A DNA stretch of 64,000 nt, taken from assembly GCF_009664835.1 (NCBI RefSeq), contig NZ_CP045929.1, forward strand, positions 2,604,001 to 2,668,000, read 5' to 3'. This document shows positions 1 to 64,000 of the stretch, in pieces (position 1 is the stretch's first letter; the number at the start of each line of letters is the position of its first letter). Under the pieces are notes generated by a model. That model worked only from the letters and a program-made list of their open reading frames with translations. It did no database searches and had not been told where the DNA came from. The DNA is from Allosaccharopolyspora coralli (GTDB lineage: Bacteria; Actinomycetota; Actinomycetes; Mycobacteriales; Pseudonocardiaceae). The position numbers and the translations under genes are program-made.

Positions 1-1
1 G

Positions 2-484
2 CCTGGCGTCGACGCCCACGCAGCTCTGAATCAGGCGGCAACGCGGTACCGAATCCTGCCGCTTGGCGGCGAGCTTGCAGGCTGGCTACGAACACTCAAG
101 CAATACACACTGCATGGCCCCGCCTTCGTCATCGTAAGCCCGCAGGGCGCGTTCCTGTTGAGCGCACCAGATCGTGCCTTCCTAGCCTGCGAGCTGCAGC
201 ACCTACCAGAACCACTACACACAATGGACGTCGCGGTACTGCACACCGGCCTGATTCAGGCACTTTGGCGCGTACGCGAAGGACATATCCATTACGAAGC
301 CAACGCAGCCACAGCAGTCCAGCAGGTCCGTCAGCGGGGAGGCCTGGCGGTGTTGCTCGCACCGCCGCGGCAGGAGGAAGTCAAGCGTGCGCTCGCAGCA
401 GGCGTGCGGATCCCCCGAAAAGCCTTAGCATTTGGCCCCAAACCCCACCCAGGGCTTGTGCTCCGTACCTTCGACGAAGACTGA
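2..484 (+). CDS. DUF1015-family protein, C-terminal part
   Basis: The reading frame is open from the left window edge, so the true start lies outside. The visible 160 residues end in RIPRKALAFGPKPHPGLVLR, which resembles the conserved C-terminus of DUF1015 proteins (basic-Lys, then an aromatic residue and PK..GLV.R..D). DUF1015 is widespread in bacteria but has no firmly assigned function, so none is given here. A TTG at 155 could be read as an internal start, but uninterrupted coding upstream argues against it. A diverged copy of the last 40 residues of this family recurs on the other strand at 20225–20344. Confidence 0.75.
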   Translation, partial: PGVDAHAALNQAATRYRILPLGGELAGWLRTLKQYTLHGPAFVIVSPQGAFLLSAPDRAFLACELQHLPEPLHTMDVAVLHTGLIQALWRVREGHIHYEANAATAVQQVRQRGGLAVLLAPPRQEEVKRALAAGVRIPRKALAFGPKPHPGLVLRTFDED

Positions 485-903
485 GCGGAGTGGCCCGCCA
501 ACGTCTTTGCATGAGTTCACTTTGACGTCTTGACCCTCGATAGGCTCAGTTACTGTGAGTTTGGCATGGCCACGTACATGATCGCTTCCACCATGCGAAA
601 TAAGCGACCCTGGGTCCAGATTCCGCTCCGCCGCAGACAACTCATCCACCACAAGAGAGAGCTTGACAGCAGGTCAGCCAAGATCCAAACTGTTCAGACC
701 CTTAGTAACAGTTCCACTAAGGTCCGGTCATTGGTAGCCTGTCTCGTGGATGAACGAACTAATCTATGGCATAGTTTTCACGTCGTCATCCGTCCTTTGC
801 ATTTATCCGAGGTGACCCGGCTAGCGGCGACGCTTTTCGCGTCATCAAGGTTGGGAAGTTCTTGTCGCTCATCCACTGACTCTATCGAACCGGAGGGTCC
901 CCG
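485..903. other. intergenic region, no convincing gene
   Basis: About 420 bp between the DUF1015 gene and the aminotransferase. No open frame here has homology I recognise. The only structure seen is the short inverted repeat listed at 700–722. The promoter of the downstream gene presumably lies here. Confidence 0.5.
700..722. repeat. inverted repeat, possible operator
   Basis: CCTTAGT and ACTAAGG form a perfect 7-bp inverted repeat with a 9-nt spacer, about 180 bp upstream of the aminotransferase start. It resembles, but does not match, the TACTA-N7-TAGTA operators further right. No T-run follows, so an operator is likelier than a terminator. Confidence 0.35.
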
Positions 904-2217
904 ATGGTCCTATCTCGCCGCAGCATGGTCGCCAGCCTCGGTGCTCTGGCCCCGGCGCTCACCGCGGCACGCGCGCAAGCCAGCCCACCTGCGCTGCGGA
1001 CGCCTAACCCACCAGACGGAAAAAGCCCCACCGAGGTTGCACGGGACGAGCCATACTGGCGCAAGATCGCGGCCCAGTACACCGTCAGCGACGAGTTCGT
1101 CAACCTCGAGCACGGCTACTACGGAATCATGTCCGATCCCGTTCGTCGCACGTTCCACGACAACATAGACCGACTGAACGAGCAGAATTCGCACCTTCTC
1201 AGGGGCGCGTATAAGAAAGAATCAGAAGCAATCAGGCAGGAGGTCGCGACTCAGCTCGGTGCGCGTACTGAAGAGATCGCTCTGACACAAAGTGGCACCG
1301 AAGCCCTCCAGAACTTGATTAGTGGGTACCACGATCTTGGCCCTGGCGATGCGGTTATGTATGCCGATCTCGACTACCCGGACATGACCGATACCATGGA
1401 CTGGCTAGGTGACCGCCGAGGCGTCGACGTTGTCACTTTCTCGATCCCTGAACCCGCCACGCGGCAAGCTGTTCTCGATACCTATGCGTCTGCTTTTCGT
1501 GATCACCCGCGGGTCAAGCTTCTGCTGCTCAGTCACGTGAACAACCGTACCGGCTTGGCCACACCAGTCCGCGAGATCGTCGCCATGGCTCGGGAGCACG
1601 AGATTGATGTCATCGTTGACGCCGCGCACTCGTGGGGCCAGCTGAATTTCACGATTGACGAGTTGGGCGCTGACTTCGTGGGCTTCTCCTTGCACAAATG
1701 GATAGGCGCTCCACTGGGTACCGGGTTCCTGTACATTCGCCAGAACAGGCTTAGCGCCATCGATGTAACTTACGCCGATGAATCACATCCGCCGAGCGAT
1801 ATCCGGTCCAGAGTGGTGTCGGGAACCCGTGACGTCGCGTGTGTCCTGTCGGTACCTTCCGCGCTTGACTTTCACAATTCGATCGGCATCGAAAACAAGC
1901 AGGCCCGACTGCAATACCTACGCGATCGCTGGGTCAATGCGGTGAAAGACGTCGACAATATCGAGATCCTCACTCCGGACGAGCCCTCTATGTACGGGGC
2001 CATCACAAGTTTCCGAGTCACCGGCCGCACAACCGAGGAGGACAACGCTGCGATCGCAAAGTACCTTTTCGATCGCTACCGGGTCTTCACGGTGGAGCGG
2101 GATGGACCGGTGAAGGGCAGTTGCGTCCGTGTCACTCCCGCGCTGTTCACGCCACTCGAACACGTCGACCGACTGGCACTGGCCCTGCGAGATGTCGCCG
2201 CACGTTTTCGAGTCTGA
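904..2217 (+). CDS. Tat-exported class V aminotransferase (isopenicillin N epimerase-like)
   Basis: A 437-residue PLP-dependent fold-type I enzyme. The N-terminus SRRSMVASLGALAPALTAA has a twin arginine and an Ala-rich hydrophobic stretch, so export through Tat is likely. The PLP site is visible as VDAAHSWGQ (Asp239 and His242) and SLHKWIGAPLGTGF, where Lys265 is the expected Schiff-base lysine. Exported proteins of the isopenicillin N epimerase/selenocysteine lyase group exist in bacteria, but their substrates are mostly unknown. No beta-lactam genes surround it, so a specific reaction cannot be assigned. It stands alone, with no close same-strand partner. The ATG at 904 follows GGAGGGTCCCCG, a good ribosome-binding site. 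Confidence 0.8.
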   Translation: MVLSRRSMVASLGALAPALTAARAQASPPALRTPNPPDGKSPTEVARDEPYWRKIAAQYTVSDEFVNLEHGYYGIMSDPVRRTFHDNIDRLNEQNSHLLRGAYKKESEAIRQEVATQLGARTEEIALTQSGTEALQNLISGYHDLGPGDAVMYADLDYPDMTDTMDWLGDRRGVDVVTFSIPEPATRQAVLDTYASAFRDHPRVKLLLLSHVNNRTGLATPVREIVAMAREHEIDVIVDAAHSWGQLNFTIDELGADFVGFSLHKWIGAPLGTGFLYIRQNRLSAIDVTYADESHPPSDIRSRVVSGTRDVACVLSVPSALDFHNSIGIENKQARLQYLRDRWVNAVKDVDNIEILTPDEPSMYGAITSFRVTGRTTEEDNAAIAKYLFDRYRVFTVERDGPVKGSCVRVTPALFTPLEHVDRLALALRDVAARFRV

Positions 2218-2524
2218 TGAGGCGTACAGATCGATCCAGAGGTAGACGGCCCACTGGTGGTTGACGTAGTCGCCAGTGGTGGACCGCTTTTCGGTTGAGC
2301 CGCTTCGCAAGGACCAGTACAAGCCAGTGTCCGGTGACCAGCTCGTCGGACAGGGCTTTGCCCAGGAAGCGGGAGAACGATCGCGGCTCCCTCACACCTC
2401 GATGTGGGCGCCTTCCGCTCGGATCTGCGCGGACTCTGGCAGCGGCGTGATCTACGGCAAAACAGCCAACTCACCGGCCCCGCCCGCAAGTCCGCTGAAG
2501 TCTCCACGCTGGCCGTGCGCCTGG

Positions 2525-2641
2525 CTCCAGCCGGCATTGGCGCACGTCAACACCCTGCTGTTCTGGTCCAACATCGATCCCTACGGACTCTTCGGCCTGG
2601 ATATGAACAAGCGCCTCGACCTTCCGAGCTCGTCTCGCTGA
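2525..2641 (+). pseudogene. Tn3-family transposase C-terminal remnant
   Basis: The frame reads ALAHVNTLLFWSNIDPYGLF, then LDMNKRLDL and a stop. It resembles the C-terminus of actinobacterial Tn3-family transposases (a 'HVNTL' block and a 'PLFW..V.PYG...L.M..RL.L' block) with the two blocks fused by an internal deletion. Nothing upstream from 2218 to 2524 extends the homology. It marks an old transposition or deletion next to the metal-resistance genes. Confidence 0.5.
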
Positions 2642-2741
2642 GCCGTTTGCTTGCGAGACACAACGGCCTGATGTTCGGCTGGGCGTGGCCGGTTCGACAC
2701 CACCGGTAGTGGTGCAGATTTGGGTTGCCTAGTATGAATCG

Positions 2742-3818
2742 ATGGCTGATCCCGACGCCGCGAGCCAGCGGTATGACGTTGTGGTGGTTGGTGCCGGGCA
2801 GGCCGGTCTGGCGCTGGGTTATCAGCTGCGTGCGGCGGGGCTGCGGTTCGTACTCGTTGAAGCTGGTGACCGTATTGGCCGCACGTGGGCTTCGCGGTGG
2901 GATTCGCTGCGTCTGTTCACTCCGGCGCAGTACTGCTCGCTGCCGGAAACTCCGTTTCCCGCCCCGCCGGATACCTATCCGGCTAAGGATCAGGTCGCGG
3001 ATTATCTGGCCGAGTACGCGCGCCGCCACGAGTTACCGGTTCGGCTTAACACCAGGGTGCAGCGTGTCGTCGCTGACGACAAAGTCGCCGGTTATGTACT
3101 CGAAACCGAGGCAGGGCGGTTACATGCCCACCAGGTTGTCCTGGCGACTGGCCCGTTCCAGGTGCCGTACATCCCATCTGTGGCCTCCGGCTTGGACGCG
3201 AGGGTGACCCAGCTGCACAGCTGCCAGTATCAGAGCCCAACTGCCTTGCCAGCAGGGCGGATTCTCGTCGTCGGCGGGGGCAACTCCGGATATCAAATCG
3301 CCGCCGAACTCGCAGCCACTCATCCAGTCGACCTGGCGGTGGGCAGGCATAACGTATCGGTGCCGCAGCGGCCATTGGGCCGCGATATCTTCTGGTGGCA
3401 GGTCGTCACCCGGCTGATCAACGTCAAGGCCGACTCCGGGCTGGGACGGCGTATGCGCGAAAACGACCAGACCGTCATCGGGATCTCTCCCAAGCAGCTA
3501 CGCGAGCTTGAGGTGACCTTTCGCCCACGGGTCGTTGCTGCCACTGGCCGCACGGTGCAGTTCGCTGATGACACGTCGCTCGATGTCGACACCGTGCTCT
3601 GGGCGACCGGGTTCTGGCAGGACCACTCGTGGGTCGACATCCCTGCCGCCAAGGACGACGCCACAGGCCGGTTACGCCACCAGCGTGGCGTGACACCGGC
3701 ACCTGGCCTGTACGTGCTCGGGCTGCCGTGGCTGCACACTACCGGTTCGGCGCTGCTCGGCTTCGTCAAGAACGACGCCGCTTACCTCGCCGACCAGATC
3801 ACCGCACGCACGCGTTAA
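2742..3818 (+). CDS. CzcO-like FAD/NADPH-dependent monooxygenase-type flavoprotein
   Basis: A 358-residue protein with an N-terminal FAD Rossmann motif GAGQAG (residues 17–22) and a second nucleotide-binding motif GGGNSG near residue 175. This is the layout of flavin-containing monooxygenases and CzcO/TrkA-type flavoproteins. It also carries WDSLRLFTP and ATGFWQDHSWV, typical of that group. CzcO-like genes often sit beside cation diffusion facilitators, and a decayed CDF fragment follows at 3900–4087. The substrate is unknown. An oxidation linked to metal or arsenic metabolism is possible but not shown. Confidence 0.75.
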   Translation: MADPDAASQRYDVVVVGAGQAGLALGYQLRAAGLRFVLVEAGDRIGRTWASRWDSLRLFTPAQYCSLPETPFPAPPDTYPAKDQVADYLAEYARRHELPVRLNTRVQRVVADDKVAGYVLETEAGRLHAHQVVLATGPFQVPYIPSVASGLDARVTQLHSCQYQSPTALPAGRILVVGGGNSGYQIAAELAATHPVDLAVGRHNVSVPQRPLGRDIFWWQVVTRLINVKADSGLGRRMRENDQTVIGISPKQLRELEVTFRPRVVAATGRTVQFADDTSLDVDTVLWATGFWQDHSWVDIPAAKDDATGRLRHQRGVTPAPGLYVLGLPWLHTTGSALLGFVKNDAAYLADQITARTR

Positions 3819-3899
3819 TCAAAGACGCTCCGCCACGCACCGCTCACGCAGCGTCCCGTGCGAACTGGCGACACCCTCGTCGTGCCCAATGGCCCTGTA

Positions 3900-4087
3900 C
3901 TTCCGAAGCTGTCCTGATCCGCAAGGGAGCCGAGGGGCGACTGGTCACTGCCGAGACGCCCGGAAATGATCACCACGCCGTTGTCGACAGTGCCCAACAG
4001 CTTCTTCTTCACGGCTATGGAGTCAGCTACCCGACCATCCAGGTCGAACCCGCCGCCCATCACCATTGCTCGGAAGCCGAATGGTGA
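3900..4087 (+). pseudogene. CDF (CzcD-type) metal transporter, C-terminal remnant
   Basis: The frame ends with VDSAQQLLLHGYGVSYPTIQ, then VEP and a His-rich tail (AAHHHCSE). This is the ferredoxin-like C-terminal domain of cation diffusion facilitators ('..LL...YG..H.T.QVEP'). No transmembrane part is present upstream, so only the cytoplasmic tail survives. Position directly behind a CzcO-like gene fits the common czcD–czcO pairing. Confidence 0.5.
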
Positions 4088-4129
4088 GCTCAGCCACCGA
4101 CGGCCGACCGTGAGCCTCGCGTAGCTGTC

Positions 4130-4957
4130 CTACCGTGACGGACTTGCCCCGTTTCTCTGCAACCAGGCCAGCGGATTGACCTTGCGACTATCGCCGTCCC
4201 ACACCTCGAAGTGCAGGTGCGGGCCGGTCGATTGGCCGCGGTTGCCCACTTCCGCGATGGTGTCGCCGGCTTCGACGCGCTCGCCTTCGCTCACCAGCGC
4301 TTGGTTGATGTGGCCATAGACAGTGATCGTGCCATCCTCGTGCTGAACTCGGACCCACAAACCGAAGCCGCTAGCAGGACCGGCCTCGATAACGACGCCA
4401 CGCTTGACCGCCTGGATCGGCGTCCCGATGCTGTTCGCGATATCGAGACCGTAGTGGGTCGTACCCCACCGGGAACCCGGCTTCGACGTCACCAGCCCTT
4501 CGACCGGCCACACCACTCGATTGCGCCGGGCTTCCCGCTCCTCAGCTTCCCGCCGGGCCGCTTCGGCGTCTGCCGCCGCTCGCTGTTCCTTGATCCGCAC
4601 ACTCTTGTTGAGCTCGACAAGCTCCGGTGACGCATTTCCACCAGTTGCGGTCTCTGCAGGCAGCAGCCTCGACCGGGCTGATTCCGCGCCCGCTTGGCTT
4701 TGCTGGTCGAACGCGATGTGGCTTATGGATGCGACGAGTGTCACGCTCTCCTTGTCGAGAGTGTCGGGATGCTCCGCTTGCGCTTCGTGGCTCGTCGCCA
4801 GGCCCGCAGCAGTCGCTGCTCCGCCCACCACGGCCAGCATCGTCACGTAAGCCCCCGCAGTACTGGACGGCCGGACCGGCCTTCGCCGACTCTCGATCAA
4901 CTTCGGCGGTTGATCCGCCGTCCGGTCACTGGAGCGACCCATAGTCATGCTGGACAT
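4130..4957 (-). CDS. M23-family peptidoglycan endopeptidase
   Basis: About 275 residues if translation starts at ATG 4957; ATGs at 4948 and 4942 are alternatives, none with a clear ribosome-binding site. An N-terminal hydrophobic segment (AYVTMLAVVGGAATAAGLA) directs export or anchoring. A Lys/Glu/Arg-rich coiled-coil-like linker follows, then a LytM/M23 domain with the zinc motifs HYGLD and GPHLHFEV. Such enzymes cut peptide cross-links in the wall. The frame remains open up to 5197, but that part is Arg/Pro-rich and lacks a signal, so it is not taken as coding. The gene stands alone. Confidence 0.82.
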   Translation of the reverse strand: MSSMTMGRSSDRTADQPPKLIESRRRPVRPSSTAGAYVTMLAVVGGAATAAGLATSHEAQAEHPDTLDKESVTLVASISHIAFDQQSQAGAESARSRLLPAETATGGNASPELVELNKSVRIKEQRAAADAEAARREAEEREARRNRVVWPVEGLVTSKPGSRWGTTHYGLDIANSIGTPIQAVKRGVVIEAGPASGFGLWVRVQHEDGTITVYGHINQALVSEGERVEAGDTIAEVGNRGQSTGPHLHFEVWDGDSRKVNPLAWLQRNGASPSR

Positions 4958-5698
4958 TGAGTTGGCATGATTCTGCTGGTGGGGTCTCACGTATGGCCTT
5001 CCGGAGGGAACGTGCGGAGGAGCTGCAGAGCCAGGCGCCGCCACTGCAACGCAACGGATTCCGGGCACCCAGATCCCACACCGAGCGGCCACTGCGCTGC
5101 CTTTGCTCGCTGGTCCCCCCGGACGCCGAATGACCCGTCGCTTCGCCGCGGACGTCGCCCACACGACAGCGCTGGTGACCGCGAGCCCTGCACGCAAGTA
5201 CCCTGTTCTGCTGCTATCGCGGATGCTGCGCGGGCGTCCGAATGGTTACCTTTTGTCACATAACCGGCCTGCTCTAGTGGCATGGGTCACTCCAACGGCC
5301 CCCGAACCGTTACCGACAGCGACCCATGAAGGTCGCGGCAAGGCTACGACAACGCCAACCACTTGTCTACGATCCCCCCTAGTTTCCCTATGCCGTCCAC
5401 TATGGACCGCGACTCAACAAGCAGACCCCTAGATGTTGCGTCTAGGGGCGGACTGTTGCTGCGCCCCCGAGTCGACCTAGCACGCCGCAAGGTTGACCGA
5501 ACGCGGGATCAACCAACCGCATCAACCGATTCGCCATGAGACACACCTGACCACACACGGCGATCGGCATCCGGCGGCGTCCCGGATACTCGCCCTAGAT
5601 AAGCAGGACATTCTCGATCGGGGTGCCGGAAGTCTGGTCGGCGGCCGTTGCTTCCTGCGGTGTTGAGGTTCCGAATCCGACCGAGCGTGCAGTTTCCG
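4958..5698. other. intergenic region between M23 peptidase and nuoN-like gene
   Basis: About 740 bp without a recognisable gene. It should hold the M23 promoter and the 3' end of the complex I-like operon. A leader for the peptidase is possible, but I could not match it to the c-di-AMP (ydaO) riboswitch. One strong inverted repeat is listed separately at 5426–5448. Confidence 0.45.
5426..5448. terminator. inverted repeat, possible terminator
   Basis: CCCCTAGA and TCTAGGGG are a perfect 8-bp inverted repeat around a 7-nt loop, about 250 bp past the end of the nuoN-like gene. There is no T-tract, so it could instead be a protein-binding site. Confidence 0.4.
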
Positions 5699-7123
5699 CT
5701 ACGGCAGCAACGAGCCGGAGATCAGGGGGAGTACGAGGCCCCCTGCGACTCCGAGGGCGAGGGAGGCGATTCCGGCCGTGTAGGCACCGAGCGCGGCGAA
5801 CCGTCCGGCCGGAACCAACGCGTTCTGCTCCCGGTCGGGAGCGGCGAGGAAGGTGGAGGCGATCCAGCGAAGGTAGTAAAAGAGGCTCGCGACGGTGTTC
5901 ACCACCGCAATGACCGCCAGCCACGTCAGGTCGCCGTCAATCGATGCAGCGAAGACTTCGAGTTTGCCGAGGAACACTGCGGTGGGCGGGGTTCCGACCA
6001 GGCCGAGCAGGCAGACGATCAGGACCGCCGCCAGTCCCGGATGTCGCCGGGCGAGACCGCGGTAGTCGGTGATCCGGAGCGCGTGTGGCAGTTCTGCGAC
6101 GACGGCGAAGGCGCCCAGGTTGGTCACGGCGTAGGCGGCCAAGTAGAACAGCAGCGCGGGCAGCGCGAGATCGCTGCGGGTGGCGACCGCGACGGCCATG
6201 AGGACGTAGCCGACTTGGCTGATCGTGGAGTAGGCCAGCAGGCGGCGGACGTTGTCCTGGAAGAACGCGGCAAGATTGCCCAGTGTCATGGACGGGGTCG
6301 CCAGGATCGCGATCAGCAGTGGCCAGTCGAGGCTGACCGCGGGCAGTGCCTCGGCGACGAGCCGGTAGGCGGCGGCGAGGGCACCGATCTTGGGCACTGT
6401 GGTGACGAACGCGGCGACCGGTGTCGTGGCACCTTCGGTGACGTCGGGGACCCAGAAGTGCGCGGGCACCCCGCCGATCTTGAACAGCAGCCCCGCGAGG
6501 ACGGCGAGCACGCCAATGGCGACCGCGGCGTGCGAGGCGCCAGGCAGCGTGCGGGCCAGCGTGGCGTAGTCCGTGGCCCCGCCGGCGCCGTAGAGGACGG
6601 TGACGCCGGTGAGCATGAAGACCCCGAACAAGGCCCCCATAAGGTAGTACTTCAGCGATGCCTCGGTGCCCCGCGCGTTCTTGGCGAACCCGGCGAGCGC
6701 GTACAGCGGCAGGGAGGCGAGCAGGTAGGCCGCGACGAGCAGCAGCAGGTCGAGTGCGCCGACGAGCATGATCGTGCCGAGTGCGCCGAGTTGCACGAGG
6801 ACGTAGAACTCGGTTTCCCGGTGATGGGAGTCGACTGTGTCGATCGACAGGCACAGCACCAGCAGCGTGGCGGCCAGCACGATGAACCGGACCGCGTTGG
6901 TCGCCGTGTCCACGGCGAAACTGCCACCGAACACCGTCTCGGGGACTGCGCGCATCGCGACGGCGGTGGCAGCCAGGCCGACGGCACAGGCGATGGTCGC
7001 GAGCACGCGCACCCACCATTGCCGGTGCCGTGGCAGCCAGGAGCCCAGCAACAGTCCGAGCACGGCTCCGGCGACCAGCGCGAGTTCGGGGATCAGCGCG
7101 GCGGGGTTTTCGTTCATGTTCAT
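5699..7123 (-). CDS. nuoN: NADH-quinone oxidoreductase subunit N-like antiporter subunit
   Basis: A 474-residue polytopic membrane protein of the Mrp-antiporter/complex I proton-channel family. It has about 14 hydrophobic segments and the family landmarks FKIGGVPAHFWVPDV, with a key Lys and His in a broken helix, and LAYSTISQVGYVL. It would form one of three proton-pumping modules with the L and M subunits encoded upstream. ATG 7123 overlaps the nuoM stop by 4 bp, implying translational coupling. It is the last gene of the operon. Because the operon lacks NADH and Fe-S subunits, a role in true NADH oxidation is doubtful. Confidence 0.85.
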   Translation of the reverse strand: MNMNENPAALIPELALVAGAVLGLLLGSWLPRHRQWWVRVLATIACAVGLAATAVAMRAVPETVFGGSFAVDTATNAVRFIVLAATLLVLCLSIDTVDSHHRETEFYVLVQLGALGTIMLVGALDLLLLVAAYLLASLPLYALAGFAKNARGTEASLKYYLMGALFGVFMLTGVTVLYGAGGATDYATLARTLPGASHAAVAIGVLAVLAGLLFKIGGVPAHFWVPDVTEGATTPVAAFVTTVPKIGALAAAYRLVAEALPAVSLDWPLLIAILATPSMTLGNLAAFFQDNVRRLLAYSTISQVGYVLMAVAVATRSDLALPALLFYLAAYAVTNLGAFAVVAELPHALRITDYRGLARRHPGLAAVLIVCLLGLVGTPPTAVFLGKLEVFAASIDGDLTWLAVIAVVNTVASLFYYLRWIASTFLAAPDREQNALVPAGRFAALGAYTAGIASLALGVAGGLVLPLISGSLLP

Positions 7124-8625
7124 CGGCTGACCAGTCCGATCAGCGTCGTCGAGGCGGGTTCGATCACCTCGAGCAGGAAGCGTGGCAGCACACCGATGAC
7201 GATGGCCAGTCCCAGCAGTGGCAGGATCGCGGTGGCCTCGCTGGGACGCAGGTCGGTGAACCCGCTGGCCGCACCGGGAGCATCGGGTACCTGGAGTTCT
7301 CCGAGGAAAACTCGATGCAGGACCCGCAGGAACAGTCCGGCTGTGATCAGGATGCCCAGCAGCGCCAGTGCGGTGGCCACGGTGGCTGAGGCGAGGCTTC
7401 CGGTGAAGATCTGGAACTCGGCGATGAACCCGGAGAATCCGGGCAGGCCGAAGGAGGCGAAGGCGACCAGCGCCGTGGTCCCCGCGAAGACCGGCGCCGG
7501 ACCGGCCAACCCGGAGTAGGCGCCCATGTCGTAGGTGCGGCGCCGGTCGTAGAAGATCCCGGCGAGCAGGAACAGCGCGGCGGTGAGCAGGCCGTGGCTG
7601 ACCATCTGAGTCACCGCCCCGGTCACGGCCAACGAACGCGCTTGCGCATCACTACCGGCGAGGATGCCCGCGGCGCCGACGGCGAGGACGATGTAGCCCA
7701 TGTGGCTGACCGAGGTGTAGGCGACCATCCGTTTGAAGTCCTCCTGGGCCAACGCCACGAGCGCGCTGTAAAGCACCGAGACGACACCGATGATGACGAT
7801 GACGACCGCGTAGTGGCGCCATGTGTCGGGAAGCAGTGGCATCGCGATGCGGACGAAGCCGTAGGTGCCCATCTTCAGCAGAACCCCGGCCAGGATCGCC
7901 GATCCGGCGGCTGGGGCGTCGGTGTGCGCGGGCGGCAACCAGGTGTGGAACGGCACGGTCGGGGTCTTGACCGCGAGTCCGACGCCGATCGCGAGCAGCA
8001 CCAGCGCACCGTAGGAGCCGCTGCCCGCCAGCGGGTTCGCCCGGGCGAGTTCGACGATGTCGAACGTGTGGGGCTCGGCAGCCAGGTACAGCCCGATGAA
8101 CCCAAGTAGCAACGCCAGTGAGCCGATGAAGGTGTAGAGGAAGAACTTCAGCGCCGACTGGCGTGCGTTCCCGTGTCCCCACCCTGCGATCACGAAGTAC
8201 ATGCCCACAATGGACAGATCGAAGTAGACGAAGAACAGGATCAAATCGAGTGCGGTGAACAGCCCCAGGCTCACGGTCTGCAGGAACAGGAACAGCAGCA
8301 CGAAGCTCTTGATTCGCTGCGTGTTCGGCAGCGAGTAGACCGCGCAAGCGAGGAACAGCAGCGCGGTCATCGCGACCAGCGGCAGCGAAAGACCGTCGAG
8401 ACCGATGTGGTAGCCGACTCCGGCGCTGGGTATCCACCGCAGGTTCTGCTCATACGCCAGTCCGGTTCCGGCGTCATAGCCGATCCAGGCCGCCACGACC
8501 AGGGCGAAATCGGCTGCCGTGATCGCGATCCAGCTCCACACGAACACGCGACGTCCTGCCGATGTCGGCACCGCGACCAGGGCGACCGCAGCGGCCAGCG
8601 GGAGGAAGACGATCAGTGACAGCAC
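7120..8625 (-). CDS. nuoM: NADH-quinone oxidoreductase subunit M-like antiporter subunit
   Basis: A 501-residue polytopic membrane protein with NuoM hallmarks: FFVYFDLSIVGMYFVIAGWG, KTPTVPFHTWLPPAHTDAP (channel Lys and His) and MVAYTSVSHMGYIVLA. GTG 8625 follows GAGGTAGCCC, a plausible ribosome-binding site, four bases after the nuoL stop. It is the middle antiporter-like channel of complex I. The catalytic-looking residues are intact, so proton movement is possible even if the electron-input arm differs. Confidence 0.87.
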   Translation of the reverse strand: MLSLIVFLPLAAAVALVAVPTSAGRRVFVWSWIAITAADFALVVAAWIGYDAGTGLAYEQNLRWIPSAGVGYHIGLDGLSLPLVAMTALLFLACAVYSLPNTQRIKSFVLLFLFLQTVSLGLFTALDLILFFVYFDLSIVGMYFVIAGWGHGNARQSALKFFLYTFIGSLALLLGFIGLYLAAEPHTFDIVELARANPLAGSGSYGALVLLAIGVGLAVKTPTVPFHTWLPPAHTDAPAAGSAILAGVLLKMGTYGFVRIAMPLLPDTWRHYAVVIVIIGVVSVLYSALVALAQEDFKRMVAYTSVSHMGYIVLAVGAAGILAGSDAQARSLAVTGAVTQMVSHGLLTAALFLLAGIFYDRRRTYDMGAYSGLAGPAPVFAGTTALVAFASFGLPGFSGFIAEFQIFTGSLASATVATALALLGILITAGLFLRVLHRVFLGELQVPDAPGAASGFTDLRPSEATAILPLLGLAIVIGVLPRFLLEVIEPASTTLIGLVSR

Positions 8626-8628
8626 GGG

Positions 8629-10500
8629 CTACCTCACGAGAATGATCAACAGGGCAAGTACGGCCAGCACTGCGACGGCTTGGGCGTAGTACTGGTGCAG
8701 CTGCCCCGTTTGCGGGCGACGGGCGAGCGTTCCGAGCCACCCGGCACCGCGGGCCAGGCCGTGCACGAGACCGTCGACAGGGATTTCGGTGCGCCGGTCG
8801 GCCAGCTTGGCCAGCCGCAGACCCAGTGCGGGCACGGCCATCACCGCCCGGTCGAGGATTCGATCGTCGAAGGCCGCAAGGGCGCGAGCGAGCGCCATCG
8901 TCGGTCGCACGACGAGCACCGTGGCGGCGCGCTCGAACCCGAACCACGCTGCGAGCCACCGCCGTGCGGCTGCGCCGACTGGCACCGGCCGGTCTCCCCA
9001 CCACCAGGCGAGCGCTGACGCACCGACGGCGAGCATCGCCGACAGCGCAAGCTCCCACGCCATGGGTGTGGCGCCAGGTCCGGCACCGAGCAGTCCTCGC
9101 ACGCTGTCGCCCACTGCGGGGATGCCGAGCACACCTAGTACCGCCGCCAATCCGGCCAGAACGGCCAGTATCGGCCAGGCAAACGTAGACACCGCGCGGG
9201 CGCCGGGCTGCTCGGTGTCCCAACCGGTCTCGGCACCGGGAGGTTCCGGCTGCCAGACGAACCAGATCGCTTTGATGCTGTACACGGCGGAGACCACCGC
9301 GGCGGCCAGTCCGACCACGTACAGGACGGGCGCGCGTTCCACCGCCGCGGCCAGCACTGCATCCTTGGTCACCCACAACGACAGCGGGGGCAGCCCGGCC
9401 AGCGACGCGGCGGCGACGGTGAAGGTCACGCCCACCACCGGGTAGCGCCGCGCGGCACCCCGCAAGGAGGGCAGTGCCTTCGTACCGAGCGCGGTCAACC
9501 ACGCCCCGGCCGCCAGGAACAGCGCCGACTTCGTCGCCGCGTGCGCGACCAGCTGCATCGTGCCCGCGGTGATTCCACCGATACCCGCGGCGAGCACCAT
9601 GAACCCGATCTGCGCACAGGTCGAGGCGGCGAGCAGCTGCTTGAGGTCGTTTTGGGCGACCGCAACCAGGCCGAGCACCAGCGCGGTGCCCGCACCGAAC
9701 CAGGCCACCAGAGGCCCACCCCAGCCCGAGACCGCCAGCAACGGGTGCAGCCGCAGCAGCAGATACGCGCCAGCGGCGACCATGGTCGCCGAGTGCAGCA
9801 ACGCCGAGACCGGGCTCGGGCCCTCCATGGCGCGCGAGAGCCAGAAGTGGAACGGCACCTGCGCCGACTTGCCCAGCGCGGCCAGCACGATGCCCACGGT
9901 GAGCACGGTCAGCCACGGAGACGTCGCCGCAGGAAGCTCCGCGAGCGCGAGCGTGCCGACACCGCCGGCAACCGCCGCCCCGGCCGCGAGGTAGAGGCCG
10001 AGATCCGCAGCCCGGGTGGTCAGAAACGCCACGTTGGCCGCGTGCACCCGGCGAGGCTCGCGCCACCAGAACCCGATCAGCGCCCAGCTCGTCGCACCCA
10101 TGACCTCCCAGCCCATGAGCAGCAGGGCGAGTCCGGTGGCGGTGACCGTGACGAGCATGGCTCCGGCGAACAGCAACATCAGCCCGGTAAACCGAGCCCG
10201 CGACTCGTCCGGACCGAACTCGCCCGCAGCGAAAACCAGCACCGCCAAGGTCACCACCGCGACCGTGACCACCAGGACCGCAGAGAGCCCGTCCACCGCC
10301 ACGCCCGCGTCAATCCCCCGCAGGAACCCCGCGGTCGCGACCGGGCGCACCACCGATGCCAGCACGGCCAGCACGACCGTGAGCCCGGCGGCGGCGATCC
10401 CGACCACCGCCGCGATCCGATCGCCTCGTCTCCCGGTGCACGCCAGCACCGCCCCGGTGCCCAGCGGGACCGCGATCAGCAGCCATGCGAGCGCGCCCAT
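8629..10500 (-). CDS. nuoL: NADH-quinone oxidoreductase subunit L-like antiporter subunit
   Basis: A 623-residue polytopic protein with the NuoL signature GKSAQVPFHFWLSRAMEGPSPVSALLH and LLAASTCAQIGFMVLA. Its C-terminal region is long and hydrophobic, as expected for the distal subunit with its lateral helix, and it ends in AVLAVLALLIILVR. ATG 10500 follows GGAGTAGCCG. It lies between nuoK and nuoM with only a few bases of spacing. It is more Ala/Trp-rich than housekeeping NuoL proteins, consistent with a diverged accessory copy. Confidence 0.85.
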   Translation of the reverse strand: MGALAWLLIAVPLGTGAVLACTGRRGDRIAAVVGIAAAGLTVVLAVLASVVRPVATAGFLRGIDAGVAVDGLSAVLVVTVAVVTLAVLVFAAGEFGPDESRARFTGLMLLFAGAMLVTVTATGLALLLMGWEVMGATSWALIGFWWREPRRVHAANVAFLTTRAADLGLYLAAGAAVAGGVGTLALAELPAATSPWLTVLTVGIVLAALGKSAQVPFHFWLSRAMEGPSPVSALLHSATMVAAGAYLLLRLHPLLAVSGWGGPLVAWFGAGTALVLGLVAVAQNDLKQLLAASTCAQIGFMVLAAGIGGITAGTMQLVAHAATKSALFLAAGAWLTALGTKALPSLRGAARRYPVVGVTFTVAAASLAGLPPLSLWVTKDAVLAAAVERAPVLYVVGLAAAVVSAVYSIKAIWFVWQPEPPGAETGWDTEQPGARAVSTFAWPILAVLAGLAAVLGVLGIPAVGDSVRGLLGAGPGATPMAWELALSAMLAVGASALAWWWGDRPVPVGAAARRWLAAWFGFERAATVLVVRPTMALARALAAFDDRILDRAVMAVPALGLRLAKLADRRTEIPVDGLVHGLARGAGWLGTLARRPQTGQLHQYYAQAVAVLAVLALLIILVR

Positions 10501-10503
10501 CGG

Positions 10504-10809
10504 CTACTCCTTGAGATCCGCGGCCATGTCGGTCATATCCACATCCCGAGCGCGGAAAATCGCCGTCACCACGGCGAAACCGACCGCCATCTCCACCGCC
10601 ATCGCGGTGATCACCACAATGATCAGCACCTGACCGTCCGCATTGGACGGAGCAACGTAGTGCCAGAACGCCGCCGCCGCGACGATAACGCCGTTGAGCA
10701 TCAGCTCCAAGCCCATCATCAGCATCACGATCGACTGCTGCGACAGCGCACCGAACAGACCGATGGCGAACAGCCCGGCACCGAGCAACAGGAACACCTC
10801 CAGACTCAT
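10504..10809 (-). CDS. nuoK: NADH-quinone oxidoreductase subunit K-like protein
   Basis: A 101-residue protein with three membrane helices. It carries the NuoK features LLLGAGLFAIGLFGAL, VMLMMGLELMLNGV (conserved membrane Glu) and VITAMAVEMAVGFAVV (second membrane Glu). Its length matches the family. ATG 10809 overlaps the nuoJ stop by 4 bp. It belongs to the core membrane arm that links the quinone site to the antiporter subunits. Confidence 0.87.
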   Translation of the reverse strand: MSLEVFLLLGAGLFAIGLFGALSQQSIVMLMMGLELMLNGVIVAAAAFWHYVAPSNADGQVLIIVVITAMAVEMAVGFAVVTAIFRARDVDMTDMAADLKE

Positions 10810-11369
10810 CGACCGATCCCCCCGCCCACCGGATCGTCGGCCCGCGTGGCGCGCAGGTCGTCCCCGAGCCGGTCGTAGCGTCCCCGGTGGGTGGCGAGCA
10901 CGACGGTGGCCACGATTGTGGCGAACAGCGCCACCCCGAGGGTCATCATGGTCAGCATGTGCGGGCCCATCAGTGCTTGTCCGAGTGCGAACGTCGGGTC
11001 CGGCGGCGGTGCCCCGGTGCGCTGTGGCCAGTCGACGAGGACGATGCCCGCCGCGAGCGCCACGAAGGTGCCCACCGACAGCGCCATGGCTCCGGTCTTG
11101 TTGTGATACATCGCCATCGGCATCAGCCCGGCGGGATTCATCATGTACATGATCATGAACACGACCATGATCACCATTTCCATGACCATCATCAGCACGA
11201 TCACCACACCGAGGTAGGCCAGCCCCAGCAGGATCACTTCGGCGGCGACGAACACGAATGAGGCCAGTAGCGCGAAGGTCACCCGGGCCATCGAGTCCAA
11301 CCAGAACACCAGGAACCCGGATACCAGGGCGCCGACCGCGAACAGCCAGAACAAGGCGACCGTCACCAC
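10806..11369 (-). CDS. nuoJ: NADH-quinone oxidoreductase subunit J-like protein
   Basis: A 187-residue protein with about five membrane helices. The NuoJ helix appears as AEVILLGLAYLGVVIVLMMV, followed by an unusually Met-rich stretch VMEMVIMVVFMIMYMMNPAG. GTG 11369 lies downstream of GAGGAGGAGTGC. The neighbours nuoH (10-bp gap) and nuoK (4-bp overlap) place it in the operon. Met enrichment in the helix following the pi-bulge region is uncommon and may reflect either drift or exposure to copper; this is speculation. Confidence 0.85.
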   Translation of the reverse strand: MVTVALFWLFAVGALVSGFLVFWLDSMARVTFALLASFVFVAAEVILLGLAYLGVVIVLMMVMEMVIMVVFMIMYMMNPAGLMPMAMYHNKTGAMALSVGTFVALAAGIVLVDWPQRTGAPPPDPTFALGQALMGPHMLTMMTLGVALFATIVATVVLATHRGRYDRLGDDLRATRADDPVGGGIGR

Positions 11370-11379
11370 GCACTCCTCC

Positions 11380-12303
11380 TCACCGGATCAACACGACCAA
11401 CGCGACGACCAACGCCTGCAGAATCGTCAGCGGGATCAGCACCACCCAGGCAAGCTCGGCGAACCGCTCCATCCGCACCGTGGGAAACCGGCGACCAAAC
11501 CACACGACCACGCCCAACACCGCGGCCGTCTTGAGCACCGTCCACACCCAGCCCGGCAGCCATGGACCACTGCCTCCTCCGAGGAACAGCGGCACCGACA
11601 TCGCCACCGCGACCACCAGCAGCAACCACCGCCCGCCGAGGAACACCAGCCGGTCCACCCCGGACAACTCCCCCGCCGCTCCCCCGGCGAGATCCCGTCC
11701 CAGCGGCGCGTCGAACGGGCCCCAGAACGCCATCGCCATCGCACTGAGCAGGTAGACGACGAAAGCGACCGGCATCCACACCACGAACCACAAACCGGAC
11801 TGAGCCTCGACGATCCCGCCCACCCGCAACGTGCCCGCCGCAGTGGCTGCCGTGATCAGCGCGAACATGTGCGGCAACTCGTAGGCCAACCCCTGGGCCA
11901 CGAACCGGTAACCACCGACCAGGGACAGCGCCGCATTCGGGCCCCAGCCGGCCATCCACACCGCCGCCCACGCCAGGATCTCCATCGCGTTGAACCACAC
12001 GACCCCGACCGCGAGATCCGCCACGGCCACCCCGCCCAGTGGCAACACCAGCCCGGCCAGCACCGCAAGGACCGGAACGAGGACCACACCGGTGCGCCAC
12101 AGCACGACGTCGGCTGCCGTGGTCGCGCGCCGTTGCGTGATCAGCAGCCGCACCACCGCGCGCAGCGGCGCAATCACCGACACCGACACCGGCCGCCCAG
12201 CCGCACGCACGTGAAGGGCCGCGTCGAAGGCCACCGCCGCGAACGCGCCCACCCCCAGCAGCGCGGGCAGCACGACCACACTCCACACAGGAGCCTCACC
12301 CAT
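11380..12303 (-). CDS. nuoH: NADH-quinone oxidoreductase subunit H-like protein with degenerate quinone loop
   Basis: A 307-residue membrane protein of the NuoH type, with about eight helices and a weakly recognisable GPFDAPLG segment. In canonical NuoH the equivalent loop reads PFDLPE.E.EL..G with several acidic residues that line the quinone chamber. Here it is GPFDAPLGRDLAGGAAGELS, and most of those acids are missing. ATG 12303 is preferred because GGAGG lies 6 nt upstream; it overlaps the upstream gene by 8 bp. The loss of loop acids suggests altered or absent quinone coupling. Confidence 0.75.
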   Translation of the reverse strand: MGEAPVWSVVVLPALLGVGAFAAVAFDAALHVRAAGRPVSVSVIAPLRAVVRLLITQRRATTAADVVLWRTGVVLVPVLAVLAGLVLPLGGVAVADLAVGVVWFNAMEILAWAAVWMAGWGPNAALSLVGGYRFVAQGLAYELPHMFALITAATAAGTLRVGGIVEAQSGLWFVVWMPVAFVVYLLSAMAMAFWGPFDAPLGRDLAGGAAGELSGVDRLVFLGGRWLLLVVAVAMSVPLFLGGGSGPWLPGWVWTVLKTAAVLGVVVWFGRRFPTVRMERFAELAWVVLIPLTILQALVVALVVLIR

Positions 12304-13522
12304 CAGCCGCCTCCACAACCGCGTGGTCGAGCTCGGCGAGGTCGGGGTCCAAGCTGGCCACGATCAACCTGGCCCCGGCCAGCTCGGCCCCCTCGACCAG
12401 TTCAGGAAGCACCTCCAGCAGCGCCGCCGACCCGCCAGCAGCGCCTACTCGGCCTCGTGGCCCGGCATCGAGGACAGCCCATGGCGCTGTGTCGTCGATG
12501 CCGAGCACCGATTGCTCGACCTCGTCCAGCCATGCCTGCCACCGCGCGCGCACATCACCCCCAGCACGACACGCCATCAGCGCAGGCCCAGTCACTCCGG
12601 CGGCCTCGGCCACTGCTGCCGGGAGGATGCCGAGCCCGTCGGTGAGCCACCGCAGTGTCCGAGACCGGCGCAGCCGCCGAGCCAACCGATGCACCTGACG
12701 AGCGGTCACCTCGGTAGGCGAGCCCGCGAGAACCTCGTCGCGGGTTCGTCGCGCACGCAGCGCCGCGTCCTCCCAGCCCGCTACGGCGAGCAATCTGGCG
12801 AGGCTGTCCAGGTGCGCCGCCACGCGGCGCCGAGCGGCCTCGCCTACGGTGACGGACTCGCCTGCCGCCGCCCGACGCCACGGCTCGTTCCAGAAGTCCG
12901 CCACGTAGCCGTGTTCACGAACCACCTCGACACGAGCTTCCTGAAGCACGTCGCCCTGCAGCGTGGTGTGCAGCACCAGACCAGCGGGCCAGTCCGGCAA
13001 CACCGGGCCGAGCGGGACATGGAGCTGATCGAGCATGAGCCCGTCCCGGTCCGGCCCACGATCAGCCATCGGCACACCCCCCGGCATGTCCATACCGCCG
13101 CCACCGTGCTCGTGCCCCTGAGACTGGTCACCGGAGTGACCCTGCTCTGTGTGACCCCCACCTGCCCGCGCACGCTGACTCGGACCTTCACCTCCGGGGC
13201 GAATTCGCTCGCCCTCATCAGCTAAGAGACCCACCGCCCGTTCCAACGCAGCCGCGGCATCGTCGGCGTCCTTGACGTGCGCGCGAGCCCGTGGACGCGG
13301 GACCTGGTCCCACAACTGATCGGCAAAGCTCGTCCACTGCGGCCCCGCGGGCCCGACGACGGCCAGAACATCAGCATCGGCCGGACCAAGAGCCTCCACC
13401 CACCCCCACTGGCGCAGCAGCTGCTCGACCGCCATCCGCGCAGCCGTCCCCCCGGGGACCTCAGCAATCAGCACATGAGGCATCCCTGCCGAAAAACGCC
13501 GCAAGGCGGCGCTTATGCCCAT
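12296..13522 (-). CDS. unusual complex I-associated soluble protein (possible degenerate NuoB/NuoD fusion)
   Basis: A 408-residue soluble protein encoded between nuoA and nuoH, where nuoB, C and D normally sit. Residues about 1–95 (HVLIAEVPGG, DADVLAVVGPAGPQWTSFAD, QVPRPRARAHV) loosely resemble the NuoB fold but lack its four [4Fe-4S] cysteines. A His/Met/Gly-rich linker follows (GHEHGGGGMDMPGG). The C-terminal half (LHVPLGPVLPDWPAGLVL, then AAHLDSLARLLAVAGW and RRSRTLRWL) recalls the large NuoD/hydrogenase-like subunit without metal ligands. The assignment is inference from faint resemblance and position. ATG 13522 overlaps nuoA by 10 bp. The linker suggests metal binding. Confidence 0.6.
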   Translation of the reverse strand: MGISAALRRFSAGMPHVLIAEVPGGTAARMAVEQLLRQWGWVEALGPADADVLAVVGPAGPQWTSFADQLWDQVPRPRARAHVKDADDAAAALERAVGLLADEGERIRPGGEGPSQRARAGGGHTEQGHSGDQSQGHEHGGGGMDMPGGVPMADRGPDRDGLMLDQLHVPLGPVLPDWPAGLVLHTTLQGDVLQEARVEVVREHGYVADFWNEPWRRAAAGESVTVGEAARRRVAAHLDSLARLLAVAGWEDAALRARRTRDEVLAGSPTEVTARQVHRLARRLRRSRTLRWLTDGLGILPAAVAEAAGVTGPALMACRAGGDVRARWQAWLDEVEQSVLGIDDTAPWAVLDAGPRGRVGAAGGSAALLEVLPELVEGAELAGARLIVASLDPDLAELDHAVVEAADG

Positions 13523-13863
13523 CGCAGCGCTCCCTCCCGCCACGCATAGGCCACACCGGCCAGCAAAATCCCCAGGAACACGAACATCTCGACGACCGCA
13601 CTCGTCCCCACCGAGGAGACGACGAGAGTCCACGGATACATGAACAACATTTCCATCTCGAACGCCAGGTAGACCATCGTCAGCACATACCACCGCACGT
13701 GAAAGCGCGAAAAGGCGTGCTCGGATGGTGCATTGCCGGACAGGAACGGCACCGTGACCGCGCTGCCGGGCGCCACCTGCACAAGCCAGGCGACCCCGTA
13801 CACGACCCCGACCACCCCCACGGCGACGACAAGCAGCAGCAGGGCCGCCACGAATCCGCTCAT
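13513..13863 (-). CDS. nuoA: NADH-quinone oxidoreductase subunit A-like protein
   Basis: A 116-residue protein with three membrane helices. The NuoA motif is visible as FHVRWYVLTMVYLAFEMEML, then FMYPWTLVV, with conserved acidic residues in the second helix. ATG 13863 gives a normal family length; the longer open frame to 14097 is Arg-rich and unlike the family. It is the first gene of the operon, so its promoter lies in the 13864–14278 gap, which it shares with the divergent csoR and its operator. Confidence 0.8.
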   Translation of the reverse strand: MSGFVAALLLLVVAVGVVGVVYGVAWLVQVAPGSAVTVPFLSGNAPSEHAFSRFHVRWYVLTMVYLAFEMEMLFMYPWTLVVSSVGTSAVVEMFVFLGILLAGVAYAWREGALRWA

Positions 13864-14161
13864 GATCCACACCGGAGGAACAGCGCCGAGACCACAAACA
13901 CTGCAGCTCGCCCTTCTGAGGCCAGCGCGTGACCCATCTCTACCTCCCTGGTCGAGATCACGAGTCTTCCTAGCGTGACTGACTACCCGCCAGAACGCGC
14001 GCTCACGCCGCCCAGCACAGAGACCTGGTCGAGGGCACCAGGTAGCCAACCCGGCTCCAGGGCCGATCCACTGATCTGACCTGATGTCGATCACCAACGG
14101 ACCGATGACCAGCAGGGTAAGGGAATGTGCACAGATGGAGGCCCGTCAATCGCCGATTGGA

Positions 14162-14178
14162 ATACCCTTAGGGGGTAT
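14162..14178. promoter_or_regulatory. CsoR-type copper operator
   Basis: ATACCCTTAGGGGGTAT is a near-perfect dyad with the C-tract/G-tract pattern known for CsoR operators in actinobacteria. It lies about 100 bp upstream of csoR and 300 bp upstream of the divergent nuoA-like gene, so copper control of both directions is possible. Confidence 0.75.
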
Positions 14179-14278
14179 GGGTGTTAGGGTGAGTGTTGGC
14201 TCCGGCCGATGCGACCCACCTAGCCCCAGGCAAGACAAGCCTTGATCCACCCACGAAGAAAGCTGGGGGGACGACACG

Positions 14279-14560
14279 ATGCACGGATACACCCACGACA
14301 AGGACAAGTACGCCAAGCGGCTACGCCGGATCGAAGGCCAGGTCCGCGGGCTGGCGAAGATGATCGAAGGCGATCAGGACTGCATCGACGTGCTCACACA
14401 GGTCAGCGCAACGACCAAAGCGCTGCAGTCGGTGGCGCTGGGCTTGATGGACGAGCACCTCAAGCACTGCGTCGCCGAAGCGCTCACCGAAGGCGGCGAC
14501 GCCGCCGACGAAAAGGTCCGCGAAGCCAGCGACGCGATCGCTCGCCTGGTGCGCTCCTGA
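14279..14560 (+). CDS. csoR: CsoR-family copper-sensing repressor
   Basis: A 93-residue all-helical DUF156 protein. The Cu(I) ligands expected for CsoR are present: Cys near residue 39 (DQDCIDVL), and His and Cys in EHLKHCV. In this family apo-CsoR binds GC-tract dyads and Cu(I) releases it. The operator at 14162–14178 lies in its own promoter, so autoregulation is likely. The copper chaperone and copper ATPase genes follow on the same strand. The ATG follows GGGGGGACGACACG. Confidence 0.9.
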   Translation: MHGYTHDKDKYAKRLRRIEGQVRGLAKMIEGDQDCIDVLTQVSATTKALQSVALGLMDEHLKHCVAEALTEGGDAADEKVREASDAIARLVRS

Positions 14561-14602
14561 TCACCCAGCAGAACACCGCGACAAACCACGAAGGGATGCT
14601 CC

Positions 14603-14812
14603 ATGACCGAGACGACCTACACCGTGACCGGTATGACCTGCGAACACTGCGCCCGGTCGGTGACCGAAGAACTCAACGAGATCAACACCGTCTCCGACGT
14701 CGCAGTCGACGTGGACACCGGCGCAGTAACCGTGACCAGCGCTGAACCACTCAGCGACGCGGACGTGCGCGCCGCGGTCGAAGAAGCCGGCTACCAGCTA
14801 GCAGCCCAGTAG
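14603..14812 (+). CDS. copZ: CopZ-like copper chaperone
   Basis: A 69-residue heavy-metal-associated (HMA) domain with the motif GMTCEHC near residues 10–16 and the ferredoxin-like pattern ending in EEAGYQLA. It would carry Cu(I) in the cytosol to the ATPase encoded next. It starts 42 bp after csoR, with a ribosome-binding site at AAGGGATGCTCC, and probably shares its transcript. Confidence 0.9.
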
Positions 14813-14993
14813 CGGACACCGCTGCTCGCCAGCCGTCGATTCCACTTCTGCCGTGCACACCTCCGCGTGCACCGGAGGCCACGGACCCGACTTCTGGACG
14901 AGCGACACAGGCCGGGGTACCGAAGGCGAGCTTTTCAGGGCTGGCCTCGTCAGTCCGGCACCGGCTGACCACGGACATGCACAGGAGGGCTCC

Positions 14994-17321
<2,328 letters not shown>

Positions 17322-17392
17322 CAAACACAAACGTGAGCGGACAGGGGCCGTGCTTCAAACATGGCTCGACCGCGTCGATACGGAGGACCCAG

Positions 17393-17587
17393 ATGAGCCG
17401 TTCACCGCTGACATGGTCTCGGCAACGGCGTGTGCGCGGCTGGTTGTTGATCCTCGAGATCACCATTGGCTTGTGTTCCCGGGTACTGATGCCCAGTCTG
17501 CGCGCACAGGTCAATCGCACCAACGCTCTCGGTACGCTCAGCGCCGAACTCCGGGTCAGTCCACCCTCGCACTGCGGCAATAGGTAA
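17393..17587 (+). CDS. small hypothetical membrane protein
   Basis: A possible 64-residue protein from ATG 17393 with GGAGG 6 nt upstream. It has a basic N-terminus (WSRQRRVRGW), then a hydrophobic segment WLLILEITIGLCSRVLM, giving one membrane span. No family is recognised. Support is the ribosome-binding site and the position after copA; codon use is not strongly typical, so this remains tentative. Confidence 0.35.
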   Translation: MSRSPLTWSRQRRVRGWLLILEITIGLCSRVLMPSLRAQVNRTNALGTLSAELRVSPPSHCGNR

Positions 17588-17621
17588 GCGGTTCTCTTCA
17601 TTCCCCACCGGACCGCGGCGT

Positions 17622-17658
17622 GACGGTGCCGCTCGCCTCATCGGCGAGTGGCACCGTC
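17622..17658. terminator. bidirectional terminator hairpin
   Basis: GACGGTGCC...GGCACCGTC extended by CTCGCC/GGCGAG gives a stem of about 16 bp with one mismatch and a 5-nt loop. It sits between the convergent copA-side and DUF305 genes. GC-rich stems without T-runs are common terminators in actinomycetes. Confidence 0.65.
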
Positions 17659-17665
17659 GGCCGTG

Positions 17666-18298
17666 TCAGCCTTGCTTCAGCAAGTCCTGCATGGTCGTGA
17701 TCTCGGCCTGCTGACTACTGATGATCTGCTCAGCCATCCGTTGGGCTTCGGGGAACTGGCCTTGAGCCAGCTCGGTCTGAGCCATGCCGACCGCGCCCTC
17801 GTGGTGTTCGATCATCATCGTCAGGAACATGCGGTCGAACTCGGCACCCTTGGCCTGCCGGAGTTTCTGCATGTCCTCCGGAGCCATCATGCCCTGCATA
17901 CCCTCGTGTTCCATGCCTGGCATCGAACCGTGGTCCATGCCAGGCATTTCGCTCTGCGGTGCCGGGGCTCCCCACCGTTGTAGCCAACCGGTCAGCATGT
18001 CGATCTCCGGTCCCTGGGCCGCCTCGATCTGGCGCGCGAGGTCCTTCACCTGCTCGGACTGCGCCCGCTCCGGTGCCAGTTGCGACATCTCGATCGCTTG
18101 AGTGTGGTGGGGCACCATGCCCTGCGCGAAGGCCACATCAGCCTCGTTGTGCTGGCCAGCGCTAGCAGGCGGCTGCGAAGCACTCGGCGGAGTGCCCTGA
18201 TTCATACCGGACATGCCTTGGTCCGAGCCGCTACACCCAGCCAGCAGGGCCGCGGCTGCCACTGCGACCGAAGCACCCGCTACGCGAATACTGTTCAT
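17666..18298 (-). CDS. DUF305-family metal-associated lipoprotein
   Basis: About 210 residues. The signal peptide ends in the lipobox LLAGCSGSD, so it is anchored outside the membrane. The mature protein has two DUF305 repeats with His pairs (FAQGMVPHHTQAIEM and MMIEHHEGAVGMA) and a Met/His-rich linker (GMDHGSMPGMEHEGMQGMM). DUF305 proteins have a ferritin-like helical fold and often cluster with copper resistance genes; copper binding is likely but unproven. ATG 18298 has GGAGGA 8 nt upstream. A second DUF305 gene is at 35526–36251. Confidence 0.85.
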   Translation of the reverse strand: MNSIRVAGASVAVAAAALLAGCSGSDQGMSGMNQGTPPSASQPPASAGQHNEADVAFAQGMVPHHTQAIEMSQLAPERAQSEQVKDLARQIEAAQGPEIDMLTGWLQRWGAPAPQSEMPGMDHGSMPGMEHEGMQGMMAPEDMQKLRQAKGAEFDRMFLTMMIEHHEGAVGMAQTELAQGQFPEAQRMAEQIISSQQAEITTMQDLLKQG

Positions 18299-18383
18299 TT
18301 TGAAGTTCCTCCGTCGTGCGTGTTCATGGCCGTTCAATGTGAGGGCGCGTCCGCAACAGTCGTGCGTTGCGGGCGGCGGATGC

Positions 18384-18824
18384 TCACAGTCGAAGCACGC
18401 ACAACACGGCGAGCCTGCGAGGAACAGGCAGCGGAGGTCGAGCGGGACCGATCCCCGTAGGCATCGACGATCGGTGCGAGGCAGTGTCGGGTCCGATCCA
18501 CAGTGTCAGCCAGGCGAGCACGACAGCGGCGGCTCCCACCAGAACCGCCAGGCACAGGTGCAGTAGGCCGTGGCCCATGCCCGGCTCGTCGCTGCCTGCG
18601 GACACGAGAGACATGGCGATTGCCGCCGCGCCAACGTGGGTGGTGGGCAGGGGCTGGTTCGCGCCCTCGGAATGGTGTGCGGCGCTGACCGCAGACGGCA
18701 TATCCGGTAGCGAGGACCCGTTGGCGTGCGTCATCGGCGCGTGGTGCATGGCCACCACAGCGAACGCAACTAACACCAGCAGCCACCACGGGCCGAACGC
18801 CGACCGGTCTCGCACACGCTCCAT
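18384..18824 (-). CDS. DUF6153-like actinobacterial membrane protein
   Basis: A 146-residue protein with a hydrophobic N-terminus (WWLLVLVAFAVVAM), a His/Met-containing extracytoplasmic loop and a second membrane segment introduced by GHGLLHLCLAVLVGAAAVVL. The H.CLAVL pattern is typical of the small DUF6153 group found near copper genes in actinomycetes. No function is known. It lies about 85 bp upstream of the DUF305 gene on the same strand and may be co-transcribed. Confidence 0.6.
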   Translation of the reverse strand: MERVRDRSAFGPWWLLVLVAFAVVAMHHAPMTHANGSSLPDMPSAVSAAHHSEGANQPLPTTHVGAAAIAMSLVSAGSDEPGMGHGLLHLCLAVLVGAAAVVLAWLTLWIGPDTASHRSSMPTGIGPARPPLPVPRRLAVLCVLRL

Positions 18825-18901
18825 CCTAAGGCTCAGCCTCGTCCTTGTTGTGTTCGACGGGCACTGGGCGATGTCAATCCCCTTGAATCGTGGAGACGGT
18901 G

Positions 18902-19837
18902 TTATGCCACTTCGGATGTGACCTGGGGTGTTGCGGTGGCTCGTGCTTGTGCCATCTGGTGCTCGAACGGGATCGGGGCGATGCCGTCGTTCGCGCTGTG
19001 TCGGCGGGTGGTGTTGTAGAAGTCCGCGATCCAGGTCGCGATCTTCAGGCGTGCTTCGGCGCGGGTGGCGAAGTGGTGCCGGTGGACGAACTCGACCTTC
19101 ACGGTGCTGTTGAACGCCTCGGCGGCGGCGTTGTCCAGCGCTGATCCGACCCGACCCATCGATCGCGTGATACCCAGCGCCCGGCAGGTCCTGCCGGTGG
19201 CCGCGGCGGTGTACTCGGATCCGCGATCAGAATGGAAGATCACCCCGTCGACATCGCCACCGCGGGTGGTGGCGGCCATCCGCAGGGAGGCTGTCACCAG
19301 CGCTGAGTCGTGGTGGGCCGACATCGCATAGCCCAGCATCCGCCGCGAGAACAGGTCCTCGGTCGTGGCGAGGTAGAGCGGTCCCTCATCGGTGTCGATC
19401 TGGGTGACGTCACCGCACCACAGCACATCCGGAGCCACGGCGGTGAACTTCCGGCGCACCAGATCCTTTGCCACGGGCCGTTTTCCGGACCGGGTCAACG
19501 ACCGACGCCGCTTCACCGGGCGGCCGGCCAGGCCGAATTCGGACATCCGTGCCGCCACGGTGTTCTCCGAAACCTTCCAGCCGGCTTCCCGAAGATCATC
19601 GGTGACCCGAGGGCTGCCGTAGGTGCCGCCCGAGGCGGTGAACAGCGTCTGGATCTGCTCATCCAGCTGTGCGCGCCGCTGCTCACGCCGGGTGGGCTTA
19701 CGGTTGATCCACTTGTAGAACCAGGACTGCGAGACTCCCAAGGCCCGGCAGGCGATCGCGTGCGGAACGCCGAAACCGGTCCTCTGGGATGCGATGAACT
19801 CCGCCACGATCACTGGTTCATCGCATCCTTGACCCAC
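18902..19837 (-). CDS. IS3-family transposase OrfB
   Basis: A 311-residue integrase-type transposase. The DDE triad is visible in CGDVTQID, FHSDRGSEYT and AAEAFNSTVKVE, preceded by the HTH_21-type region SWFYKWINRKP. It overlaps orfA by 28 bp in the –1 frame, so the active transposase is probably an OrfAB fusion made by programmed frameshifting. No internal disruption is seen, so the element may still be active. Confidence 0.9.
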   Translation of the reverse strand: MGQGCDEPVIVAEFIASQRTGFGVPHAIACRALGVSQSWFYKWINRKPTRREQRRAQLDEQIQTLFTASGGTYGSPRVTDDLREAGWKVSENTVAARMSEFGLAGRPVKRRRSLTRSGKRPVAKDLVRRKFTAVAPDVLWCGDVTQIDTDEGPLYLATTEDLFSRRMLGYAMSAHHDSALVTASLRMAATTRGGDVDGVIFHSDRGSEYTAAATGRTCRALGITRSMGRVGSALDNAAAEAFNSTVKVEFVHRHHFATRAEARLKIATWIADFYNTTRRHSANDGIAPIPFEHQMAQARATATPQVTSEVA

Positions 19838-20127
19838 AGGACCACGGAGCGCTTGAGGACATCACGCTCCATCTCCAACTCCGTTTTCTCCTTGTCCCAT
19901 GCGGCTTTCTCTGCCCGCAACCGCGTCAGCTCCGCGCGCTCGGCTTCATCCAGCTCACCCTGCTCCCTCTCGGCGCGGCCACGATCAGCCTTCACCCAGT
20001 TATGCAGCGTGTACGAGCTAACGCCCAACTCCCGCGCAACCTGCGCGACCGGCTTCCCGGTCTCCGCCACGATCCGCACCGCGCCCGCCCGGAACTCCGG
20101 ATCGAACCGACGCCTCTTGTTTCCCAC
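19810..20127 (-). CDS. IS3-family transposase OrfA
   Basis: A 105-residue DNA-binding protein with an N-terminal helix-turn-helix (KRRRFDPEFRAGAVRIVAET, then VARELGVSSYTLHNWVK) and a C-terminal heptad-rich region EAERAELTRLRAEKAAWDKE that forms the leucine-zipper-like coiled coil of IS3 OrfA proteins. It overlaps orfB. Confidence 0.9.
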   Translation of the reverse strand: MGNKRRRFDPEFRAGAVRIVAETGKPVAQVARELGVSSYTLHNWVKADRGRAEREQGELDEAERAELTRLRAEKAAWDKEKTELEMERDVLKRSVVLWVKDAMNQ

Positions 20128-20224
20128 GACCTGATCATCTCTTCCAGTTCAGGTCTCCACGCTACGAGGGGAAGCACAGCGACGTCGCCAACGGCGCTCG
20201 GTTTCGTTCTCGGCCTGCTGGGGT

Positions 20225-20344
20225 GTCGAGTGTGCGCAGGACCAAAGAGGGATGCGGCTTCGGCCCAAAGGTGGTTGCTTTGCGAGCCAAACGGCTGCCC
20301 GCCGCCGCAGTGGCGTGCAGATCCCGTTGGGTCGGGGGCATGAC
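20225..20344 (-). pseudogene. DUF1015 C-terminal fragment
   Basis: About 40 codons read VMPPTQRDLHATAAAGSRLA, then RKATTFGPKPHPSLVLRTLD. They align along their length with the C-terminus of the DUF1015 protein at the start of this window. Upstream residues do not match, so only the tail is left. The IS3 right end lies about 60 bp away, suggesting IS-linked deletion. Confidence 0.55.
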
Positions 20345-20448
20345 AAGGCCATGCAAACGCTCGGGTGCGAGCATCCAGGCACCGAAGGGGTGCGCGTCGA
20401 CGCCCGAGCGGATCGAATTCCTCGCCTCCCCTGCGGTGCTGTGTGCGT

Positions 20449-21765
20449 TCACGATCGTGGGCTCGACAGCGAAAGCTGAGTCGTCTCTTCCGTCTCCGCG
20501 TGATCGTGACCAGCGCTGTCAGCGACGGCGTGTTTCTCCGCGCGGGCCGGACCGAGTGCGAGCACGCAGGCCAGGCCGGAGGCGGCGGCCATCACGAGCA
20601 CAGCACCACTGACAGGCATGGCCAGTACCAACGGTCCGGCCAACAACGGCCCGGCGGACTGCCCGATCAGCAGGAAGCTGTTGGCCGTGCTGACCAACGA
20701 ACTCTTCCGTTCCTCCGGCGCGTGACGGCTGAAGTGCAGGAACAGCGACTGAGCGAGCGCGGCGAAGCAGAAGCCCTGCACCAGCCGCAGCGGGATCAAT
20801 GCCAGCGGCCCCAACGGAAGCACGACCGCCGCGATGCTGACAGCGCAACCCCCCGCAGCCAAGGCAAAGGCACGCACCGGACGGCCGGTGACGTCGTTGC
20901 GCTGACCCCACCAGAACGAGCCCAGCAGCGTGGCACCCCACATCACCGAATGCAGCACACCCACCCACAGGCTCGCGGAGTCTGGTGCCGTGACGATTCC
21001 GCTGACGTGCTCGGCGAAAACAGGGATCAGCCCGTAGACACCGAAGTAAGCTCCGACAGCGGCCAGCGAAAGCGGCACAGCGCCGGGAACTCGCATCGCG
21101 CCACGACTAGCTCCCCGAGACGCCTGAAACCCGTTGGAACGTGACCGTTCCGGTTCCTGGAGGCCGACGGCGGATCCCACCGCGAGAACGACCGCAGCAA
21201 TGGCGATCACGAACATGAGCTGCCGCAAACCACCTGCACCGACGAACACTCCCCCGGCGATCGGACCGACCAACGCACCGGCTGCGGTCGCGCTGAACGA
21301 CTTGCCCAGCGACGAGCCCCGCTTGTTGTCCGAACCGGCCGACCCCGCGAACGCCGCCGCTGCCTCGACAACTCCACCCAGCGCACCTTGCAGCAAGCGG
21401 CCCGCAACCAACACCAGTGGGCTGAAAGCCAGGGCCATGACCACCATCGCCAGCGCCAGCCCCAGCAGAGCGCGGACGACCATCCACTTGCGACCGATCC
21501 GGTCACCGAGCCGACCCCACAGCGGAGTGGCCACAGTCAAGGCCAGCGCCGGGGCAGCGATGGCCACCCCGGCCCACGTCTGCGTTGCCGCGACCCCCTG
21601 GATGCCCATGTCCTTGAGGTAGAAGGGCATGATCGGCACCAGCATCATCAACCCGGCGGTGTTGACGAACTGCCCCGCCCACAGCAACATCAGGTTCTTG
21701 CTGTCCGCCTCCACGGGGCCGCGCCGCCGCGGCCCGATGGAGGTCTGGAGCTCTCGCCGGGTCAT
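20449..21765 (-). CDS. MFS transporter, probable exporter
   Basis: A 438-residue major facilitator with about 12 membrane segments. The loop 2–3 motif is visible as PLWGRLGDRIGRKWMV, and the second half shows SVMWGATLLGSFWWGQRND. It ends in a His/Glu tail (SAGHDHAETEE). ATG 21765 overlaps the stop of the SbnA-like gene, so the two are translationally coupled. In such pairs the MFS protein often exports the product of the biosynthetic gene. Substrate unknown; a 2,3-diaminopropionate-derived compound or an amino acid is possible. Confidence 0.8.
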   Translation of the reverse strand: MTRRELQTSIGPRRRGPVEADSKNLMLLWAGQFVNTAGLMMLVPIMPFYLKDMGIQGVAATQTWAGVAIAAPALALTVATPLWGRLGDRIGRKWMVVRALLGLALAMVVMALAFSPLVLVAGRLLQGALGGVVEAAAAFAGSAGSDNKRGSSLGKSFSATAAGALVGPIAGGVFVGAGGLRQLMFVIAIAAVVLAVGSAVGLQEPERSRSNGFQASRGASRGAMRVPGAVPLSLAAVGAYFGVYGLIPVFAEHVSGIVTAPDSASLWVGVLHSVMWGATLLGSFWWGQRNDVTGRPVRAFALAAGGCAVSIAAVVLPLGPLALIPLRLVQGFCFAALAQSLFLHFSRHAPEERKSSLVSTANSFLLIGQSAGPLLAGPLVLAMPVSGAVLVMAAASGLACVLALGPARAEKHAVADSAGHDHAETEETTQLSLSSPRS

Positions 21766-22745
21766 GATGCGACCGCGTCGACCGCTTCCGGTTCCCACTG
21801 CGCGTCCGGCAGGCCAGCGACCCACGTGTCGTCGTAGACCAGGTCGAGGTAGCGCTCCCCGCGGTCGGGAAGCATCGTGACCACCCGGGCTCCAGGCTCC
21901 AGCTGTGGGAGCAGCTTGTCGATACCAGCCACGACAGCTCCGGAGGAGCCGCCCGCGAAGATCTTTTCCGTCTCCAGCAGACGGTGACACCCCGCCACGG
22001 AGTCCGCATCGCCGACGTGCAGCACCTGGTCGATCTCCTGTTGGTTCAGGATTTCCGGTACTCGGCTGGCTCCGAAACCGGGCAACTGCCGCGGTCCGGC
22101 GGGTGCTCCGAAGATGACCGAGCCGACGGCATCCACCGCCACGACCTTCATGTTCGGGTGCTGCTGCCGCAGTCGGCGGGCCATGCCTAGGATCGAGCCG
22201 GTAGTGGAGACCGCGGCCACGAGGTAATCGATCGACCCGGCCACGGTCTGCAGAATCTCCTGCCCGGCCGTTTCGTGATAGGCCCGCCAGTTCAGGTCGT
22301 TGGCATACTGATTCACCATCACCGCGCCAGGCGCAGCGGCCAGCTCCCGCGCGCGCCGCACACGCGTGTGCAGGTAACCACCCGCCTCGTCCAGTTCGGT
22401 CACCATCTCGACATCGGCACCATAGAGCGCGAGCAGGCGCAGGTTCGTCGTCGAGGTCTTGGGGTCGACGACCGCGGTGAACGACAGGCCGTGCAGGCTG
22501 GCCGCCATGGCCAGAGCGATACCGAGATTGCCCGAGGTGCTCTCGACCAGACGCATACCCGGATGCAGGGTCCCGTCCCGCAGGCCCTGCTCGACGATGA
22601 AGCGAGCGGGCCGATCCTTCATGCTGCCGCCGGGGTTGAGCATTTCCAGTTTGGCGATCACTTCGGTATCGGGCTCGGGAAAACAGCGGTCGAGACGAAC
22701 CATCGGGGTTGATCCGACACAGCTGAGAACAGAATCGTGAATCAC
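21762..22745 (-). CDS. SbnA/cysteine synthase-like PLP enzyme
   Basis: A 327-residue fold-type II PLP enzyme. It shows the family pattern VGSTPMVRL, then KLEMLNPGGSMKDRPARFIV with the Schiff-base Lys in SMKDR, the substrate loop ESTSGNLGIALA and the phosphate-binding region STTGSILGMA. The 'NPGGS.KDRPA' form is closer to SbnA (making N-(2-amino-2-carboxyethyl)-glutamate, a diaminopropionate precursor) than to housekeeping CysK. GTG 22745 is chosen because GGAGG lies 6 nt upstream. No SbnB-type dehydrogenase or NRPS/NIS synthetase is present here, so the pathway is incomplete or different. Confidence 0.72.
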   Translation of the reverse strand: MIHDSVLSCVGSTPMVRLDRCFPEPDTEVIAKLEMLNPGGSMKDRPARFIVEQGLRDGTLHPGMRLVESTSGNLGIALAMAASLHGLSFTAVVDPKTSTTNLRLLALYGADVEMVTELDEAGGYLHTRVRRARELAAAPGAVMVNQYANDLNWRAYHETAGQEILQTVAGSIDYLVAAVSTTGSILGMARRLRQQHPNMKVVAVDAVGSVIFGAPAGPRQLPGFGASRVPEILNQQEIDQVLHVGDADSVAGCHRLLETEKIFAGGSSGAVVAGIDKLLPQLEPGARVVTMLPDRGERYLDLVYDDTWVAGLPDAQWEPEAVDAVAS

Positions 22746-23012
22746 TGCGAACCTCCTGCAATGCGGCGCGTTCGGGGCGCAGCCGCACTCGGCTGAAAAA
22801 GACAAAAAGTCAGGTAACAGCAGGCAGCATCGCGAGGATCCACAAACAACCCGGCAACCGGACCACTGAGCCCATACCGCAGCACGGCCCGGGTCAGGGT
22901 CAGGGCACGCAGACACCTGTCCCGGAAGCGACAGGACTCAGCAGGGCGCCTCAACAGGGCGCGAGGGTCGCCGGGAACTTCACGAATCGTGCACGCGACG
23001 CTGCGAGGTAAA

Positions 23013-23504
23013 TCAGGTTCGCGCGATACACACGCGTGTCAGAAGATCCACCCCGGACGGTCTCCATGGTGGGCGGGAACACCAGCGGTCGGAATGCGGC
23101 GGTGGCCTCGGCGCCGACAGCAGGGCGGCCAGCATCCCAGCGGCGGTTACCGCAAGCAGGACACCCAAACCCAGCTTCGCGAGATCGTCCTCCCACGAGC
23201 GTCCAGGCACCATGTCTGCGTAATGCGGACCGGCGGCATGGCACACCGGCCCATCGCTCTTCCCATGATCATGGCCAGCCTGCTTGGCGTGATCATGGCT
23301 CCCAGAAGCGTTCTGGGCCAGATGCTCGCCAGCAGGGATATCAGCCGAAGCCGCGGGCGAAGACATCACTGCCTCATGCGCCGGCATCCCAGCCGCAGGC
23401 AGCACAACGAGCTGGATCAGGAGAAGCCCCAACAGTGCCACCGGAAGCAAGACCAAGCCCTTCCGGTGCCGTCTCCCGGCGATCCACTCCTTCACGAACC
23501 CCAC
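23013..23504 (-). CDS. His-rich membrane protein of unknown function
   Basis: A 163-residue protein with one N-terminal membrane helix (LVLLPVALLGLLLIQLVVL), an exposed loop rich in His (SHDHAKQAGHDHGKS) and a second helix (LGLGVLLAVTAAGMLAALL). Layout resembles the DUF6153 protein at 18384–18824, and the loop could bind metal. The start at ATG 23504 has no strong ribosome-binding site. No function can be assigned. Confidence 0.55.
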   Translation of the reverse strand: MGFVKEWIAGRRHRKGLVLLPVALLGLLLIQLVVLPAAGMPAHEAVMSSPAASADIPAGEHLAQNASGSHDHAKQAGHDHGKSDGPVCHAAGPHYADMVPGRSWEDDLAKLGLGVLLAVTAAGMLAALLSAPRPPPHSDRWCSRPPWRPSGVDLLTRVCIART

Positions 23505-24219
23505 CGTAGCGACTGGGAACCCGAGGCCCCAACCATCTTGCGATGTCTCACACCAGCTTGCCGTTCGATTCGACGTTGCCGTTCGCCCTGCAACATCTTG
23601 TGGAAGCCACCAGCCACGGCGGGGCTGGTGGGGCGGGTACGAGCTCGGTCGGCCGTGCCGACCTCACCGTTGGGCCTGTGACGATCCGTCGAGCGTGGCC
23701 CTGACAGCCGAAACGTGAAACCGTTGCGCAGCCAGCCAGAAGGTACGGTTTAGGCCTTCGAGCACCCGTTGTGCCTTGCGACGGAAGGTGCTCGAGCCAC
23801 GATGCGCGCGAGCCACCAGCGGCCCCGTAGCGCGGTCACGGCGCTCTGACCTTCCGGGTAACAACGGTGCGTGTGACTCGCTCTCGAGGCGCCGTCTCAT
23901 GTGCGGGCAGTGCAGCTCGAACGCGGCGGGTCGGTTGAATTCGGGGCGGGGCAGGGAAATTGTGCCGTAGCGGCGACACGGCGTTGCCCACTCGATCCGC
24001 CGGCCGGTGAGCCTGGGAACCAGGATACTCAACGAACAGTGACAACATGATTCCCGTACGTATCTACGATTGGCAATAGTAGACATTCATGCACGTCTCG
24101 AGTAAGTTCCGCGTCCGGGCCGCGGGGAGCCCCGAGACAGCACGCAGACGTGGTTGATCGCATCTGGATCGTCGTCGCGCTCCGGGCTGATACCACCAGG
24201 ACAGAGGAGACTTCCCAAC
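23505..24219. other. intergenic region
   Basis: About 715 bp with no gene I can support on either strand. Its right part should carry the promoter of the NlpC/P60 gene. A one-mismatch version of the island operator is present at 24065–24081. I found no match to a ydaO riboswitch, which often precedes such wall hydrolases. Confidence 0.45.
24065..24081. promoter_or_regulatory. BlaI-type operator candidate (one mismatch)
   Basis: TACGATTGGCAATAGTA fits TACTA-N7-TAGTA with one mismatch. It lies about 140 bp upstream of the NlpC/P60 gene. Confidence 0.4.
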
Positions 24220-25260
24220 GTGGCGTCACACCGGCTCAAGCGGTCGATGAAAGTGGCTCTCGCGGCTTCGGCCATCGCTATGATGGCAGGAACGGTCGCG
24301 ATACCTGCCGGAGCGCAGCCCTCAGACCCGGTTGAGGAGTACCAGGAACTGGGTGCGGAGGCGGCCAACGCCGAGGAGGACCTCGCCGACGCGGAAATGG
24401 CCCTGGATACCAACGAGGCCGAGCTGGCCAAGGCCAAGTCCTCGGTCGCCCAGGCGAGGCAGCTCGAGGACCAGGCGCGACGCGATCAGGAACGACTTCG
24501 CGGTGAAGTCGACCACCTCACCGGCGCCGCCTACCGCGGCGCCCGCTTCAACCAACTCACCACTGCGCTGTCCAGCAAGAGCGCGGACGACTTCCTTGAC
24601 CAAGCGACACTTCTCGAGTCACTGGCCGCAGACAACAGGCAGGTGCTGAACGACTTCAACGACGCGGCCGAGCGCGCCAAGGGCGCTCGTGAGCAAGCCC
24701 AGGAGTCCGAACTCCGCGCGCAGCAAGCGACCGACGCAGCCGCAAAACTTGTCTCCGACGTCCAAGGACGCAAGACGGATCTCGACGGCCGCATCGAGCA
24801 GGTCCGCCAAGCGCTGAACGATCTCAACGACTCCGACCGGGAGCGCCTGCAGGGTCCCGTCGACACCGGCTCCTACCTCGGGCCTCCGGGTGCTGCCAAC
24901 GCCGCCTTGCAGGCGGCCCTGTCCAAGCGCGGCTCCGACTACGAGTGGGGATCGAAGGGACCGACGACCTTCGACTGCTCGGGCCTGACCCAGTGGGCCT
25001 ACAAGCAGGCCGGTATCTCCATCCCGCCGAGCAGCCGCACCCAGTGGACGGCCGGCAAGCCGGTGTCCAAGGACCAGCTCCAACCCGGCGACCTCGTCTT
25101 CTACGACGACGGCAGCGGCGACCCCTCCCAGATCCACCATGTCGGCATGTACGTCGGCGGCGGAAAGATGGTCGATGCCCCGACCGAGGGACAACTCGTC
25201 GACGTCCGTTCCATCAAGGGCGACGGCCACTACATCGGCGCCCGCCGCATCGTCGGCTGA
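24220..25260 (+). CDS. RipA-like NlpC/P60 peptidoglycan endopeptidase
   Basis: About 346 residues from GTG 24220, which follows GAGGAG. The signal peptide (LKRSMKVALAASAIAMMAGT) ends near GAQ. A long coiled coil follows (EEYQELGAEAANAEEDLADA onward), then an NlpC/P60 domain with the catalytic Cys in TFDCSGLTQWAY and His in IHHVGMYVG. These enzymes cleave D-Glu–mDAP bonds during growth and division, and the coiled coil usually controls activity. The gene stands alone, followed by a strong terminator. Confidence 0.9.
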   Translation: MASHRLKRSMKVALAASAIAMMAGTVAIPAGAQPSDPVEEYQELGAEAANAEEDLADAEMALDTNEAELAKAKSSVAQARQLEDQARRDQERLRGEVDHLTGAAYRGARFNQLTTALSSKSADDFLDQATLLESLAADNRQVLNDFNDAAERAKGAREQAQESELRAQQATDAAAKLVSDVQGRKTDLDGRIEQVRQALNDLNDSDRERLQGPVDTGSYLGPPGAANAALQAALSKRGSDYEWGSKGPTTFDCSGLTQWAYKQAGISIPPSSRTQWTAGKPVSKDQLQPGDLVFYDDGSGDPSQIHHVGMYVGGGKMVDAPTEGQLVDVRSIKGDGHYIGARRIVG

Positions 25261-25270
25261 GGTCCACTCT

Positions 25271-25313
25271 CTCGCGCGCTGCTCACGTCTCAGGTGCGTG
25301 CCCAGCGCGCGAG
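25271..25313. terminator. terminator hairpin after NlpC/P60 gene
   Basis: CTCGCGCGCTG and CAGCGCGCGAG are perfect 11-bp arms around a 21-nt loop, ten bases past the stop codon. Confidence 0.7.
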
Positions 25314-25588
25314 GGTCTGCACGAGTACCCGCCGAACTCAGCGGGATGGGCCAGCCAGGTAACCAAGGTCTCCGCCGACCAGTTCAATCACGTCCGTCGG
25401 AGCTTCTCAGCCAGTTCAGTGGTGACCTGGCTGGCAGGGAATCCTCTGCCGGGCAACGGGCGCGATCCGATCGGCGTGCGCGCTCAGAGCGTCGGGGCGA
25501 GAGCCACGGGTGGGTACTGCGCAACTCGCCCTCGAACCAGTAGGTGGCGGACAAGTCCAAGTAAGCCGATCAACGTTCCCAGACGAGG

Positions 25589-25605
25589 TACTAGAATCGC
25601 TAGTA
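25589..25605. promoter_or_regulatory. BlaI-type operator, perfect dyad
   Basis: TACTAGAATCGCTAGTA, extended by GG/CC on both sides to 25587–25607. It lies 53 bp upstream of the beta-propeller gene at 25658. Confidence 0.7.
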
Positions 25606-25657
25606 CCCGAGTCATCCTGGCGCTACCAACGTCAGTCCTCGAGAAATTCAGGATCCC

Positions 25658-26575
25658 ATGACACCGAACCGACTACTGCCGTCGTCCACCGACCAGCGAG
25701 CCAAGACGCGTGTCACCGTGCTGACGATCACAGCACTGTTGCTGATCGCGGGAGCCGTCGTTGCGATCTGGGCAGGCAACCGCAGTAGCAACGACGGCGG
25801 AACGGGAGGAGGGACTGCGGACCAAGCGATGACCCACGTGCACGGGCTGGGAGTCGACCCCGCAGACGGCATGCTCTACGCGGCTACCCACAACGGTCTG
25901 TTCCGGCTTCCGCAGGGCGGGCCCCCGCAGAGGGTGAGCGAGCTGCAGCAGGACACGATGGGATTCACCATCGCCGGGCCCAAGCACTTCCTCGGCAGCG
26001 GACATCCCGACCCTCAGCTCGCCGACGCTCCGGCGAATCTCGGGCTGATTGAAAGTACCGACGGTGGTCGCAGCTGGCGGCCGCTCTCGTTGTCCGGGCA
26101 GGTCGACTTCCACAGCCTGGAGGCCAAGCACGGCCGGGTGTACGGCTACAGCAGCACCACAGGTGAGTTCATGGTGAGCACGGACCGCGTGTCGTGGCAA
26201 AAGCGCGCACCCGTGGTCATGGCCGATTTCTCGGTGAGTCCGGCGTTGGCGAACGAGTTGCTCGCCACCACCGAGCAGGGCCCGGTTCGCAGCTCTGACG
26301 GAGGAATGACCTTCACCCTGATCCCCGGCGCACCCCTGCTGTATTTCCTCGATTGGGTCGACCACGCCACCGTGTACGCGGTAGACCCACAGGGACGCGC
26401 CTTCGTGAGCCCGGACGGCGGAAAGACGTGGGAGGCGCGCGCCCAGTTGGACAGCACGCCGCAGGCCACGGCGGTGGCTGGAGGTCGCTGGTATGTCGCG
26501 ACCCAGACCGGAGTCATGGTCTCAACCAACGGTGGCCAGACGTTCCAGGTTCGAACGCCCTTGGCTGATCGGTGA
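25658..26575 (+). CDS. F510_1955-type membrane-anchored beta-propeller protein
   Basis: A 305-residue protein with one N-terminal membrane anchor (VLTITALLLIAGAVVAIWAG) and BNR/Asp-box repeats (STDGGRSWRPL, SSDGGMTF, SPDGGKTWEA, STNGGQTF). It begins with the block HVHGLGVDPADGMLYAATHN that marks the so-called F510_1955 glycosylhydrolase group. The enzymatic role is unproven, and no catalytic residues of sialidases are evident. Members commonly lie beside copper-resistance genes. A perfect island operator lies upstream. It is followed 76 bp later by a BlaI–M56 pair. Confidence 0.75.
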   Translation: MTPNRLLPSSTDQRAKTRVTVLTITALLLIAGAVVAIWAGNRSSNDGGTGGGTADQAMTHVHGLGVDPADGMLYAATHNGLFRLPQGGPPQRVSELQQDTMGFTIAGPKHFLGSGHPDPQLADAPANLGLIESTDGGRSWRPLSLSGQVDFHSLEAKHGRVYGYSSTTGEFMVSTDRVSWQKRAPVVMADFSVSPALANELLATTEQGPVRSSDGGMTFTLIPGAPLLYFLDWVDHATVYAVDPQGRAFVSPDGGKTWEARAQLDSTPQATAVAGGRWYVATQTGVMVSTNGGQTFQVRTPLADR

Positions 26576-26634
26576 GGCGTCTTGTGATTCGGAGGGCTTC
26601 GTTCCCAAACACCGACGAAGCCGTATCCTCGTTG

Positions 26635-26639
26635 TACTA
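26635..26639. promoter_or_regulatory. possible operator half-site before first BlaI gene
   Basis: TACTA occurs 13 bp before the start codon, but no inverse half-site at the N7 spacing is present. Listed because every other BlaI gene in the 25–45 kb region has a fuller dyad. Confidence 0.2.
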
Positions 26640-26651
26640 GCAGGAGGTGAC

Positions 26652-27011
26652 ATGCAAGGTCTGGGCGATCTCGAAGGCGCCGTGATGGACGTGCTGTGGC
26701 GCGCGTACGGCCCGATGTCAGTTCGCGAGGTGTTGAGCGAACTCAACACGACTCGCGATCTCGCGTACACGACTGTCATGACGGTCATGGACAACCTTCA
26801 CCGCAAGGGCTGGGTCGAGCGCGAGATGCACAACCGCGCCTACCAGTACACCCCGGCCGAAGGACGCGAAGAAGCAGCTGCTCGGACGCTGCGTGAGCTT
26901 CTGGATGCCAGCGGCTCCCCCCAAGCGGTTCTGCTGCACTTCGCGAAGTCGGTGTCCGAGGACGAGTCCGCGGCCCTGCGACGTGGCCTGAGGCGTCGGT
27001 CGAAGCAATGA
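26652..27011 (+). CDS. BlaI/MecI/CopY-family repressor (pair 1)
   Basis: A 119-residue winged-helix repressor. The DNA-binding half runs DLEGAVMDVLWRAYGPMSVR, then VLSELNTTRDLAYTTVMTVM and LHRKGWVERE; the C-terminal half is the dimerisation helix region. The block 'AYTTVMTVMD.L..KGW' is diagnostic for the family. In the classical system BlaI is inactivated when a membrane M56 protease (BlaR1) signals. The partner M56 gene overlaps its stop by 4 bp. ATG 26652 follows AGGAGGTGAC. The ligand or stress sensed is unknown; beta-lactamase genes are absent. Confidence 0.88.
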   Translation: MQGLGDLEGAVMDVLWRAYGPMSVREVLSELNTTRDLAYTTVMTVMDNLHRKGWVEREMHNRAYQYTPAEGREEAAARTLRELLDASGSPQAVLLHFAKSVSEDESAALRRGLRRRSKQ

Positions 27012-27964
27012 TCCTCGCGCTCGCTCTCCTCGTCGGTGTCGTCGCGGTTGCCTGTTCTGGCCCTGCTGTCCTCGACCGAATGGTCCGGCGCAAGGTCGAT
27101 CCGCAGGCGGTGCTGGTGACATGGATCGTCCTGGTGGGTGCGACGTTCATGACTGTGATCGCCACGCTGGCGGTCATCCTGTTGCCGACCCATGGGCCGG
27201 CTCCAGTGCTCATCCAGCTCATCCACCATTGCTGGGTCGCCGTTCGTCACGGTGCGGTACCTCGCACTCACGAAATGGCAGCTTTGGCGCTATTCGTGGT
27301 CGCCTTCCTCACGGCCGCACAGGTCGGTCGTGGGCTCCTGCGGTACGGACGCCACAAGCGACAACTGCACCACAAGCACCTGCAGTTGCTCAGGATCACC
27401 GCTCACAGCGAACCGGGTCCGTTCACCACCATGTGGTTGCCTCACCCGGCACCACTGGCATACAGCGTGGCGGGTAGCCCAGCGTTCGTCGTGGCGACTG
27501 AGGGCGTCCGAGACGAGCTGGGAAAAGTCAACGCTGCTGCGGTGCTTGAGCACGAACGTGCCCATCTCCGTGGCCGCCACCACCTGCTGGTCGGCTTCGC
27601 CGAAGCGCTGGCCAAGTCGGTGCCCTGGGTGCCGCTGACCCGGCGCTCGCCCGACTTGGTGCGCACCGCGATCGAGCTGGCAGCCGACCTTGAAGCAGCC
27701 CGAAAGCACGGTACTAACGCTGTGCAGTCAGCGCTGCGCACGATGTCCAAAACCGGCGGCCCCTCAACACCTCAGCATGCTCTCGGAATGGCTGACAGTG
27801 GCGTTGCTCTCCGGTTGGAACATCTCGACCGACTCTCGGAGAACACCACCGCGGCAAGGCGCCTCCTCGTTTCCGGCACCGTCGGGGTGATGGCTGCGTC
27901 CGCCCCGGCCCTGACAGGCATCGGAATTCTGACGGCTGTCGGGATTCTTACCTGCCTGCTGTAA
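27008..27964 (+). CDS. M56-family membrane metalloprotease (pair 1)
   Basis: A 318-residue polytopic protein with the zinc motif HERAH in LEHERAHLRGRHHLLVGFAE, preceded by three to four hydrophobic segments and followed by a C-terminal one. It lacks the penicillin-binding sensor domain of true BlaR1, so the signal is something else. ATG 27008 overlaps the blaI-like stop (ATGA). It would cut or trigger cleavage of the co-encoded repressor; this is by analogy with BlaR1. Confidence 0.85.
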   Translation: MILALALLVGVVAVACSGPAVLDRMVRRKVDPQAVLVTWIVLVGATFMTVIATLAVILLPTHGPAPVLIQLIHHCWVAVRHGAVPRTHEMAALALFVVAFLTAAQVGRGLLRYGRHKRQLHHKHLQLLRITAHSEPGPFTTMWLPHPAPLAYSVAGSPAFVVATEGVRDELGKVNAAAVLEHERAHLRGRHHLLVGFAEALAKSVPWVPLTRRSPDLVRTAIELAADLEAARKHGTNAVQSALRTMSKTGGPSTPQHALGMADSGVALRLEHLDRLSENTTAARRLLVSGTVGVMAASAPALTGIGILTAVGILTCLL

Positions 27965-28010
27965 CCGGCCCTTCGTTGACTCGCAACACGGCCACCGAGT
28001 CATCACCGCG

Positions 28011-28047
28011 CTGAGGCTCGGCACGCTGCGGCGCGCCCAAGCCTCAG
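28011..28047. terminator. hairpin between convergent genes
   Basis: CTGAGGCT and AGCCTCAG form 8-bp arms with a GC-rich 21-nt loop, between the convergent M56 and multicopper oxidase genes. Confidence 0.55.
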
Positions 28048-28057
28048 TGCATCTACC

Positions 28058-29566
28058 TCATGCCAGGTACGAAAGCGTCGTCATCATCCCGGATTCGCCG
28101 TGGTAGATGTTGTGGCAGTGCACGAGCCACTGTCCCGGGTTGTCGGCTTCGAAGTCTGCTTCGACCGTTTGCATAGGCAGCACGATCGTCGTGTCCTTGC
28201 GTGCACCGGTGCGCTGACCGGAAACGAGCTGGAACGTGTGGCCGTGCAGGTGCATAGGGTGGAACATCATCGTCTTGTTCACGAAACGGAGCCGGACTCG
28301 CTCGCCCTGTGCGATCGGCAGGGGTGTGTGCTCATCGAAGGTCTGTCCGTTGATGGTCCACCGATACGGGACCGACATGTCCATGCCAAGCTCGAGTGTG
28401 TGCGTGCGGTCGGGGCGCTTCGGCGCGAAACGAACGGGCTCGGCGGCTGACAGGGCATTGGCCATCGCGATTTGACCGTCGAGCTCCCTGGGCCGCACCT
28501 CCGGCCCGGGCACGGCTCCCCCACCAGTTCGAACCAGCCCCATCGCCTGCCCCTGCTTGCCCTCCGCGGACGCCACGAGGGGAAACACGCCGTCAGAGAG
28601 GGTGACGACGACGTCGAACCGCTCCCCCATGCCTATCAGCAGCGAGTCGGTCTCCATCGGCTGTACCGGAAAACCGTCGGTGTCGGTGATTGTCATCCGG
28701 TGGCCGCCCAGTGCGACGCGGAAGGGGGTGTCCGCCGCCGCGTTGATGATGCGCAGCCGGAGGCGCTGTCCGGGCTTGGCCGCGATGGTCGTCGGCGCAG
28801 TCGGGATCCGTCCGTTGAGGAGGTAGTGCGGGTACTGCACGTCGCCGGTGTCACTGCCCAACGGTGACTCTGATCCGGTGGTATCCATGCCCGGCATCAC
28901 ACCGTGCCCCATGCCGCCGTGGTCCATACCGCCCATCGACATGCCCTGCCGCTGTAGTTCGGCCAGTTTGGCATCAGGGTTGGTTGTCACCCCGTCCAAC
29001 CAGTCGTCGAGGACGATCACCGCTTCGGCGTCATATCGGCCAGCCTCGTTCGGATCTTCAATGATCAGCGGTGCGTACAGCCCCCGGTCCAGCTGCGCAC
29101 CGACGTGCGGGTGGAAGAAGTACGTTCCCGGCTCGGCCATCGCGAACTCGTAGTCAAACGTCGAGTTCGGCCGAACCGGATCTTGCGTAAGGTCAGGGAC
29201 ACCATCCATGTCGTTGCGCAACGCGATACCGTGCCAGTGGATGGAGGTGTCCTGTCCGAGCTCGTTGCTCAGCTTCGCGCGGAGGACGTCCCCACGTCGA
29301 ACCCGGATCTCCTTGCCAGGGAGCTGGTCGTCGAACGTCCAGGTCAGCACGTGCACGCCCCCGAGATCTACAGTGCTCCACTTGGCCCGAAGGTCGACGT
29401 TGACCACGTTCGCGTTAGCGGCCCTCCGGACACGCTCTCGAGCACCGATCTGCGGCGCGTAGGAAGCCACCGGCGATGGCGCCGCCGGGCCAGCGCACGC
29501 TTGAGCAACGCCCAGAGCGGCCAGTCCGGCCCCGAGACCGAGAAAACGCCGCCTGTTCAGAGACAT
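28058..29566 (-). CDS. Tat-exported multicopper oxidase (copy 1)
   Basis: About 502 residues from ATG 29566, which directly precedes a Tat signal (SLNRRRFLGLGAGLAALGVA). An ATG at 29632 would add an untypical N-terminus. Copper ligands of three cupredoxin domains are visible: HWHGIALRND, FFHPHVGAQ, HPMHLHGHTF and HCHNIYHGESGMM. A Met/His-rich insert (GMDHGGMGHGVMPGMDTTG) near residue 245 suggests cuprous oxidase activity, as in CueO. It likely oxidises Cu(I) outside the membrane. A perfect operator lies at 29670–29686. A second copy is at 41184–42824. Confidence 0.9.
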   Translation of the reverse strand: MSLNRRRFLGLGAGLAALGVAQACAGPAAPSPVASYAPQIGARERVRRAANANVVNVDLRAKWSTVDLGGVHVLTWTFDDQLPGKEIRVRRGDVLRAKLSNELGQDTSIHWHGIALRNDMDGVPDLTQDPVRPNSTFDYEFAMAEPGTYFFHPHVGAQLDRGLYAPLIIEDPNEAGRYDAEAVIVLDDWLDGVTTNPDAKLAELQRQGMSMGGMDHGGMGHGVMPGMDTTGSESPLGSDTGDVQYPHYLLNGRIPTAPTTIAAKPGQRLRLRIINAAADTPFRVALGGHRMTITDTDGFPVQPMETDSLLIGMGERFDVVVTLSDGVFPLVASAEGKQGQAMGLVRTGGGAVPGPEVRPRELDGQIAMANALSAAEPVRFAPKRPDRTHTLELGMDMSVPYRWTINGQTFDEHTPLPIAQGERVRLRFVNKTMMFHPMHLHGHTFQLVSGQRTGARKDTTIVLPMQTVEADFEADNPGQWLVHCHNIYHGESGMMTTLSYLA

Positions 29567-29669
29567 GCGATTCCCTGCTGTGCCTGCGCCCTCGCGGAAC
29601 GGCTGACGCACACCAATACGCTCGGCTTCCATCGAACACCGACCTCTCGCAGAAGACAACCAGAGTCTC

Positions 29670-29686
29670 TACTATTCGACATAGTA
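29670..29686. promoter_or_regulatory. BlaI-type operator, perfect dyad
   Basis: TACTATTCGACATAGTA, upstream of multicopper oxidase copy 1 on the minus strand. Confidence 0.7.
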
Positions 29687-29990
29687 TACATGCGAGGCGG
29701 AGTACCGAGGTCCGGGTCACCATCGTCACATCCCGCACACAGACGCCGATGTGGTTCCGGGCGATCAGCTCGGAGAAGATCCACTTGGCGCTTCGAAGCG
29801 ATGGCGCCACAGGCGGACGAGAACAGCGCTCGCAAGACGAGTCAAATTCTGCGAGACCGAGTTGAAACGGCGCCCAGACCGCCAGCGAGCCGGAAATCCC
29901 GTGCAACCACCCGACAATCTAGTTGTAGATAGGACAACCGATCATGAGGAGCTCGGCGCGTTGAATCGGAACACGCCCACCTTGCGGCAC

Positions 29991-30120
29991 CAAATCCCGA
30001 GCCAACCCACGGCGATCCACGCAACCGTGCTCTTCGCCGCGGGGATGAGCCTGCTCGACATCGCGGACGGGGTCTTCATGAGCTACGCCTATGTCATGCG
30101 GAACAGGCTTCGACGTTCGC
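29991..30120 (+). pseudogene. NiCoT (HoxN-type) nickel/cobalt transporter remnant
   Basis: The frame reads ATVLFAAGMSLLDIADGVFM followed by SYAYVMRN, which matches the highly conserved 'FAAGMSLLDTADGVFM..AY' segment of NiCoT permeases. No flanking transporter sequence is intact, so only about 40 codons survive. The rest of the 29687–30249 gap shows no gene. Confidence 0.55.
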
Positions 30121-30249
30121 TGGTGCCGAAGACGGACCACGTAGTCCTTCGCGCTCCACGCCTGTCGGTGCCAGCCAGTCGGTTCAACTTGCAACAAGAG
30201 CGGGGAACAATCCGTACTGCGAGGAGAAAAGGACAGAGACCGGTCAGCG

Positions 30250-30990
30250 CTACGGGGAGGAGCTTTCGGCTTCGAGCGGCTCCCAACCACGCGCTGATGC
30301 GGCTCCGGGCAACACGCGCCGCCTCCCGAACCAAGCAAGGGCAGAAAGAACAACCACAGCAACGGCGAATCCCAGCCAGGTCACCAACCCCGAGGCTGTG
30401 TCGACGACCAGGGCACTGCCGATAGTGACGTACGCGATGTTAGCCGGAAGCGTGCCCACAGCAGTCCCAGCGAGAAACGGCACCGTCCGAACGCGGGTGA
30501 CTCCCGCGCCGTAATTGACCACTGCGTACGGCAGGAGGGGAAGCAGTCGGCACACGACCGTCGCGGTGAACCCACGTCGGACGGACAGGGCGTCCAGAGT
30601 CTCTAGTCGCCCCTCGCGAAGCCACGGCCCGACAGCGTCCCGGCCCAGCAGACGGGCCAGCCAGAACGCCACACCTGCGCCGAACACCGTCCCGAGCACC
30701 ACGACGGGTAGCGCCACCGGCAGGCTGAATACGGCTCCGGCGGCTGCAGATAGGGCTGGCCTGGGCACGAAGAGCAGGGCGGCTACCCCGAAGACCAGCA
30801 CGAAGAGCAACGGCGTCCATACATCACCGTCACTACGCCATTGGTCAGCGTTGAGCAGAGGGGCAACAGGGCGCGCCCACAGCCCGACGACAAGCGCTGC
30901 CAGAAGCAGAGTTGCGAAGACGGCGAGCCGTGCCATCGGCCGCCGCAACCACGTCAGTGGACGGCCGAGCCAAGACCCGCTCGGAGACAT
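30250..30990 (-). CDS. TVP38/TMEM64 (SNARE-associated, VTT domain) membrane protein
   Basis: A 246-residue protein with five to six hydrophobic segments. The VTT-domain pattern is seen as FVPRPALSAAAGAVFSLPVA, then FGAGVAFWLARLLGRDAV and VCRLLPLLPYAVVNYGAGVT. The family includes DedA-like lipid or ion transport proteins, but the substrate is unknown. ATG 30990 has GGAGGGG 8 nt upstream and is preferred over 31017. An operator with one mismatch lies upstream at 31040–31056. Confidence 0.82.
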   Translation of the reverse strand: MSPSGSWLGRPLTWLRRPMARLAVFATLLLAALVVGLWARPVAPLLNADQWRSDGDVWTPLLFVLVFGVAALLFVPRPALSAAAGAVFSLPVALPVVVLGTVFGAGVAFWLARLLGRDAVGPWLREGRLETLDALSVRRGFTATVVCRLLPLLPYAVVNYGAGVTRVRTVPFLAGTAVGTLPANIAYVTIGSALVVDTASGLVTWLGFAVAVVVLSALAWFGRRRVLPGAASARGWEPLEAESSSP

Positions 30991-31039
30991 CGACCTTCCC
31001 CTCCGTGCCCACATCACTGGCGGCAGCGACGTGCTTCCC

Positions 31040-31056
31040 TACTAGATTCCGTAATA
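31040..31056. promoter_or_regulatory. BlaI-type operator (one mismatch)
   Basis: TACTAGATTCCGTAATA, 50 bp upstream of the TVP38-like gene on the minus strand. Confidence 0.5.
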
Positions 31057-31282
31057 GAACTCTAGCTCGCGGTCGACCTTGCTGCGGTGCGTGACCTGTT
31101 TCGACGCCAGATCGCCCACCCGAGCGCGGCACCGCTGTGCCGACCATCACCCACTCCGGTACGGCACCGAGTCGTGTCGCCAAGGTCATCGTCGATCTCA
31201 GCGGCACCTCCGAGACCAAGACCCGGCTTCTGCGATGGACGGTCGAGCTCCGTGACCGGGCGGAACTTAAGGAAATCCCATG

Positions 31283-32602
31283 CTACGACATCGCGAATGT
31301 CCCAGCGCTGGCAACGAAAAGGAGCCCACATGCCACCATGGTCAGCAAGCGCCCGAGCCGCGTCCTGGACTCGGTGCGAAGCGGGAACAGCAGCTGGCGG
31401 CAGAACGTGTAGGCCGAGAGCGCGCCGACGAAGACCGCACCGCGAACCGGGGGCTGCACGCCAAGCACCAGTGCGAGTGCTGCCACACCGATCACGAGGG
31501 CCACTGCGGCCTCGACGAGTTGGACTGGGAACCGGCGAATTGCCACTCGTCGGTCAGACGACCACACACCCCACCGCGAACTCGTCGGCCGTCCCGCACA
31601 GCACCCCGTGAAGAAACATCCCGGCCTACCGATCGCCATGCCGAGGTAGATTCCCGGCGCGGTAGCGTCCAGCAGCGCCCCAAGGGGAAGCCGGAAGGCC
31701 GCGGCCCCGATCGCCAGTGCACCGACGGCACCGAGCAGGAAGCCCTGGATACACGCCCCGACCGTCAGGAAGTGTCGAGGGTGTTTGCGGTGAAGAGCTA
31801 GGCACCAGATCCGGGCGCCGACGTTCCCCACGAGACACGCAACAACCGAGATCACTACCGCGGCCACGACGTTGAGGTCCTCACGACCGAGCAATATCGC
31901 TTGGACAGCGATGGCAGCGACCGCCCCCACGCCCACCAGAGCCGGCCACGTCGCTAGCCGAACAGCCGGTCCGTACACCAGCGTCGCCAAACGTGTCCGA
32001 TGCGTCGAGACGGTGGGACGGAACTTCGTCTTCCGGGAAGTACCGGCACGGACGGACTCCTGCCGGACGGGAATCGCCGTCACACGCCACTCGCCTGCTT
32101 TGATGCCCTGGACACGGGCGGTGACGGCGACCGGACCGCGGTCTGCGGTGATGCCCTCTACTCGCTCGAATCGTTCGAAACGGTCGTCGGCCCCTGGTCG
32201 TCCAGTCAGCCCGATACGGGAACCGGCAAACTTGATCGTCATCGTGGTCAGCTCGTCGAACGGCACAGGATCAATCCAGTACGTCGCGGCCAGCGCCTGC
32301 GGCTCGCCAGCAGCGACCTCGGCCGCACATCCACTGCCCCTAGGCTGGGCAGCCTGGACTCGAGCCCGACGCGGGCGCGACTCAGCGTCGGCCGACTGGC
32401 GCGGGCGCTGTGATGTGGTCGTGCCCTCTCGCGCCGCCACCGGTGCCGAAACTCGGCCGTGAGGCACCTGCCCAGCCAATGCATCCGGTACGGCACCCTC
32501 GTGCGAGCCCTGCTCGTGGTCTTCCCGAAGCGTTCCCACCTGCCTGGGCACCTTCGACCGAGAGGTCCGGGCCGTGGACTTCTTCCGCGACTTCTTGCTC
32601 AC
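31283..32602 (-). CDS. divergent prolipoprotein diacylglyceryl transferase-like protein with long N-terminal extension
   Basis: A 439-residue protein. The C-terminal 230 residues are polytopic and carry the Lgt-like block MAIGRPGCFFTGCCAGRPTS, then RRFPVQLVEAAVAL. The HGG motif of canonical Lgt is not seen (GACIQGFLLG in that region), so transferase activity is uncertain. The first 200 residues are soluble, Lys/Arg-rich at the start (SKKSRKKSTARTSRSK) and unlike Lgt. GTG 32602 follows GGAGGG by 7 nt, supporting the long form. A perfect operator lies 19 bp upstream. It might modify lipoproteins of the island such as DUF305. Confidence 0.65.
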   Translation of the reverse strand: MSKKSRKKSTARTSRSKVPRQVGTLREDHEQGSHEGAVPDALAGQVPHGRVSAPVAAREGTTTSQRPRQSADAESRPRRARVQAAQPRGSGCAAEVAAGEPQALAATYWIDPVPFDELTTMTIKFAGSRIGLTGRPGADDRFERFERVEGITADRGPVAVTARVQGIKAGEWRVTAIPVRQESVRAGTSRKTKFRPTVSTHRTRLATLVYGPAVRLATWPALVGVGAVAAIAVQAILLGREDLNVVAAVVISVVACLVGNVGARIWCLALHRKHPRHFLTVGACIQGFLLGAVGALAIGAAAFRLPLGALLDATAPGIYLGMAIGRPGCFFTGCCAGRPTSSRWGVWSSDRRVAIRRFPVQLVEAAVALVIGVAALALVLGVQPPVRGAVFVGALSAYTFCRQLLFPLRTESRTRLGRLLTMVACGLLFVASAGTFAMS

Positions 32603-32620
32603 ACCATCTCCCTCCGTGTC

Positions 32621-32637
32621 TACTATCTAGCATAGTA
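32621..32637. promoter_or_regulatory. BlaI-type operator, perfect dyad
   Basis: TACTATCTAGCATAGTA, immediately upstream of the Lgt-like gene. Confidence 0.72.
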
Positions 32638-32972
32638 GCCACGGAGGGATGGTGGGCACAGATTCACGCGTTGTCGCCTGCAGCTCCATTATCGGCGGGT
32701 GCGTCTTTCGCGGGCGCAGGCCATAAGACAGCTCGGGTTCAAGGTGGATCAGCGGTCCGAACGATCGGGTCGTCGAACAGGCCCTCGGTGATCGCTCGGC
32801 CGTGTGGACGATGTCCGGCTCGATGGCCGGCTCGCTGTTGGTGAAGAGCCAGTGGTTGCGCCAGACCGGGAACGTTCGTCGGCGCGGTCCTGTACCCGGC
32901 GCACGATCAGCCGTGCAGTGACAGGGTTTTGGTAAACGCGCGGAACTCAATCTCGGCTGCCTCGGCAGGCAG
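32638..32972. other. intergenic region, nothing recognised
   Basis: About 335 bp between the Lgt-like gene's promoter and the end of the M56 gene of pair 2. Short frames exist on both strands, but none has a recognisable family or a good start. Confidence 0.4.
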
Positions 32973-33923
32973 CTACTGGAAGAAAACGGGGCAAATGGTC
33001 ACGCCCATGGCCACCAGCCCAAGCCCTGGACCGAGAATCATCCCGGTGGCAGTGGCCCCGAGCGCCGCGCGGCGGATCGTGCTCTGGGAACGAGACGGCG
33101 GTTCGGCCAGCCGGAGCGCCCGGGCCAGTGCCGAGGCGCCAGCTGCGCCGAGTGCGCCCCGTGGTGCAGGGTTGCTGGTCATCGAAGCCAGAGCCGCCAC
33201 CAGGGGGAGCGTGCCGTGACGTTTGACCGCAGCATCGTCCGCGCACAGCTCGAGCAAACGCGCGACCTCGACTTCGGCCACCTGGAACAGCAATGCACCG
33301 GGCAATGCGCGTCGCATCGCGCGCAGCGCGGTGAGCAGCAGGTGGTGACGACCGCGCAGATGGGCATGTTCATGGGCGAGAACCGCGGCAAGCTCGTCAC
33401 GGTCAAGCGCGTCCAGCGCACCCCGGGTCACGACAACGGTGCGTGTTGGACTGGCGACGCAGTAGGCGGCCACGTCGGCCGTCTCGATCACGATCGTTCC
33501 GGCACCCAGCTCAGGCGCCTCCCGCCCAGCCAGCCGTATTGCGCGGGAATGCCGTTTCCCGTGGACGTGCGCGTGAACCCAGTGACGCGCCGCTCGCCAC
33601 ATCAGCCAGCCCAGCCACACCGAAACCAACACGGCAGGGACCGCGAGCAACGCAGCTACCCACGGCGCGGTGATGCCCAGTGGCCGAAGGGCAGCCAGAC
33701 AACTCCGCAGGACATCCGCGACGCGACCCGGCCATGAGGCCAGGGAGAACAACGCGGCCACGGCGGCACCGATCCACGCCCCCACAGCGGTGGCAGCCGT
33801 CAGCGTCCACACCGCAGCCCCGAAACGGGGCGCCGTACCGGCGGCAGTCAGCCGGGGCAGGAAACGGGGTGCCACCACTGCCACGAGAAAACCGTAGAAT
33901 GCCAGGCACGTCGCCAAGATCAT
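32973..33923 (-). CDS. M56-family membrane metalloprotease (pair 2)
   Basis: A 316-residue polytopic protein closely similar to the one at 38912–39862 (ATCLAFYGFLVAVVAPRFLP, AGTAPRFG, CVASPTRTVVVTRGAL). The zinc motif is HEHAH in LAHEHAHLRGRHHLL, and the downstream ELCADDAAVKRHG supplies the usual acidic helix. ATG 33923 overlaps the repressor stop by 4 bp. No extracellular sensor domain is present. The strong similarity to pair 3 indicates a recent duplication. Confidence 0.85.
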   Translation of the reverse strand: MILATCLAFYGFLVAVVAPRFLPRLTAAGTAPRFGAAVWTLTAATAVGAWIGAAVAALFSLASWPGRVADVLRSCLAALRPLGITAPWVAALLAVPAVLVSVWLGWLMWRAARHWVHAHVHGKRHSRAIRLAGREAPELGAGTIVIETADVAAYCVASPTRTVVVTRGALDALDRDELAAVLAHEHAHLRGRHHLLLTALRAMRRALPGALLFQVAEVEVARLLELCADDAAVKRHGTLPLVAALASMTSNPAPRGALGAAGASALARALRLAEPPSRSQSTIRRAALGATATGMILGPGLGLVAMGVTICPVFFQ

Positions 33924-34291
33924 CGACTTGACCCCTTCGTCGACAGACTGCGCAGCACCTCCTGCAGCGACCGAACCTCCTCCGGAGTGCCGTCGGCGAG
34001 GAAGTGCATCAACACTGCCTTCATATTCTGGCCTTCGCTGAGCGCTTCGCGCATCAGACGTGCGGCATGCTCCTCCCGGGAGACGGTCGGCTCGTATCTC
34101 CAAGCCCGACCGTCCCGCTCTCGATCGAGCCAGCCCTTGCGGTGGAGGATATCCATCACAGTCATCACCGTCGTGTACGCAGGGTTTCGCTCCTCCCGGA
34201 GCTCCTCGACAACTTCACGCACGGTCGACGAGGTCCCGCGTGACCACAAATGCTCCATGATCGCTGTTTCCAGCTCCCCGAACCCGCGCAC
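33920..34291 (-). CDS. BlaI/MecI/CopY-family repressor (pair 2)
   Basis: About 123 residues from a GTG at 34291 (34294 is also possible), a few bases downstream of GGAGG. The winged-helix block is RNPAYTTVMTVMDILHRKGW followed by LDRERDGRAW. It is nearly a copy of the pair 3 repressor (RGFGELE.AIM...WSRG, LMREALSEGQ). A dyad with a longer spacer lies upstream at 34349–34371, so autoregulation is likely. Confidence 0.88.
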   Translation of the reverse strand: MRGFGELETAIMEHLWSRGTSSTVREVVEELREERNPAYTTVMTVMDILHRKGWLDRERDGRAWRYEPTVSREEHAARLMREALSEGQNMKAVLMHFLADGTPEEVRSLQEVLRSLSTKGSSR

Positions 34292-34348
34292 CACACACCT
34301 CCTGCTCGACGTAGGCACACCAGCCGACGATGCGACTCAGCCACAACT

Positions 34349-34371
34349 TACTACTATACCGCTTCGTAGTA
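34349..34371. promoter_or_regulatory. BlaI-type dyad with long spacer
   Basis: TACTAC and GTAGTA separated by 11 nt, or TACTA-N10-TAGTA nested within. It lies about 60 bp upstream of the pair 2 repressor on the minus strand. The spacing differs from the N7 sites. Confidence 0.45.
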
Positions 34372-34373
34372 GA

Positions 34374-34744
34374 TCAGTGAGCTGCCCAGTACCAGGCAAG
34401 GGAATGGCTTCCGAGAACAAGGGCAGTAGCTATCGTCTGGCGCCGGTGACCGAGCACTTGTGCTCTTGCAGGCACGCAGTCACGTCTGGTGCACAGATGC
34501 TGACGCGGTCAGCGTGCGGGCGAGGATAAGGATGATCCACTGCGGGAGCAGGCATACCGGCTCGACGCTACACTGGAACCTGCGCCAGCGGCCCGATCTC
34601 AGCCGACGCGCTCCGTCGTAAGCTCAGCATCGGCTCACCCGAGGCAGCCAAGAGCGGCGGAGTGAGCACCGGACCCACGGTGGGCGCCGAACCCCGGTCA
34701 GCCCATCACGGCGGTGCCCCACCCACCAACAACCCTCAACTACT
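34374..34744. other. divergent intergenic region, no gene seen
   Basis: About 370 bp between the divergent pair 2 operon and the DUF3105 operon. No supported frame. Each side carries its own operator. Confidence 0.45.
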
Positions 34745-34761
34745 GACTATGGTACTTAGTA
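34745..34761. promoter_or_regulatory. BlaI-type operator with extended tail
   Basis: GACTATGGTACTTAGTA fits the N7 dyad with one mismatch and is followed by GTTTAGT, a tail also found at 38731–38760 and 53630–53655. It lies 28 bp upstream of the DUF3105 gene. Confidence 0.6.
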
Positions 34762-34789
34762 GTTTAGTTTCCCATTTCGGAGGTGTGTT

Positions 34790-35533
34790 GTGGGCAGAGG
34801 TACCAGCAAGCGGCGCCCGTCGGTGGCCGCAGCCCGGGAACCTTGGTCAGGGATGACGATTGCCGGCGTGCTGGTGGTCCTGGTGTTCGCCGGGGCCATC
34901 TTCGGATATGCGTACGTGCAGTACGCAGGCACGCAGGAGAAGCAGGCTGCGCTGGCTCCCTTCGCGCCTTCGGAGCAGAATCCGGACCCCTCGAAGGCGA
35001 TCCCAGGCGTCACGGTTGAGCAGTACAAGGGATCCCAGCACCTGCAGTTGCCGCAGCGGGTTGCGTACGACAAGAACCCACCGTTCGGTGGGGCGCACGA
35101 CCAGTACTGGGCGGGGTGTGACGGCGTCGTGTACGGCCAGCCCTTCCGAGTCGAAAACGCGGTCCATTCCTTGGAACACGGGGCGGTGTGGATCGCGTAT
35201 CGACCCGGTGCCGTCGACGCCGCCGGGATGCAGGCTCTGCGCGAGCGCGTCGAAGGCGAGTCGTACATGTTGATGTCTCCGGTGCCCACGTTGGACACGC
35301 CGATCGCTCTGCAGTCCTGGGGGCATCAGCTCAAGCTCGACCGCGCCACTGATCCACGCATTGACGAGTTCATCCAGGCGTTGCGTACCAACCGGTTCAC
35401 TCATCCGGAGGTCGGTGGGACGTGCCAGACGCTGGGGCCGGGCGCCTTCGATCCCGACAACCCACCGCCCTTCCAGCCGGGACCACCTGGACCAGGCGCA
35501 ACCCCGGTACGCGGCGGTGGCAGCGGTGGCTGA
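34790..35533 (+). CDS. DUF3105-domain membrane-anchored protein
   Basis: A 247-residue protein with one N-terminal anchor (GMTIAGVLVVLVFAGAIFGYA) and an extracytoplasmic DUF3105 domain. The domain shows YDKNPPFGGAHDQYWAGCDG and AVHSLEHGAVWIAYRPGAVD; the conserved His residues could bind metal. A Pro/Gly-rich tail ends the protein. The function of DUF3105 is unknown. GTG 34790 follows GGAGG by 6 nt. The gene overlaps the downstream DUF305 gene, so the two are probably one operon with the TlpA-like gene. Confidence 0.82.
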   Translation: MGRGTSKRRPSVAAAREPWSGMTIAGVLVVLVFAGAIFGYAYVQYAGTQEKQAALAPFAPSEQNPDPSKAIPGVTVEQYKGSQHLQLPQRVAYDKNPPFGGAHDQYWAGCDGVVYGQPFRVENAVHSLEHGAVWIAYRPGAVDAAGMQALRERVEGESYMLMSPVPTLDTPIALQSWGHQLKLDRATDPRIDEFIQALRTNRFTHPEVGGTCQTLGPGAFDPDNPPPFQPGPPGPGATPVRGGGSGG

Positions 35534-36251
35534 AACAGTGAGCCAGAAGGCAGACGAGAACCATGAGCCGGTGGCCGAAGGCGACCTCGGAACGCGACAG
35601 CGCTGGCTCACGATCACGCTGGCTATCTGCGTGCTGCTGGCGAGTGCACTACTCGGAGCCGCGGGAGCCTTGCTCCTGGTCGGGGCGGAACGTTCCGGAG
35701 AGACAAGCCCGAACTCCGCCGATGTTGGTTTCGCCCAGGACATGGCGCGACACCACGAGCAGGGTGTGGCGATGGCGAGCCTGGCCCGGGAGCGCAGTCG
35801 GGATGTCGACATCCGGCAGCTCGGTTTCGACATCGAACGCGGTCAGACCGAGCAGATGGGCCGTATGCGAGGTTGGCTGGGATTGTGGTCTCAGCCGACG
35901 GCTCCCGGCGGGGGGCACATGTCGTGGATGACCAGTGCAGGCGGTCACCCCAGGCACTCCGAGAGCCATGCGGACACCGATCGGCCGATCATGCCCGGCA
36001 TGGCGACCCCCAGTGAGTTGGAGCGGCTTCGCTCGATGGCGGGGCCGGAGTTCGACACGTTCTTTCTCCAACTGATGATTCGCCATCACCAGGGTGGCGC
36101 CCCGATGATGCGTGAGGCAGTCGCACGGGCTGCTGTCGGCGAGACGCGCAATCTGGCCGCGCGCATGCTGGAGGCGCAAACCGCGGAGGTGGACGTGATG
36201 ACGCGCATGCTCACCGAGCGCGGCGGTGCACCCCTTCCCCCACCCACCTGA
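35526..36251 (+). CDS. DUF305-family membrane-anchored protein (copy 2)
   Basis: About 241 residues from GTG 35526, overlapping the DUF3105 stop; GTG 35538 is an alternative. One membrane anchor (LTITLAICVLLASALLGAAG) precedes two DUF305 repeats with HH motifs (FAQDMARHHEQGVAMA and LMIRHHQGGAPMM) and a His/Met linker. Unlike copy 1 it is a transmembrane rather than lipobox-anchored protein. Likely periplasm-side copper handling, inferred from family context. Confidence 0.85.
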   Translation: MAETVSQKADENHEPVAEGDLGTRQRWLTITLAICVLLASALLGAAGALLLVGAERSGETSPNSADVGFAQDMARHHEQGVAMASLARERSRDVDIRQLGFDIERGQTEQMGRMRGWLGLWSQPTAPGGGHMSWMTSAGGHPRHSESHADTDRPIMPGMATPSELERLRSMAGPEFDTFFLQLMIRHHQGGAPMMREAVARAAVGETRNLAARMLEAQTAEVDVMTRMLTERGGAPLPPPT

Positions 36252-36269
36252 TCCGAAAGACGGGGTTCG

Positions 36270-36941
36270 ATGGTGCGTGAGTGGAGCCGCGAGATCCGCG
36301 TCACGGTCGTGGTGCTCGTGCTCGCAATTGCCGGTGTAGTCGCGTTGTGGCCTCGGAGCAGTGATGACGGATTCGGTAGGGACGGTGAGAGCGGACAACG
36401 ACCGGTGGCCAGTGCTCGCGCATCGACCCTCGAACCGGACGCCGTCTTGGCGCCCTTGCGGAAGCACGCGGCTGTGCAGCCATGCCCTCCGTCTCCTCGG
36501 GATGCCCACAGGGCAGGTCCGCTGGCCGGAGTCGTCGTCCCTTGCCTCGCGGACTCGAAGCCCGTGGAACTGAGCACTGCGCTGGCGGGCAAACCCGCGC
36601 TGCTGAACCTCTGGGCATCATGGTGCCCGCCGTGTCGAGAGGAGATGCCAGCGCTGGACGAGTACGCGGCCCGGAACGACGCGATTCCGGTCGTGGGCAT
36701 CAACGTTCAAGATCGTGCGACGGCTGCGTTGGAGCTGCTGGCCCGAACCAAGGTGCACTACCCGTCGGTGATCGACGTGCGAGGCGAACTGCAGCGCGCT
36801 CTCCGCGCGCCTCCGGTGCTTCCCGTGACGTACCTGCTGCGTCCGGACGGATCGGTGCAGCGCATCACCGAGCCGGCCACGTTTCACTCCGCCGATGAGA
36901 TCGCCGACGCAGTACGCAGGTACCTGCCCACCCGCGACTGA
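36270..36941 (+). CDS. TlpA/ResA-like thioredoxin-family protein
   Basis: A 223-residue protein with an N-terminal anchor (VTVVVLVLAIAGVVALWP) and a thioredoxin fold. The active site is WASWCPPCREEMPAL near residues 116–121, and the cis-Pro region is VLPVTYLLRPDG. Such proteins reduce disulfides outside the membrane, for example in apocytochrome c or copper-site assembly. An extra Cys pair (PCPPS, PCLADS) precedes the domain. It lies 18 bp after the DUF305 gene and is the last gene of that operon. Confidence 0.85.
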   Translation: MVREWSREIRVTVVVLVLAIAGVVALWPRSSDDGFGRDGESGQRPVASARASTLEPDAVLAPLRKHAAVQPCPPSPRDAHRAGPLAGVVVPCLADSKPVELSTALAGKPALLNLWASWCPPCREEMPALDEYAARNDAIPVVGINVQDRATAALELLARTKVHYPSVIDVRGELQRALRAPPVLPVTYLLRPDGSVQRITEPATFHSADEIADAVRRYLPTRD

Positions 36942-37067
36942 CGGGAAGCGGGCTAGTGACATCCATCGGTGCAAGCGCTCGGCGCTCAGTTGACCAAGCC
37001 CGAAGGGTGCGTGGCAGGCGGCCCGGAGCTACTCAAGAACAAAAGAGAACTACGGTCAGGGGCGGGA

Positions 37068-37391
37068 TCAAATGTGTCCTGGCTTCTCGCCCGGCGTTTC
37101 CGCTTCGCCGTTGGAGTTGTCCGCGCTTTGACGTTTGAGCGCCGCAATCTCCTCGCGCAGCCGCACCAGTTCGTGGTCGTGAGCGGACGACGCTGGTTGC
37201 CCAGCGCGTGCCGCACACTCGGGATCTGCCCCCGTGTTCATTCTTCGCATCATCAGCAACATGGAAACCGGGCACACCAGCGCGATCAGCAAGGGCAATG
37301 CCGCCCAGGCGTATTGGGGCACCAGGAGGAAGACCGCGAGTGCGACCGCGGCGGCTCCGATGACCACACGCTTATCCAAGCAACGGAACAT
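37068..37391 (-). CDS. DUF2933-like small membrane protein
   Basis: About 107 residues from ATG 37391. Two hydrophobic segments (VVIGAAAVALAVFLLVPQYA and ALPLLIALVCPVSMLLMM) are followed by a soluble tail with a short coiled coil (HELVRLREEIAALKRQ). The 'LL.L.CP..M..MM' pattern matches the DUF2933 type of small proteins found in copper-resistance clusters. It is encoded just after the small Met-rich membrane protein gene at 37402–37608. Confidence 0.65.
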   Translation of the reverse strand: MFRCLDKRVVIGAAAVALAVFLLVPQYAWAALPLLIALVCPVSMLLMMRRMNTGADPECAARAGQPASSAHDHELVRLREEIAALKRQSADNSNGEAETPGEKPGHI

Positions 37392-37401
37392 GATCCCTCG
37401 C

Positions 37402-37608
37402 TCACCGTGCCGAATCGGATCCGCGAAGCCGTGCGTCACGCTGGGCCGCGCGGAGTTGGTCCACCTCCGCCCGCAGCTTGGTGACCTCGGCGTCTTGTCC
37501 TTCATGCTGTGGTTCCTGCGGCCCATGCTGGCCCCGCATCATGAGCCACATCATCAACCCCATGCCGATCGGGCAAGCAAGCAGCGCCAGCAATGTCAAC
37601 GATTCCAT
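37402..37608 (-). CDS. small Met-rich membrane protein
   Basis: A 68-residue protein with one hydrophobic segment [20 protein letters not shown] followed by a charged coiled-coil tail ([17 protein letters not shown]). It is clearly paralogous to the 62-residue protein at 55595–55783, sharing [22 protein letters not shown]. The ATG follows GGAGGTGGAGCA. A perfect operator lies upstream. Cys and Met in the membrane segment suggest copper binding or passage; function unknown. Confidence 0.7.
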
Positions 37609-37650
37609 TGCTCCACCTCCACGCCGGCCTCATCAGGGAGACTGACGATC

Positions 37651-37667
37651 TACTAACACCTATAGTA
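37651..37667. promoter_or_regulatory. BlaI-type operator, perfect dyad
   Basis: TACTAACACCTATAGTA, followed directly by a further GTAGTACT half-site cluster. It is 43 bp upstream of the small membrane gene on the minus strand. Confidence 0.7.
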
Positions 37668-37937
37668 GTCGTAGTACTCGGGATTAGCCAGACCGAGCAG
37701 GACACATCGTCGTCGCGCCGTTCTTGATCCGGAACTCCAGCGGTGAGCTGCGCGCCTTAGCACGACGCCAGATAAGGCGTGTGCCCTGCGGCGACCGACG
37801 CGGTGGGTCGCCGCAGGGCAGATCCTTTTCAGGATGGTGTGCCCGCTGGCCCGCTCCTCGAGCTCGGCCGTGTCACCCGCCACTGAGGTGTTGTTCTGGA
37901 GGATGGCAGCAGCCAGCGCGCATCGCTACCCAAACGA

Positions 37938-38729
37938 TCAGGTGTCGGCGGAGGGAGAGGAGACCGCTAGCGCGCGAAGATGGAGCGCAGTGTCGTCGTC
38001 GTGCAGGGGCTGAACGACGAGAAATCCTTGGTTATCGGCCGCCTTCCACGGCAACTGTTGCCTGTAGAGCCGTTCCAGGAAGGCAGGGCCCTGGTGGTAG
38101 CAGAAGACGGAGGATTCGTGTCCGACGATGCCGGCGGTGTCGATGAACAGCGGAAGCTCGGCGAGGAGGTAGCGCACGGCGACGCGGAGTTGTTGGTCCG
38201 TTGGTTCCGTGCCATGGGGAAGGCGGCCGTCCAACACCCAGGTGGAGGCCGTGATGCACGTTTCGCGGAACTCGGGGTCCTCGTCGAACAGGGCATGAGC
38301 TTGTCCCAGTAGCTGCAGGTAGCGACCGTTTCCGCGGAGGACCGACCAGTTGAGGATCAGCCGCTCCGGATCGACGACACCGACGTCGGCCAGGGCACGG
38401 CAAATCTTGTTGTAGACGTAGCGGCCCTGGCGGCGAGCCTTGTGACGCGCTCGCTCCGGCGGATAGCCGAGCGCCTCAAGCGTGTGCGCCGCGGGGACGT
38501 CCGGGACGAAGAAATGCACGACGCCGAACTCGCTCAGCGCCCACCTGGCGATCGCCGCGATTCGAGCGCTCGAGAAGTAGCTGTTGAACGGGCTGATCCC
38601 GATACAGGCATGGTCGCGCTGGGCGAAGTTGCTCTGGCAGCTACTCGTCAGCGGGCGAACGGCCCAATCAGTGGCTTCGCCAGACCCGGACACGACAGCT
38701 TCGCCCACGACACTCTCCGCTCGGACCAT
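37938..38729 (-). CDS. cyclodipeptide synthase, AlbC-like NYH subfamily
   Basis: A 263-residue tRNA-dependent cyclodipeptide synthase. It aligns with AlbC at a constant offset of nine: catalytic Ser46 (GISPFNSYFS; AlbC Ser37), Tyr187 and Glu191 (RYLLAELPLF; Tyr178, Glu182) and Tyr211 (FCYHQG; Tyr202). Asn49 and His212 put it in the NYH subfamily. The basic helix ARHKARRQGR should bind aminoacyl-tRNA. The enzyme joins two amino acids from charged tRNAs into a diketopiperazine; the residues cannot be predicted here. No oxidase, P450 or methyltransferase adjoins it. ATG 38729 lies directly at an operator; GTG 38708 behind GGAGAG is an alternative start. Confidence 0.9.
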   Translation of the reverse strand: MVRAESVVGEAVVSGSGEATDWAVRPLTSSCQSNFAQRDHACIGISPFNSYFSSARIAAIARWALSEFGVVHFFVPDVPAAHTLEALGYPPERARHKARRQGRYVYNKICRALADVGVVDPERLILNWSVLRGNGRYLQLLGQAHALFDEDPEFRETCITASTWVLDGRLPHGTEPTDQQLRVAVRYLLAELPLFIDTAGIVGHESSVFCYHQGPAFLERLYRQQLPWKAADNQGFLVVQPLHDDDTALHLRALAVSSPSADT

Positions 38730-38730
38730 C

Positions 38731-38760
38731 GACTAACAATACAACTTAGTAGTTTAGTAG
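38731..38760. promoter_or_regulatory. BlaI-type half-site cluster at cyclodipeptide synthase promoter
   Basis: GACTA is followed by ACTTAGTAGTTTAGTAG, the same tail as at 34745 and 53630, but with four extra bases between the half-sites. It abuts the ATG at 38729, so promoter and operator probably overlap. Confidence 0.5.
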
Positions 38761-38911
38761 TTCCCCCGGTCCGGTTCGTTCCGGGGGGCATGGTCGTACG
38801 ACTCGGTCCTGCGAAGCGGACTCGCGTCAGGTGCAGACCCAACGGTGAGTGGAAGACGGACCCGCGTCCCCATAGCCGACCGCTCGGGTGTCCGACTCCT
38901 GCTGCAGTGCG

Positions 38912-39862
38912 CTAGAGGGCGACGATGGGGCAAACGGTCAGTGCCATGGCTCCGAGAACCAAGCTTGGGCCGAGAACCAGCGTGGCCGCCGTGCCGCTGA
39001 GAGCAGCGTGGTGGGCGATTCGGTGCGCACGAGGCACTGGTTGCGCGAGCCGGACGGCGCGAGCGTGCGCGGAGTGGCCTGCGGCACCTAGGGTGCCCTG
39101 CGGGGTCGCCCCGCCGGTCATCGCTGCCAAAGCCGCGACCAGCGGAACCACGCCATGGCGTTTGACAGCGGCATCATCGGCGCACAGCTCTAGCAATCGA
39201 CCGACTTCGGTCGGCGCGGTCTGGAACAGCGGCACGCGCAGGAAAGCGCGGCGGACAGCGCCGAGCAAGGTGAGGATCAGGTGGTGTCGTCCGGACAGGT
39301 GAGCCTGCTCGTGGGCGAGAACGGCGGCGAGCTCCGCAGAGCTCAGGGCTTCTAGCGCTCCCCTGGTGACGACAACTGTGCGAGACGGGCTCGCCACGCA
39401 ATAGGCCGCGACATCCGTTGTGTCGACCACCACTGTTCCGGCGCCCAGTTGCGGGGCCTCAGCGCCGGCCAGCCGCACTCCGCGTGCGTGCCGCAGTCCT
39501 TGATGGTGCGCGCGGGCACAGTGGCTGCACATCCGCCACATCAGCCAGCACAGCCACACGACCGCGAGCACGGCGAAGCCAACGATGAGCGCGGCGGCCC
39601 ATGGCTGGTAGACACCTAAAGGACGCAGCGCTGCGAGGCAACTGCGGAGAAGGTCGGTCACGCGGCCTGACCACTCGGACACCGACAACGGCACGGCGAC
39701 CGCAGCACCGATCCAGGACACCAGGACGCTCGCTGCCGCGAGCGTCCACACAACGACGCCGAACCGTGGTGCCGTGCCAGCGGCGGTCAGGCGCGGCAAG
39801 AAACGCGGGGCCACCACCGCGACCACCATGCCGTAGAAGGCCAGACACGCCGCCAGCGTCAC
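38912..39862 (-). CDS. M56-family membrane metalloprotease (pair 3)
   Basis: A 316-residue polytopic protein with the zinc motif HEQAH in LAHEQAHLSGRHHLILTLLG and the acidic partner helix LELCADDAAVKRHG. It is highly similar to the pair 2 protease. GTG 39862 overlaps the repressor stop (GTGA). It ends with a short hydrophobic C-terminus containing LTVCPIVAL. There is no recognisable ligand-binding sensor domain. Confidence 0.86.
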   Translation of the reverse strand: MTLAACLAFYGMVVAVVAPRFLPRLTAAGTAPRFGVVVWTLAAASVLVSWIGAAVAVPLSVSEWSGRVTDLLRSCLAALRPLGVYQPWAAALIVGFAVLAVVWLCWLMWRMCSHCARAHHQGLRHARGVRLAGAEAPQLGAGTVVVDTTDVAAYCVASPSRTVVVTRGALEALSSAELAAVLAHEQAHLSGRHHLILTLLGAVRRAFLRVPLFQTAPTEVGRLLELCADDAAVKRHGVVPLVAALAAMTGGATPQGTLGAAGHSAHARAVRLAQPVPRAHRIAHHAALSGTAATLVLGPSLVLGAMALTVCPIVAL

Positions 39863-40227
39863 TGCTGCGACCTCTTGGCGAGTTTGCGGAGGACGCTCTG
39901 CAGCGACCGTGCCTCCTCGGGCGTGCCGTCTTGCATGAAGTGCATCAGGACCGCTTCGGTGTCCTGCCCCTCGCTGAGCGCCTCGCGCATCAGCCGTGCG
40001 GCGTGTTCCTCACGTGACGCGGTGGCCTCGTACCGGTAGGCGCGACCGTCGCGCTCGCGCTGCAGCCATCCCTTGCGGTGCAGGATGTCCATCACGGTCA
40101 TGACCGTCGTATAGGCGGGAGCCCGCTCCTCCTGGAGGTCCTCAACCACCTCGCGGACCGTCGCGGGTTCACCACGGGACCAGACGCGGTCCATGATCGC
40201 TGCTTCCAGCTCCCCGAACCCCCGCAA
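39859..40227 (-). CDS. BlaI/MecI/CopY-family repressor (pair 3)
   Basis: A 122-residue winged-helix repressor (RAPAYTTVMTVMDILHRKGW) similar to pair 2. The start is TTG 40227, behind GGGAGG with 7-nt spacing, and matches the start position of its relatives. An operator-like dyad lies 29 bp upstream. Confidence 0.88.
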   Translation of the reverse strand: MRGFGELEAAIMDRVWSRGEPATVREVVEDLQEERAPAYTTVMTVMDILHRKGWLQRERDGRAYRYEATASREEHAARLMREALSEGQDTEAVLMHFMQDGTPEEARSLQSVLRKLAKRSQQ

Positions 40228-40255
40228 CGCGCCACCTCCCTTGCGACCTCATGCG

Positions 40256-40271
40256 CCTAAGAAGTCTAGTA
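40256..40271. promoter_or_regulatory. BlaI-type operator (one mismatch)
   Basis: CCTA-AGAAGTC-TAGTA, upstream of the pair 3 repressor on the minus strand. Confidence 0.5.
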
Positions 40272-40455
40272 CCTCAGCGGCGGATCTGGCCGTACCGGGT
40301 GGAGGCGTCCAGTACGGCGTACGCCGAAGGAGCGGCAGGCAAACTCGTCAAAGGAGCCCTGCGCAGCGCGGCCGACCCCACCCCGGGTGGGATGGGACCA
40401 TCACTTGAGCGCTCGCGTTGCCTCAGTCGAGTGTGCGTAGATGACGGGAGCATCG

Positions 40456-40854
40456 ATGGCCGAGGAACTGACGACGAAGAAGCGTGCTGCGCTGACCCGG
40501 TTGAAGACGGTGCGGGGACATGTGGACGGGGTCATTCGCATGTTGGAGGCCGATGCTTACTGCGTGGACGTGATGAAGCAGCTCTCGGCGACCCAATCGT
40601 CGCTGGAGCGTGCCAACCGGATCATGCTGCACAACCACCTAGAGACCTGCTTCTCCGACGCGGTCCTCACCGGTCATGGCCAGTCGGCCATCGACGAGCT
40701 TGTCGAGGCGGTGAAGTTCAACCCGGCGCTGACCGGGCCCCAGGCGCACGTCACCGGAGCCGCGGTCGGTGAAGCTGATGCCACGCCTGCGACTGCGGCA
40801 CTTCGCCCGACAAACCCACTGAACCGGAGGGAAAAACGCGATGATGATGGATGA
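40456..40854 (+). CDS. CsoR/DUF156-family metal-sensing repressor (second)
   Basis: About 132 residues from ATG 40456 with GGGAG 7 nt upstream; ATG 40441 has no such site. The CsoR core has Cys in DAYCVDVMKQL and His/Cys in LHNHLETCF, so Cu(I) ligands are conserved. The C-terminal tail is longer than in the 14279 CsoR and lacks a known motif. No G-tract dyad like the one at 14162 is seen just upstream. The gene overlaps a small SHOCT protein gene. Confidence 0.82.
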   Translation: MAEELTTKKRAALTRLKTVRGHVDGVIRMLEADAYCVDVMKQLSATQSSLERANRIMLHNHLETCFSDAVLTGHGQSAIDELVEAVKFNPALTGPQAHVTGAAVGEADATPATAALRPTNPLNRREKRDDDG

Positions 40855-41074
40855 CATGGGCGGCATGATGGTGTGGATGCTGCTGTGGGGCCTGATCGGT
40901 CTCGCAATGCTGGTACTGATCATCGTGGCGATCATCTGGCTGATCCGCCACATGCTCGCCGGCCCGACCTCGCGCTCCGACCCGGCGCAAGAGGAACTGC
41001 GGCGACGCTACGCCGCGGGGGACATCGATCATGAGGAATACCAACACCGCAGAGCCGAACTCCGAGAACGATAA
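40841..41074 (+). CDS. small SHOCT-domain membrane protein
   Basis: A 77-residue protein with a Met/Asp N-terminus (MMMDDMGGMM), one membrane segment (LIGLAMLVLIIVAIIWLIRH) and a C-terminal SHOCT motif (EELRRRYAAGDIDHEEYQHR). Such proteins are common beside copper regulators in actinomycetes, but their role is not established. It overlaps the CsoR-like gene by 14 bp. Confidence 0.78.
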   Translation: MMMDDMGGMMVWMLLWGLIGLAMLVLIIVAIIWLIRHMLAGPTSRSDPAQEELRRRYAAGDIDHEEYQHRRAELRER

Positions 41075-41153
41075 ACGCCTACGGTGCACTTGGCTGAGTC
41101 AACAGCGCCGACCTTCACCTCGCACAGAGGGAGCTCGACACCCCTCTAGGATA

Positions 41154-41170
41154 TACTAAGCTACTTAGTA
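41154..41170. promoter_or_regulatory. BlaI-type operator, longest perfect palindrome
   Basis: TACTAAGCTACTTAGTA, extended to 10-bp perfect arms over 41151–41173. It ends about 10 bp before multicopper oxidase copy 2, so repressor binding would cover the start region. Confidence 0.75.
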
Positions 41171-41183
41171 TATCTGGAGCTGT

Positions 41184-42824
41184 GTGAGGTGGATGGTGGT
41201 ACGAGCGGTCAGCAGGCGCGGCCTACTGCTCGGCGCAGGCGGCCTGGCGGCGGCAGCCGCGACGACCGGCGGCATGGCCTGGTCTGCCCTGCGCGCCGGG
41301 CAGACCTCCGGCCCCGAGCGGATTCTCCCCTCGGCCAACGAGGTGGCCCGCGCCGAGCAGGCCCGGCGGGCAAACGGCACGGGGCGGACCGTGCACGCCG
41401 CACTCACAGCCGAGCCCGCCGAGGTCGACCTGGGTGGCCGTGTCGTAAGAACCTGGGCCTATAACGGTCGGGTGCCGGGGTCGGCGATCCGGTGCCGGGC
41501 CGGGGACCGCCTCGATGTCGAGCTCCGCAACCGGCTTCCCGAGCCGACCACTGTGCACTGGCACGGACTACGGATTCGCAACGACATGGACGGGGTCCCG
41601 AACCTCACCCAAGAACCCATAGCTCGCGGCGAGCGGATGCGCTACTCGCTCACCGCCCCGGACCCGGGCACCTACTGGCTGCACCCGCACGTGGGCCTGC
41701 AGCGCGAGCGCGGCCTGTTCGCCCCACTGATCATCGACGACCCGGCCGAACCCGGCGACTACGACGTGGAGTTCGTCGTCGTGCTTGATGACTGGCTCGA
41801 CGATGTCGCCGCGAGCCCGGCCAAGGTGCTCGCGTCGTTGCGGCGCGGTGACATGAACGCCCGCTACCGCACGCCCGTGCAAGCGGGACAGATCGAAGAT
41901 CAATCGCAGTCCTGGCAGTACGACGTACCGCGCGCGTTGGCCGAACCGCCGCCCGGCATCCCGCCGGTCTCGGCGGCATCCCGCCTGGCCAGCAGCATCG
42001 AGTACCCGTTCTACCTGCTCAACGGGCGCCTGCCCACCGCGCCGGAGACCTTCCACGGCAAGCCGGGCCAGCGCGCCCGCATTCGGCTGATCAACGCCGC
42101 CGGGGCGAGCGTGTTCCGCCTCGCCCTGGGCGGGCACCGGATGACCGTGACCCACACCGACGGCTTTGCCGTCGAGCCCGTCACCGTCGACACGCTGCAG
42201 ATCGCCTCCGGGGAGCGCTACGACGTCCTCGTCACGCTCGACGATGGTGTCTTCCCGCTGGTGGGGGTCGCCGAAGGCAAGGGAGCCCAGGCTTTCGGCC
42301 TCGTCCGCACCGCCAGCGGCACGGCTCCACCGCCGTCCGTGCAGCCGCCCGAGCTGGCCGGCCAACTGCTCCGGCTCGGCGACCTGCACGCCACTCCCGC
42401 CGTGCACACCGGGACCGCCGCGCCAGGAGCCAGCCACACGCTCTACCTCACCGGCGACATGATGACCTTCGCCTGGCGCATCAACGCCGAAAGCTACAAC
42501 CACCAGCGCCCCTTCGACGGCATCACTCCGCTGGCCCTCCGCGAAGGACAGACCGTACGGCTGGACATGGTCAACCAGACGCACATGTACCACCCCATGC
42601 ACCTGCACGGGCACACTTTCGCCGTTCGCTCTATCGCCGACAGCAGCGGCAAATCCCACACCCCGCTGCCGAGGGGCACGCGCAAGGACACGGTCATGGT
42701 CGGCCCTGGGCAGCGCCTCAGCATCGACTTCACCGCCGACAATCCGGGACAGTGGCTGGTGCACTGCCACAACGCCTACCACATGGTCACCGGCATGGCC
42801 GCCATGATGTCGTACCTGCGCTGA
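41184..42824 (+). CDS. Tat-exported multicopper oxidase (copy 2)
   Basis: About 546 residues from GTG 41184; ATG 41193 behind GAGG is an equally good start. A twin-arginine signal (SRRGLLLGAGGLAAAAATT) is followed by three cupredoxin domains with copper ligands HWHGLRIRND, WLHPHVGLQ, HPMHLHGHTF and HCHNAYHMVTGMAAMM. Unlike copy 1, the Met-rich insert is replaced by an ordinary linker, so substrate use may differ. It is immediately controlled by a perfect operator. Confidence 0.9.
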   Translation: MRWMVVRAVSRRGLLLGAGGLAAAAATTGGMAWSALRAGQTSGPERILPSANEVARAEQARRANGTGRTVHAALTAEPAEVDLGGRVVRTWAYNGRVPGSAIRCRAGDRLDVELRNRLPEPTTVHWHGLRIRNDMDGVPNLTQEPIARGERMRYSLTAPDPGTYWLHPHVGLQRERGLFAPLIIDDPAEPGDYDVEFVVVLDDWLDDVAASPAKVLASLRRGDMNARYRTPVQAGQIEDQSQSWQYDVPRALAEPPPGIPPVSAASRLASSIEYPFYLLNGRLPTAPETFHGKPGQRARIRLINAAGASVFRLALGGHRMTVTHTDGFAVEPVTVDTLQIASGERYDVLVTLDDGVFPLVGVAEGKGAQAFGLVRTASGTAPPPSVQPPELAGQLLRLGDLHATPAVHTGTAAPGASHTLYLTGDMMTFAWRINAESYNHQRPFDGITPLALREGQTVRLDMVNQTHMYHPMHLHGHTFAVRSIADSSGKSHTPLPRGTRKDTVMVGPGQRLSIDFTADNPGQWLVHCHNAYHMVTGMAAMMSYLR

Positions 42825-42892
42825 CGAGCAGTTGTGCGCCGTGGCAGCTTCGGTCATGGTGGAAAGCTTCCCGACTACGCCAGGGAGGGACC

Positions 42893-43465
42893 ATGACCGG
42901 TGAGCCGCACGGATGCCCGAGGCGCCATTTCCTCGCCTTGGCCATGACCCCGCTGGCAGGTGCGTGTCAACAGCCGCGCGAGCCGTCCATGGGAGATCGG
43001 ATGCCGGAAGGCATACCGGACTGGATGATGGGCCGGGACGGAATGATGGATCTCGACATGATGCGCGATATGCGGGTCATCCACGACCTGCTGAGCCGTC
43101 ACCAGGACATCAGGCGCACGGTGCAGGATCTTTCCTACGGGATCCGGGCCACCACGACCAGTGCTCGCTCCGATGTCGCCGAGCGCATCCGCACCCACGT
43201 CGAGCAGATGCGATCCCGCCTGGATCACGGCGCCGCCATTCGGCAGATGGATCCGCTGTTCGCCGAGATCTTCGAACGTGCTCACCAGGTCGAGCTGGAG
43301 ATCGAACACGTGCCTGGCGGCGTCCGGGTCGATGAGACCTCCCGTGACCCGGTCACCGCGATGCTCATACGGCAGCACGCGCACCAAGCGGTATCCGAGT
43401 TCGTCGCAGCAGGCATGAACCGGGCCATGCGACCCACGCCGCTTCCTCCCGGCTACACCGGATAG
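42893..43465 (+). CDS. Met-rich lipoprotein of unknown function
   Basis: A 190-residue protein. The N-terminus PRRHFLALAMTPLAGAC has twin Arg and a lipobox-like GAC, so export with lipid attachment is likely. A Met-rich stretch follows (IPDWMMGRDGMMDLDMMRDM), then a helical domain with His residues (IHDLLSRHQDIRR and LIRQHAHQAVSEF). The layout resembles metal-binding helical domains, but no family is recognised. ATG 42893 has AGGGAGGG 6 nt upstream. It follows the oxidase by 68 bp and may be its partner. Confidence 0.65.
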   Translation: MTGEPHGCPRRHFLALAMTPLAGACQQPREPSMGDRMPEGIPDWMMGRDGMMDLDMMRDMRVIHDLLSRHQDIRRTVQDLSYGIRATTTSARSDVAERIRTHVEQMRSRLDHGAAIRQMDPLFAEIFERAHQVELEIEHVPGGVRVDETSRDPVTAMLIRQHAHQAVSEFVAAGMNRAMRPTPLPPGYTG

Positions 43466-43476
43466 AACGTCGCCTG

Positions 43477-43497
43477 CTACGGCGCGCTCGTAGTAGC
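43477..43497. promoter_or_regulatory. BlaI-type dyad variant before pair 4
   Basis: CTAC-N9-GTAG, with TAGTA on the right side, ends about 10 bp before the pair 4 repressor. It shares half-site sequence with the N7 sites but has a different spacing. Confidence 0.4.
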
Positions 43498-43507
43498 GTG
43501 GAGCCCC

Positions 43508-43876
43508 ATGGGGCGCACGGAGCGCAGGGCGGGTCTCGGGCCGCTGGAGTCCGAGGTCATGGATGTGCTGTGGCAGGCGAGTTCAACGCTGCCGGTGCGC
43601 CAGGTATTGGCCGAGCTCAACCGGAACCGGGATGCGGCGCTGGCGTACACCACTGTGATGACCGTGCTCTCGCGGTTGGCCGAACGCGGTGTGGTGCGGC
43701 GGGAGCGGGTCGGTCGCGGGTATGCCTATCAAGCCGCGGCTGGCAGCGGCGCCGAGATCGCGGTGCGTCGGCTGCTGGACGACTACGGCGAGGCAGCCCT
43801 GGTTTCCTTCGTCGACCACGTCGACGGAGACGAGCAACTGCGAGCGCGACTTCGCCGACTGGTCGACGAGCAATGA
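43508..43876 (+). CDS. BlaI/MecI/CopY-family repressor (pair 4)
   Basis: A 122-residue winged-helix repressor with the block ALAYTTVMTVLSRLAERGVV. It is more diverged from the others and closer to the mycobacterial BlaI type in its LGPLESEVMDVLWQA start. ATG 43508 has only a weak ribosome-binding site and may give a near-leaderless transcript. The protease gene overlaps its stop. Confidence 0.87.
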   Translation: MGRTERRAGLGPLESEVMDVLWQASSTLPVRQVLAELNRNRDAALAYTTVMTVLSRLAERGVVRRERVGRGYAYQAAAGSGAEIAVRRLLDDYGEAALVSFVDHVDGDEQLRARLRRLVDEQ

Positions 43877-44727
43877 GAGCCGATCGTCCGCTGTGGATAC
43901 TCGTGGCAGTGGCAGCGGCCACCTATCCCGCCCTCGGCTTGGCCTGGTGCGTCGCCGCACTCTTCGTCTTTCATTTTGGTCAACGCGCTCTCGGCGTCGA
44001 GGAGCATCTTGGGCAGATAGCTGGGGCCCTGCTCGTCTTGATGGGACTGCTTGCCGTGGGCAACGCGGTCCGCACCGTGGTTCGCGGGGTGCGGCAGACC
44101 CGCCGGTTCCACACCTGGGTCGTCTCGCGGCGGGTGCCGATTCCTTCCTCCGTCGCTGTTGTGGTGAACGAGTTCGGCTCGCGTGCACCGGTGACGGTGG
44201 TCGACGTCGAGCAGCAAGTCGCGGTGACCGTCGGGCTGCTGCGGCCTTCGGTCGTCATCAGCACGGGCCTGGCTGAGATCCTGAGCCCGGCCGAACTGCG
44301 CGCGGTCGTCGCCCATGAACAAGCCCACGCCAAGCGCAGAGACCCACTGCGCGTGCTGTTGGGACAGATGCTTGCCGCTCACTTGTGGTTTCTGCCAGCA
44401 GCCGAGGACATGCGGACCCGTGCCCGGCGCAGTTACGAGTTGGCTGCTGACCGTGATGCCACGAACCGCTACGGACAACGGGCGCTTGCAGGGGCACTGC
44501 TTCGCGTGCTGCCAGCCGCGATCACGCCCGGGTCCGTGGCTCCGTTCGCGGATTCCGATCTCCTGGACGCCCGGGTGGCTCAACTGGAGTCAGGCGAGCC
44601 TCCCCGCCCGCACCCCGTGTCGCCACTGCGCTCGGCATTGACCGCGACAGGGGCATGCGCCTTCCTGACCGCAGTGACCGGGGCATGGATGTTCATGCTG
44701 ATCGCGTGCCCGTGCCTGATGACTTGA
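43873..44727 (+). CDS. M56-family membrane metalloprotease (pair 4)
   Basis: A 284-residue polytopic protein with the zinc motif HEQAH in VAHEQAHAKRRDPLRVLLGQ and the partner helix YELAADRDATNRYG. It is shorter than the pair 2 and 3 enzymes and ends in a hydrophobic stretch with MLIACPCLMT; the CPC near the membrane is notable. ATG 43873 overlaps the repressor stop. Confidence 0.86.
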   Translation: MRADRPLWILVAVAAATYPALGLAWCVAALFVFHFGQRALGVEEHLGQIAGALLVLMGLLAVGNAVRTVVRGVRQTRRFHTWVVSRRVPIPSSVAVVVNEFGSRAPVTVVDVEQQVAVTVGLLRPSVVISTGLAEILSPAELRAVVAHEQAHAKRRDPLRVLLGQMLAAHLWFLPAAEDMRTRARRSYELAADRDATNRYGQRALAGALLRVLPAAITPGSVAPFADSDLLDARVAQLESGEPPRPHPVSPLRSALTATGACAFLTAVTGAWMFMLIACPCLMT

Positions 44728-44740
44728 AGGTCACAGTCGA

Positions 44741-45373
44741 TCACGACGCGGGCTTGCGTGCGACGAGGCGCTCGACAATGCCCAGCTTGAACCGCGCATG
44801 CTGCTCGATGACAAATCCGGCTGCCTGGACATGCTGAATGGGACGACGCCGGAAGTTCTCCCCGCCAACGGGGATGGTTACCAGCTCCAGCGCGCGCTGC
44901 AGAACCCGCACCGGCCATGCGGTGCTGACGACGTGGTCAGCCAGCAGCAGTCGACCGCCCGGCCGCAGGACACGCTTGATCTCCGTGACCACTTCGCGGT
45001 CATCGGGCACGGCACACAGAGAGAACGTGCAGACCACGGTGTCGAACAAGCCGTCGGCGAACTCCAGCCGCTGCGCGTTGCCCGTGCTCAGCGTGACCTC
45101 GCGACCAGTCGCTGCCGCGCGGCGGCGCGCATGGTCGAGCATGACCGGGCTCAGGTCGACGCCGGTCAGCCGCACCTCGTCCGGCGGATACCAGTCGAGG
45201 TTCAAGCCGGTGCCGATCGCGACCTCCAGTACCTCGCCCTGGGCCTGACGGCACAGCCATTGTCGGGTGTCGCCGAAGAGCTTCCGGTCCATGAAGCCCA
45301 TCTGCCGGTCATAGGTGCGCGCGTGCCGATCCCAATGCCGCCGCAACCGCTCAAGCTTGGTCGATGTCGCCAT
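44741..45373 (-). CDS. class I SAM-dependent methyltransferase (UbiE-like)
   Basis: A 210-residue methyltransferase with the SAM motif I VLEVAIGTGLNLDWYP, motif II TGVDLSPVML, the post-motif FDTVVCTFSLCAVPD and LRPGGRLLLADH. It resembles Methyltransf_11 enzymes of the phospholipid or quinone methylation type; the substrate is unknown. A perfect 20-bp palindrome made of the island half-sites lies 38 bp upstream, so it probably belongs to the same regulon. Confidence 0.82.
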   Translation of the reverse strand: MATSTKLERLRRHWDRHARTYDRQMGFMDRKLFGDTRQWLCRQAQGEVLEVAIGTGLNLDWYPPDEVRLTGVDLSPVMLDHARRRAAATGREVTLSTGNAQRLEFADGLFDTVVCTFSLCAVPDDREVVTEIKRVLRPGGRLLLADHVVSTAWPVRVLQRALELVTIPVGGENFRRRPIQHVQAAGFVIEQHARFKLGIVERLVARKPAS

Positions 45374-45410
45374 ACCACTTCCACCACCTTCTCCGCTCGC
45401 CAGCCCTAAT

Positions 45411-45430
45411 CTACTACAGCGCTGTAGTAG
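45411..45430. promoter_or_regulatory. BlaI-type palindrome, N8 form
   Basis: CTACTACAGCGCTGTAGTAG is a perfect 20-bp palindrome upstream of the methyltransferase. TACTAC/GTAGTA half-sites resemble those of staphylococcal BlaI/MecI operators. Confidence 0.65.
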
Positions 45431-45589
45431 TTGCCATGTGAGCTCATCCGCCAGTCCCGAGAACGGCGAGGTAGCGCTTGCTCCGTGGCGTGGTCGCCCC
45501 GGGTCGCCAGCTTGATCAAGAGCATCCGGGCGAGCGCTCGATTGCGGTTGCCTGCTCCCGCTGTGCTGGGACCGCTGTGATCGCTACCG

Positions 45590-45950
45590 CTGGGTGACAG
45601 TGCTTGCGCTTGTCGGTGTGACGGCAGGTCTCTTGCTGACGCTGTTGGGTCTGCCCCTTTGGATCTCCACGGCCCCTGGTATTGCGTCGGGATCATGAGT
45701 CCAACATGCGGAGGGACATGGGCACTGCGTTTGGTCTTCATGGGCAGCTCGGGCTGTCGCTGGCCTACAACCCACTCAGCCTCGTCCTGGTAGTGGGCGC
45801 GTGTGCCGCGCTGGCACGGCGCAGTTACAGAATGCTGACCGGACGGTGGATGAGCGTTCGCTCCCGCACCGCCACGCGGCGATACTGCTCGCCGCCGTGC
45901 TGGTCATCCTGTTCGAGGCCCACCAGAAAGCACATGCACCGCCACTCATG
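45590..45950 (+). pseudogene. DUF2752-like membrane protein, frameshifted
   Basis: Three successive frames show parts of one DUF2752 protein: first a helix (WVTVLALVGVTAGLLLTLLG), then PLDLHGPWYCVGIMSPTCGG in another frame, then GQLGLSLAYNPLSLVLVVGA in a third. The 'HGP...G.M.P.CGGT' and 'AYNPL' blocks are characteristic. At least two frameshifts separate them, so it is inactive unless sequencing errors are to blame. It is otherwise the only content of the 45431–45976 gap. Confidence 0.55.
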
Positions 45951-45976
45951 ACCACGGGGGAGTCAACGACTCTGAA

Positions 45977-46618
45977 TCAGCGTTGGAAAGTCTGCCCTTC
46001 GGGTCGGGACGCCGGTGTACGACCGGCGAGGATGTCGTCCAGGGTGCGGGACAGCAGCGGGTAGTTCGACGCTCCGGTGACCTTGGCGACGATGGTGCCG
46101 TCGCGGTCGAGGAAGTAGGTCTCCGGAATGCCGAAGACCCCGAATTCCAGGGCCAGTCGGGAGCCGGGGTCGGCGACGTAGCGATAGCCGTCGCCGCGTC
46201 CCAACTCGTCGAGGAATCGGATCGCGGCGTCGCGTTGGTCTTGGTAGTCCACCCCGACGAAGGTGACGCCTCGATCGCGGTAGTTGGTGGCCGCGGACGT
46301 GAGCGCGGCGTGCTCCTCGCGGCAAGCCACACACCAGGAAGCCCAGAAGTTGACCACGACGATCTGTCCGCGCAGTTCCGGCAGGGCCAGGCCGCCGGGC
46401 TTTTCGAGTTCGGGAACGCGGACGGTGGGTGCCGGTTGGCCGATCAACGGGGTTTCCACCAAGTTCGGGTCCTTGCCCAGCCGCGAACCGAACAGAGCCC
46501 CGACGCCGATGGCAAGCACGACAACGAACGCGATGCCCCACTTGATGCTGCGCCACCGCCTTGCCCCAGTGGTGCTGTCGAGCAAGGTGGATCTGGATGT
46601 CGCTGGCGGTCGTGTCAC
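45977..46618 (-). CDS. ccmG: CcmG/ResA-like thioredoxin-family protein
   Basis: A 213-residue anchored thioredoxin-fold protein (membrane segment WGIAFVVVLAIGVGALFG; active site FWASWCVACREEH; cis-Pro at FGIPETYFLDRDG). It ends the cytochrome c maturation operon, where CcmG reduces the CXXCH disulfide of apocytochrome c before haem attachment. GTG 46618 overlaps the upstream stop by 4 bp. The Pro of the usual WCxPC is replaced by WCVAC, which may shift its redox potential. Confidence 0.86.
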   Translation of the reverse strand: MTRPPATSRSTLLDSTTGARRWRSIKWGIAFVVVLAIGVGALFGSRLGKDPNLVETPLIGQPAPTVRVPELEKPGGLALPELRGQIVVVNFWASWCVACREEHAALTSAATNYRDRGVTFVGVDYQDQRDAAIRFLDELGRGDGYRYVADPGSRLALEFGVFGIPETYFLDRDGTIVAKVTGASNYPLLSRTLDDILAGRTPASRPEGQTFQR

Positions 46619-47415
46619 CGTCCACCTCCCCGCCCCGGATCGAGCCGCAGCAGCAGAGCCTCGGCCCTGGGGCGTACGTCCGGGTCCAGGTCTGTGCGGC
46701 GCACTAACGCGCGGACGATCTTTCGCGCTCCCTCGGCGTCGCGGTGCGCCAGGGTCTCTGCGTGCAGAATCTGGGCGTTCTGGGACGAAGGTGCAATGCT
46801 CTGGGCGCGTGCGGCGAACTCGGCAGCTTCAGTCGGTTTACCCTGGGCCAGCAACAACCTGCCCGACTCCGCGAGCACCTTGGGGTTGTCCGGTTGCTGC
46901 TTGAGCGCGACACCGTAGTGCTCAGCGGCCTTGTCGTAGTTCCCTTGTTCCAGGTAACGCTCGGCCAACGCCAGACGCATACCGACGACCTCCGGGTTGC
47001 GCGCGATGACCTGTTCCATCTCCTCATCGGTCACAGTGGACAGATCGCGGGGTGGTGCCGGAGCTGGTGAGGAGGAGGACTGGTTGACCTCGTTGCCGCT
47101 GACAAACCCGTTCTCCGGACGGTCTGCGACAAACTGCGGCAGAAACACACCCACAGCCAGTACCGCCGCCACCCCCGAAGCGACGTAGACGACCCGATGA
47201 GCGGTCTTCGATGCGGACCCTCCGTGCCGCTGTGCGCCATCGTCCAACGTTTCCAGGGCTTCGAGGACCTCGGCTGCGGAGTTTTCGTACTCGGCCCGCA
47301 ATCGTTCCGCGGTCGCCTCCGGGATTTCGCCTTCGTCGACTTGCCGGTCCAGTTCGACGATGTCGCGCAGCACCTGATTACGGAAGTCCTCCAGTCGTTG
47401 TCGTTGCGTGGTCAC
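46615..47415 (-). CDS. ccmI: CcmI-like TPR protein
   Basis: About 266 residues: N-terminal CcmI-type region with QRLEDFRNQVLRDIVELDRQ, one membrane helix (VVYVASGVAAVLAVGVFLPQ) and C-terminal TPR repeats (RLALAERYLEQGNYDKAAEH, then PDNPKVLAESGRLLLAQGKP). CcmI holds apocytochrome c for the haem ligation complex. GTG 47415 overlaps the CcmH stop. It lies in the right place in the operon. Confidence 0.82.
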   Translation of the reverse strand: MTTQRQRLEDFRNQVLRDIVELDRQVDEGEIPEATAERLRAEYENSAAEVLEALETLDDGAQRHGGSASKTAHRVVYVASGVAAVLAVGVFLPQFVADRPENGFVSGNEVNQSSSSPAPAPPRDLSTVTDEEMEQVIARNPEVVGMRLALAERYLEQGNYDKAAEHYGVALKQQPDNPKVLAESGRLLLAQGKPTEAAEFAARAQSIAPSSQNAQILHAETLAHRDAEGARKIVRALVRRTDLDPDVRPRAEALLLRLDPGRGGGR

Positions 47416-47891
47416 GGGGAGTCCTCCACCGCAGGAGCCGTCCGCATCCGTTCGACTTCCGAGGCCACCTTCTGCCGCGTCTCCGGGGGAAGTTCCTTCG
47501 GTGTGTGCCGATGCCGGGACCACAGCAGGATCACGACGGCACCGGCCAGACCAGCCAGGCCCGGCAGTACCCACACCAGCAGCGTGCTGCCGCGCGCAGG
47601 CGGATCGAGCAGCACCCACTGGCCGTAGCGGTCCCGAAAATAGTCGAGGATTTGCTGATCAGTCCGTCCGGCCGCGATCTGTTCGGCCACGCTGCGGCGC
47701 ATGGCCTGCGCGGTGTCCGACATCGATTCCGACACGGACACGCTGTTGCAGACCGGGCACCGCAACTGCTGCTCCAACTCCCGAGCCCGGTCCTGCGGTC
47801 CGGGATCACCGGAAGCCAGACCGAGGACCACGACCGTGAGCGCCGCGAGGATTACCCCGACCAGGCCCGCTTGAACCCACCGGCTACGCAC
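47412..47891 (-). CDS. ccmH: CcmH cytochrome c maturation protein
   Basis: A 159-residue protein with a membrane anchor at each end and the hallmark LRCPVCNSVSVSES between them. The two Cys (CPVC) handle the apocytochrome thiols. The NrfF/CcmH helical bundle follows (MRRSVAEQIAAGRTDQQILD, then DYFRDRYGQWVLLDPP). GTG 47891 overlaps ccmF by 8 bp. Confidence 0.92.
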   Translation of the reverse strand: MRSRWVQAGLVGVILAALTVVVLGLASGDPGPQDRARELEQQLRCPVCNSVSVSESMSDTAQAMRRSVAEQIAAGRTDQQILDYFRDRYGQWVLLDPPARGSTLLVWVLPGLAGLAGAVVILLWSRHRHTPKELPPETRQKVASEVERMRTAPAVEDSP

Positions 47892-49869
47892 GGGACACCA
47901 CCTCGTCGGACCGTTCCGCGTGACGGCCGTCGCTGCCCTGTGAACGTCGCCTGCCGAAGCCGAGTGCCCAAAGCCCGCCAGCGGCCATCACTGCGCCGGC
48001 CACCCACATCCACACCATCAACGGGTAGCGGTAGAGGTTGAGGGTCACCTGGTCCGGCTGCAGGTCGGCCAGGGAGACGTAGACATCCTGTGTCGGGCCG
48101 GACCACACCGACGGTGTACCGACCGCTTGCTCCTGGTTGCGGAACGAGCTCACCCGCGGTGTGGCCACGTGTGCCACCGTGCCGTCGTCTCGGAAGGAGA
48201 TCCGTGGCTCGGTGACCTCGCGATTCGGCGCGGAGTACTCCTGCGTGGCCTCGAAGGTGACCTGGTAACCGGCGAACTCGGTGGCCTCACCACGCTGCAG
48301 AGTCACCGTGCTGCGCTCGCCGAAAGCGCCCGTCACCGCGATGACCACCACCACACCCGCCACACCGAGATGGGCCAACTGCCCGCCCCAGTACGCTCGC
48401 TGACCGCGCACCAGCCGAAGGAAGCCCGGCAGGCTCCGTTGGGGCATGGACACCGCAAGCTGGCGCAGGGTGGATCCCACGATCACGGTGGCCAGGAACA
48501 CGACCGCGACAAGCCCGGGGGAACGCGCTCCTGCCGCGACAAGGACGGCCGCGGTGAGGCTGGCGACCACCAGCGGGTACCGCAACCGCTGCCACACCAC
48601 ACCCGGAGCGGCGTGCCGGTAAGGCAGGATGGGCCCCACGCCCATCGCCAGCAGCAGCCCGAAACCGAGGGGCACGGCCATGCGGTCGAAGAACGGCCTG
48701 CCAACCGAGACCTGGTTACCGGTCAACGCCTCCACCACGATCGGGTAGACGGTCCCGGTCAGCACGACGAACGCGAACAGGCTCAACAGCAGGTTGTTGA
48801 CCAGGAACGCACCTTCGCGGCTGGCCAGCGACTCCGGCCGCGACAACGAGGCCAGTCGTTCGCCGCGCGCGGCGAACAGGCCGAATCCCGCGACCAGCAC
48901 CACCAGCAGTAAGCCCAGAAAGGCCGGTCCCACTCCGGATTCGGTGAACGAGTGCACCGAGGACACCACGCCGGATCGGGTCAGGAAGGTGCCGAGGATG
49001 GTCAGTGCGAAGGTGGCCAGCACCAGCACGAAGTTCCATGCCTGCAACATGCCGCGCTTGATCTGCACGGCGGCGGAGTGGATGAAGGCGGTCCCGGTCA
49101 ACCAGGGCAGCAGGGCGGCGTTTTCCACCGGGTCCCACGCCCAGTAGCCACCCCAGCCGAGGACCTCGTAGGCCCACCAGGCACCTAGGAAGGTGGCGCC
49201 GGTCAGAAAGCTCCACGCGACCAGATTCGCCCGTCGCGTGCGTCGCAGCCAGTCGATCCCGCCCTGCCGGATCAGCAGTGCCGACATCGCGAAGGCGAAT
49301 GGCACCGTGAACCCGACGAACCCGAGGTAGAGCATCGGTGGGTGGAAGGCCACCAGAATGTTCTCTTGCAGCAGCGGATTCGGTCCAGGACCGTTCGGGG
49401 GCGGGTTGATCAGGATCCGGAATGGGTTGGCCACCGTGGTCACGAGCCCGAAGAAGAACGCGGCGACGATGCCCATCACGCCGAGTGCGCCGACACCGAG
49501 CCGATCGTCAGTCGTGCGGACTCCGCGCAGCACCACTGCCGTGTAGCCGGCGAGGACCAGGGCCCACAGCACGATGCTGCCGCCCAATGCCGACCACGCG
49601 GTGGTGATGGTGAACAACCACGAGGTGTCCCGCGAGTGCGTCTCAGCCACATAGGACACGGCGAAGTTGTCCGTCAGTAACGCGATTTCCAGTGCGAGCA
49701 TGGACAACGCGGCGCCCGCGACCATGCACCACACGGGCACCACCAGTTGATTCCGGCGCAGCGCACCCGGCTTGTATTGCGCACGGAATCCCGTCCACGC
49801 CAGGGCGAGGGAGGCGGCGACACCGAGGAAGGAACCGACCCACCCGGCAGCGGGAACGAGCGTGCTCAC
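47884..49869 (-). CDS. ccmF: CcmF haem lyase
   Basis: A 661-residue polytopic protein. The tryptophan-rich haem-handling motif is clear: GWGGYWAWDPVENAALLPWL, followed by FIHSAAVQIKRGMLQAWNFV and the TRSGVVSSVHSF loop. CcmF takes haem from holo-CcmE and attaches it to apocytochrome c with CcmH and CcmI. It overlaps neighbours on both sides, which fits a single transcript. Confidence 0.94.
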   Translation of the reverse strand: MSTLVPAAGWVGSFLGVAASLALAWTGFRAQYKPGALRRNQLVVPVWCMVAGAALSMLALEIALLTDNFAVSYVAETHSRDTSWLFTITTAWSALGGSIVLWALVLAGYTAVVLRGVRTTDDRLGVGALGVMGIVAAFFFGLVTTVANPFRILINPPPNGPGPNPLLQENILVAFHPPMLYLGFVGFTVPFAFAMSALLIRQGGIDWLRRTRRANLVAWSFLTGATFLGAWWAYEVLGWGGYWAWDPVENAALLPWLTGTAFIHSAAVQIKRGMLQAWNFVLVLATFALTILGTFLTRSGVVSSVHSFTESGVGPAFLGLLLVVLVAGFGLFAARGERLASLSRPESLASREGAFLVNNLLLSLFAFVVLTGTVYPIVVEALTGNQVSVGRPFFDRMAVPLGFGLLLAMGVGPILPYRHAAPGVVWQRLRYPLVVASLTAAVLVAAGARSPGLVAVVFLATVIVGSTLRQLAVSMPQRSLPGFLRLVRGQRAYWGGQLAHLGVAGVVVVIAVTGAFGERSTVTLQRGEATEFAGYQVTFEATQEYSAPNREVTEPRISFRDDGTVAHVATPRVSSFRNQEQAVGTPSVWSGPTQDVYVSLADLQPDQVTLNLYRYPLMVWMWVAGAVMAAGGLWALGFGRRRSQGSDGRHAERSDEVVSRA

Positions 49870-50282
49870 CTCTGCTCACCCCCACTCTGCGGGGGCGCGT
49901 AGTTCTCGTCGTGTTTGATCAGCATGGTGTCCGAGACGAATCGGGCGCCGCGCCAGCTGCCTTCCAGCACGACCCCGATGCCTGACTGGAACAACTGAGC
50001 GGGCGCACCGCGGTGGAGCACCGGAATCGACGGACTCTCCGGTGAGGTGCCGGTGGCCACGACGAACCGCAACCCGTCCGGCGCACGAACCACGCTGTTC
50101 GCACGGACGAACCCCCCGAGCTGGAACCGGCGCCCTTCGGTGAACTCCGCTTTCTTGGTCAGCGCCTCTTGCGGGGTCAGGTAGTAGACCAGGTTGCTGT
50201 TGAGGTTGCCGAACATCAGCAGACCCAACAGTACGAGGACAAGCCCGCCGAGCGCGATCACCAGCAGCCGGTATCTCTTCAC
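49866..50282 (-). CDS. ccmE: CcmE haem chaperone
   Basis: A 138-residue protein with an N-terminal anchor (LLVIALGGLVLVLLGLLMFG) and an OB-fold domain that ends in the haem-binding signature KHDENYAPP. The His in HDENY binds haem covalently in this family. GTG 50282 overlaps the ccmD stop. Confidence 0.92.
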   Translation of the reverse strand: MKRYRLLVIALGGLVLVLLGLLMFGNLNSNLVYYLTPQEALTKKAEFTEGRRFQLGGFVRANSVVRAPDGLRFVVATGTSPESPSIPVLHRGAPAQLFQSGIGVVLEGSWRGARFVSDTMLIKHDENYAPPQSGGEQR

Positions 50283-50398
50283 TGCTGGTTCCCCTTCCCG
50301 CGCACAGCGTTCCACCGATGGCTGAGCACGAGGAGGTAGGTGGCGATCGAGCCGTAGGCGAGGCCGTAGCCCAGGGCGACCCACATCCATTCAGTCAT
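50279..50398 (-). CDS. ccmD: CcmD-like small membrane protein
   Basis: A 39-residue protein with a single membrane helix (WVALGYGLAYGSIATYLLVL) followed by a basic end (SHRWNAVRGKG). Length, topology and position between ccmC and ccmE match CcmD, which helps release holo-CcmE. It overlaps both neighbours by 4 bp. Confidence 0.8.
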   Translation of the reverse strand: MTEWMWVALGYGLAYGSIATYLLVLSHRWNAVRGKGNQQ

Positions 50399-51114
50399 TG
50401 CTGGGCTCCTTTCAGCCGGGGAGCGGACACGGCCGCTCCCGCCAACTCCCGCTCGCCGTCTCGCAGCTCGTGTTCCTGCTCGGCGGCGGCAAGCCGCATC
50501 CGGGCCCGCACCAGCAAGACGAACAACACCGTGAACGCCAGCAGGTTGAGCAGCAGTGCGGCGAGCATGGCGTGGTCGATCGTCGGATGCCCAGGGCGCA
50601 GTACGGTCGGTGGTTGGTGCAGGGTTCGCCACCACAGCACGGACAGGTGCACGATCGGCACCTGCACGAACGCGACGATGCCGAAGACCGCGGACCGGCG
50701 GGCGCGCGCCACAGGCTCCACAGTGGCGCGACGTAGTGCCAGGTAGCCGAGGTAGACGAAGAACATGATGGCCGTGGTGACCAACCGCGGATCCCACGTC
50801 CACCACACGCCCCACACCGGCTTGCCCCACACCGATCCCAGCGCCAACGTCAAGCCGGTGAAGAACACGCCGACCTCCGCACTCGCGGCGGCCAGCCGGT
50901 CATGACGCGAATCGCGCCGCCATAGCCACAAGCCACTGCCGATGAGCGTGACACCGAACGCGAGGAAGGCGATCCAGGCGGCCGGAACGTGCACGTACAT
51001 CAACCGTTGCAGGTTGCCCTGCAGCGCGTCCGGCGGTGCGGTGAACGCTGCGGCCAGAGCCATGGCCACAGCGATACCCGCCGCGATCGAGAGACGGTGT
51101 CCGAACAATCTCAT
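50395..51114 (-). CDS. ccmC: CcmC haem export/handling protein
   Basis: A 239-residue protein with six membrane helices and the tryptophan-rich motif GVWWTWDPRLVTTAIMFFVY, plus YVHVPAAW and the periplasmic His in VPIVHLSVLWWRTLHQ. CcmC loads haem onto CcmE. Confidence 0.93.
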   Translation of the reverse strand: MRLFGHRLSIAAGIAVAMALAAAFTAPPDALQGNLQRLMYVHVPAAWIAFLAFGVTLIGSGLWLWRRDSRHDRLAAASAEVGVFFTGLTLALGSVWGKPVWGVWWTWDPRLVTTAIMFFVYLGYLALRRATVEPVARARRSAVFGIVAFVQVPIVHLSVLWWRTLHQPPTVLRPGHPTIDHAMLAALLLNLLAFTVLFVLLVRARMRLAAAEQEHELRDGERELAGAAVSAPRLKGAQQ

Positions 51115-51806
51115 GCCAGATCCTCAAGATGTCGGGCCAGGAGCAGCATCAGCAGTGCTGCGGCGAGGTCAACGGTGAGCACGAGCAGCAACCAGCCCGA
51201 CGCGGGTTTGTCGAGCCGGGCTGCTTGCAGCACCTGCGTTGCCGCCAGCAGCAGGGGCACCGCGATCGGCACCACCAGCAACGGACCGAGCGTGCCCCGT
51301 CCGGCCAGACGGTGGGCGAGCGCGTTGGCCAGCGTGCCCAGCACGGCCAACCCCACTGCCACCAGCGGCAGCATCGGTACCAGCCACAGTCCCCCGGTCA
51401 GGTCCGGCGAGTACAGCACGATCGCCACCGGAGCCAGTACCGCTTCCACAGCCAGCAGCAGGACCGTGTTCGCCGCCGCCCGCCCGGCCAGGCGCGCCAC
51501 CGGATCGACGCCGCACAACCGCAGCGCCGCATGCTGAGCCGGGGTGTCGCTCGCGCTGTACCGGAAGAAGACCAGCACCCCGAACAACAGGACCACGAGC
51601 CAGTACAGACCTGGGCCGAGTTGGCGCAGCAACGGCGTATTGGTGCCGACGGCCATCGGTGCCAGCAGCAGCGCCATGGCCCCGAATGGCGCGATCACAA
51701 GCAAAGATTCAAGACCGCGCGCTTCCAGCCGAAGATCCCGCTTGGCCAGCTCCACGCATTGCCGCAGCGGGCCCGGCCGAACCGAGGCCAACGACGTGGC
51801 AGTCAC
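51111..51806 (-). CDS. ccmB: CcmB ABC-type permease
   Basis: A 231-residue membrane protein with about six helices, starting with a soluble region (RDLRLEARGLESLLVIAPFG) typical of CcmB. It works with CcmA as the ABC permease that drives release of holo-CcmE. GTG 51806 overlaps the ccmA stop. Confidence 0.86.
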   Translation of the reverse strand: MTATSLASVRPGPLRQCVELAKRDLRLEARGLESLLVIAPFGAMALLLAPMAVGTNTPLLRQLGPGLYWLVVLLFGVLVFFRYSASDTPAQHAALRLCGVDPVARLAGRAAANTVLLLAVEAVLAPVAIVLYSPDLTGGLWLVPMLPLVAVGLAVLGTLANALAHRLAGRGTLGPLLVVPIAVPLLLAATQVLQAARLDKPASGWLLLVLTVDLAAALLMLLLARHLEDLA

Positions 51807-52516
51807 CGCGAGCCCTCCCGTTCGGTCGGCACGATCACGCGGCCCTGCACGATCCGCACGACCCGATCGGTCACCGAGGCCAGTCGCTGCTCATGGGAGA
51901 CGACCACGGCGGCGCCCCCGCGTTGGCATACCTGCGCGATCAGCTCGTCGACCAAGCCAACCGACTCCTGATCGAGCCCGGTGTGCACCTCATCCAGCAA
52001 CAGCAGCTGCGGCTCGACGAGCATGACCCGTGCCAGGTCGGCACGCCGCTGCATGCCCTGTGAGCACTCCTCCGCGCGACGTCGACACGCTCCGGCCAGC
52101 CCCACCGCCTCCAACGCCGCATCGCTCGCGCAATCGGCGCGACCGAGTAGACGGGCGAAGAAGCGAAGGTTCTCCTCCAGCGTCAGCTGCGGATACAGCG
52201 CGGGCGAGTGCCCGACCAGTGCGATCCGCGGTCGCACGGCCGCACACGCGCTTGTACCGAGCCGCGCCCCGAGTACCGTGCCCGTCCCCGAACACGGCGT
52301 GCGCAGCGTCGCCAGGACCGACAGCAGAGTGCTCTTCCCGGACCCGTTCGCCCCGAGCACGCCGACGGCTTCACCTGCCGCCACATCCCAGTCCAGCTGG
52401 CGCAGGACCGGAGTGCGCTCCACGTCCACCGAGACAGCGCGCAAGCTGACCAGTCCGGCACCGTTCGCACGGTGCCGGGCCGGTTCTTCTCGTCGCCATG
52501 CCGGAAAGGTGAGCAC
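51803..52516 (-). CDS. ccmA: CcmA ABC transporter ATPase
   Basis: A 237-residue ABC ATPase. Walker A GANGSGKST is near residue 59, the signature is a degenerate CSQGMQRRADLARVM in place of LSGGQ, Walker B is LLLLDEVHTGLD and the H-loop VVSHEQR. It is the first gene of the operon. GTG 52516 has no clear ribosome-binding site; the operator 52553–52569 lies just upstream, so copper or redox control of the whole ccm operon is likely. Confidence 0.88.
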   Translation of the reverse strand: MLTFPAWRREEPARHRANGAGLVSLRAVSVDVERTPVLRQLDWDVAAGEAVGVLGANGSGKSTLLSVLATLRTPCSGTGTVLGARLGTSACAAVRPRIALVGHSPALYPQLTLEENLRFFARLLGRADCASDAALEAVGLAGACRRRAEECSQGMQRRADLARVMLVEPQLLLLDEVHTGLDQESVGLVDELIAQVCQRGGAAVVVSHEQRLASVTDRVVRIVQGRVIVPTEREGSR

Positions 52517-52552
52517 CCGGTATTCACCCCGATCACACCACTGTCACTAAGC

Positions 52553-52569
52553 AACTAAGTACGCTAGTA
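52553..52569. promoter_or_regulatory. BlaI-type operator in ccmA–ccdA divergent promoter
   Basis: AACTAAGTACGCTAGTA, one mismatch to the N7 dyad, followed by another CTA half-site. It lies between the divergent ccmA and ccdA genes and could control both. Confidence 0.6.
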
Positions 52570-52654
52570 CGCTAACGCAGGTCCGCGACCGCGTACGCCC
52601 GGGGGCCGGATGCAGCCAATCGGCCGGCGTGCGCCAGGAAGGAGGACCGCGCGG

Positions 52655-53383
52655 GTGGAGCTCTTCGCGCTGGCATCGCTGGCGATGGTCGCCGGGCTGG
52701 TGTCGTTCAGCTCCCCGTGCACGCTGCCCCTCCTTCCCGGCTACCTCTCCTTCGTCTCGGGCCTCTCCCCCGGGGCTAGCCCGACACCGACCGACCGTCG
52801 TCGCACCCTGCTCGGAGCGCTCCTGTTCGTGATCGGGTTTTCCGCGGTGTTCGCCGCCCTCGGGGCCACGTCGTCGCTACTGGGCCTCGCCCTGGCCCAA
52901 CACCGGCCCGTCGTCGACCAGGTCGCTGGGGTGATCATCCTGCTGATGGCCGCTTCAATGCTCGGCCTGCTACGCATCCCCCGCTTGCAACGCGAGCTCC
53001 GGTTCAACCTCGTGCGCATCAGCCGAGGGCCCGCAGGAGCACCGTTACTCGGTGCCGCGTTCGCTCTCGGCTGGACCCCGTGTGTCGGCCCCGTGCTCGC
53101 CTCCATCCTCAGCACCGCCGCCACCACGACGACCGCGACCCAGGGATCGCTACTGCTGCTTGCGTACTCTGCGGGACTCGGCGTCCCGTTTGTGCTGCTG
53201 GCCACTGGAGTCAACACGGGCAAAGACCGTTTCGCATGGCTGCGACGCCACACCCGCCACATGGAAATCGCCGGCGGAGCCCTTCTGGCCATGATGGGAG
53301 TGGCCATCATGACCGGGAGCTGGACGGCTTTGATGAGCCAGATGCTGGCCTTCTACGCCCAACTCGGATGGCCTCCGCTCTGA
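52655..53383 (+). CDS. ccdA: CcdA-type transmembrane thiol–disulfide transporter (copy 1)
   Basis: About 242 residues with six membrane helices. The two redox Cys are visible in FSSPCTLPLLPGYLSF and LGWTPCVGPVLASIL, with conserved prolines. CcdA passes electrons from cytoplasmic thioredoxin to CcmG/ResA outside the membrane, which fits its position opposite the ccm operon. GTG 52655 behind AGGAAGGAGG is preferred over ATG 52610. Confidence 0.9.
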   Translation: MELFALASLAMVAGLVSFSSPCTLPLLPGYLSFVSGLSPGASPTPTDRRRTLLGALLFVIGFSAVFAALGATSSLLGLALAQHRPVVDQVAGVIILLMAASMLGLLRIPRLQRELRFNLVRISRGPAGAPLLGAAFALGWTPCVGPVLASILSTAATTTTATQGSLLLLAYSAGLGVPFVLLATGVNTGKDRFAWLRRHTRHMEIAGGALLAMMGVAIMTGSWTALMSQMLAFYAQLGWPPL

Positions 53384-53629
53384 CCAACCACGGCCGGAGT
53401 ATGCGACGCCCTTGCCGCACCTTCAACGAAGATGCATAGTAGTATCGTTCGCGACTGCCGGAAATCCCCTTAATCGGCGCCGCGACGCCCCGGGGTGGGC
53501 AGGTCGCAGACCCCCTCGCCCTGCCCACCCCGGGCCCCTCACGGTCGTCCTCGCACCTGCCGCATGGTGCCTCCACGTCCGACACTGACGCAGCACCCTC
53601 GCCGAACCTCGGCTACCGTTCCAGTATGC
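53384..53629. other. intergenic region with lone operator-like half-sites
   Basis: About 250 bp without a supported gene. Near 53434–53444 there is CATAGTAGTAT, a pair of overlapping island half-sites not in front of any gene I can see. Confidence 0.35.
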
Positions 53630-53655
53630 TACTAATGAACTTAGTTGTTTAGTAG
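53630..53655. promoter_or_regulatory. BlaI-type operator with extended tail
   Basis: TACTAATGAACTTAGTT fits the N7 dyad with one mismatch and is followed by GTTTAGTAG, the tail shared with 34745 and 38731. It ends 20 bp before the second CcdA-type gene. Confidence 0.62.
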
Positions 53656-53675
53656 AGCAGACCTGGGAGGTGTCG

Positions 53676-54605
53676 ATGTACGAACTGCTGTTCGGCACGA
53701 CCCTGCTGACGGCTTTCGCCGGCGGCGTCGTGGCGCTGCTGGCACCCTGCTGTGTCTCAGTGATGCTCCCGGCCTACCTGTCGACGGTGTTCCGCCGTCG
53801 CGGCGGGACCATCGCCGCAACCGGCATCTTCGCTCTCGGTGTCGCGACCGTGATCGTGCCGATCGGACTGGGGGCAAGCGCGCTTGCCGCCCTCTTCGTC
53901 GACTACCACACCCCGGTCTTCTCGGTCGGTGGCGCAGCCATGATCGTGGGCGGGTTGGCAATCCTGGGTGGCTGGCAACCGCGGCTGCCGATGCTCGGCG
54001 GACGCGGTCCGTCCGGTCGAGGCGTCGGCTCGGTGTACGCGCTCGGGCTCTTCTCCGGTGCCGCCAGTTCCTGCTGTGCCCCAGTACTGGCCGGCGTGAT
54101 CCTGCTGGGTGGCGCGACCGCCTCGTTCCCAGCGGCGTTGACCGTCGCGGGAACCTATGTGGCGGGCATGGTCGCGCCGCTGATGGCACTGGCGTTCCTC
54201 TGGGACCGGCGAGCGGCCCGCAAGGCCAGCAGCTGGATGGAGGGTCGACGCATCCAGGTGCGCCTAGGGCGGTGGAGCCGCCAGATTCCGCTCGGGTACG
54301 CGCTTTCCGGTGGCCTACTCGTGCTGATGGGCGCGCTGACGCTCGTGCTCGCCGTCTCCGGCACCGGGATGTCTTCCACCGGCTGGCAGCTGCGTATCTC
54401 CGCCGACATCCAGCACGTCGCGTCGTGGGCAACCCGCCAGTTGTCTTGGCTCTCCGGATGGGCCGTGGCCGTGCTCCTGCTCACGGCGGCACTGGTGCTG
54501 ATCTTTACAGCCCGGCGGCGCGGCCAGGTTTCCAAACATCATTCCTGCTGCGACTCGAAGAACACCGAGTCTCATCCCGCGGAGGTCACCACCGATGAGT
54601 CCTAA
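53676..54605 (+). CDS. CcdA-type transmembrane protein with paired Cys motifs (copy 2)
   Basis: About 309 residues, with six to eight membrane helices. The redox motifs are LLAPCCVSVMLPAYLS and GAASSCCAPVLAGVIL, each with adjacent cysteines (CC), unlike copy 1. A Cys/His-rich cytoplasmic tail (SKHHSCCDSKN) ends the protein. It belongs to the CcdA/DsbD family, and the extra cysteines suggest metal-binding or a branched electron path. ATG 53676 has GGGAGG 5 nt upstream. It overlaps the redoxin gene. Confidence 0.8.
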   Translation: MYELLFGTTLLTAFAGGVVALLAPCCVSVMLPAYLSTVFRRRGGTIAATGIFALGVATVIVPIGLGASALAALFVDYHTPVFSVGGAAMIVGGLAILGGWQPRLPMLGGRGPSGRGVGSVYALGLFSGAASSCCAPVLAGVILLGGATASFPAALTVAGTYVAGMVAPLMALAFLWDRRAARKASSWMEGRRIQVRLGRWSRQIPLGYALSGGLLVLMGALTLVLAVSGTGMSSTGWQLRISADIQHVASWATRQLSWLSGWAVAVLLLTAALVLIFTARRRGQVSKHHSCCDSKNTESHPAEVTTDES

Positions 54606-55311
54606 GCCAAGCGCTCGGCGCAACCACCCCAGTCCCGCCCGCACCCCAGTGCGCCCGGCGCCCGTCCCGGACCATTCGCGACGACGGGAAGTCGTAGTGG
54701 CAGTCGTCGTCCGGGTGGTTGTCGCCGTACTCGGTGGCCTGTACGCGGTATATAGCGCCTCAACACCACGCCGCTCCGCGGACGACGGCAGCGCCACCCA
54801 AGGAAGCGCACAGTACCCGTTCGCGGTCGGCAATCCCGGTCCTGGACAGAAGGCGCCGGATTTCACCCTGCCCTCCAGCAACGGCGGCCAAGCCAGCCTG
54901 GCCGACTACCGCGGCAAGAACGTGCTGCTCTACTTCCAAGAAGGGCTGATGTGCCAACCCTGCTGGGACCAACTCACCGATCTCGAACGCAACGCCGGCA
55001 AGCTCAAAGCCGCCGGCATCGACGACGTCGTCTCCGTCACGACCGACCCCATCGACCTCGTGGCCCGGAAGAACCGCGACGAAGGCGTCACCACCCCCGT
55101 GCTGTCCGACCCGGACCTGTCCGTCTCCCGCGCCTACGAGACCAACAAGTACGGCATGATGGGCGACTCCCGGAACGGACACAGCTTCATCCTGGTCGGC
55201 CCGGACGGCACCATCCGCTGGCGCGCCGACTACGGCGGCCCGCCGAAGTACACGATGTTCCTGCCCACCGAGGCGATGCTGGCCGACCTCCGTGCAGGAG
55301 CGAAGCCGTGA
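54595..55311 (+). CDS. membrane-anchored peroxiredoxin/redoxin-family protein
   Basis: A 238-residue protein: Arg/Pro-rich N-terminus, one membrane helix (VVVAVVVRVVVAVLGGLYAV) and an AhpC/TSA-type thioredoxin fold (GQKAPDFTLPSSNGGQASLA). The redox site is FQEGLMCQPCWDQL, with CXXC instead of a lone peroxidatic Cys. It would accept electrons from the CcdA-type protein encoded upstream. ATG 54595 has GGAGG 9 nt upstream. Confidence 0.82.
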   Translation: MSPKPSARRNHPSPARTPVRPAPVPDHSRRREVVVAVVVRVVVAVLGGLYAVYSASTPRRSADDGSATQGSAQYPFAVGNPGPGQKAPDFTLPSSNGGQASLADYRGKNVLLYFQEGLMCQPCWDQLTDLERNAGKLKAAGIDDVVSVTTDPIDLVARKNRDEGVTTPVLSDPDLSVSRAYETNKYGMMGDSRNGHSFILVGPDGTIRWRADYGGPPKYTMFLPTEAMLADLRAGAKP

Positions 55312-55577
55312 TGACCACACACGTCACGCTTCTGACCCAAGCCGACTGCCACTTGTGCGAGCACGCCCAACAAGTCCTCGACCGGGTGAGCCGGGAATAT
55401 CCGCTCAGCATCACCGAGGTCGACTTGCGCACCACCGAAGGCCACCAGCTCGCGGCGGAAGCCGGAGTGCTGTTCGCCCCAGGGGTCCTACTCGACGACG
55501 AACCGTTCGCCTACGGCCGCCTGTCCGAACGCAAACTCCGTAAAACCCTGAACACCCGCGCCACCCGGGCGCGATAA
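55311..55577 (+). CDS. glutaredoxin/thioredoxin-like small protein
   Basis: An 88-residue thioredoxin-fold protein with the active site TQADCHLCEHA (CHLC) near residues 13–16 and cis-Pro in LFAPGVLLDDEP. It lacks a signal sequence, so it acts in the cytoplasm and may reduce the CcdA-type transporter. It overlaps the redoxin stop by one base, with AGGAG upstream. Confidence 0.8.
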   Translation: MTTHVTLLTQADCHLCEHAQQVLDRVSREYPLSITEVDLRTTEGHQLAAEAGVLFAPGVLLDDEPFAYGRLSERKLRKTLNTRATRAR

Positions 55578-55594
55578 CGACCAAGGAGCCCACG

Positions 55595-55783
55595 ATGAAC
55601 ACACTGTACCTACTCGCTCTACTCGCCTGCCCTGTCGGCATGGGCCTGATGATGTGGTTCATGATGCGCGGCCAACACGGCGGCAAGGACCAGACTACGG
55701 ACCAGAAGCACGAAATTGGCCGACTTCGATCCGAAGTGGACTACCTACACCAGCAGGCGAGCAAGGACAACCGCCCCGGCTAA
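55595..55783 (+). CDS. small Met-rich membrane protein (paralogue)
   Basis: A 62-residue protein, [20 protein letters not shown] then GQHGGKDQ and a charged coiled-coil tail. It is the paralogue of the 68-residue protein at 37402–37608. Start after AGGAG with 6-nt spacing. It ends the CcdA–redoxin–thioredoxin operon. Confidence 0.75.
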   Translation: MNTLYLLALLACPVGMGLMMWFMMRGQHGGKDQTTDQKHEIGRLRSEVDYLHQQASKDNRPG

Positions 55784-55885
55784 TCGGAGCGACCACCGCC
55801 GACAGTGCCACCGCTTCGGCACGAGGCTGTTGTTGACAACACCGCTACCGGCAACCCTCACCTCTTTGCCCAATTCCCGAACAAG

Positions 55886-55902
55886 TACTAAGGTAATTAG
55901 TA
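55886..55902. promoter_or_regulatory. BlaI-type operator, perfect dyad
   Basis: TACTAAGGTAATTAGTA, extended by G/C to 55885–55903. It is 22 bp upstream of the Met/Cys-rich secreted protein gene. Confidence 0.72.
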
Positions 55903-55923
55903 CATCTACATGAGGAGAGTTTC

Positions 55924-56172
55924 ATGCGCTTCAACGTTCGTACCGCCGCACTCGGCCTGCTCGGTGGGGTCGCCCTCAGCGCCGCACTTGCCGTCCCCGC
56001 CGCCGCACACACCGACAACCCTGTCGATCAAAGCTCCATGAACACCAATTGCATGCGAATGATGGCCTCCAACCCAGACATGGCCCGCAAATGTGCCCAG
56101 ATGATGGCGGCCGACCCTGACATGGCCCGCAAGTGCGCCCACGGGATGGCCAACTCCGGCCTCACAGCCTGA
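55924..56172 (+). CDS. small secreted Met/Cys-repeat protein, likely copper-binding
   Basis: An 82-residue protein. A Sec signal peptide ends near AAAHTD, leaving about 54 residues. These contain two near-identical units, MMASNPDMARKCAQ and MMAADPDMARKCAHGM, plus an NCMRM start. Met pairs and one Cys per unit suggest Cu(I) binding. No family is recognised beyond small metal-binding repeats. ATG 55924 follows GAGGAG by 8 nt. An IS256 element sits exactly at its stop codon, yet the stop is preserved by the target duplication. Confidence 0.75.
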   Translation: MRFNVRTAALGLLGGVALSAALAVPAAAHTDNPVDQSSMNTNCMRMMASNPDMARKCAQMMAADPDMARKCAHGMANSGLTA

Positions 56173-56177
56173 CCAGC

Positions 56178-57577
56178 GGGGCTGTCCGTGATCTTGTGGG
56201 TGGTGGGTGATCTTGACCATGCTGGAGCGGTCGGCTCCGGTGGGAAGGATCCATGGTGACAAGTGAAGACACGGCGGCCGATTCGGCTGGCCCGGCTCCT
56301 GCTCATGACGATCTCGATGTTCGGGTAGCGCGGGAGTTGATCGACAAGGCCCGCGAAGATGGCGTGTCGCTGGTCGGCCCGAACGGACTGTTGCGGCAGG
56401 TAACCAAAACGGTGCTGGAATCGGCGCTGAACGGCGAACTGGACGACCATCTTGGCTACGAGAAAGGCGACGTTGCGGAGAAGTTCGGGGTCAACGAGCG
56501 GAACGGATCGTCGTCGAAGACGGTGCGGACCGATGTGGGTGACGTACGGATCGACGTGCCCCGTGATCGAGACGGTACGTTCACTCCGCAGATCGTGCCG
56601 AAGTACGCTCGCCGGGTCGAGGGTTTCGACGACACGGTCATCTCCCTGTATGCGAAAGGGTTGACGACCGGGGAAATTCAAGCACACCTGGCCGACATTT
56701 ATGACGCACGGGTGTCACGTGAGCTGATCTCGAAGATCACCGACAAGGTGGTCGACGACCTGAATTCCTGGCAAATTCGACCGTTGGATCGCGTGTATCC
56801 AGTTGTGTTGATTGATGCCATTCATGTCAAGATTCGGGATGGTGCGGTGGCGAACCGTCCCGTCTACATCGCGGTCGGGATCACCCTGGCTGGTGAGCGG
56901 GACGTGCTGGGCATGTGGGTCGGTACTGGTGGCGAAGGAGCCAAGGGATGGCTGAACCACTTGTCGGACCTGAAGAACCGTGGCGTCGAGGACATCCTGA
57001 TCGTCGCCTGTGACGGCGTGAAAGGGCTGCCCGAGGCGATCTCTGCGTTGTGGCCACAAGCAGAGGTCCAACTGTGTGTCGTGCACCTGGTGCGGGCCAG
57101 CCTTCGCTACGCATCGAAGAAGTACTGGCCGGCGATCACTAAACGACTCAAGCTGATCTACACCGCCCCCACCGTAGAAGCCGCAGAAGTAGAGTTCACC
57201 GAATTCTGTGCCGAATGGGAGGATAGGTATCCCGCGATGATCCGGCTGTGGCGCCACAGTTGGGAACAGTTCACGCCGTTCCTCGCCTATCCGCCCGAGT
57301 TGCGGAAGCTGGTGTACACCACGAACGCGATCGAAAGCCTGAACTCCCGGTTCCGTCAGGCCACCCGACGCCGAGGCCATTTCCCCAACGAACAGGCCGC
57401 ACTCAAAGTGCTCTATCTCGTGATCAAAAATCCACTCAAAAATCGTTCCAACATCACCGGGAAAGTAGTAGGTTGGAAACAGGCGTTGAACACGCTCGCC
57501 ATGCACTACGGCGACCGCCTCGACGCGCAGCACTGACAGGTGATCACATCATCACCCACAAGATCGCCGACACTCCC
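56178..57577 (+). mobile_element. IS256-family insertion sequence with 8-bp target duplication
   Basis: A 1400-bp element with imperfect 25-bp inverted ends (GGGGCTGTCC... at 56178, its partner ending at 57577, sharing GATCTTGTGGGTG). It is flanked by the 8-bp direct repeat TGACCAGC at 56170–56177 and 57578–57585, as expected for IS256. The intact duplication implies a recent insertion. Confidence 0.92.
56253..57536 (+). CDS. IS256-family (mutator-type) transposase
   Basis: A 427-residue transposase. The DDE residues lie in VLIDAIHVKIRD, IVACDGVKGLPEA and the late block TTNAIESLNSRFRQATRRRG, which is diagnostic for the family. The frame is intact, so the element is probably active. Confidence 0.95.
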   Translation: MVTSEDTAADSAGPAPAHDDLDVRVARELIDKAREDGVSLVGPNGLLRQVTKTVLESALNGELDDHLGYEKGDVAEKFGVNERNGSSSKTVRTDVGDVRIDVPRDRDGTFTPQIVPKYARRVEGFDDTVISLYAKGLTTGEIQAHLADIYDARVSRELISKITDKVVDDLNSWQIRPLDRVYPVVLIDAIHVKIRDGAVANRPVYIAVGITLAGERDVLGMWVGTGGEGAKGWLNHLSDLKNRGVEDILIVACDGVKGLPEAISALWPQAEVQLCVVHLVRASLRYASKKYWPAITKRLKLIYTAPTVEAAEVEFTEFCAEWEDRYPAMIRLWRHSWEQFTPFLAYPPELRKLVYTTNAIESLNSRFRQATRRRGHFPNEQAALKVLYLVIKNPLKNRSNITGKVVGWKQALNTLAMHYGDRLDAQH

Positions 57578-57620
57578 TGACCAGCTGCCCCCGGTGAGCC
57601 GCTCCGGGATGTCCGGAGAC

Positions 57621-58823
<1,203 letters not shown>

Positions 58824-59065
58824 GACTCCATCCTTCCCAAGGACTGAAGTCTCCGGACACGCCGGGCCGGTTCAGGCTGAACCTTGCCTTGCATTTGGAC
58901 GATCAGTTCCGCGAGCAGGCCGGTGACCGCGGCGTAGCCCGATTGCACGGGCGCCTTCCATGAAGGTGGACCAGTTGCTGACAATCAGAGGACGGCTCGC
59001 CGCGCATCCGTCCGCCGACTTCTAGAACCCGCAGGTCGACACCAGTCTTGGTCAGCTGCTCGGTC

Positions 59066-59704
59066 CTACAGCAGGGTGCTCCAGTAGCTCCAGAAAGCCT
59101 GCAGAATGAGCCCGGCGATGGCGAGGTACCACACGGTGACGACCACGGTGTGGTACTGGGCAAGCTTGTTGGTCACCTTCTTGATGCTGGGCGGCAGCGA
59201 CAGATAGTGCTGGGCCGTGTGCAGTGTCGTGTACCAAAAGATGAGGATCATGACCGCCCAGACGACCATGCAATACGGGCACAGGGCACCAATCGTGTAC
59301 AGGCTCTGCGCGATCAGCCAGTGCACAAACACGATCCCGAACACAGTGCCAGCTTGGAGGCCGAGCCAGAACCACCGTGGGAAGCGCACCCCGCCGAGGT
59401 GGGCGACGCCGATGGTGGTGACAATGGCGAATCCGCCGATACCGATCAGCGGGTTGGGGACGCCGAAGGCTTCTCCCTGTGGGGTGTTCATGACCGACCC
59501 GCAGGACAAGATCGGGTTGATGCTGCACGTCGGAGTGTAGGTGGAGTCTTTGAGCAGTGCGAGCTTCTCAACGGTGAGGGCGAACGCGGCGAGGAAGCCG
59601 ATCGCCCCGCCGATTGCGAGGATGTACGGCAACGCGCGTGTTGCAGCGGGTTTCGCGCTTCGCGGGGTTGTCGCAGCGGCTGTCGGGGGCGATGTCGTGG
59701 GCAT
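59066..59704 (-). CDS. vitamin K epoxide reductase (VKOR) family protein
   Basis: A 212-residue protein with about five membrane helices. It has the paired loop Cys in CSINPILSCGSVM and the active site CPYC in IGALCPYCMVVWAVMILIFW. Bacterial VKOR reoxidises DsbA and passes electrons to quinone. The DsbA-like gene lies 10 bp upstream on the same strand, so the two form a disulfide-bond-forming pair. ATG 59704 follows AGGAGCACGTTC. Confidence 0.92.
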   Translation of the reverse strand: MPTTSPPTAAATTPRSAKPAATRALPYILAIGGAIGFLAAFALTVEKLALLKDSTYTPTCSINPILSCGSVMNTPQGEAFGVPNPLIGIGGFAIVTTIGVAHLGGVRFPRWFWLGLQAGTVFGIVFVHWLIAQSLYTIGALCPYCMVVWAVMILIFWYTTLHTAQHYLSLPPSIKKVTNKLAQYHTVVVTVWYLAIAGLILQAFWSYWSTLL

Positions 59705-59714
59705 GAACGTGCTC

Positions 59715-60383
59715 CTACTGTGCGAGAGCAGTGTCGATTTGGGCCTTCAGCTGCTCGTAGCTTGGCATTGACGGCAGTTTCTGGCCGTTGAGGAACAGCG
59801 TGGGGGTGCCTTCCACTCCAAGAGCGGCGCCGTCGTTCATGTCGCGCTCAATCCTGTCCACAGTGGCGGGATCGTTCACTGCCTGCTGGAAGCGTTGGAG
59901 GTCGAGTCCGAGTTCGCGGGCGTAGCCGGTGAACTTTTCAGCCTGGGAGGTTTGCTGGTGGCTCCACTGGTCTTGGTTCTCGTACATCTTGCGGTACATG
60001 GGCTCCAGAGCGCCTTGCTGAGCGGCGGCCTCCACGGCGAGGGCCGCAGTTCCGGAGTTCGGGTGGCCCGGCAGCGGGAAGTAGCGGACGACGAACGTAA
60101 CGCGGTCGCCGTATTCGGCACGGAGTCGTTCGATCACGGGGAACATCGCCTTGCACGCTTCGCACTCGAAGTCCAGGAACTCCACCACGGTCACTTTGCC
60201 ATCCGCGGCGGTCGACAGGCGGTGGCTGTCTGGGCGCACCAGGACGTCGGCTGGTGCGGTGGTGCTCGCCGGTCCGCCGGGCGATGCGGTTGAAGGACCA
60301 GTGTTGGTCCAGGCGAGCAGTCCGCCGAAGCCGATTACAGCGGCTACGGCGATCGCCAGGGTGATCTTGAGATTCTTTGTCAT
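59715..60383 (-). CDS. DsbA-family thiol oxidase
   Basis: A 222-residue anchored thioredoxin-fold protein (membrane segment ITLAIAVAAVIGFGGLLAWT; active site FLDFECEACKAMF; cis-Pro at GVEGTPTLFLNG). It is of the DsbA/thioredoxin_4 type with CEAC. It would introduce disulfides into exported proteins and be reoxidised by the adjacent VKOR. Confidence 0.92.
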   Translation of the reverse strand: MTKNLKITLAIAVAAVIGFGGLLAWTNTGPSTASPGGPASTTAPADVLVRPDSHRLSTAADGKVTVVEFLDFECEACKAMFPVIERLRAEYGDRVTFVVRYFPLPGHPNSGTAALAVEAAAQQGALEPMYRKMYENQDQWSHQQTSQAEKFTGYARELGLDLQRFQQAVNDPATVDRIERDMNDGAALGVEGTPTLFLNGQKLPSMPSYEQLKAQIDTALAQ

Positions 60384-60435
60384 GTCGTTGTTCTCGCGAT
60401 TCTGTCGGTCGTGTCGCTGTCTTGCGCTCGCCTGG

Positions 60436-61371
60436 TCACGGTGCCCAGCTCAGTACGCATGCCAGGGTGAGAACTACGGTCGGGCCGAGTGCAAGGGCCA
60501 GGGCAATGGCTGGGGACAGCAGGAGCGCCGGGCGCCCAGGACGGGCGGCTTCGGCGGGGTGCAGGAGGTAGGTCATCCGGGTCGTGAGATCGCCGCCGGT
60601 GGCGCCCAGTGCGGTGCCGGGCATCGCATGATTGACCATGCGCAGCAACGCCCGTGCCACGGTGTCGCGGCCACAGCGTGTCCCCGCTCGTTCGTCAGCG
60701 AGCCTTTCGACGAGGAGTTCCACCTGCTTGGGCATGGCGCGAAACAGCGGCACGATCGGCAGTGCCGTCGCGAGGCCGCGAGCCAAGATGAGTAGGGCGT
60801 GGTGGTGACCGGCCAAGTGCGCACGCTCGTGGGCGAGCATCGCATGGAGTTCGCGGGCGCCAAGGGCGTCCCGTGCGCCGGTGCTGAGCACGATGCGCGA
60901 CGGTGAGCCAGCGAGGCAGTAGCACACCGGGTGGGCGTAAGGAACGAGGATAGTGCCGGTGCGGGAATCGACGAAGCCCACGTCGGCGAGTTCGTCCCGG
61001 TGGTCGTGGGAAGCCCGCCGCGCGCGGTGCGCATGCGCGGCGAGGACGGCGCAGATGTAGGCGGCCAGTCCGGTGGCGAGAATGGCGGAGCCCAGTGAGA
61101 TCATCCCCGGCCGGTGAAGCAGGCCCACGCAGCCGGCGAGAAACGCCGGCAGGCCCTCTGGCTGAACAGAGAGCGACTCAAGGCGCGGGTCCAACAGGGT
61201 CACCGGGCCAGCGACCGCGAGCATCGTCAGCACCGCGCCAGCAGCTCCGAACCAGGCAGCCAGTCCCAGACGGGGCGAGGCCAGCAGACCGCGCTGCCTG
61301 TGCAACAAAGCCGGGGCGACAGTGGCGACCAGCGCCGCACCGGATAGCAGACCTACGGCAGGCGAGCTCAC
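60436..61371 (-). CDS. M56-family membrane metalloprotease (pair 5)
   Basis: A 311-residue polytopic protein with the zinc motif HERAH in LAHERAHLAGHHHALLILAR and the partner helix ERLADERAGTRCGRDTVA. It is diverged from pairs 1–4. GTG 61371 overlaps the repressor stop by 4 bp. It lies next to CopC and CopD genes. Confidence 0.86.
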   Translation of the reverse strand: MSSPAVGLLSGAALVATVAPALLHRQRGLLASPRLGLAAWFGAAGAVLTMLAVAGPVTLLDPRLESLSVQPEGLPAFLAGCVGLLHRPGMISLGSAILATGLAAYICAVLAAHAHRARRASHDHRDELADVGFVDSRTGTILVPYAHPVCYCLAGSPSRIVLSTGARDALGARELHAMLAHERAHLAGHHHALLILARGLATALPIVPLFRAMPKQVELLVERLADERAGTRCGRDTVARALLRMVNHAMPGTALGATGGDLTTRMTYLLHPAEAARPGRPALLLSPAIALALALGPTVVLTLACVLSWAP

Positions 61372-61742
61372 GAGCGTGTTCCTTTGTCATCATCGGAGTC
61401 GATGAGTTGCCGCAGGGCAGTGAGGTCTGCCTCAGTGATCTTGCCGACAAAGTGCAGCAACGCAGCGGAGCGGTCCCCGCCGTTGTCGAGCGTGTGCGCC
61501 ATGACCTCCGCGGTGTGCGCCTCCCGCGAATCGCTCGGCCGGTAGACGAAGGCGCGGCCGAGTAGTCGCCGCTTCACGAGGTTCTTCTTGAAGAGGGTGT
61601 CCAGGACGGTCAGCACTGTGTTGTAAGCCAGTTCTCGACTGGTGTGCAGCCTCTGCTGAACCTCGCGGACCGTCAGGTCCTCTTCTGCTGCCCAGAGCAC
61701 GTCAAGAACGGCTGCCTGAAGATCACCGTTGCGGGCTTTCAC
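61368..61742 (-). CDS. BlaI/MecI/CopY-family repressor (pair 5)
   Basis: A 124-residue winged-helix repressor with the block LAYNTVLTVLDTLFKKNLVK. The N in AYNTVLTV and the basic KKNLVKRRLLGR set it apart from the other four. GTG 61742 has GGAGGG 9 nt upstream. No TACTA-N7-TAGTA site is seen in front of it, so it may read a different operator. Confidence 0.86.
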   Translation of the reverse strand: MKARNGDLQAAVLDVLWAAEEDLTVREVQQRLHTSRELAYNTVLTVLDTLFKKNLVKRRLLGRAFVYRPSDSREAHTAEVMAHTLDNGGDRSAALLHFVGKITEADLTALRQLIDSDDDKGTRS

Positions 61743-61797
61743 TAACGTGCCCTCCTCGTGTCGTCACACACTCTGGCGGGGCTGGGCGCACGGGCGG

Positions 61798-62364
61798 TCA
61801 ATGGTCGCGTCCCAACCGGCGAACGCTGATGACAGCGCCAGTGATCAGCAGAACGACAACGACACCGCCGCCGGCCCACGGCAGCCACGCGCCCCCGGCC
61901 TGTTCCTCGACCGCTGGCGGCCGGGGGTTCGTGCCCGGCGGGGGCGCCGACCGTGGTGTGCTCGCGCTGATCGTGAACGGAATCTGTCCTGCCACCGGAT
62001 GGCCGTCTGCGGAGACGACGCGGTACGCGATCGTGTATCCACCGTTACCCAGGTTGGGCAAGGGCTGAACGACCTGGTTGTGTTCGATGGCCGGAGCAGG
62101 CAGGGGCGGCTGTCCGCCGTCCTGGTCCGTCACGGCGAGGGTGACGAGCTCGGGGTTCACTGAGTCGGTGAAAGTCAACCTGGCCGCGGCAGGCGCCTGC
62201 TGCAGGGCGCTCCCGCCGACGGGGTCGCTGCCCGTCAGTTCGGCATGCGCCCAGGAGTGGGGTTGGGCGAGCAATGCCCCGAGCAGCGTCAGGACAGCGA
62301 CCGTCATGAGACGGTGCGCGGACCGGCGAAGACGCCGTTGGCCCTCGTGGCGATGTGTGTGCAT
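61798..62364 (-). CDS. CopC-domain copper-binding protein with C-terminal anchor
   Basis: About 188 residues from ATG 62364. A Sec signal (LMTVAVLTLLGALLAQPHSW) ends in AHA, so the mature protein begins with His (HAELTGSDP), the usual first CopC copper ligand. A second ligand is in SADGHPVAGQIPF. A Pro-rich linker and a C-terminal helix (WLPWAGGGVVVVLLITGAVI) follow. CopC binds Cu(II) and may deliver it to CopD, which is encoded divergently. Confidence 0.88.
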   Translation of the reverse strand: MHTHRHEGQRRLRRSAHRLMTVAVLTLLGALLAQPHSWAHAELTGSDPVGGSALQQAPAAARLTFTDSVNPELVTLAVTDQDGGQPPLPAPAIEHNQVVQPLPNLGNGGYTIAYRVVSADGHPVAGQIPFTISASTPRSAPPPGTNPRPPAVEEQAGGAWLPWAGGGVVVVLLITGAVISVRRLGRDH

Positions 62365-62546
62365 TGCCTCACTTTTCGATGTCTGACCCGGCGAGTGGTC
62401 GCGCAGTCCATCTGCCGAGGGGCCCCGCTTCAATTCCCCCGCCAACTAGACCGCATAGTTGAACCCATGCTTACGGTACCGATTCGACCGAGAGCTCTGA
62501 TGCCGGGGCATCTAGCACCGCAGGCATGGCGACGAAAGCACGTGAC

Positions 62547-64000
62547 ATGACGATCCCCGACGATTCCCCGCACCACGAAGCCCATCGACAGTCGGTGGAT
62601 CATGCCGAGCACCAGCTCGATTCCCTCGAACCGACTCAGCACAGGCGCTCGGTGTCGAGACGATCGGCGAGTCTGGCGCTCTTGGTGGTCACCGCCGTTG
62701 GGATTGCTGCGCTGATCGCCGTGGCCCTGACTGCGCTGACAGCCAGCGACGCGTACGTAGCGTACGGATTGCCCGATCCGGGCGCCGTTGTTCGCTATGG
62801 ACTCCCGCTGGCACGGGTGATCGCCGAGGCCGCAGCACTGGTCTGTATCGGCTCGTTGTGGCTGGCGACCTTCGGTGTTCCCGCGCAGCCATCAGGTTTC
62901 GTTGCTGCGGACGGCTATGCGGCGTTGCGCACGGCCGGATGGGCGGGCACAGCGTGGTTCGGGGGCGCTGCCCTCGTGGCGCCGCTCCTAGCCGCAGACG
63001 CCTCGGGAAGGCCCATCTCCGACCTGGCCGACCCGATAGTCCTTCTTGGACTCATCGATGCGATCGAACAAGCCAAGTCCTGGCTGCTGACTGCCGGAAT
63101 CGCGCTGGTCGTGGCCATCGGATGCCGCCTGGCCTTGACGTGGAAGACCGCCGCAGTCCTGATGCTGCTCTCGTTGGCCGCATTGCTCCCCGTGATCGCC
63201 ACTGGGCACTCGGCCAGCGGTGCCCACGATGTTGCCACGAGCAGCATGCTGTACCACCTGGTGGGAGCATCGTTGTGGATCGGTGGGCTGATCGCAGTAC
63301 TAGCCCACGCCGCCCGGGGCGGCGCACATCTGGGCCTGGTCGCACGCCGGTTCTCCGGCTTGGCGCTGGTGTGCTGGATCGGCATGGCCGCCTCAGGAGT
63401 AATCAATGCTGCCACGCGGCTCACCTTGCCCGATCTTGTCACCAGCGACTACGGGCTGCTCATCCTTGTCAAGGTCGCGGCCCTCGGGGCATTGGGATTC
63501 GCGGGTTATCGCCAACGTGCTCAGGCTGTGCGGGCGATTGCTGGCAGGCAAGGAATCGGGGACTTGCTGCGGCTTGGAGCCATCGAGGTCTTACTGATGT
63601 CCGCCACCGTCGGAGTGGCAGTGGCGCTCGGGCGTACACCCCCTCCGGCCGCAGCGGGCGAGGTTCCCTCACGCACCGAAGAACTGATCGGCTACGACCT
63701 CGCCGGCCCGCCCACAGTGCTGAGAATGCTGCTCGACTGGCGCTTCGACCTCATCTACGGAGTCCTGGCGGTGGTTTTGGCGGCGCTCTACCTCCGGGCG
63801 GTGTGGCGGCTACGTCGACGTGGCGAGGGATGGCCAGTCATGTGCACCGTCGCCTGGCTGTGCGGATGTGCTGTCGTCCTGCTAGCCACGTCGTCGGGAA
63901 TCGGCCGTTACGCACCGGCGGTGCCCAGCGTCCAGCTCGCGAGCTGGCTCCTGCTCACCGTGGTCGCACCGGCCCTGCTGATGTCCGCAGCTCCGCTTTC
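62547..64000 (+). CDS. CopD/CtaG fusion copper membrane protein, partial
   Basis: Open to the right edge, 484 residues visible. A His-rich N-terminus (DDSPHHEAHRQSVDHAEHQL) precedes about eight helices with a CopD domain (LPVIATGHSASGAHDVATSS, then YHLVGASLWIGGLIAVL). A second domain of the caa3 CtaG type follows (LLDWRFDLIYGVLAVVLAAL and YAPAVPSVQLASWLLLTVVA). Fusions of this type are common in actinomycetes and are thought to import copper and aid cytochrome oxidase assembly. ATG 62526, in the same frame, is an alternative start; neither has a strong ribosome-binding site. Confidence 0.88.
   Translation, partial: MTIPDDSPHHEAHRQSVDHAEHQLDSLEPTQHRRSVSRRSASLALLVVTAVGIAALIAVALTALTASDAYVAYGLPDPGAVVRYGLPLARVIAEAAALVCIGSLWLATFGVPAQPSGFVAADGYAALRTAGWAGTAWFGGAALVAPLLAADASGRPISDLADPIVLLGLIDAIEQAKSWLLTAGIALVVAIGCRLALTWKTAAVLMLLSLAALLPVIATGHSASGAHDVATSSMLYHLVGASLWIGGLIAVLAHAARGGAHLGLVARRFSGLALVCWIGMAASGVINAATRLTLPDLVTSDYGLLILVKVAALGALGFAGYRQRAQAVRAIAGRQGIGDLLRLGAIEVLLMSATVGVAVALGRTPPPAAAGEVPSRTEELIGYDLAGPPTVLRMLLDWRFDLIYGVLAVVLAALYLRAVWRLRRRGEGWPVMCTVAWLCGCAVVLLATSSGIGRYAPAVPSVQLASWLLLTVVAPALLMSAAPL

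Follow-up and report, generated by a model that had tools for sequence, protein, structure and literature searches.

An operator-like promoter element links a cyclodipeptide synthase gene of Allosaccharopolyspora coralli to a copper/redox island, and relatives of the enzyme recur beside metal-resistance genes

Results

Gene content of the island

The window analysed here, a stretch of 64,000 nucleotides of Allosaccharopolyspora coralli DNA (NZ_CP045929.1, positions 2,604,001 to 2,668,000), contains a copper/redox island with the sole cyclodipeptide synthase (CDPS) found in this genome (4.83 Mb, single contig). The genes discussed below are as follows, with L numbers marking the loci of relatives.

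21762..22916, minus strand: SbnA-family PLP enzyme (401 bits, cut-off 349.95), with relatives beside the CDPS in L055, L056 and L061
33920..34318, minus: second BlaI-family repressor, followed by an M48-type peptidase (frame 32973-34103)
34790..35533, plus: DUF3105 protein (Pfam)
to 36251, plus: DUF305 protein frame, after DUF3105 on the same strand
36270-36941, plus: TlpA/ResA-like thioredoxin frame, after DUF305 on the same strand
37402..37608, minus: small membrane protein encoded downstream of the CDPS; its DUF2933 match falls below the cut-off
37938..38729, minus: CDPS of the NYH subfamily, 263 aa (open reading frame, Pfam and NCBIfam profiles, AlbC alignment)
38912..39862, minus: BlaR1-like membrane metallopeptidase (M48/M56; PF01435), annotated M56 in relatives, overlapping the upstream BlaI gene
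39859..40227, minus: BlaI/MecI/CopY-family repressor, the first of three in the stretch (PF03965, 101.8 bits)
40441..40854, plus: CsoR-type metal-sensitive repressor (PF02583)
40841..41074, plus: small membrane SHOCT protein, with relatives near the CDPS in L048, L055, L066 and L104
41184..42824, plus: multicopper oxidase
43508..43876, plus: third BlaI-family repressor, followed by an M56 peptidase (frame 43498-44727, PF05569)
44741..45373, minus: class I methyltransferase, with related genes in L060, L062 and L063
52610-53383: DsbD_TM/CcdA gene
53670..54605, plus: CcdA-like membrane protein, sharing 59% identity with an L062 gene annotated CcdA
54595-55311: TlpA-like gene

The surroundings also include genes for CopC, a second multicopper oxidase and a heavy-metal P-type ATPase. 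Consistent with a mobile island, transposase genes are found at 18902-19837 and 56253-57536; the transposase-like stretches flanking the copper/redox genes extend over 18902-20127 and 56253-58091 (19810-20127 and 57621-58091 assigned by eye). The repressor at 39859..40227 scored 41.5 bits against the CopY_TcrY model, below its cut-off of 121.95, and no added sensor domain was found in the peptidase at 38912..39862. The CcdA-like protein at 53670..54605 had no Pfam match, and Rfam and tRNA scans of the window returned no hits. DUF3105 and DUF305 genes recur beside CDPS-BlaI-M56 loci (34790-36941 in the window, and L060, L047 and L103).

Judged by its residues, the window gene is predicted to encode an intact, catalytically complete NYH-type CDPS. 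The protein scored 252.6 bits against Pfam PF16715 (cut-off 27) and 281.4 bits against NCBIfam TIGR04539 (cut-off 45), and its residues 37-248 aligned to AlbC (3oqv) 28-239 without a gap, so that an offset of +9 holds throughout, as the preliminary description had proposed. All six catalytic and subfamily residues are present (Ser46, Asn49, Tyr187, Glu191, Tyr211 and His212, corresponding to AlbC Ser37, Asn40, Tyr178, Glu182, Tyr202 and His203), and the sequence already matches solved CDPSs. The range first assigned to the gene, 37938-38760, holds for the CDPS frame at 37938-38729, to which we add the minus strand, absent from that description, while 38730-38760 is promoter. The CDPS begins 183 bases downstream of the peptidase gene and has its own promoter region. 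That no tailoring enzymes adjoin the gene was borne out for about 6 kb on each side: among the neighbours examined in this range there was no cyclodipeptide oxidase, P450 or methyltransferase, nor was an exporter gene seen adjoining the CDPS. The nearest tailoring candidates are the methyltransferase at 44741-45373 (about 6 kb off), a possible but unproven tailoring enzyme preceded by a perfect palindrome, TACTACAGCGCTGTAGTA (45412-45429), and the SbnA-family PLP enzyme at 21762-22916, whose link to the CDPS is likewise unproven.

A promoter element in common with metal and redox genes

On the minus strand, the CDPS ATG is preceded, at a distance of 15 bases, by a doubled half-site, CTACTAANCTACTAAG, and the same element precedes three further genes of the island.

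38745..38760, minus: operator-like doubled half-site CTACTAAACTACTAAG, 15 bases before the CDPS ATG
41153..41168, plus: same element with 2 mismatches, preceding the multicopper oxidase at 41184
34755..34770, minus: same element with 2 mismatches, preceding the DUF3105 gene
53640..53655, minus: same element with 1 mismatch, preceding the CcdA-like gene at 53670

When up to 2 mismatches were allowed, the 4.83-Mb genome contained four matches, every one inside the window and before these four genes (CDPS, multicopper oxidase, DUF3105 gene and CcdA-like gene), compared to one match for the reversed pattern; with up to 3 mismatches, six matches were found in the window against 0.10 expected. TACTA/TAGTA words were likewise enriched, with 42 in the window versus 6-11 in five first-order random sequences. 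The claim that island operator half-sites stand right at the start of the gene is thus upheld, CTACTAAACTACTAAG lying 15 bases from the ATG and all four genome matches falling in the island. We predict the exact doubled half-site at the CDPS promoter to be a BlaI-type operator.

The number of TACTA-N7-TAGTA palindromes is not in itself striking (nine genome sites versus six for the reversed control) and was dropped as evidence, so that the argument rests on their clustering, all nine falling within 98 kb of the 4.83-Mb genome, and on the longer element. Shorter spacings (TACTA-N0-6-TAGTA) gave no match. Within the window, the palindromes are located at 25589-25605, 29670-29686, 32621-32637, 37651-37667, 41154-41170 and 55886-55902; the genes that follow them include those for small membrane proteins, an Lgt-like gene, a multicopper oxidase and a BNR-repeat gene accompanied by a BlaI pair. 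The one at 37651-37667, TACTAACACCTATAGTA, lies in the upstream region of the small membrane gene at 37402..37608.

The promoter element is common, genome-wide, to the CDPS and three metal or redox genes only, which argues for metal-linked control. Taking such control together with a role in the metal response, we consider the combination highly probable as a reading of the sequence.

Relatives of the CDPS beside metal-resistance genes

Relatives were collected from a class sample of 394 genomes, 27 of which gave CDPS matches, from a scan of named genomes (19 CDPS loci) and from 23 plasmid records with a CDPS match, five of which were opened; later relatives were drawn from 392 Streptomyces genomes and from 397 and 345 other genomes. 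The first loci served to build profile models of metal markers, which were applied to the 20-kb surroundings of other CDPSs as controls, and the later 44 loci were scored with the same, previously built models. Before counting, L101, L116, L123 and L127 were left out as repeats of named loci, L111 and L112 were replaced by the longer L142 and L143, and L014, L019 and L030 were excluded, their 20-kb context being absent; L028, a 33% partial match, was never used. The L128 CDPS protein is the same as that of L055, and L062 and L063 are near-copies. In Streptomyces cellulosae (L047, about 10001-10708) the CDPS is broken over frames, leaving a 172-aa piece, through decay or an assembly error.

Among CDPSs of the window's pocket type, the residue at AlbC position 206 separated the loci into two groups. 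Metal genes lay within 9.7 kb in 25 of the 29 rows without Val at this position and in none of the 35 rows with it, the latter including the L067 row (L004), counted as Val-206 though outside the 34-row sister branch. Among other CDPSs, 3 of 30 rows had metal genes, two of the three being unparsed clade members, L047 and L134; L134 had been mis-extracted at first, and its pockets (CGYPSMFF/AWVGRPE) are of the window's kind. In the later loci, metal genes were found within 9.7 kb of 11/11 window-type and, by rule, 0/27 sister-type CDPSs, the position-206 split having been noticed on the table that gave these same counts and the score thresholds of the metal rule having been set afterwards. One of the 27 had a weak CDF match below the metal rule, and six of the 44 later loci fell in neither type when first parsed. 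Fisher's exact tests returned 6e-14 and 2e-9, values that ignore descent and overstate independence because the metal label is clustered on the tree. On that tree the label required 8 changes versus about 22 in shuffles, none of 500 shuffles being as low, and the metal rows do not form one clade (quick tree method). The four non-Val rows failing the metal rule were L052, L054, L061 and L064, of which L061 has a heavy-metal ATPase about 10.5 kb off and a cupredoxin about 5 kb off; in L054 (13-1171, a short contig from a Bacteriovoracaceae MAG) a cupredoxin-like gene stands directly before the CDPS. Related CDPSs thus stand repeatedly next to metal-resistance genes, both in further actinobacteria and among alphaproteobacteria.

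These counts also bear on the possibility that the CDPS has nothing to do with metals and is a passenger of metal-resistance islands and plasmids. Of the five plasmid loci opened, four belong to large linear Streptomyces plasmids, and transposases stand on both sides of the window's island, as such hitch-hiking would predict; however, the CDPS has promoter elements in common with metal genes, metal-regulator-type promoters occur in different arrangements, and the sister branch has metal genes in 0/35 rows. We regard this explanation as already disfavoured and very improbable.

Regulators and gene orders in the relatives

Regulators differ between the loci, and the metal theme is constant, in the form of a BlaI/M56 pair, a MerR-type promoter or a mer operon alongside. 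Thirteen loci, the window among them, have both a BlaI and an M56 gene no more than 2.5 kb from the CDPS (12 if L055 and L128 are counted once), in varying arrangements; L134 has the window's order of BlaI, M56 and CDPS on one strand, and the Streptomyces plasmid of NBC_00637 has CDPS, BlaI, M56 and CopC in that order. BlaI-type half-sites or palindromes precede the CDPS in 6 of these 13 loci (expected <0.1, with the CTAA-TTAG pattern chosen after two examples had been seen), and no BlaI-type site was found within 260 bases upstream of the CDPS in the other seven. The relative nearest to the window, L113 (69% identical), carries the same doubled CTACTAA; the 9.7 kb on either side of its CDPS showed no BlaI pair.

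A second arrangement involves a MerR-type operator of the CTTGACC type, TTGACCTTGCCCTA(A/T)GGGCAAGG, which stands directly before the CDPS in 7 of the 32 loci scanned, about 350-400 bases before the CDPS middle. The TA...T box follows TTGACC after 20 bases, a spacing that we take to be the MerR-type promoter layout. The seven loci (L053, L062, L063, L106, L107, L108 and L143) are those with a divergent MerR gene, the CDPS and an ATPase downstream. The CDPS of S. liliifuscus and that of pFRL6 each stand opposite a divergent heavy-metal regulator, and a P-type ATPase follows about 20 bases after the CDPS. The L107 ATPase is split over three frames, reflecting decay or an assembly error. The MerR-type regulators of the relatives score below the equivalog cut-offs of CueR, CadR and ZntR. 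In two alphaproteobacteria (L058 and L059), the CDPS and the merR gene of a merR-merT-merA set are convergent, and this MerR carries the three cysteines presumably expected of a mercury sensor. The partner metals of the relatives are soft: the L062 ATPase is Cu-type (557.7 against the Cu model, cut-off 397), also passing the Cd model, the L042 ATPase is Cd-type, and L058 and L059 have mer genes.

Some of these gene orders could also suit a metallo-antibiotic, that is, a cyclodipeptide that binds copper or mercury and is released at competitors, with metal as the induction cue. In L055, L056 and L061 the CDPS has SbnA-family and MFS genes as direct neighbours, the PLP enzyme, MFS transporter and CDPS frames overlapping by four bases each on the S. 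mirabilis plasmid, and CDPS pathways usually belong to specialised metabolism (PMC5816076). Against a weapon stand the detoxification genes that partner the CDPS and the rarity of the SbnA-MFS pair, which occurs in just 3 of 30 loci and was not seen next to the window CDPS; we judge this account improbable. The SbnA-family and MFS genes beside the CDPS occupy 9531-12747 in L061, 8675-10989 in L055 and 12421-14909 in L056, and the set may possibly be a metallophore operon.

Pocket residues and the product

Pocket positions were taken from the sections of Gondry et al. 2018 (PMC5816076) on which all comparisons with characterised enzymes here rely. The window CDPS has P1 CGFPWLFF and P2 AWVGQPA. 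In those sections, CDPS 102 of Algicola sagamiensis makes 73% cCG and 27% cCC with P1 VGYPSIFF, a motif resembled by the P1 of many clade members (CGYPSLFF and similar); relatives with S, G or T at AlbC 119 have pockets closer to it than to other groups. The window P1 is near VGYPSIFF save for Trp at AlbC 119, where the cCG enzyme has Ser and the proline-accepting enzymes of the same table have Trp, and its P2 differs from SAIKDPT. Abundance offers a weak argument for kinship with cCC enzymes, with 4 clade versus 9 cYY-like rows in the class sample and 60 cCC versus 145 cYY in the published portion consulted. Members of the cCC group were not found in PMC11610984, PMC13062777 and PMC7613923, and PMC7487605 mentions cCC once, the source not being given there.

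The Trp also raises the alternative of a proline- or leucine-type cyclodipeptide (cPX) acting as a metal-stress signal or membrane-active compound instead of a ligand. In the same excerpts of PMC5816076, LGLPWLFF, close to the window P1, belongs to a cPM enzyme, and the nearest characterised relative in our set, Nocardia concava CDPS 100 (L057; P1 CGHPWLLY), makes cPP as its sole product; L057, however, falls outside the clade on the tree, its P2 (TDVHRIP) differs, and metal-linked relatives carry S, G, T or N in place of W in the same contexts. We consider a cPX product unlikely.

Further pointers come from the sister branch. The 35 Val-206 loci (for example L043, L046, L094, L120 and L136) share a strongly conserved cluster around the CDPS, with an NCS1 permease (33/35), an exported thioredoxin-like protein (28/35), a LysR regulator (28/35), a rhodanese (26/35) and a thioredoxin-reductase-like protein (13/35), as well as M1 or S8 peptidases; the one thioredoxin-reductase-like member tested scored 381 against TIGR01292 (cut-off 343). 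The cluster looks like a dithiol/disulfide diketopiperazine pathway, and the thioredoxin, rhodanese and thioredoxin-reductase-like partners fit the expectation for dithiol chemistry and count toward a cysteine product. The PLP genes beside the CDPS of L055 and S. mirabilis are annotated as cysteine synthase family; a cysteine synthase reading was dropped as support for cysteine, since the L055 and window copies are SbnA family by the NCBIfam model (393.8 and 401, cut-off 349.95). Judged from these features, the chances that the product of the window CDPS would contain cysteine appear evenly balanced. The most likely product would be a small cyclodipeptide, perhaps cysteine-containing, serving as a ligand or thiol buffer for soft metals, and is probably a small metal-handling molecule so far undescribed.

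Discussion

The explanation that we favour, on balance, is that the window CDPS is a working enzyme and that its transcription is tied to the metal and thiol-redox response of the island, the enzyme's product serving as a soft-metal ligand or buffer. In the mechanism that we propose, a BlaI-family repressor would act at CTACTAANCTACTAAG, well supported by sequence, with the M56 peptidase probably as sensor. The repressor would co-regulate the CDPS, the multicopper oxidase, the DUF3105-DUF305-TlpA genes and the CcdA-like gene, keeping synthase, oxidase and thiol-redox genes off until stress lifts repression; in relatives, a MerR-family activator may fill the equivalent role. On induction, the CDPS would, as expected from its family, convert two aminoacyl-tRNAs to a cyclodipeptide, presumably small and soft-metal-binding and most likely a cyclo(Cys-X) such as cyclo(Cys-Cys). 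Without further modification, this product may bind the metal as a ligand or serve as a dithiol buffer, either within the cell or outside it, in parallel with efflux and oxidation. For the ligand or thiol-buffer role taken by itself, we would put the chances a little short of even.

To our knowledge there is no precedent for a CDPS that serves to drain aminoacyl-tRNA, the reading in which the enzyme would deplete, for example, Cys-tRNA and so slow translation during metal stress, with the cyclodipeptide as waste. The consumption of aminoacyl-tRNA is part of the CDPS mechanism in the excerpts of PMC5816076, and the loci offer no pointer to such a use; we hold this to be the most improbable of the alternatives.

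Compared with known systems, the enzyme itself is ordinary. It shares with AlbC and other NYH CDPSs (PF16715, TIGR04539) the fold family, the six catalytic and subfamily residues and a gapless alignment, while differing from AlbC-type CDPSs in its pockets (CGFPWLFF/AWVGQPA), its metal-gene context and control, and the absence of an adjoining cyclodipeptide oxidase or P450. With the cCC/cCX NYH group, as far as covered by the consulted part of Gondry et al. 2018 (PMC5816076), many clade members have the P1 pattern xG(F/Y)P-x-(L/I)FF in common, the window enzyme differing by its Trp at 119. The adjacent repressor-peptidase pair and the TACTA/TAGTA-type palindromes are those of BlaI/MecI/CopY and BlaR1-type M56 systems; a beta-lactamase target was not seen here, and the targets would instead be the CDPS, multicopper oxidases and thiol-redox genes. 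The seven MerR-type loci have the perfect dyad, 20 bases wide between TTGACC and the TA...T box, of CueR/CadR/MerR promoters, yet the first gene driven is the CDPS, followed by the P-type ATPase.

Diketopiperazines of the pulcherriminic acid type need P450 tailoring. That type binds iron, whereas the window CDPS has no P450 and stands with resistance-type metal genes. The preliminary description had suggested a diketopiperazine made on copper or redox stress, as ligand or signal, and had thought it new. The first part gains partial support from the complete CDPS, the island operator and the lack of an adjoining tailoring partner, and the metal-linked relatives extend it beyond the window. Copper would be one candidate inducer among several, the BlaI-family repressor scoring below the CopY cut-off and the relatives standing with Cu-, Cd- and Hg-type genes. 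As for novelty, a metal-binding diketopiperazine as such is known, pulcherriminic acid and similar compounds being CDPS products that bind metal and derive from a cyclodileucine (PMC2922099, in the portion seen); what the literature searched did not contain is a metal-wired CDPS branch. Searches on copper, heavy metals, P-type ATPase and metal resistance, covering mostly titles and abstract openings, found no publication on a CDPS wired into metal-resistance control, and the passages seen of PMC9734747 and PMC9604106, considered as prior art, were unrelated. As far as these searches reach, the new part is thus the branch wired into metal-resistance control.

More tentatively, the branch could make cyclo(Cys-Cys) or cyclo(Cys-X) directly from cysteinyl-tRNA as a new low-molecular-weight dithiol, switched on by soft metals via BlaI/M56 or MerR and working like a metallothionein beside efflux pumps, the sister branch using the same dithiol for disulfide chemistry; we see this wider picture as possible and rather doubtful.

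Work on CDPSs treats them as the entry point to antibiotic-like pathways. A CDPS branch that stands with metal-resistance genes under varied metal-type regulators suggests a tRNA-derived cyclic dipeptide in basic metal and thiol homeostasis, and would give a group of orphan CDPSs in Actinomycetes a likely function. Should the product prove to be a dithiol, it would be a new kind of bacterial low-molecular-weight thiol.
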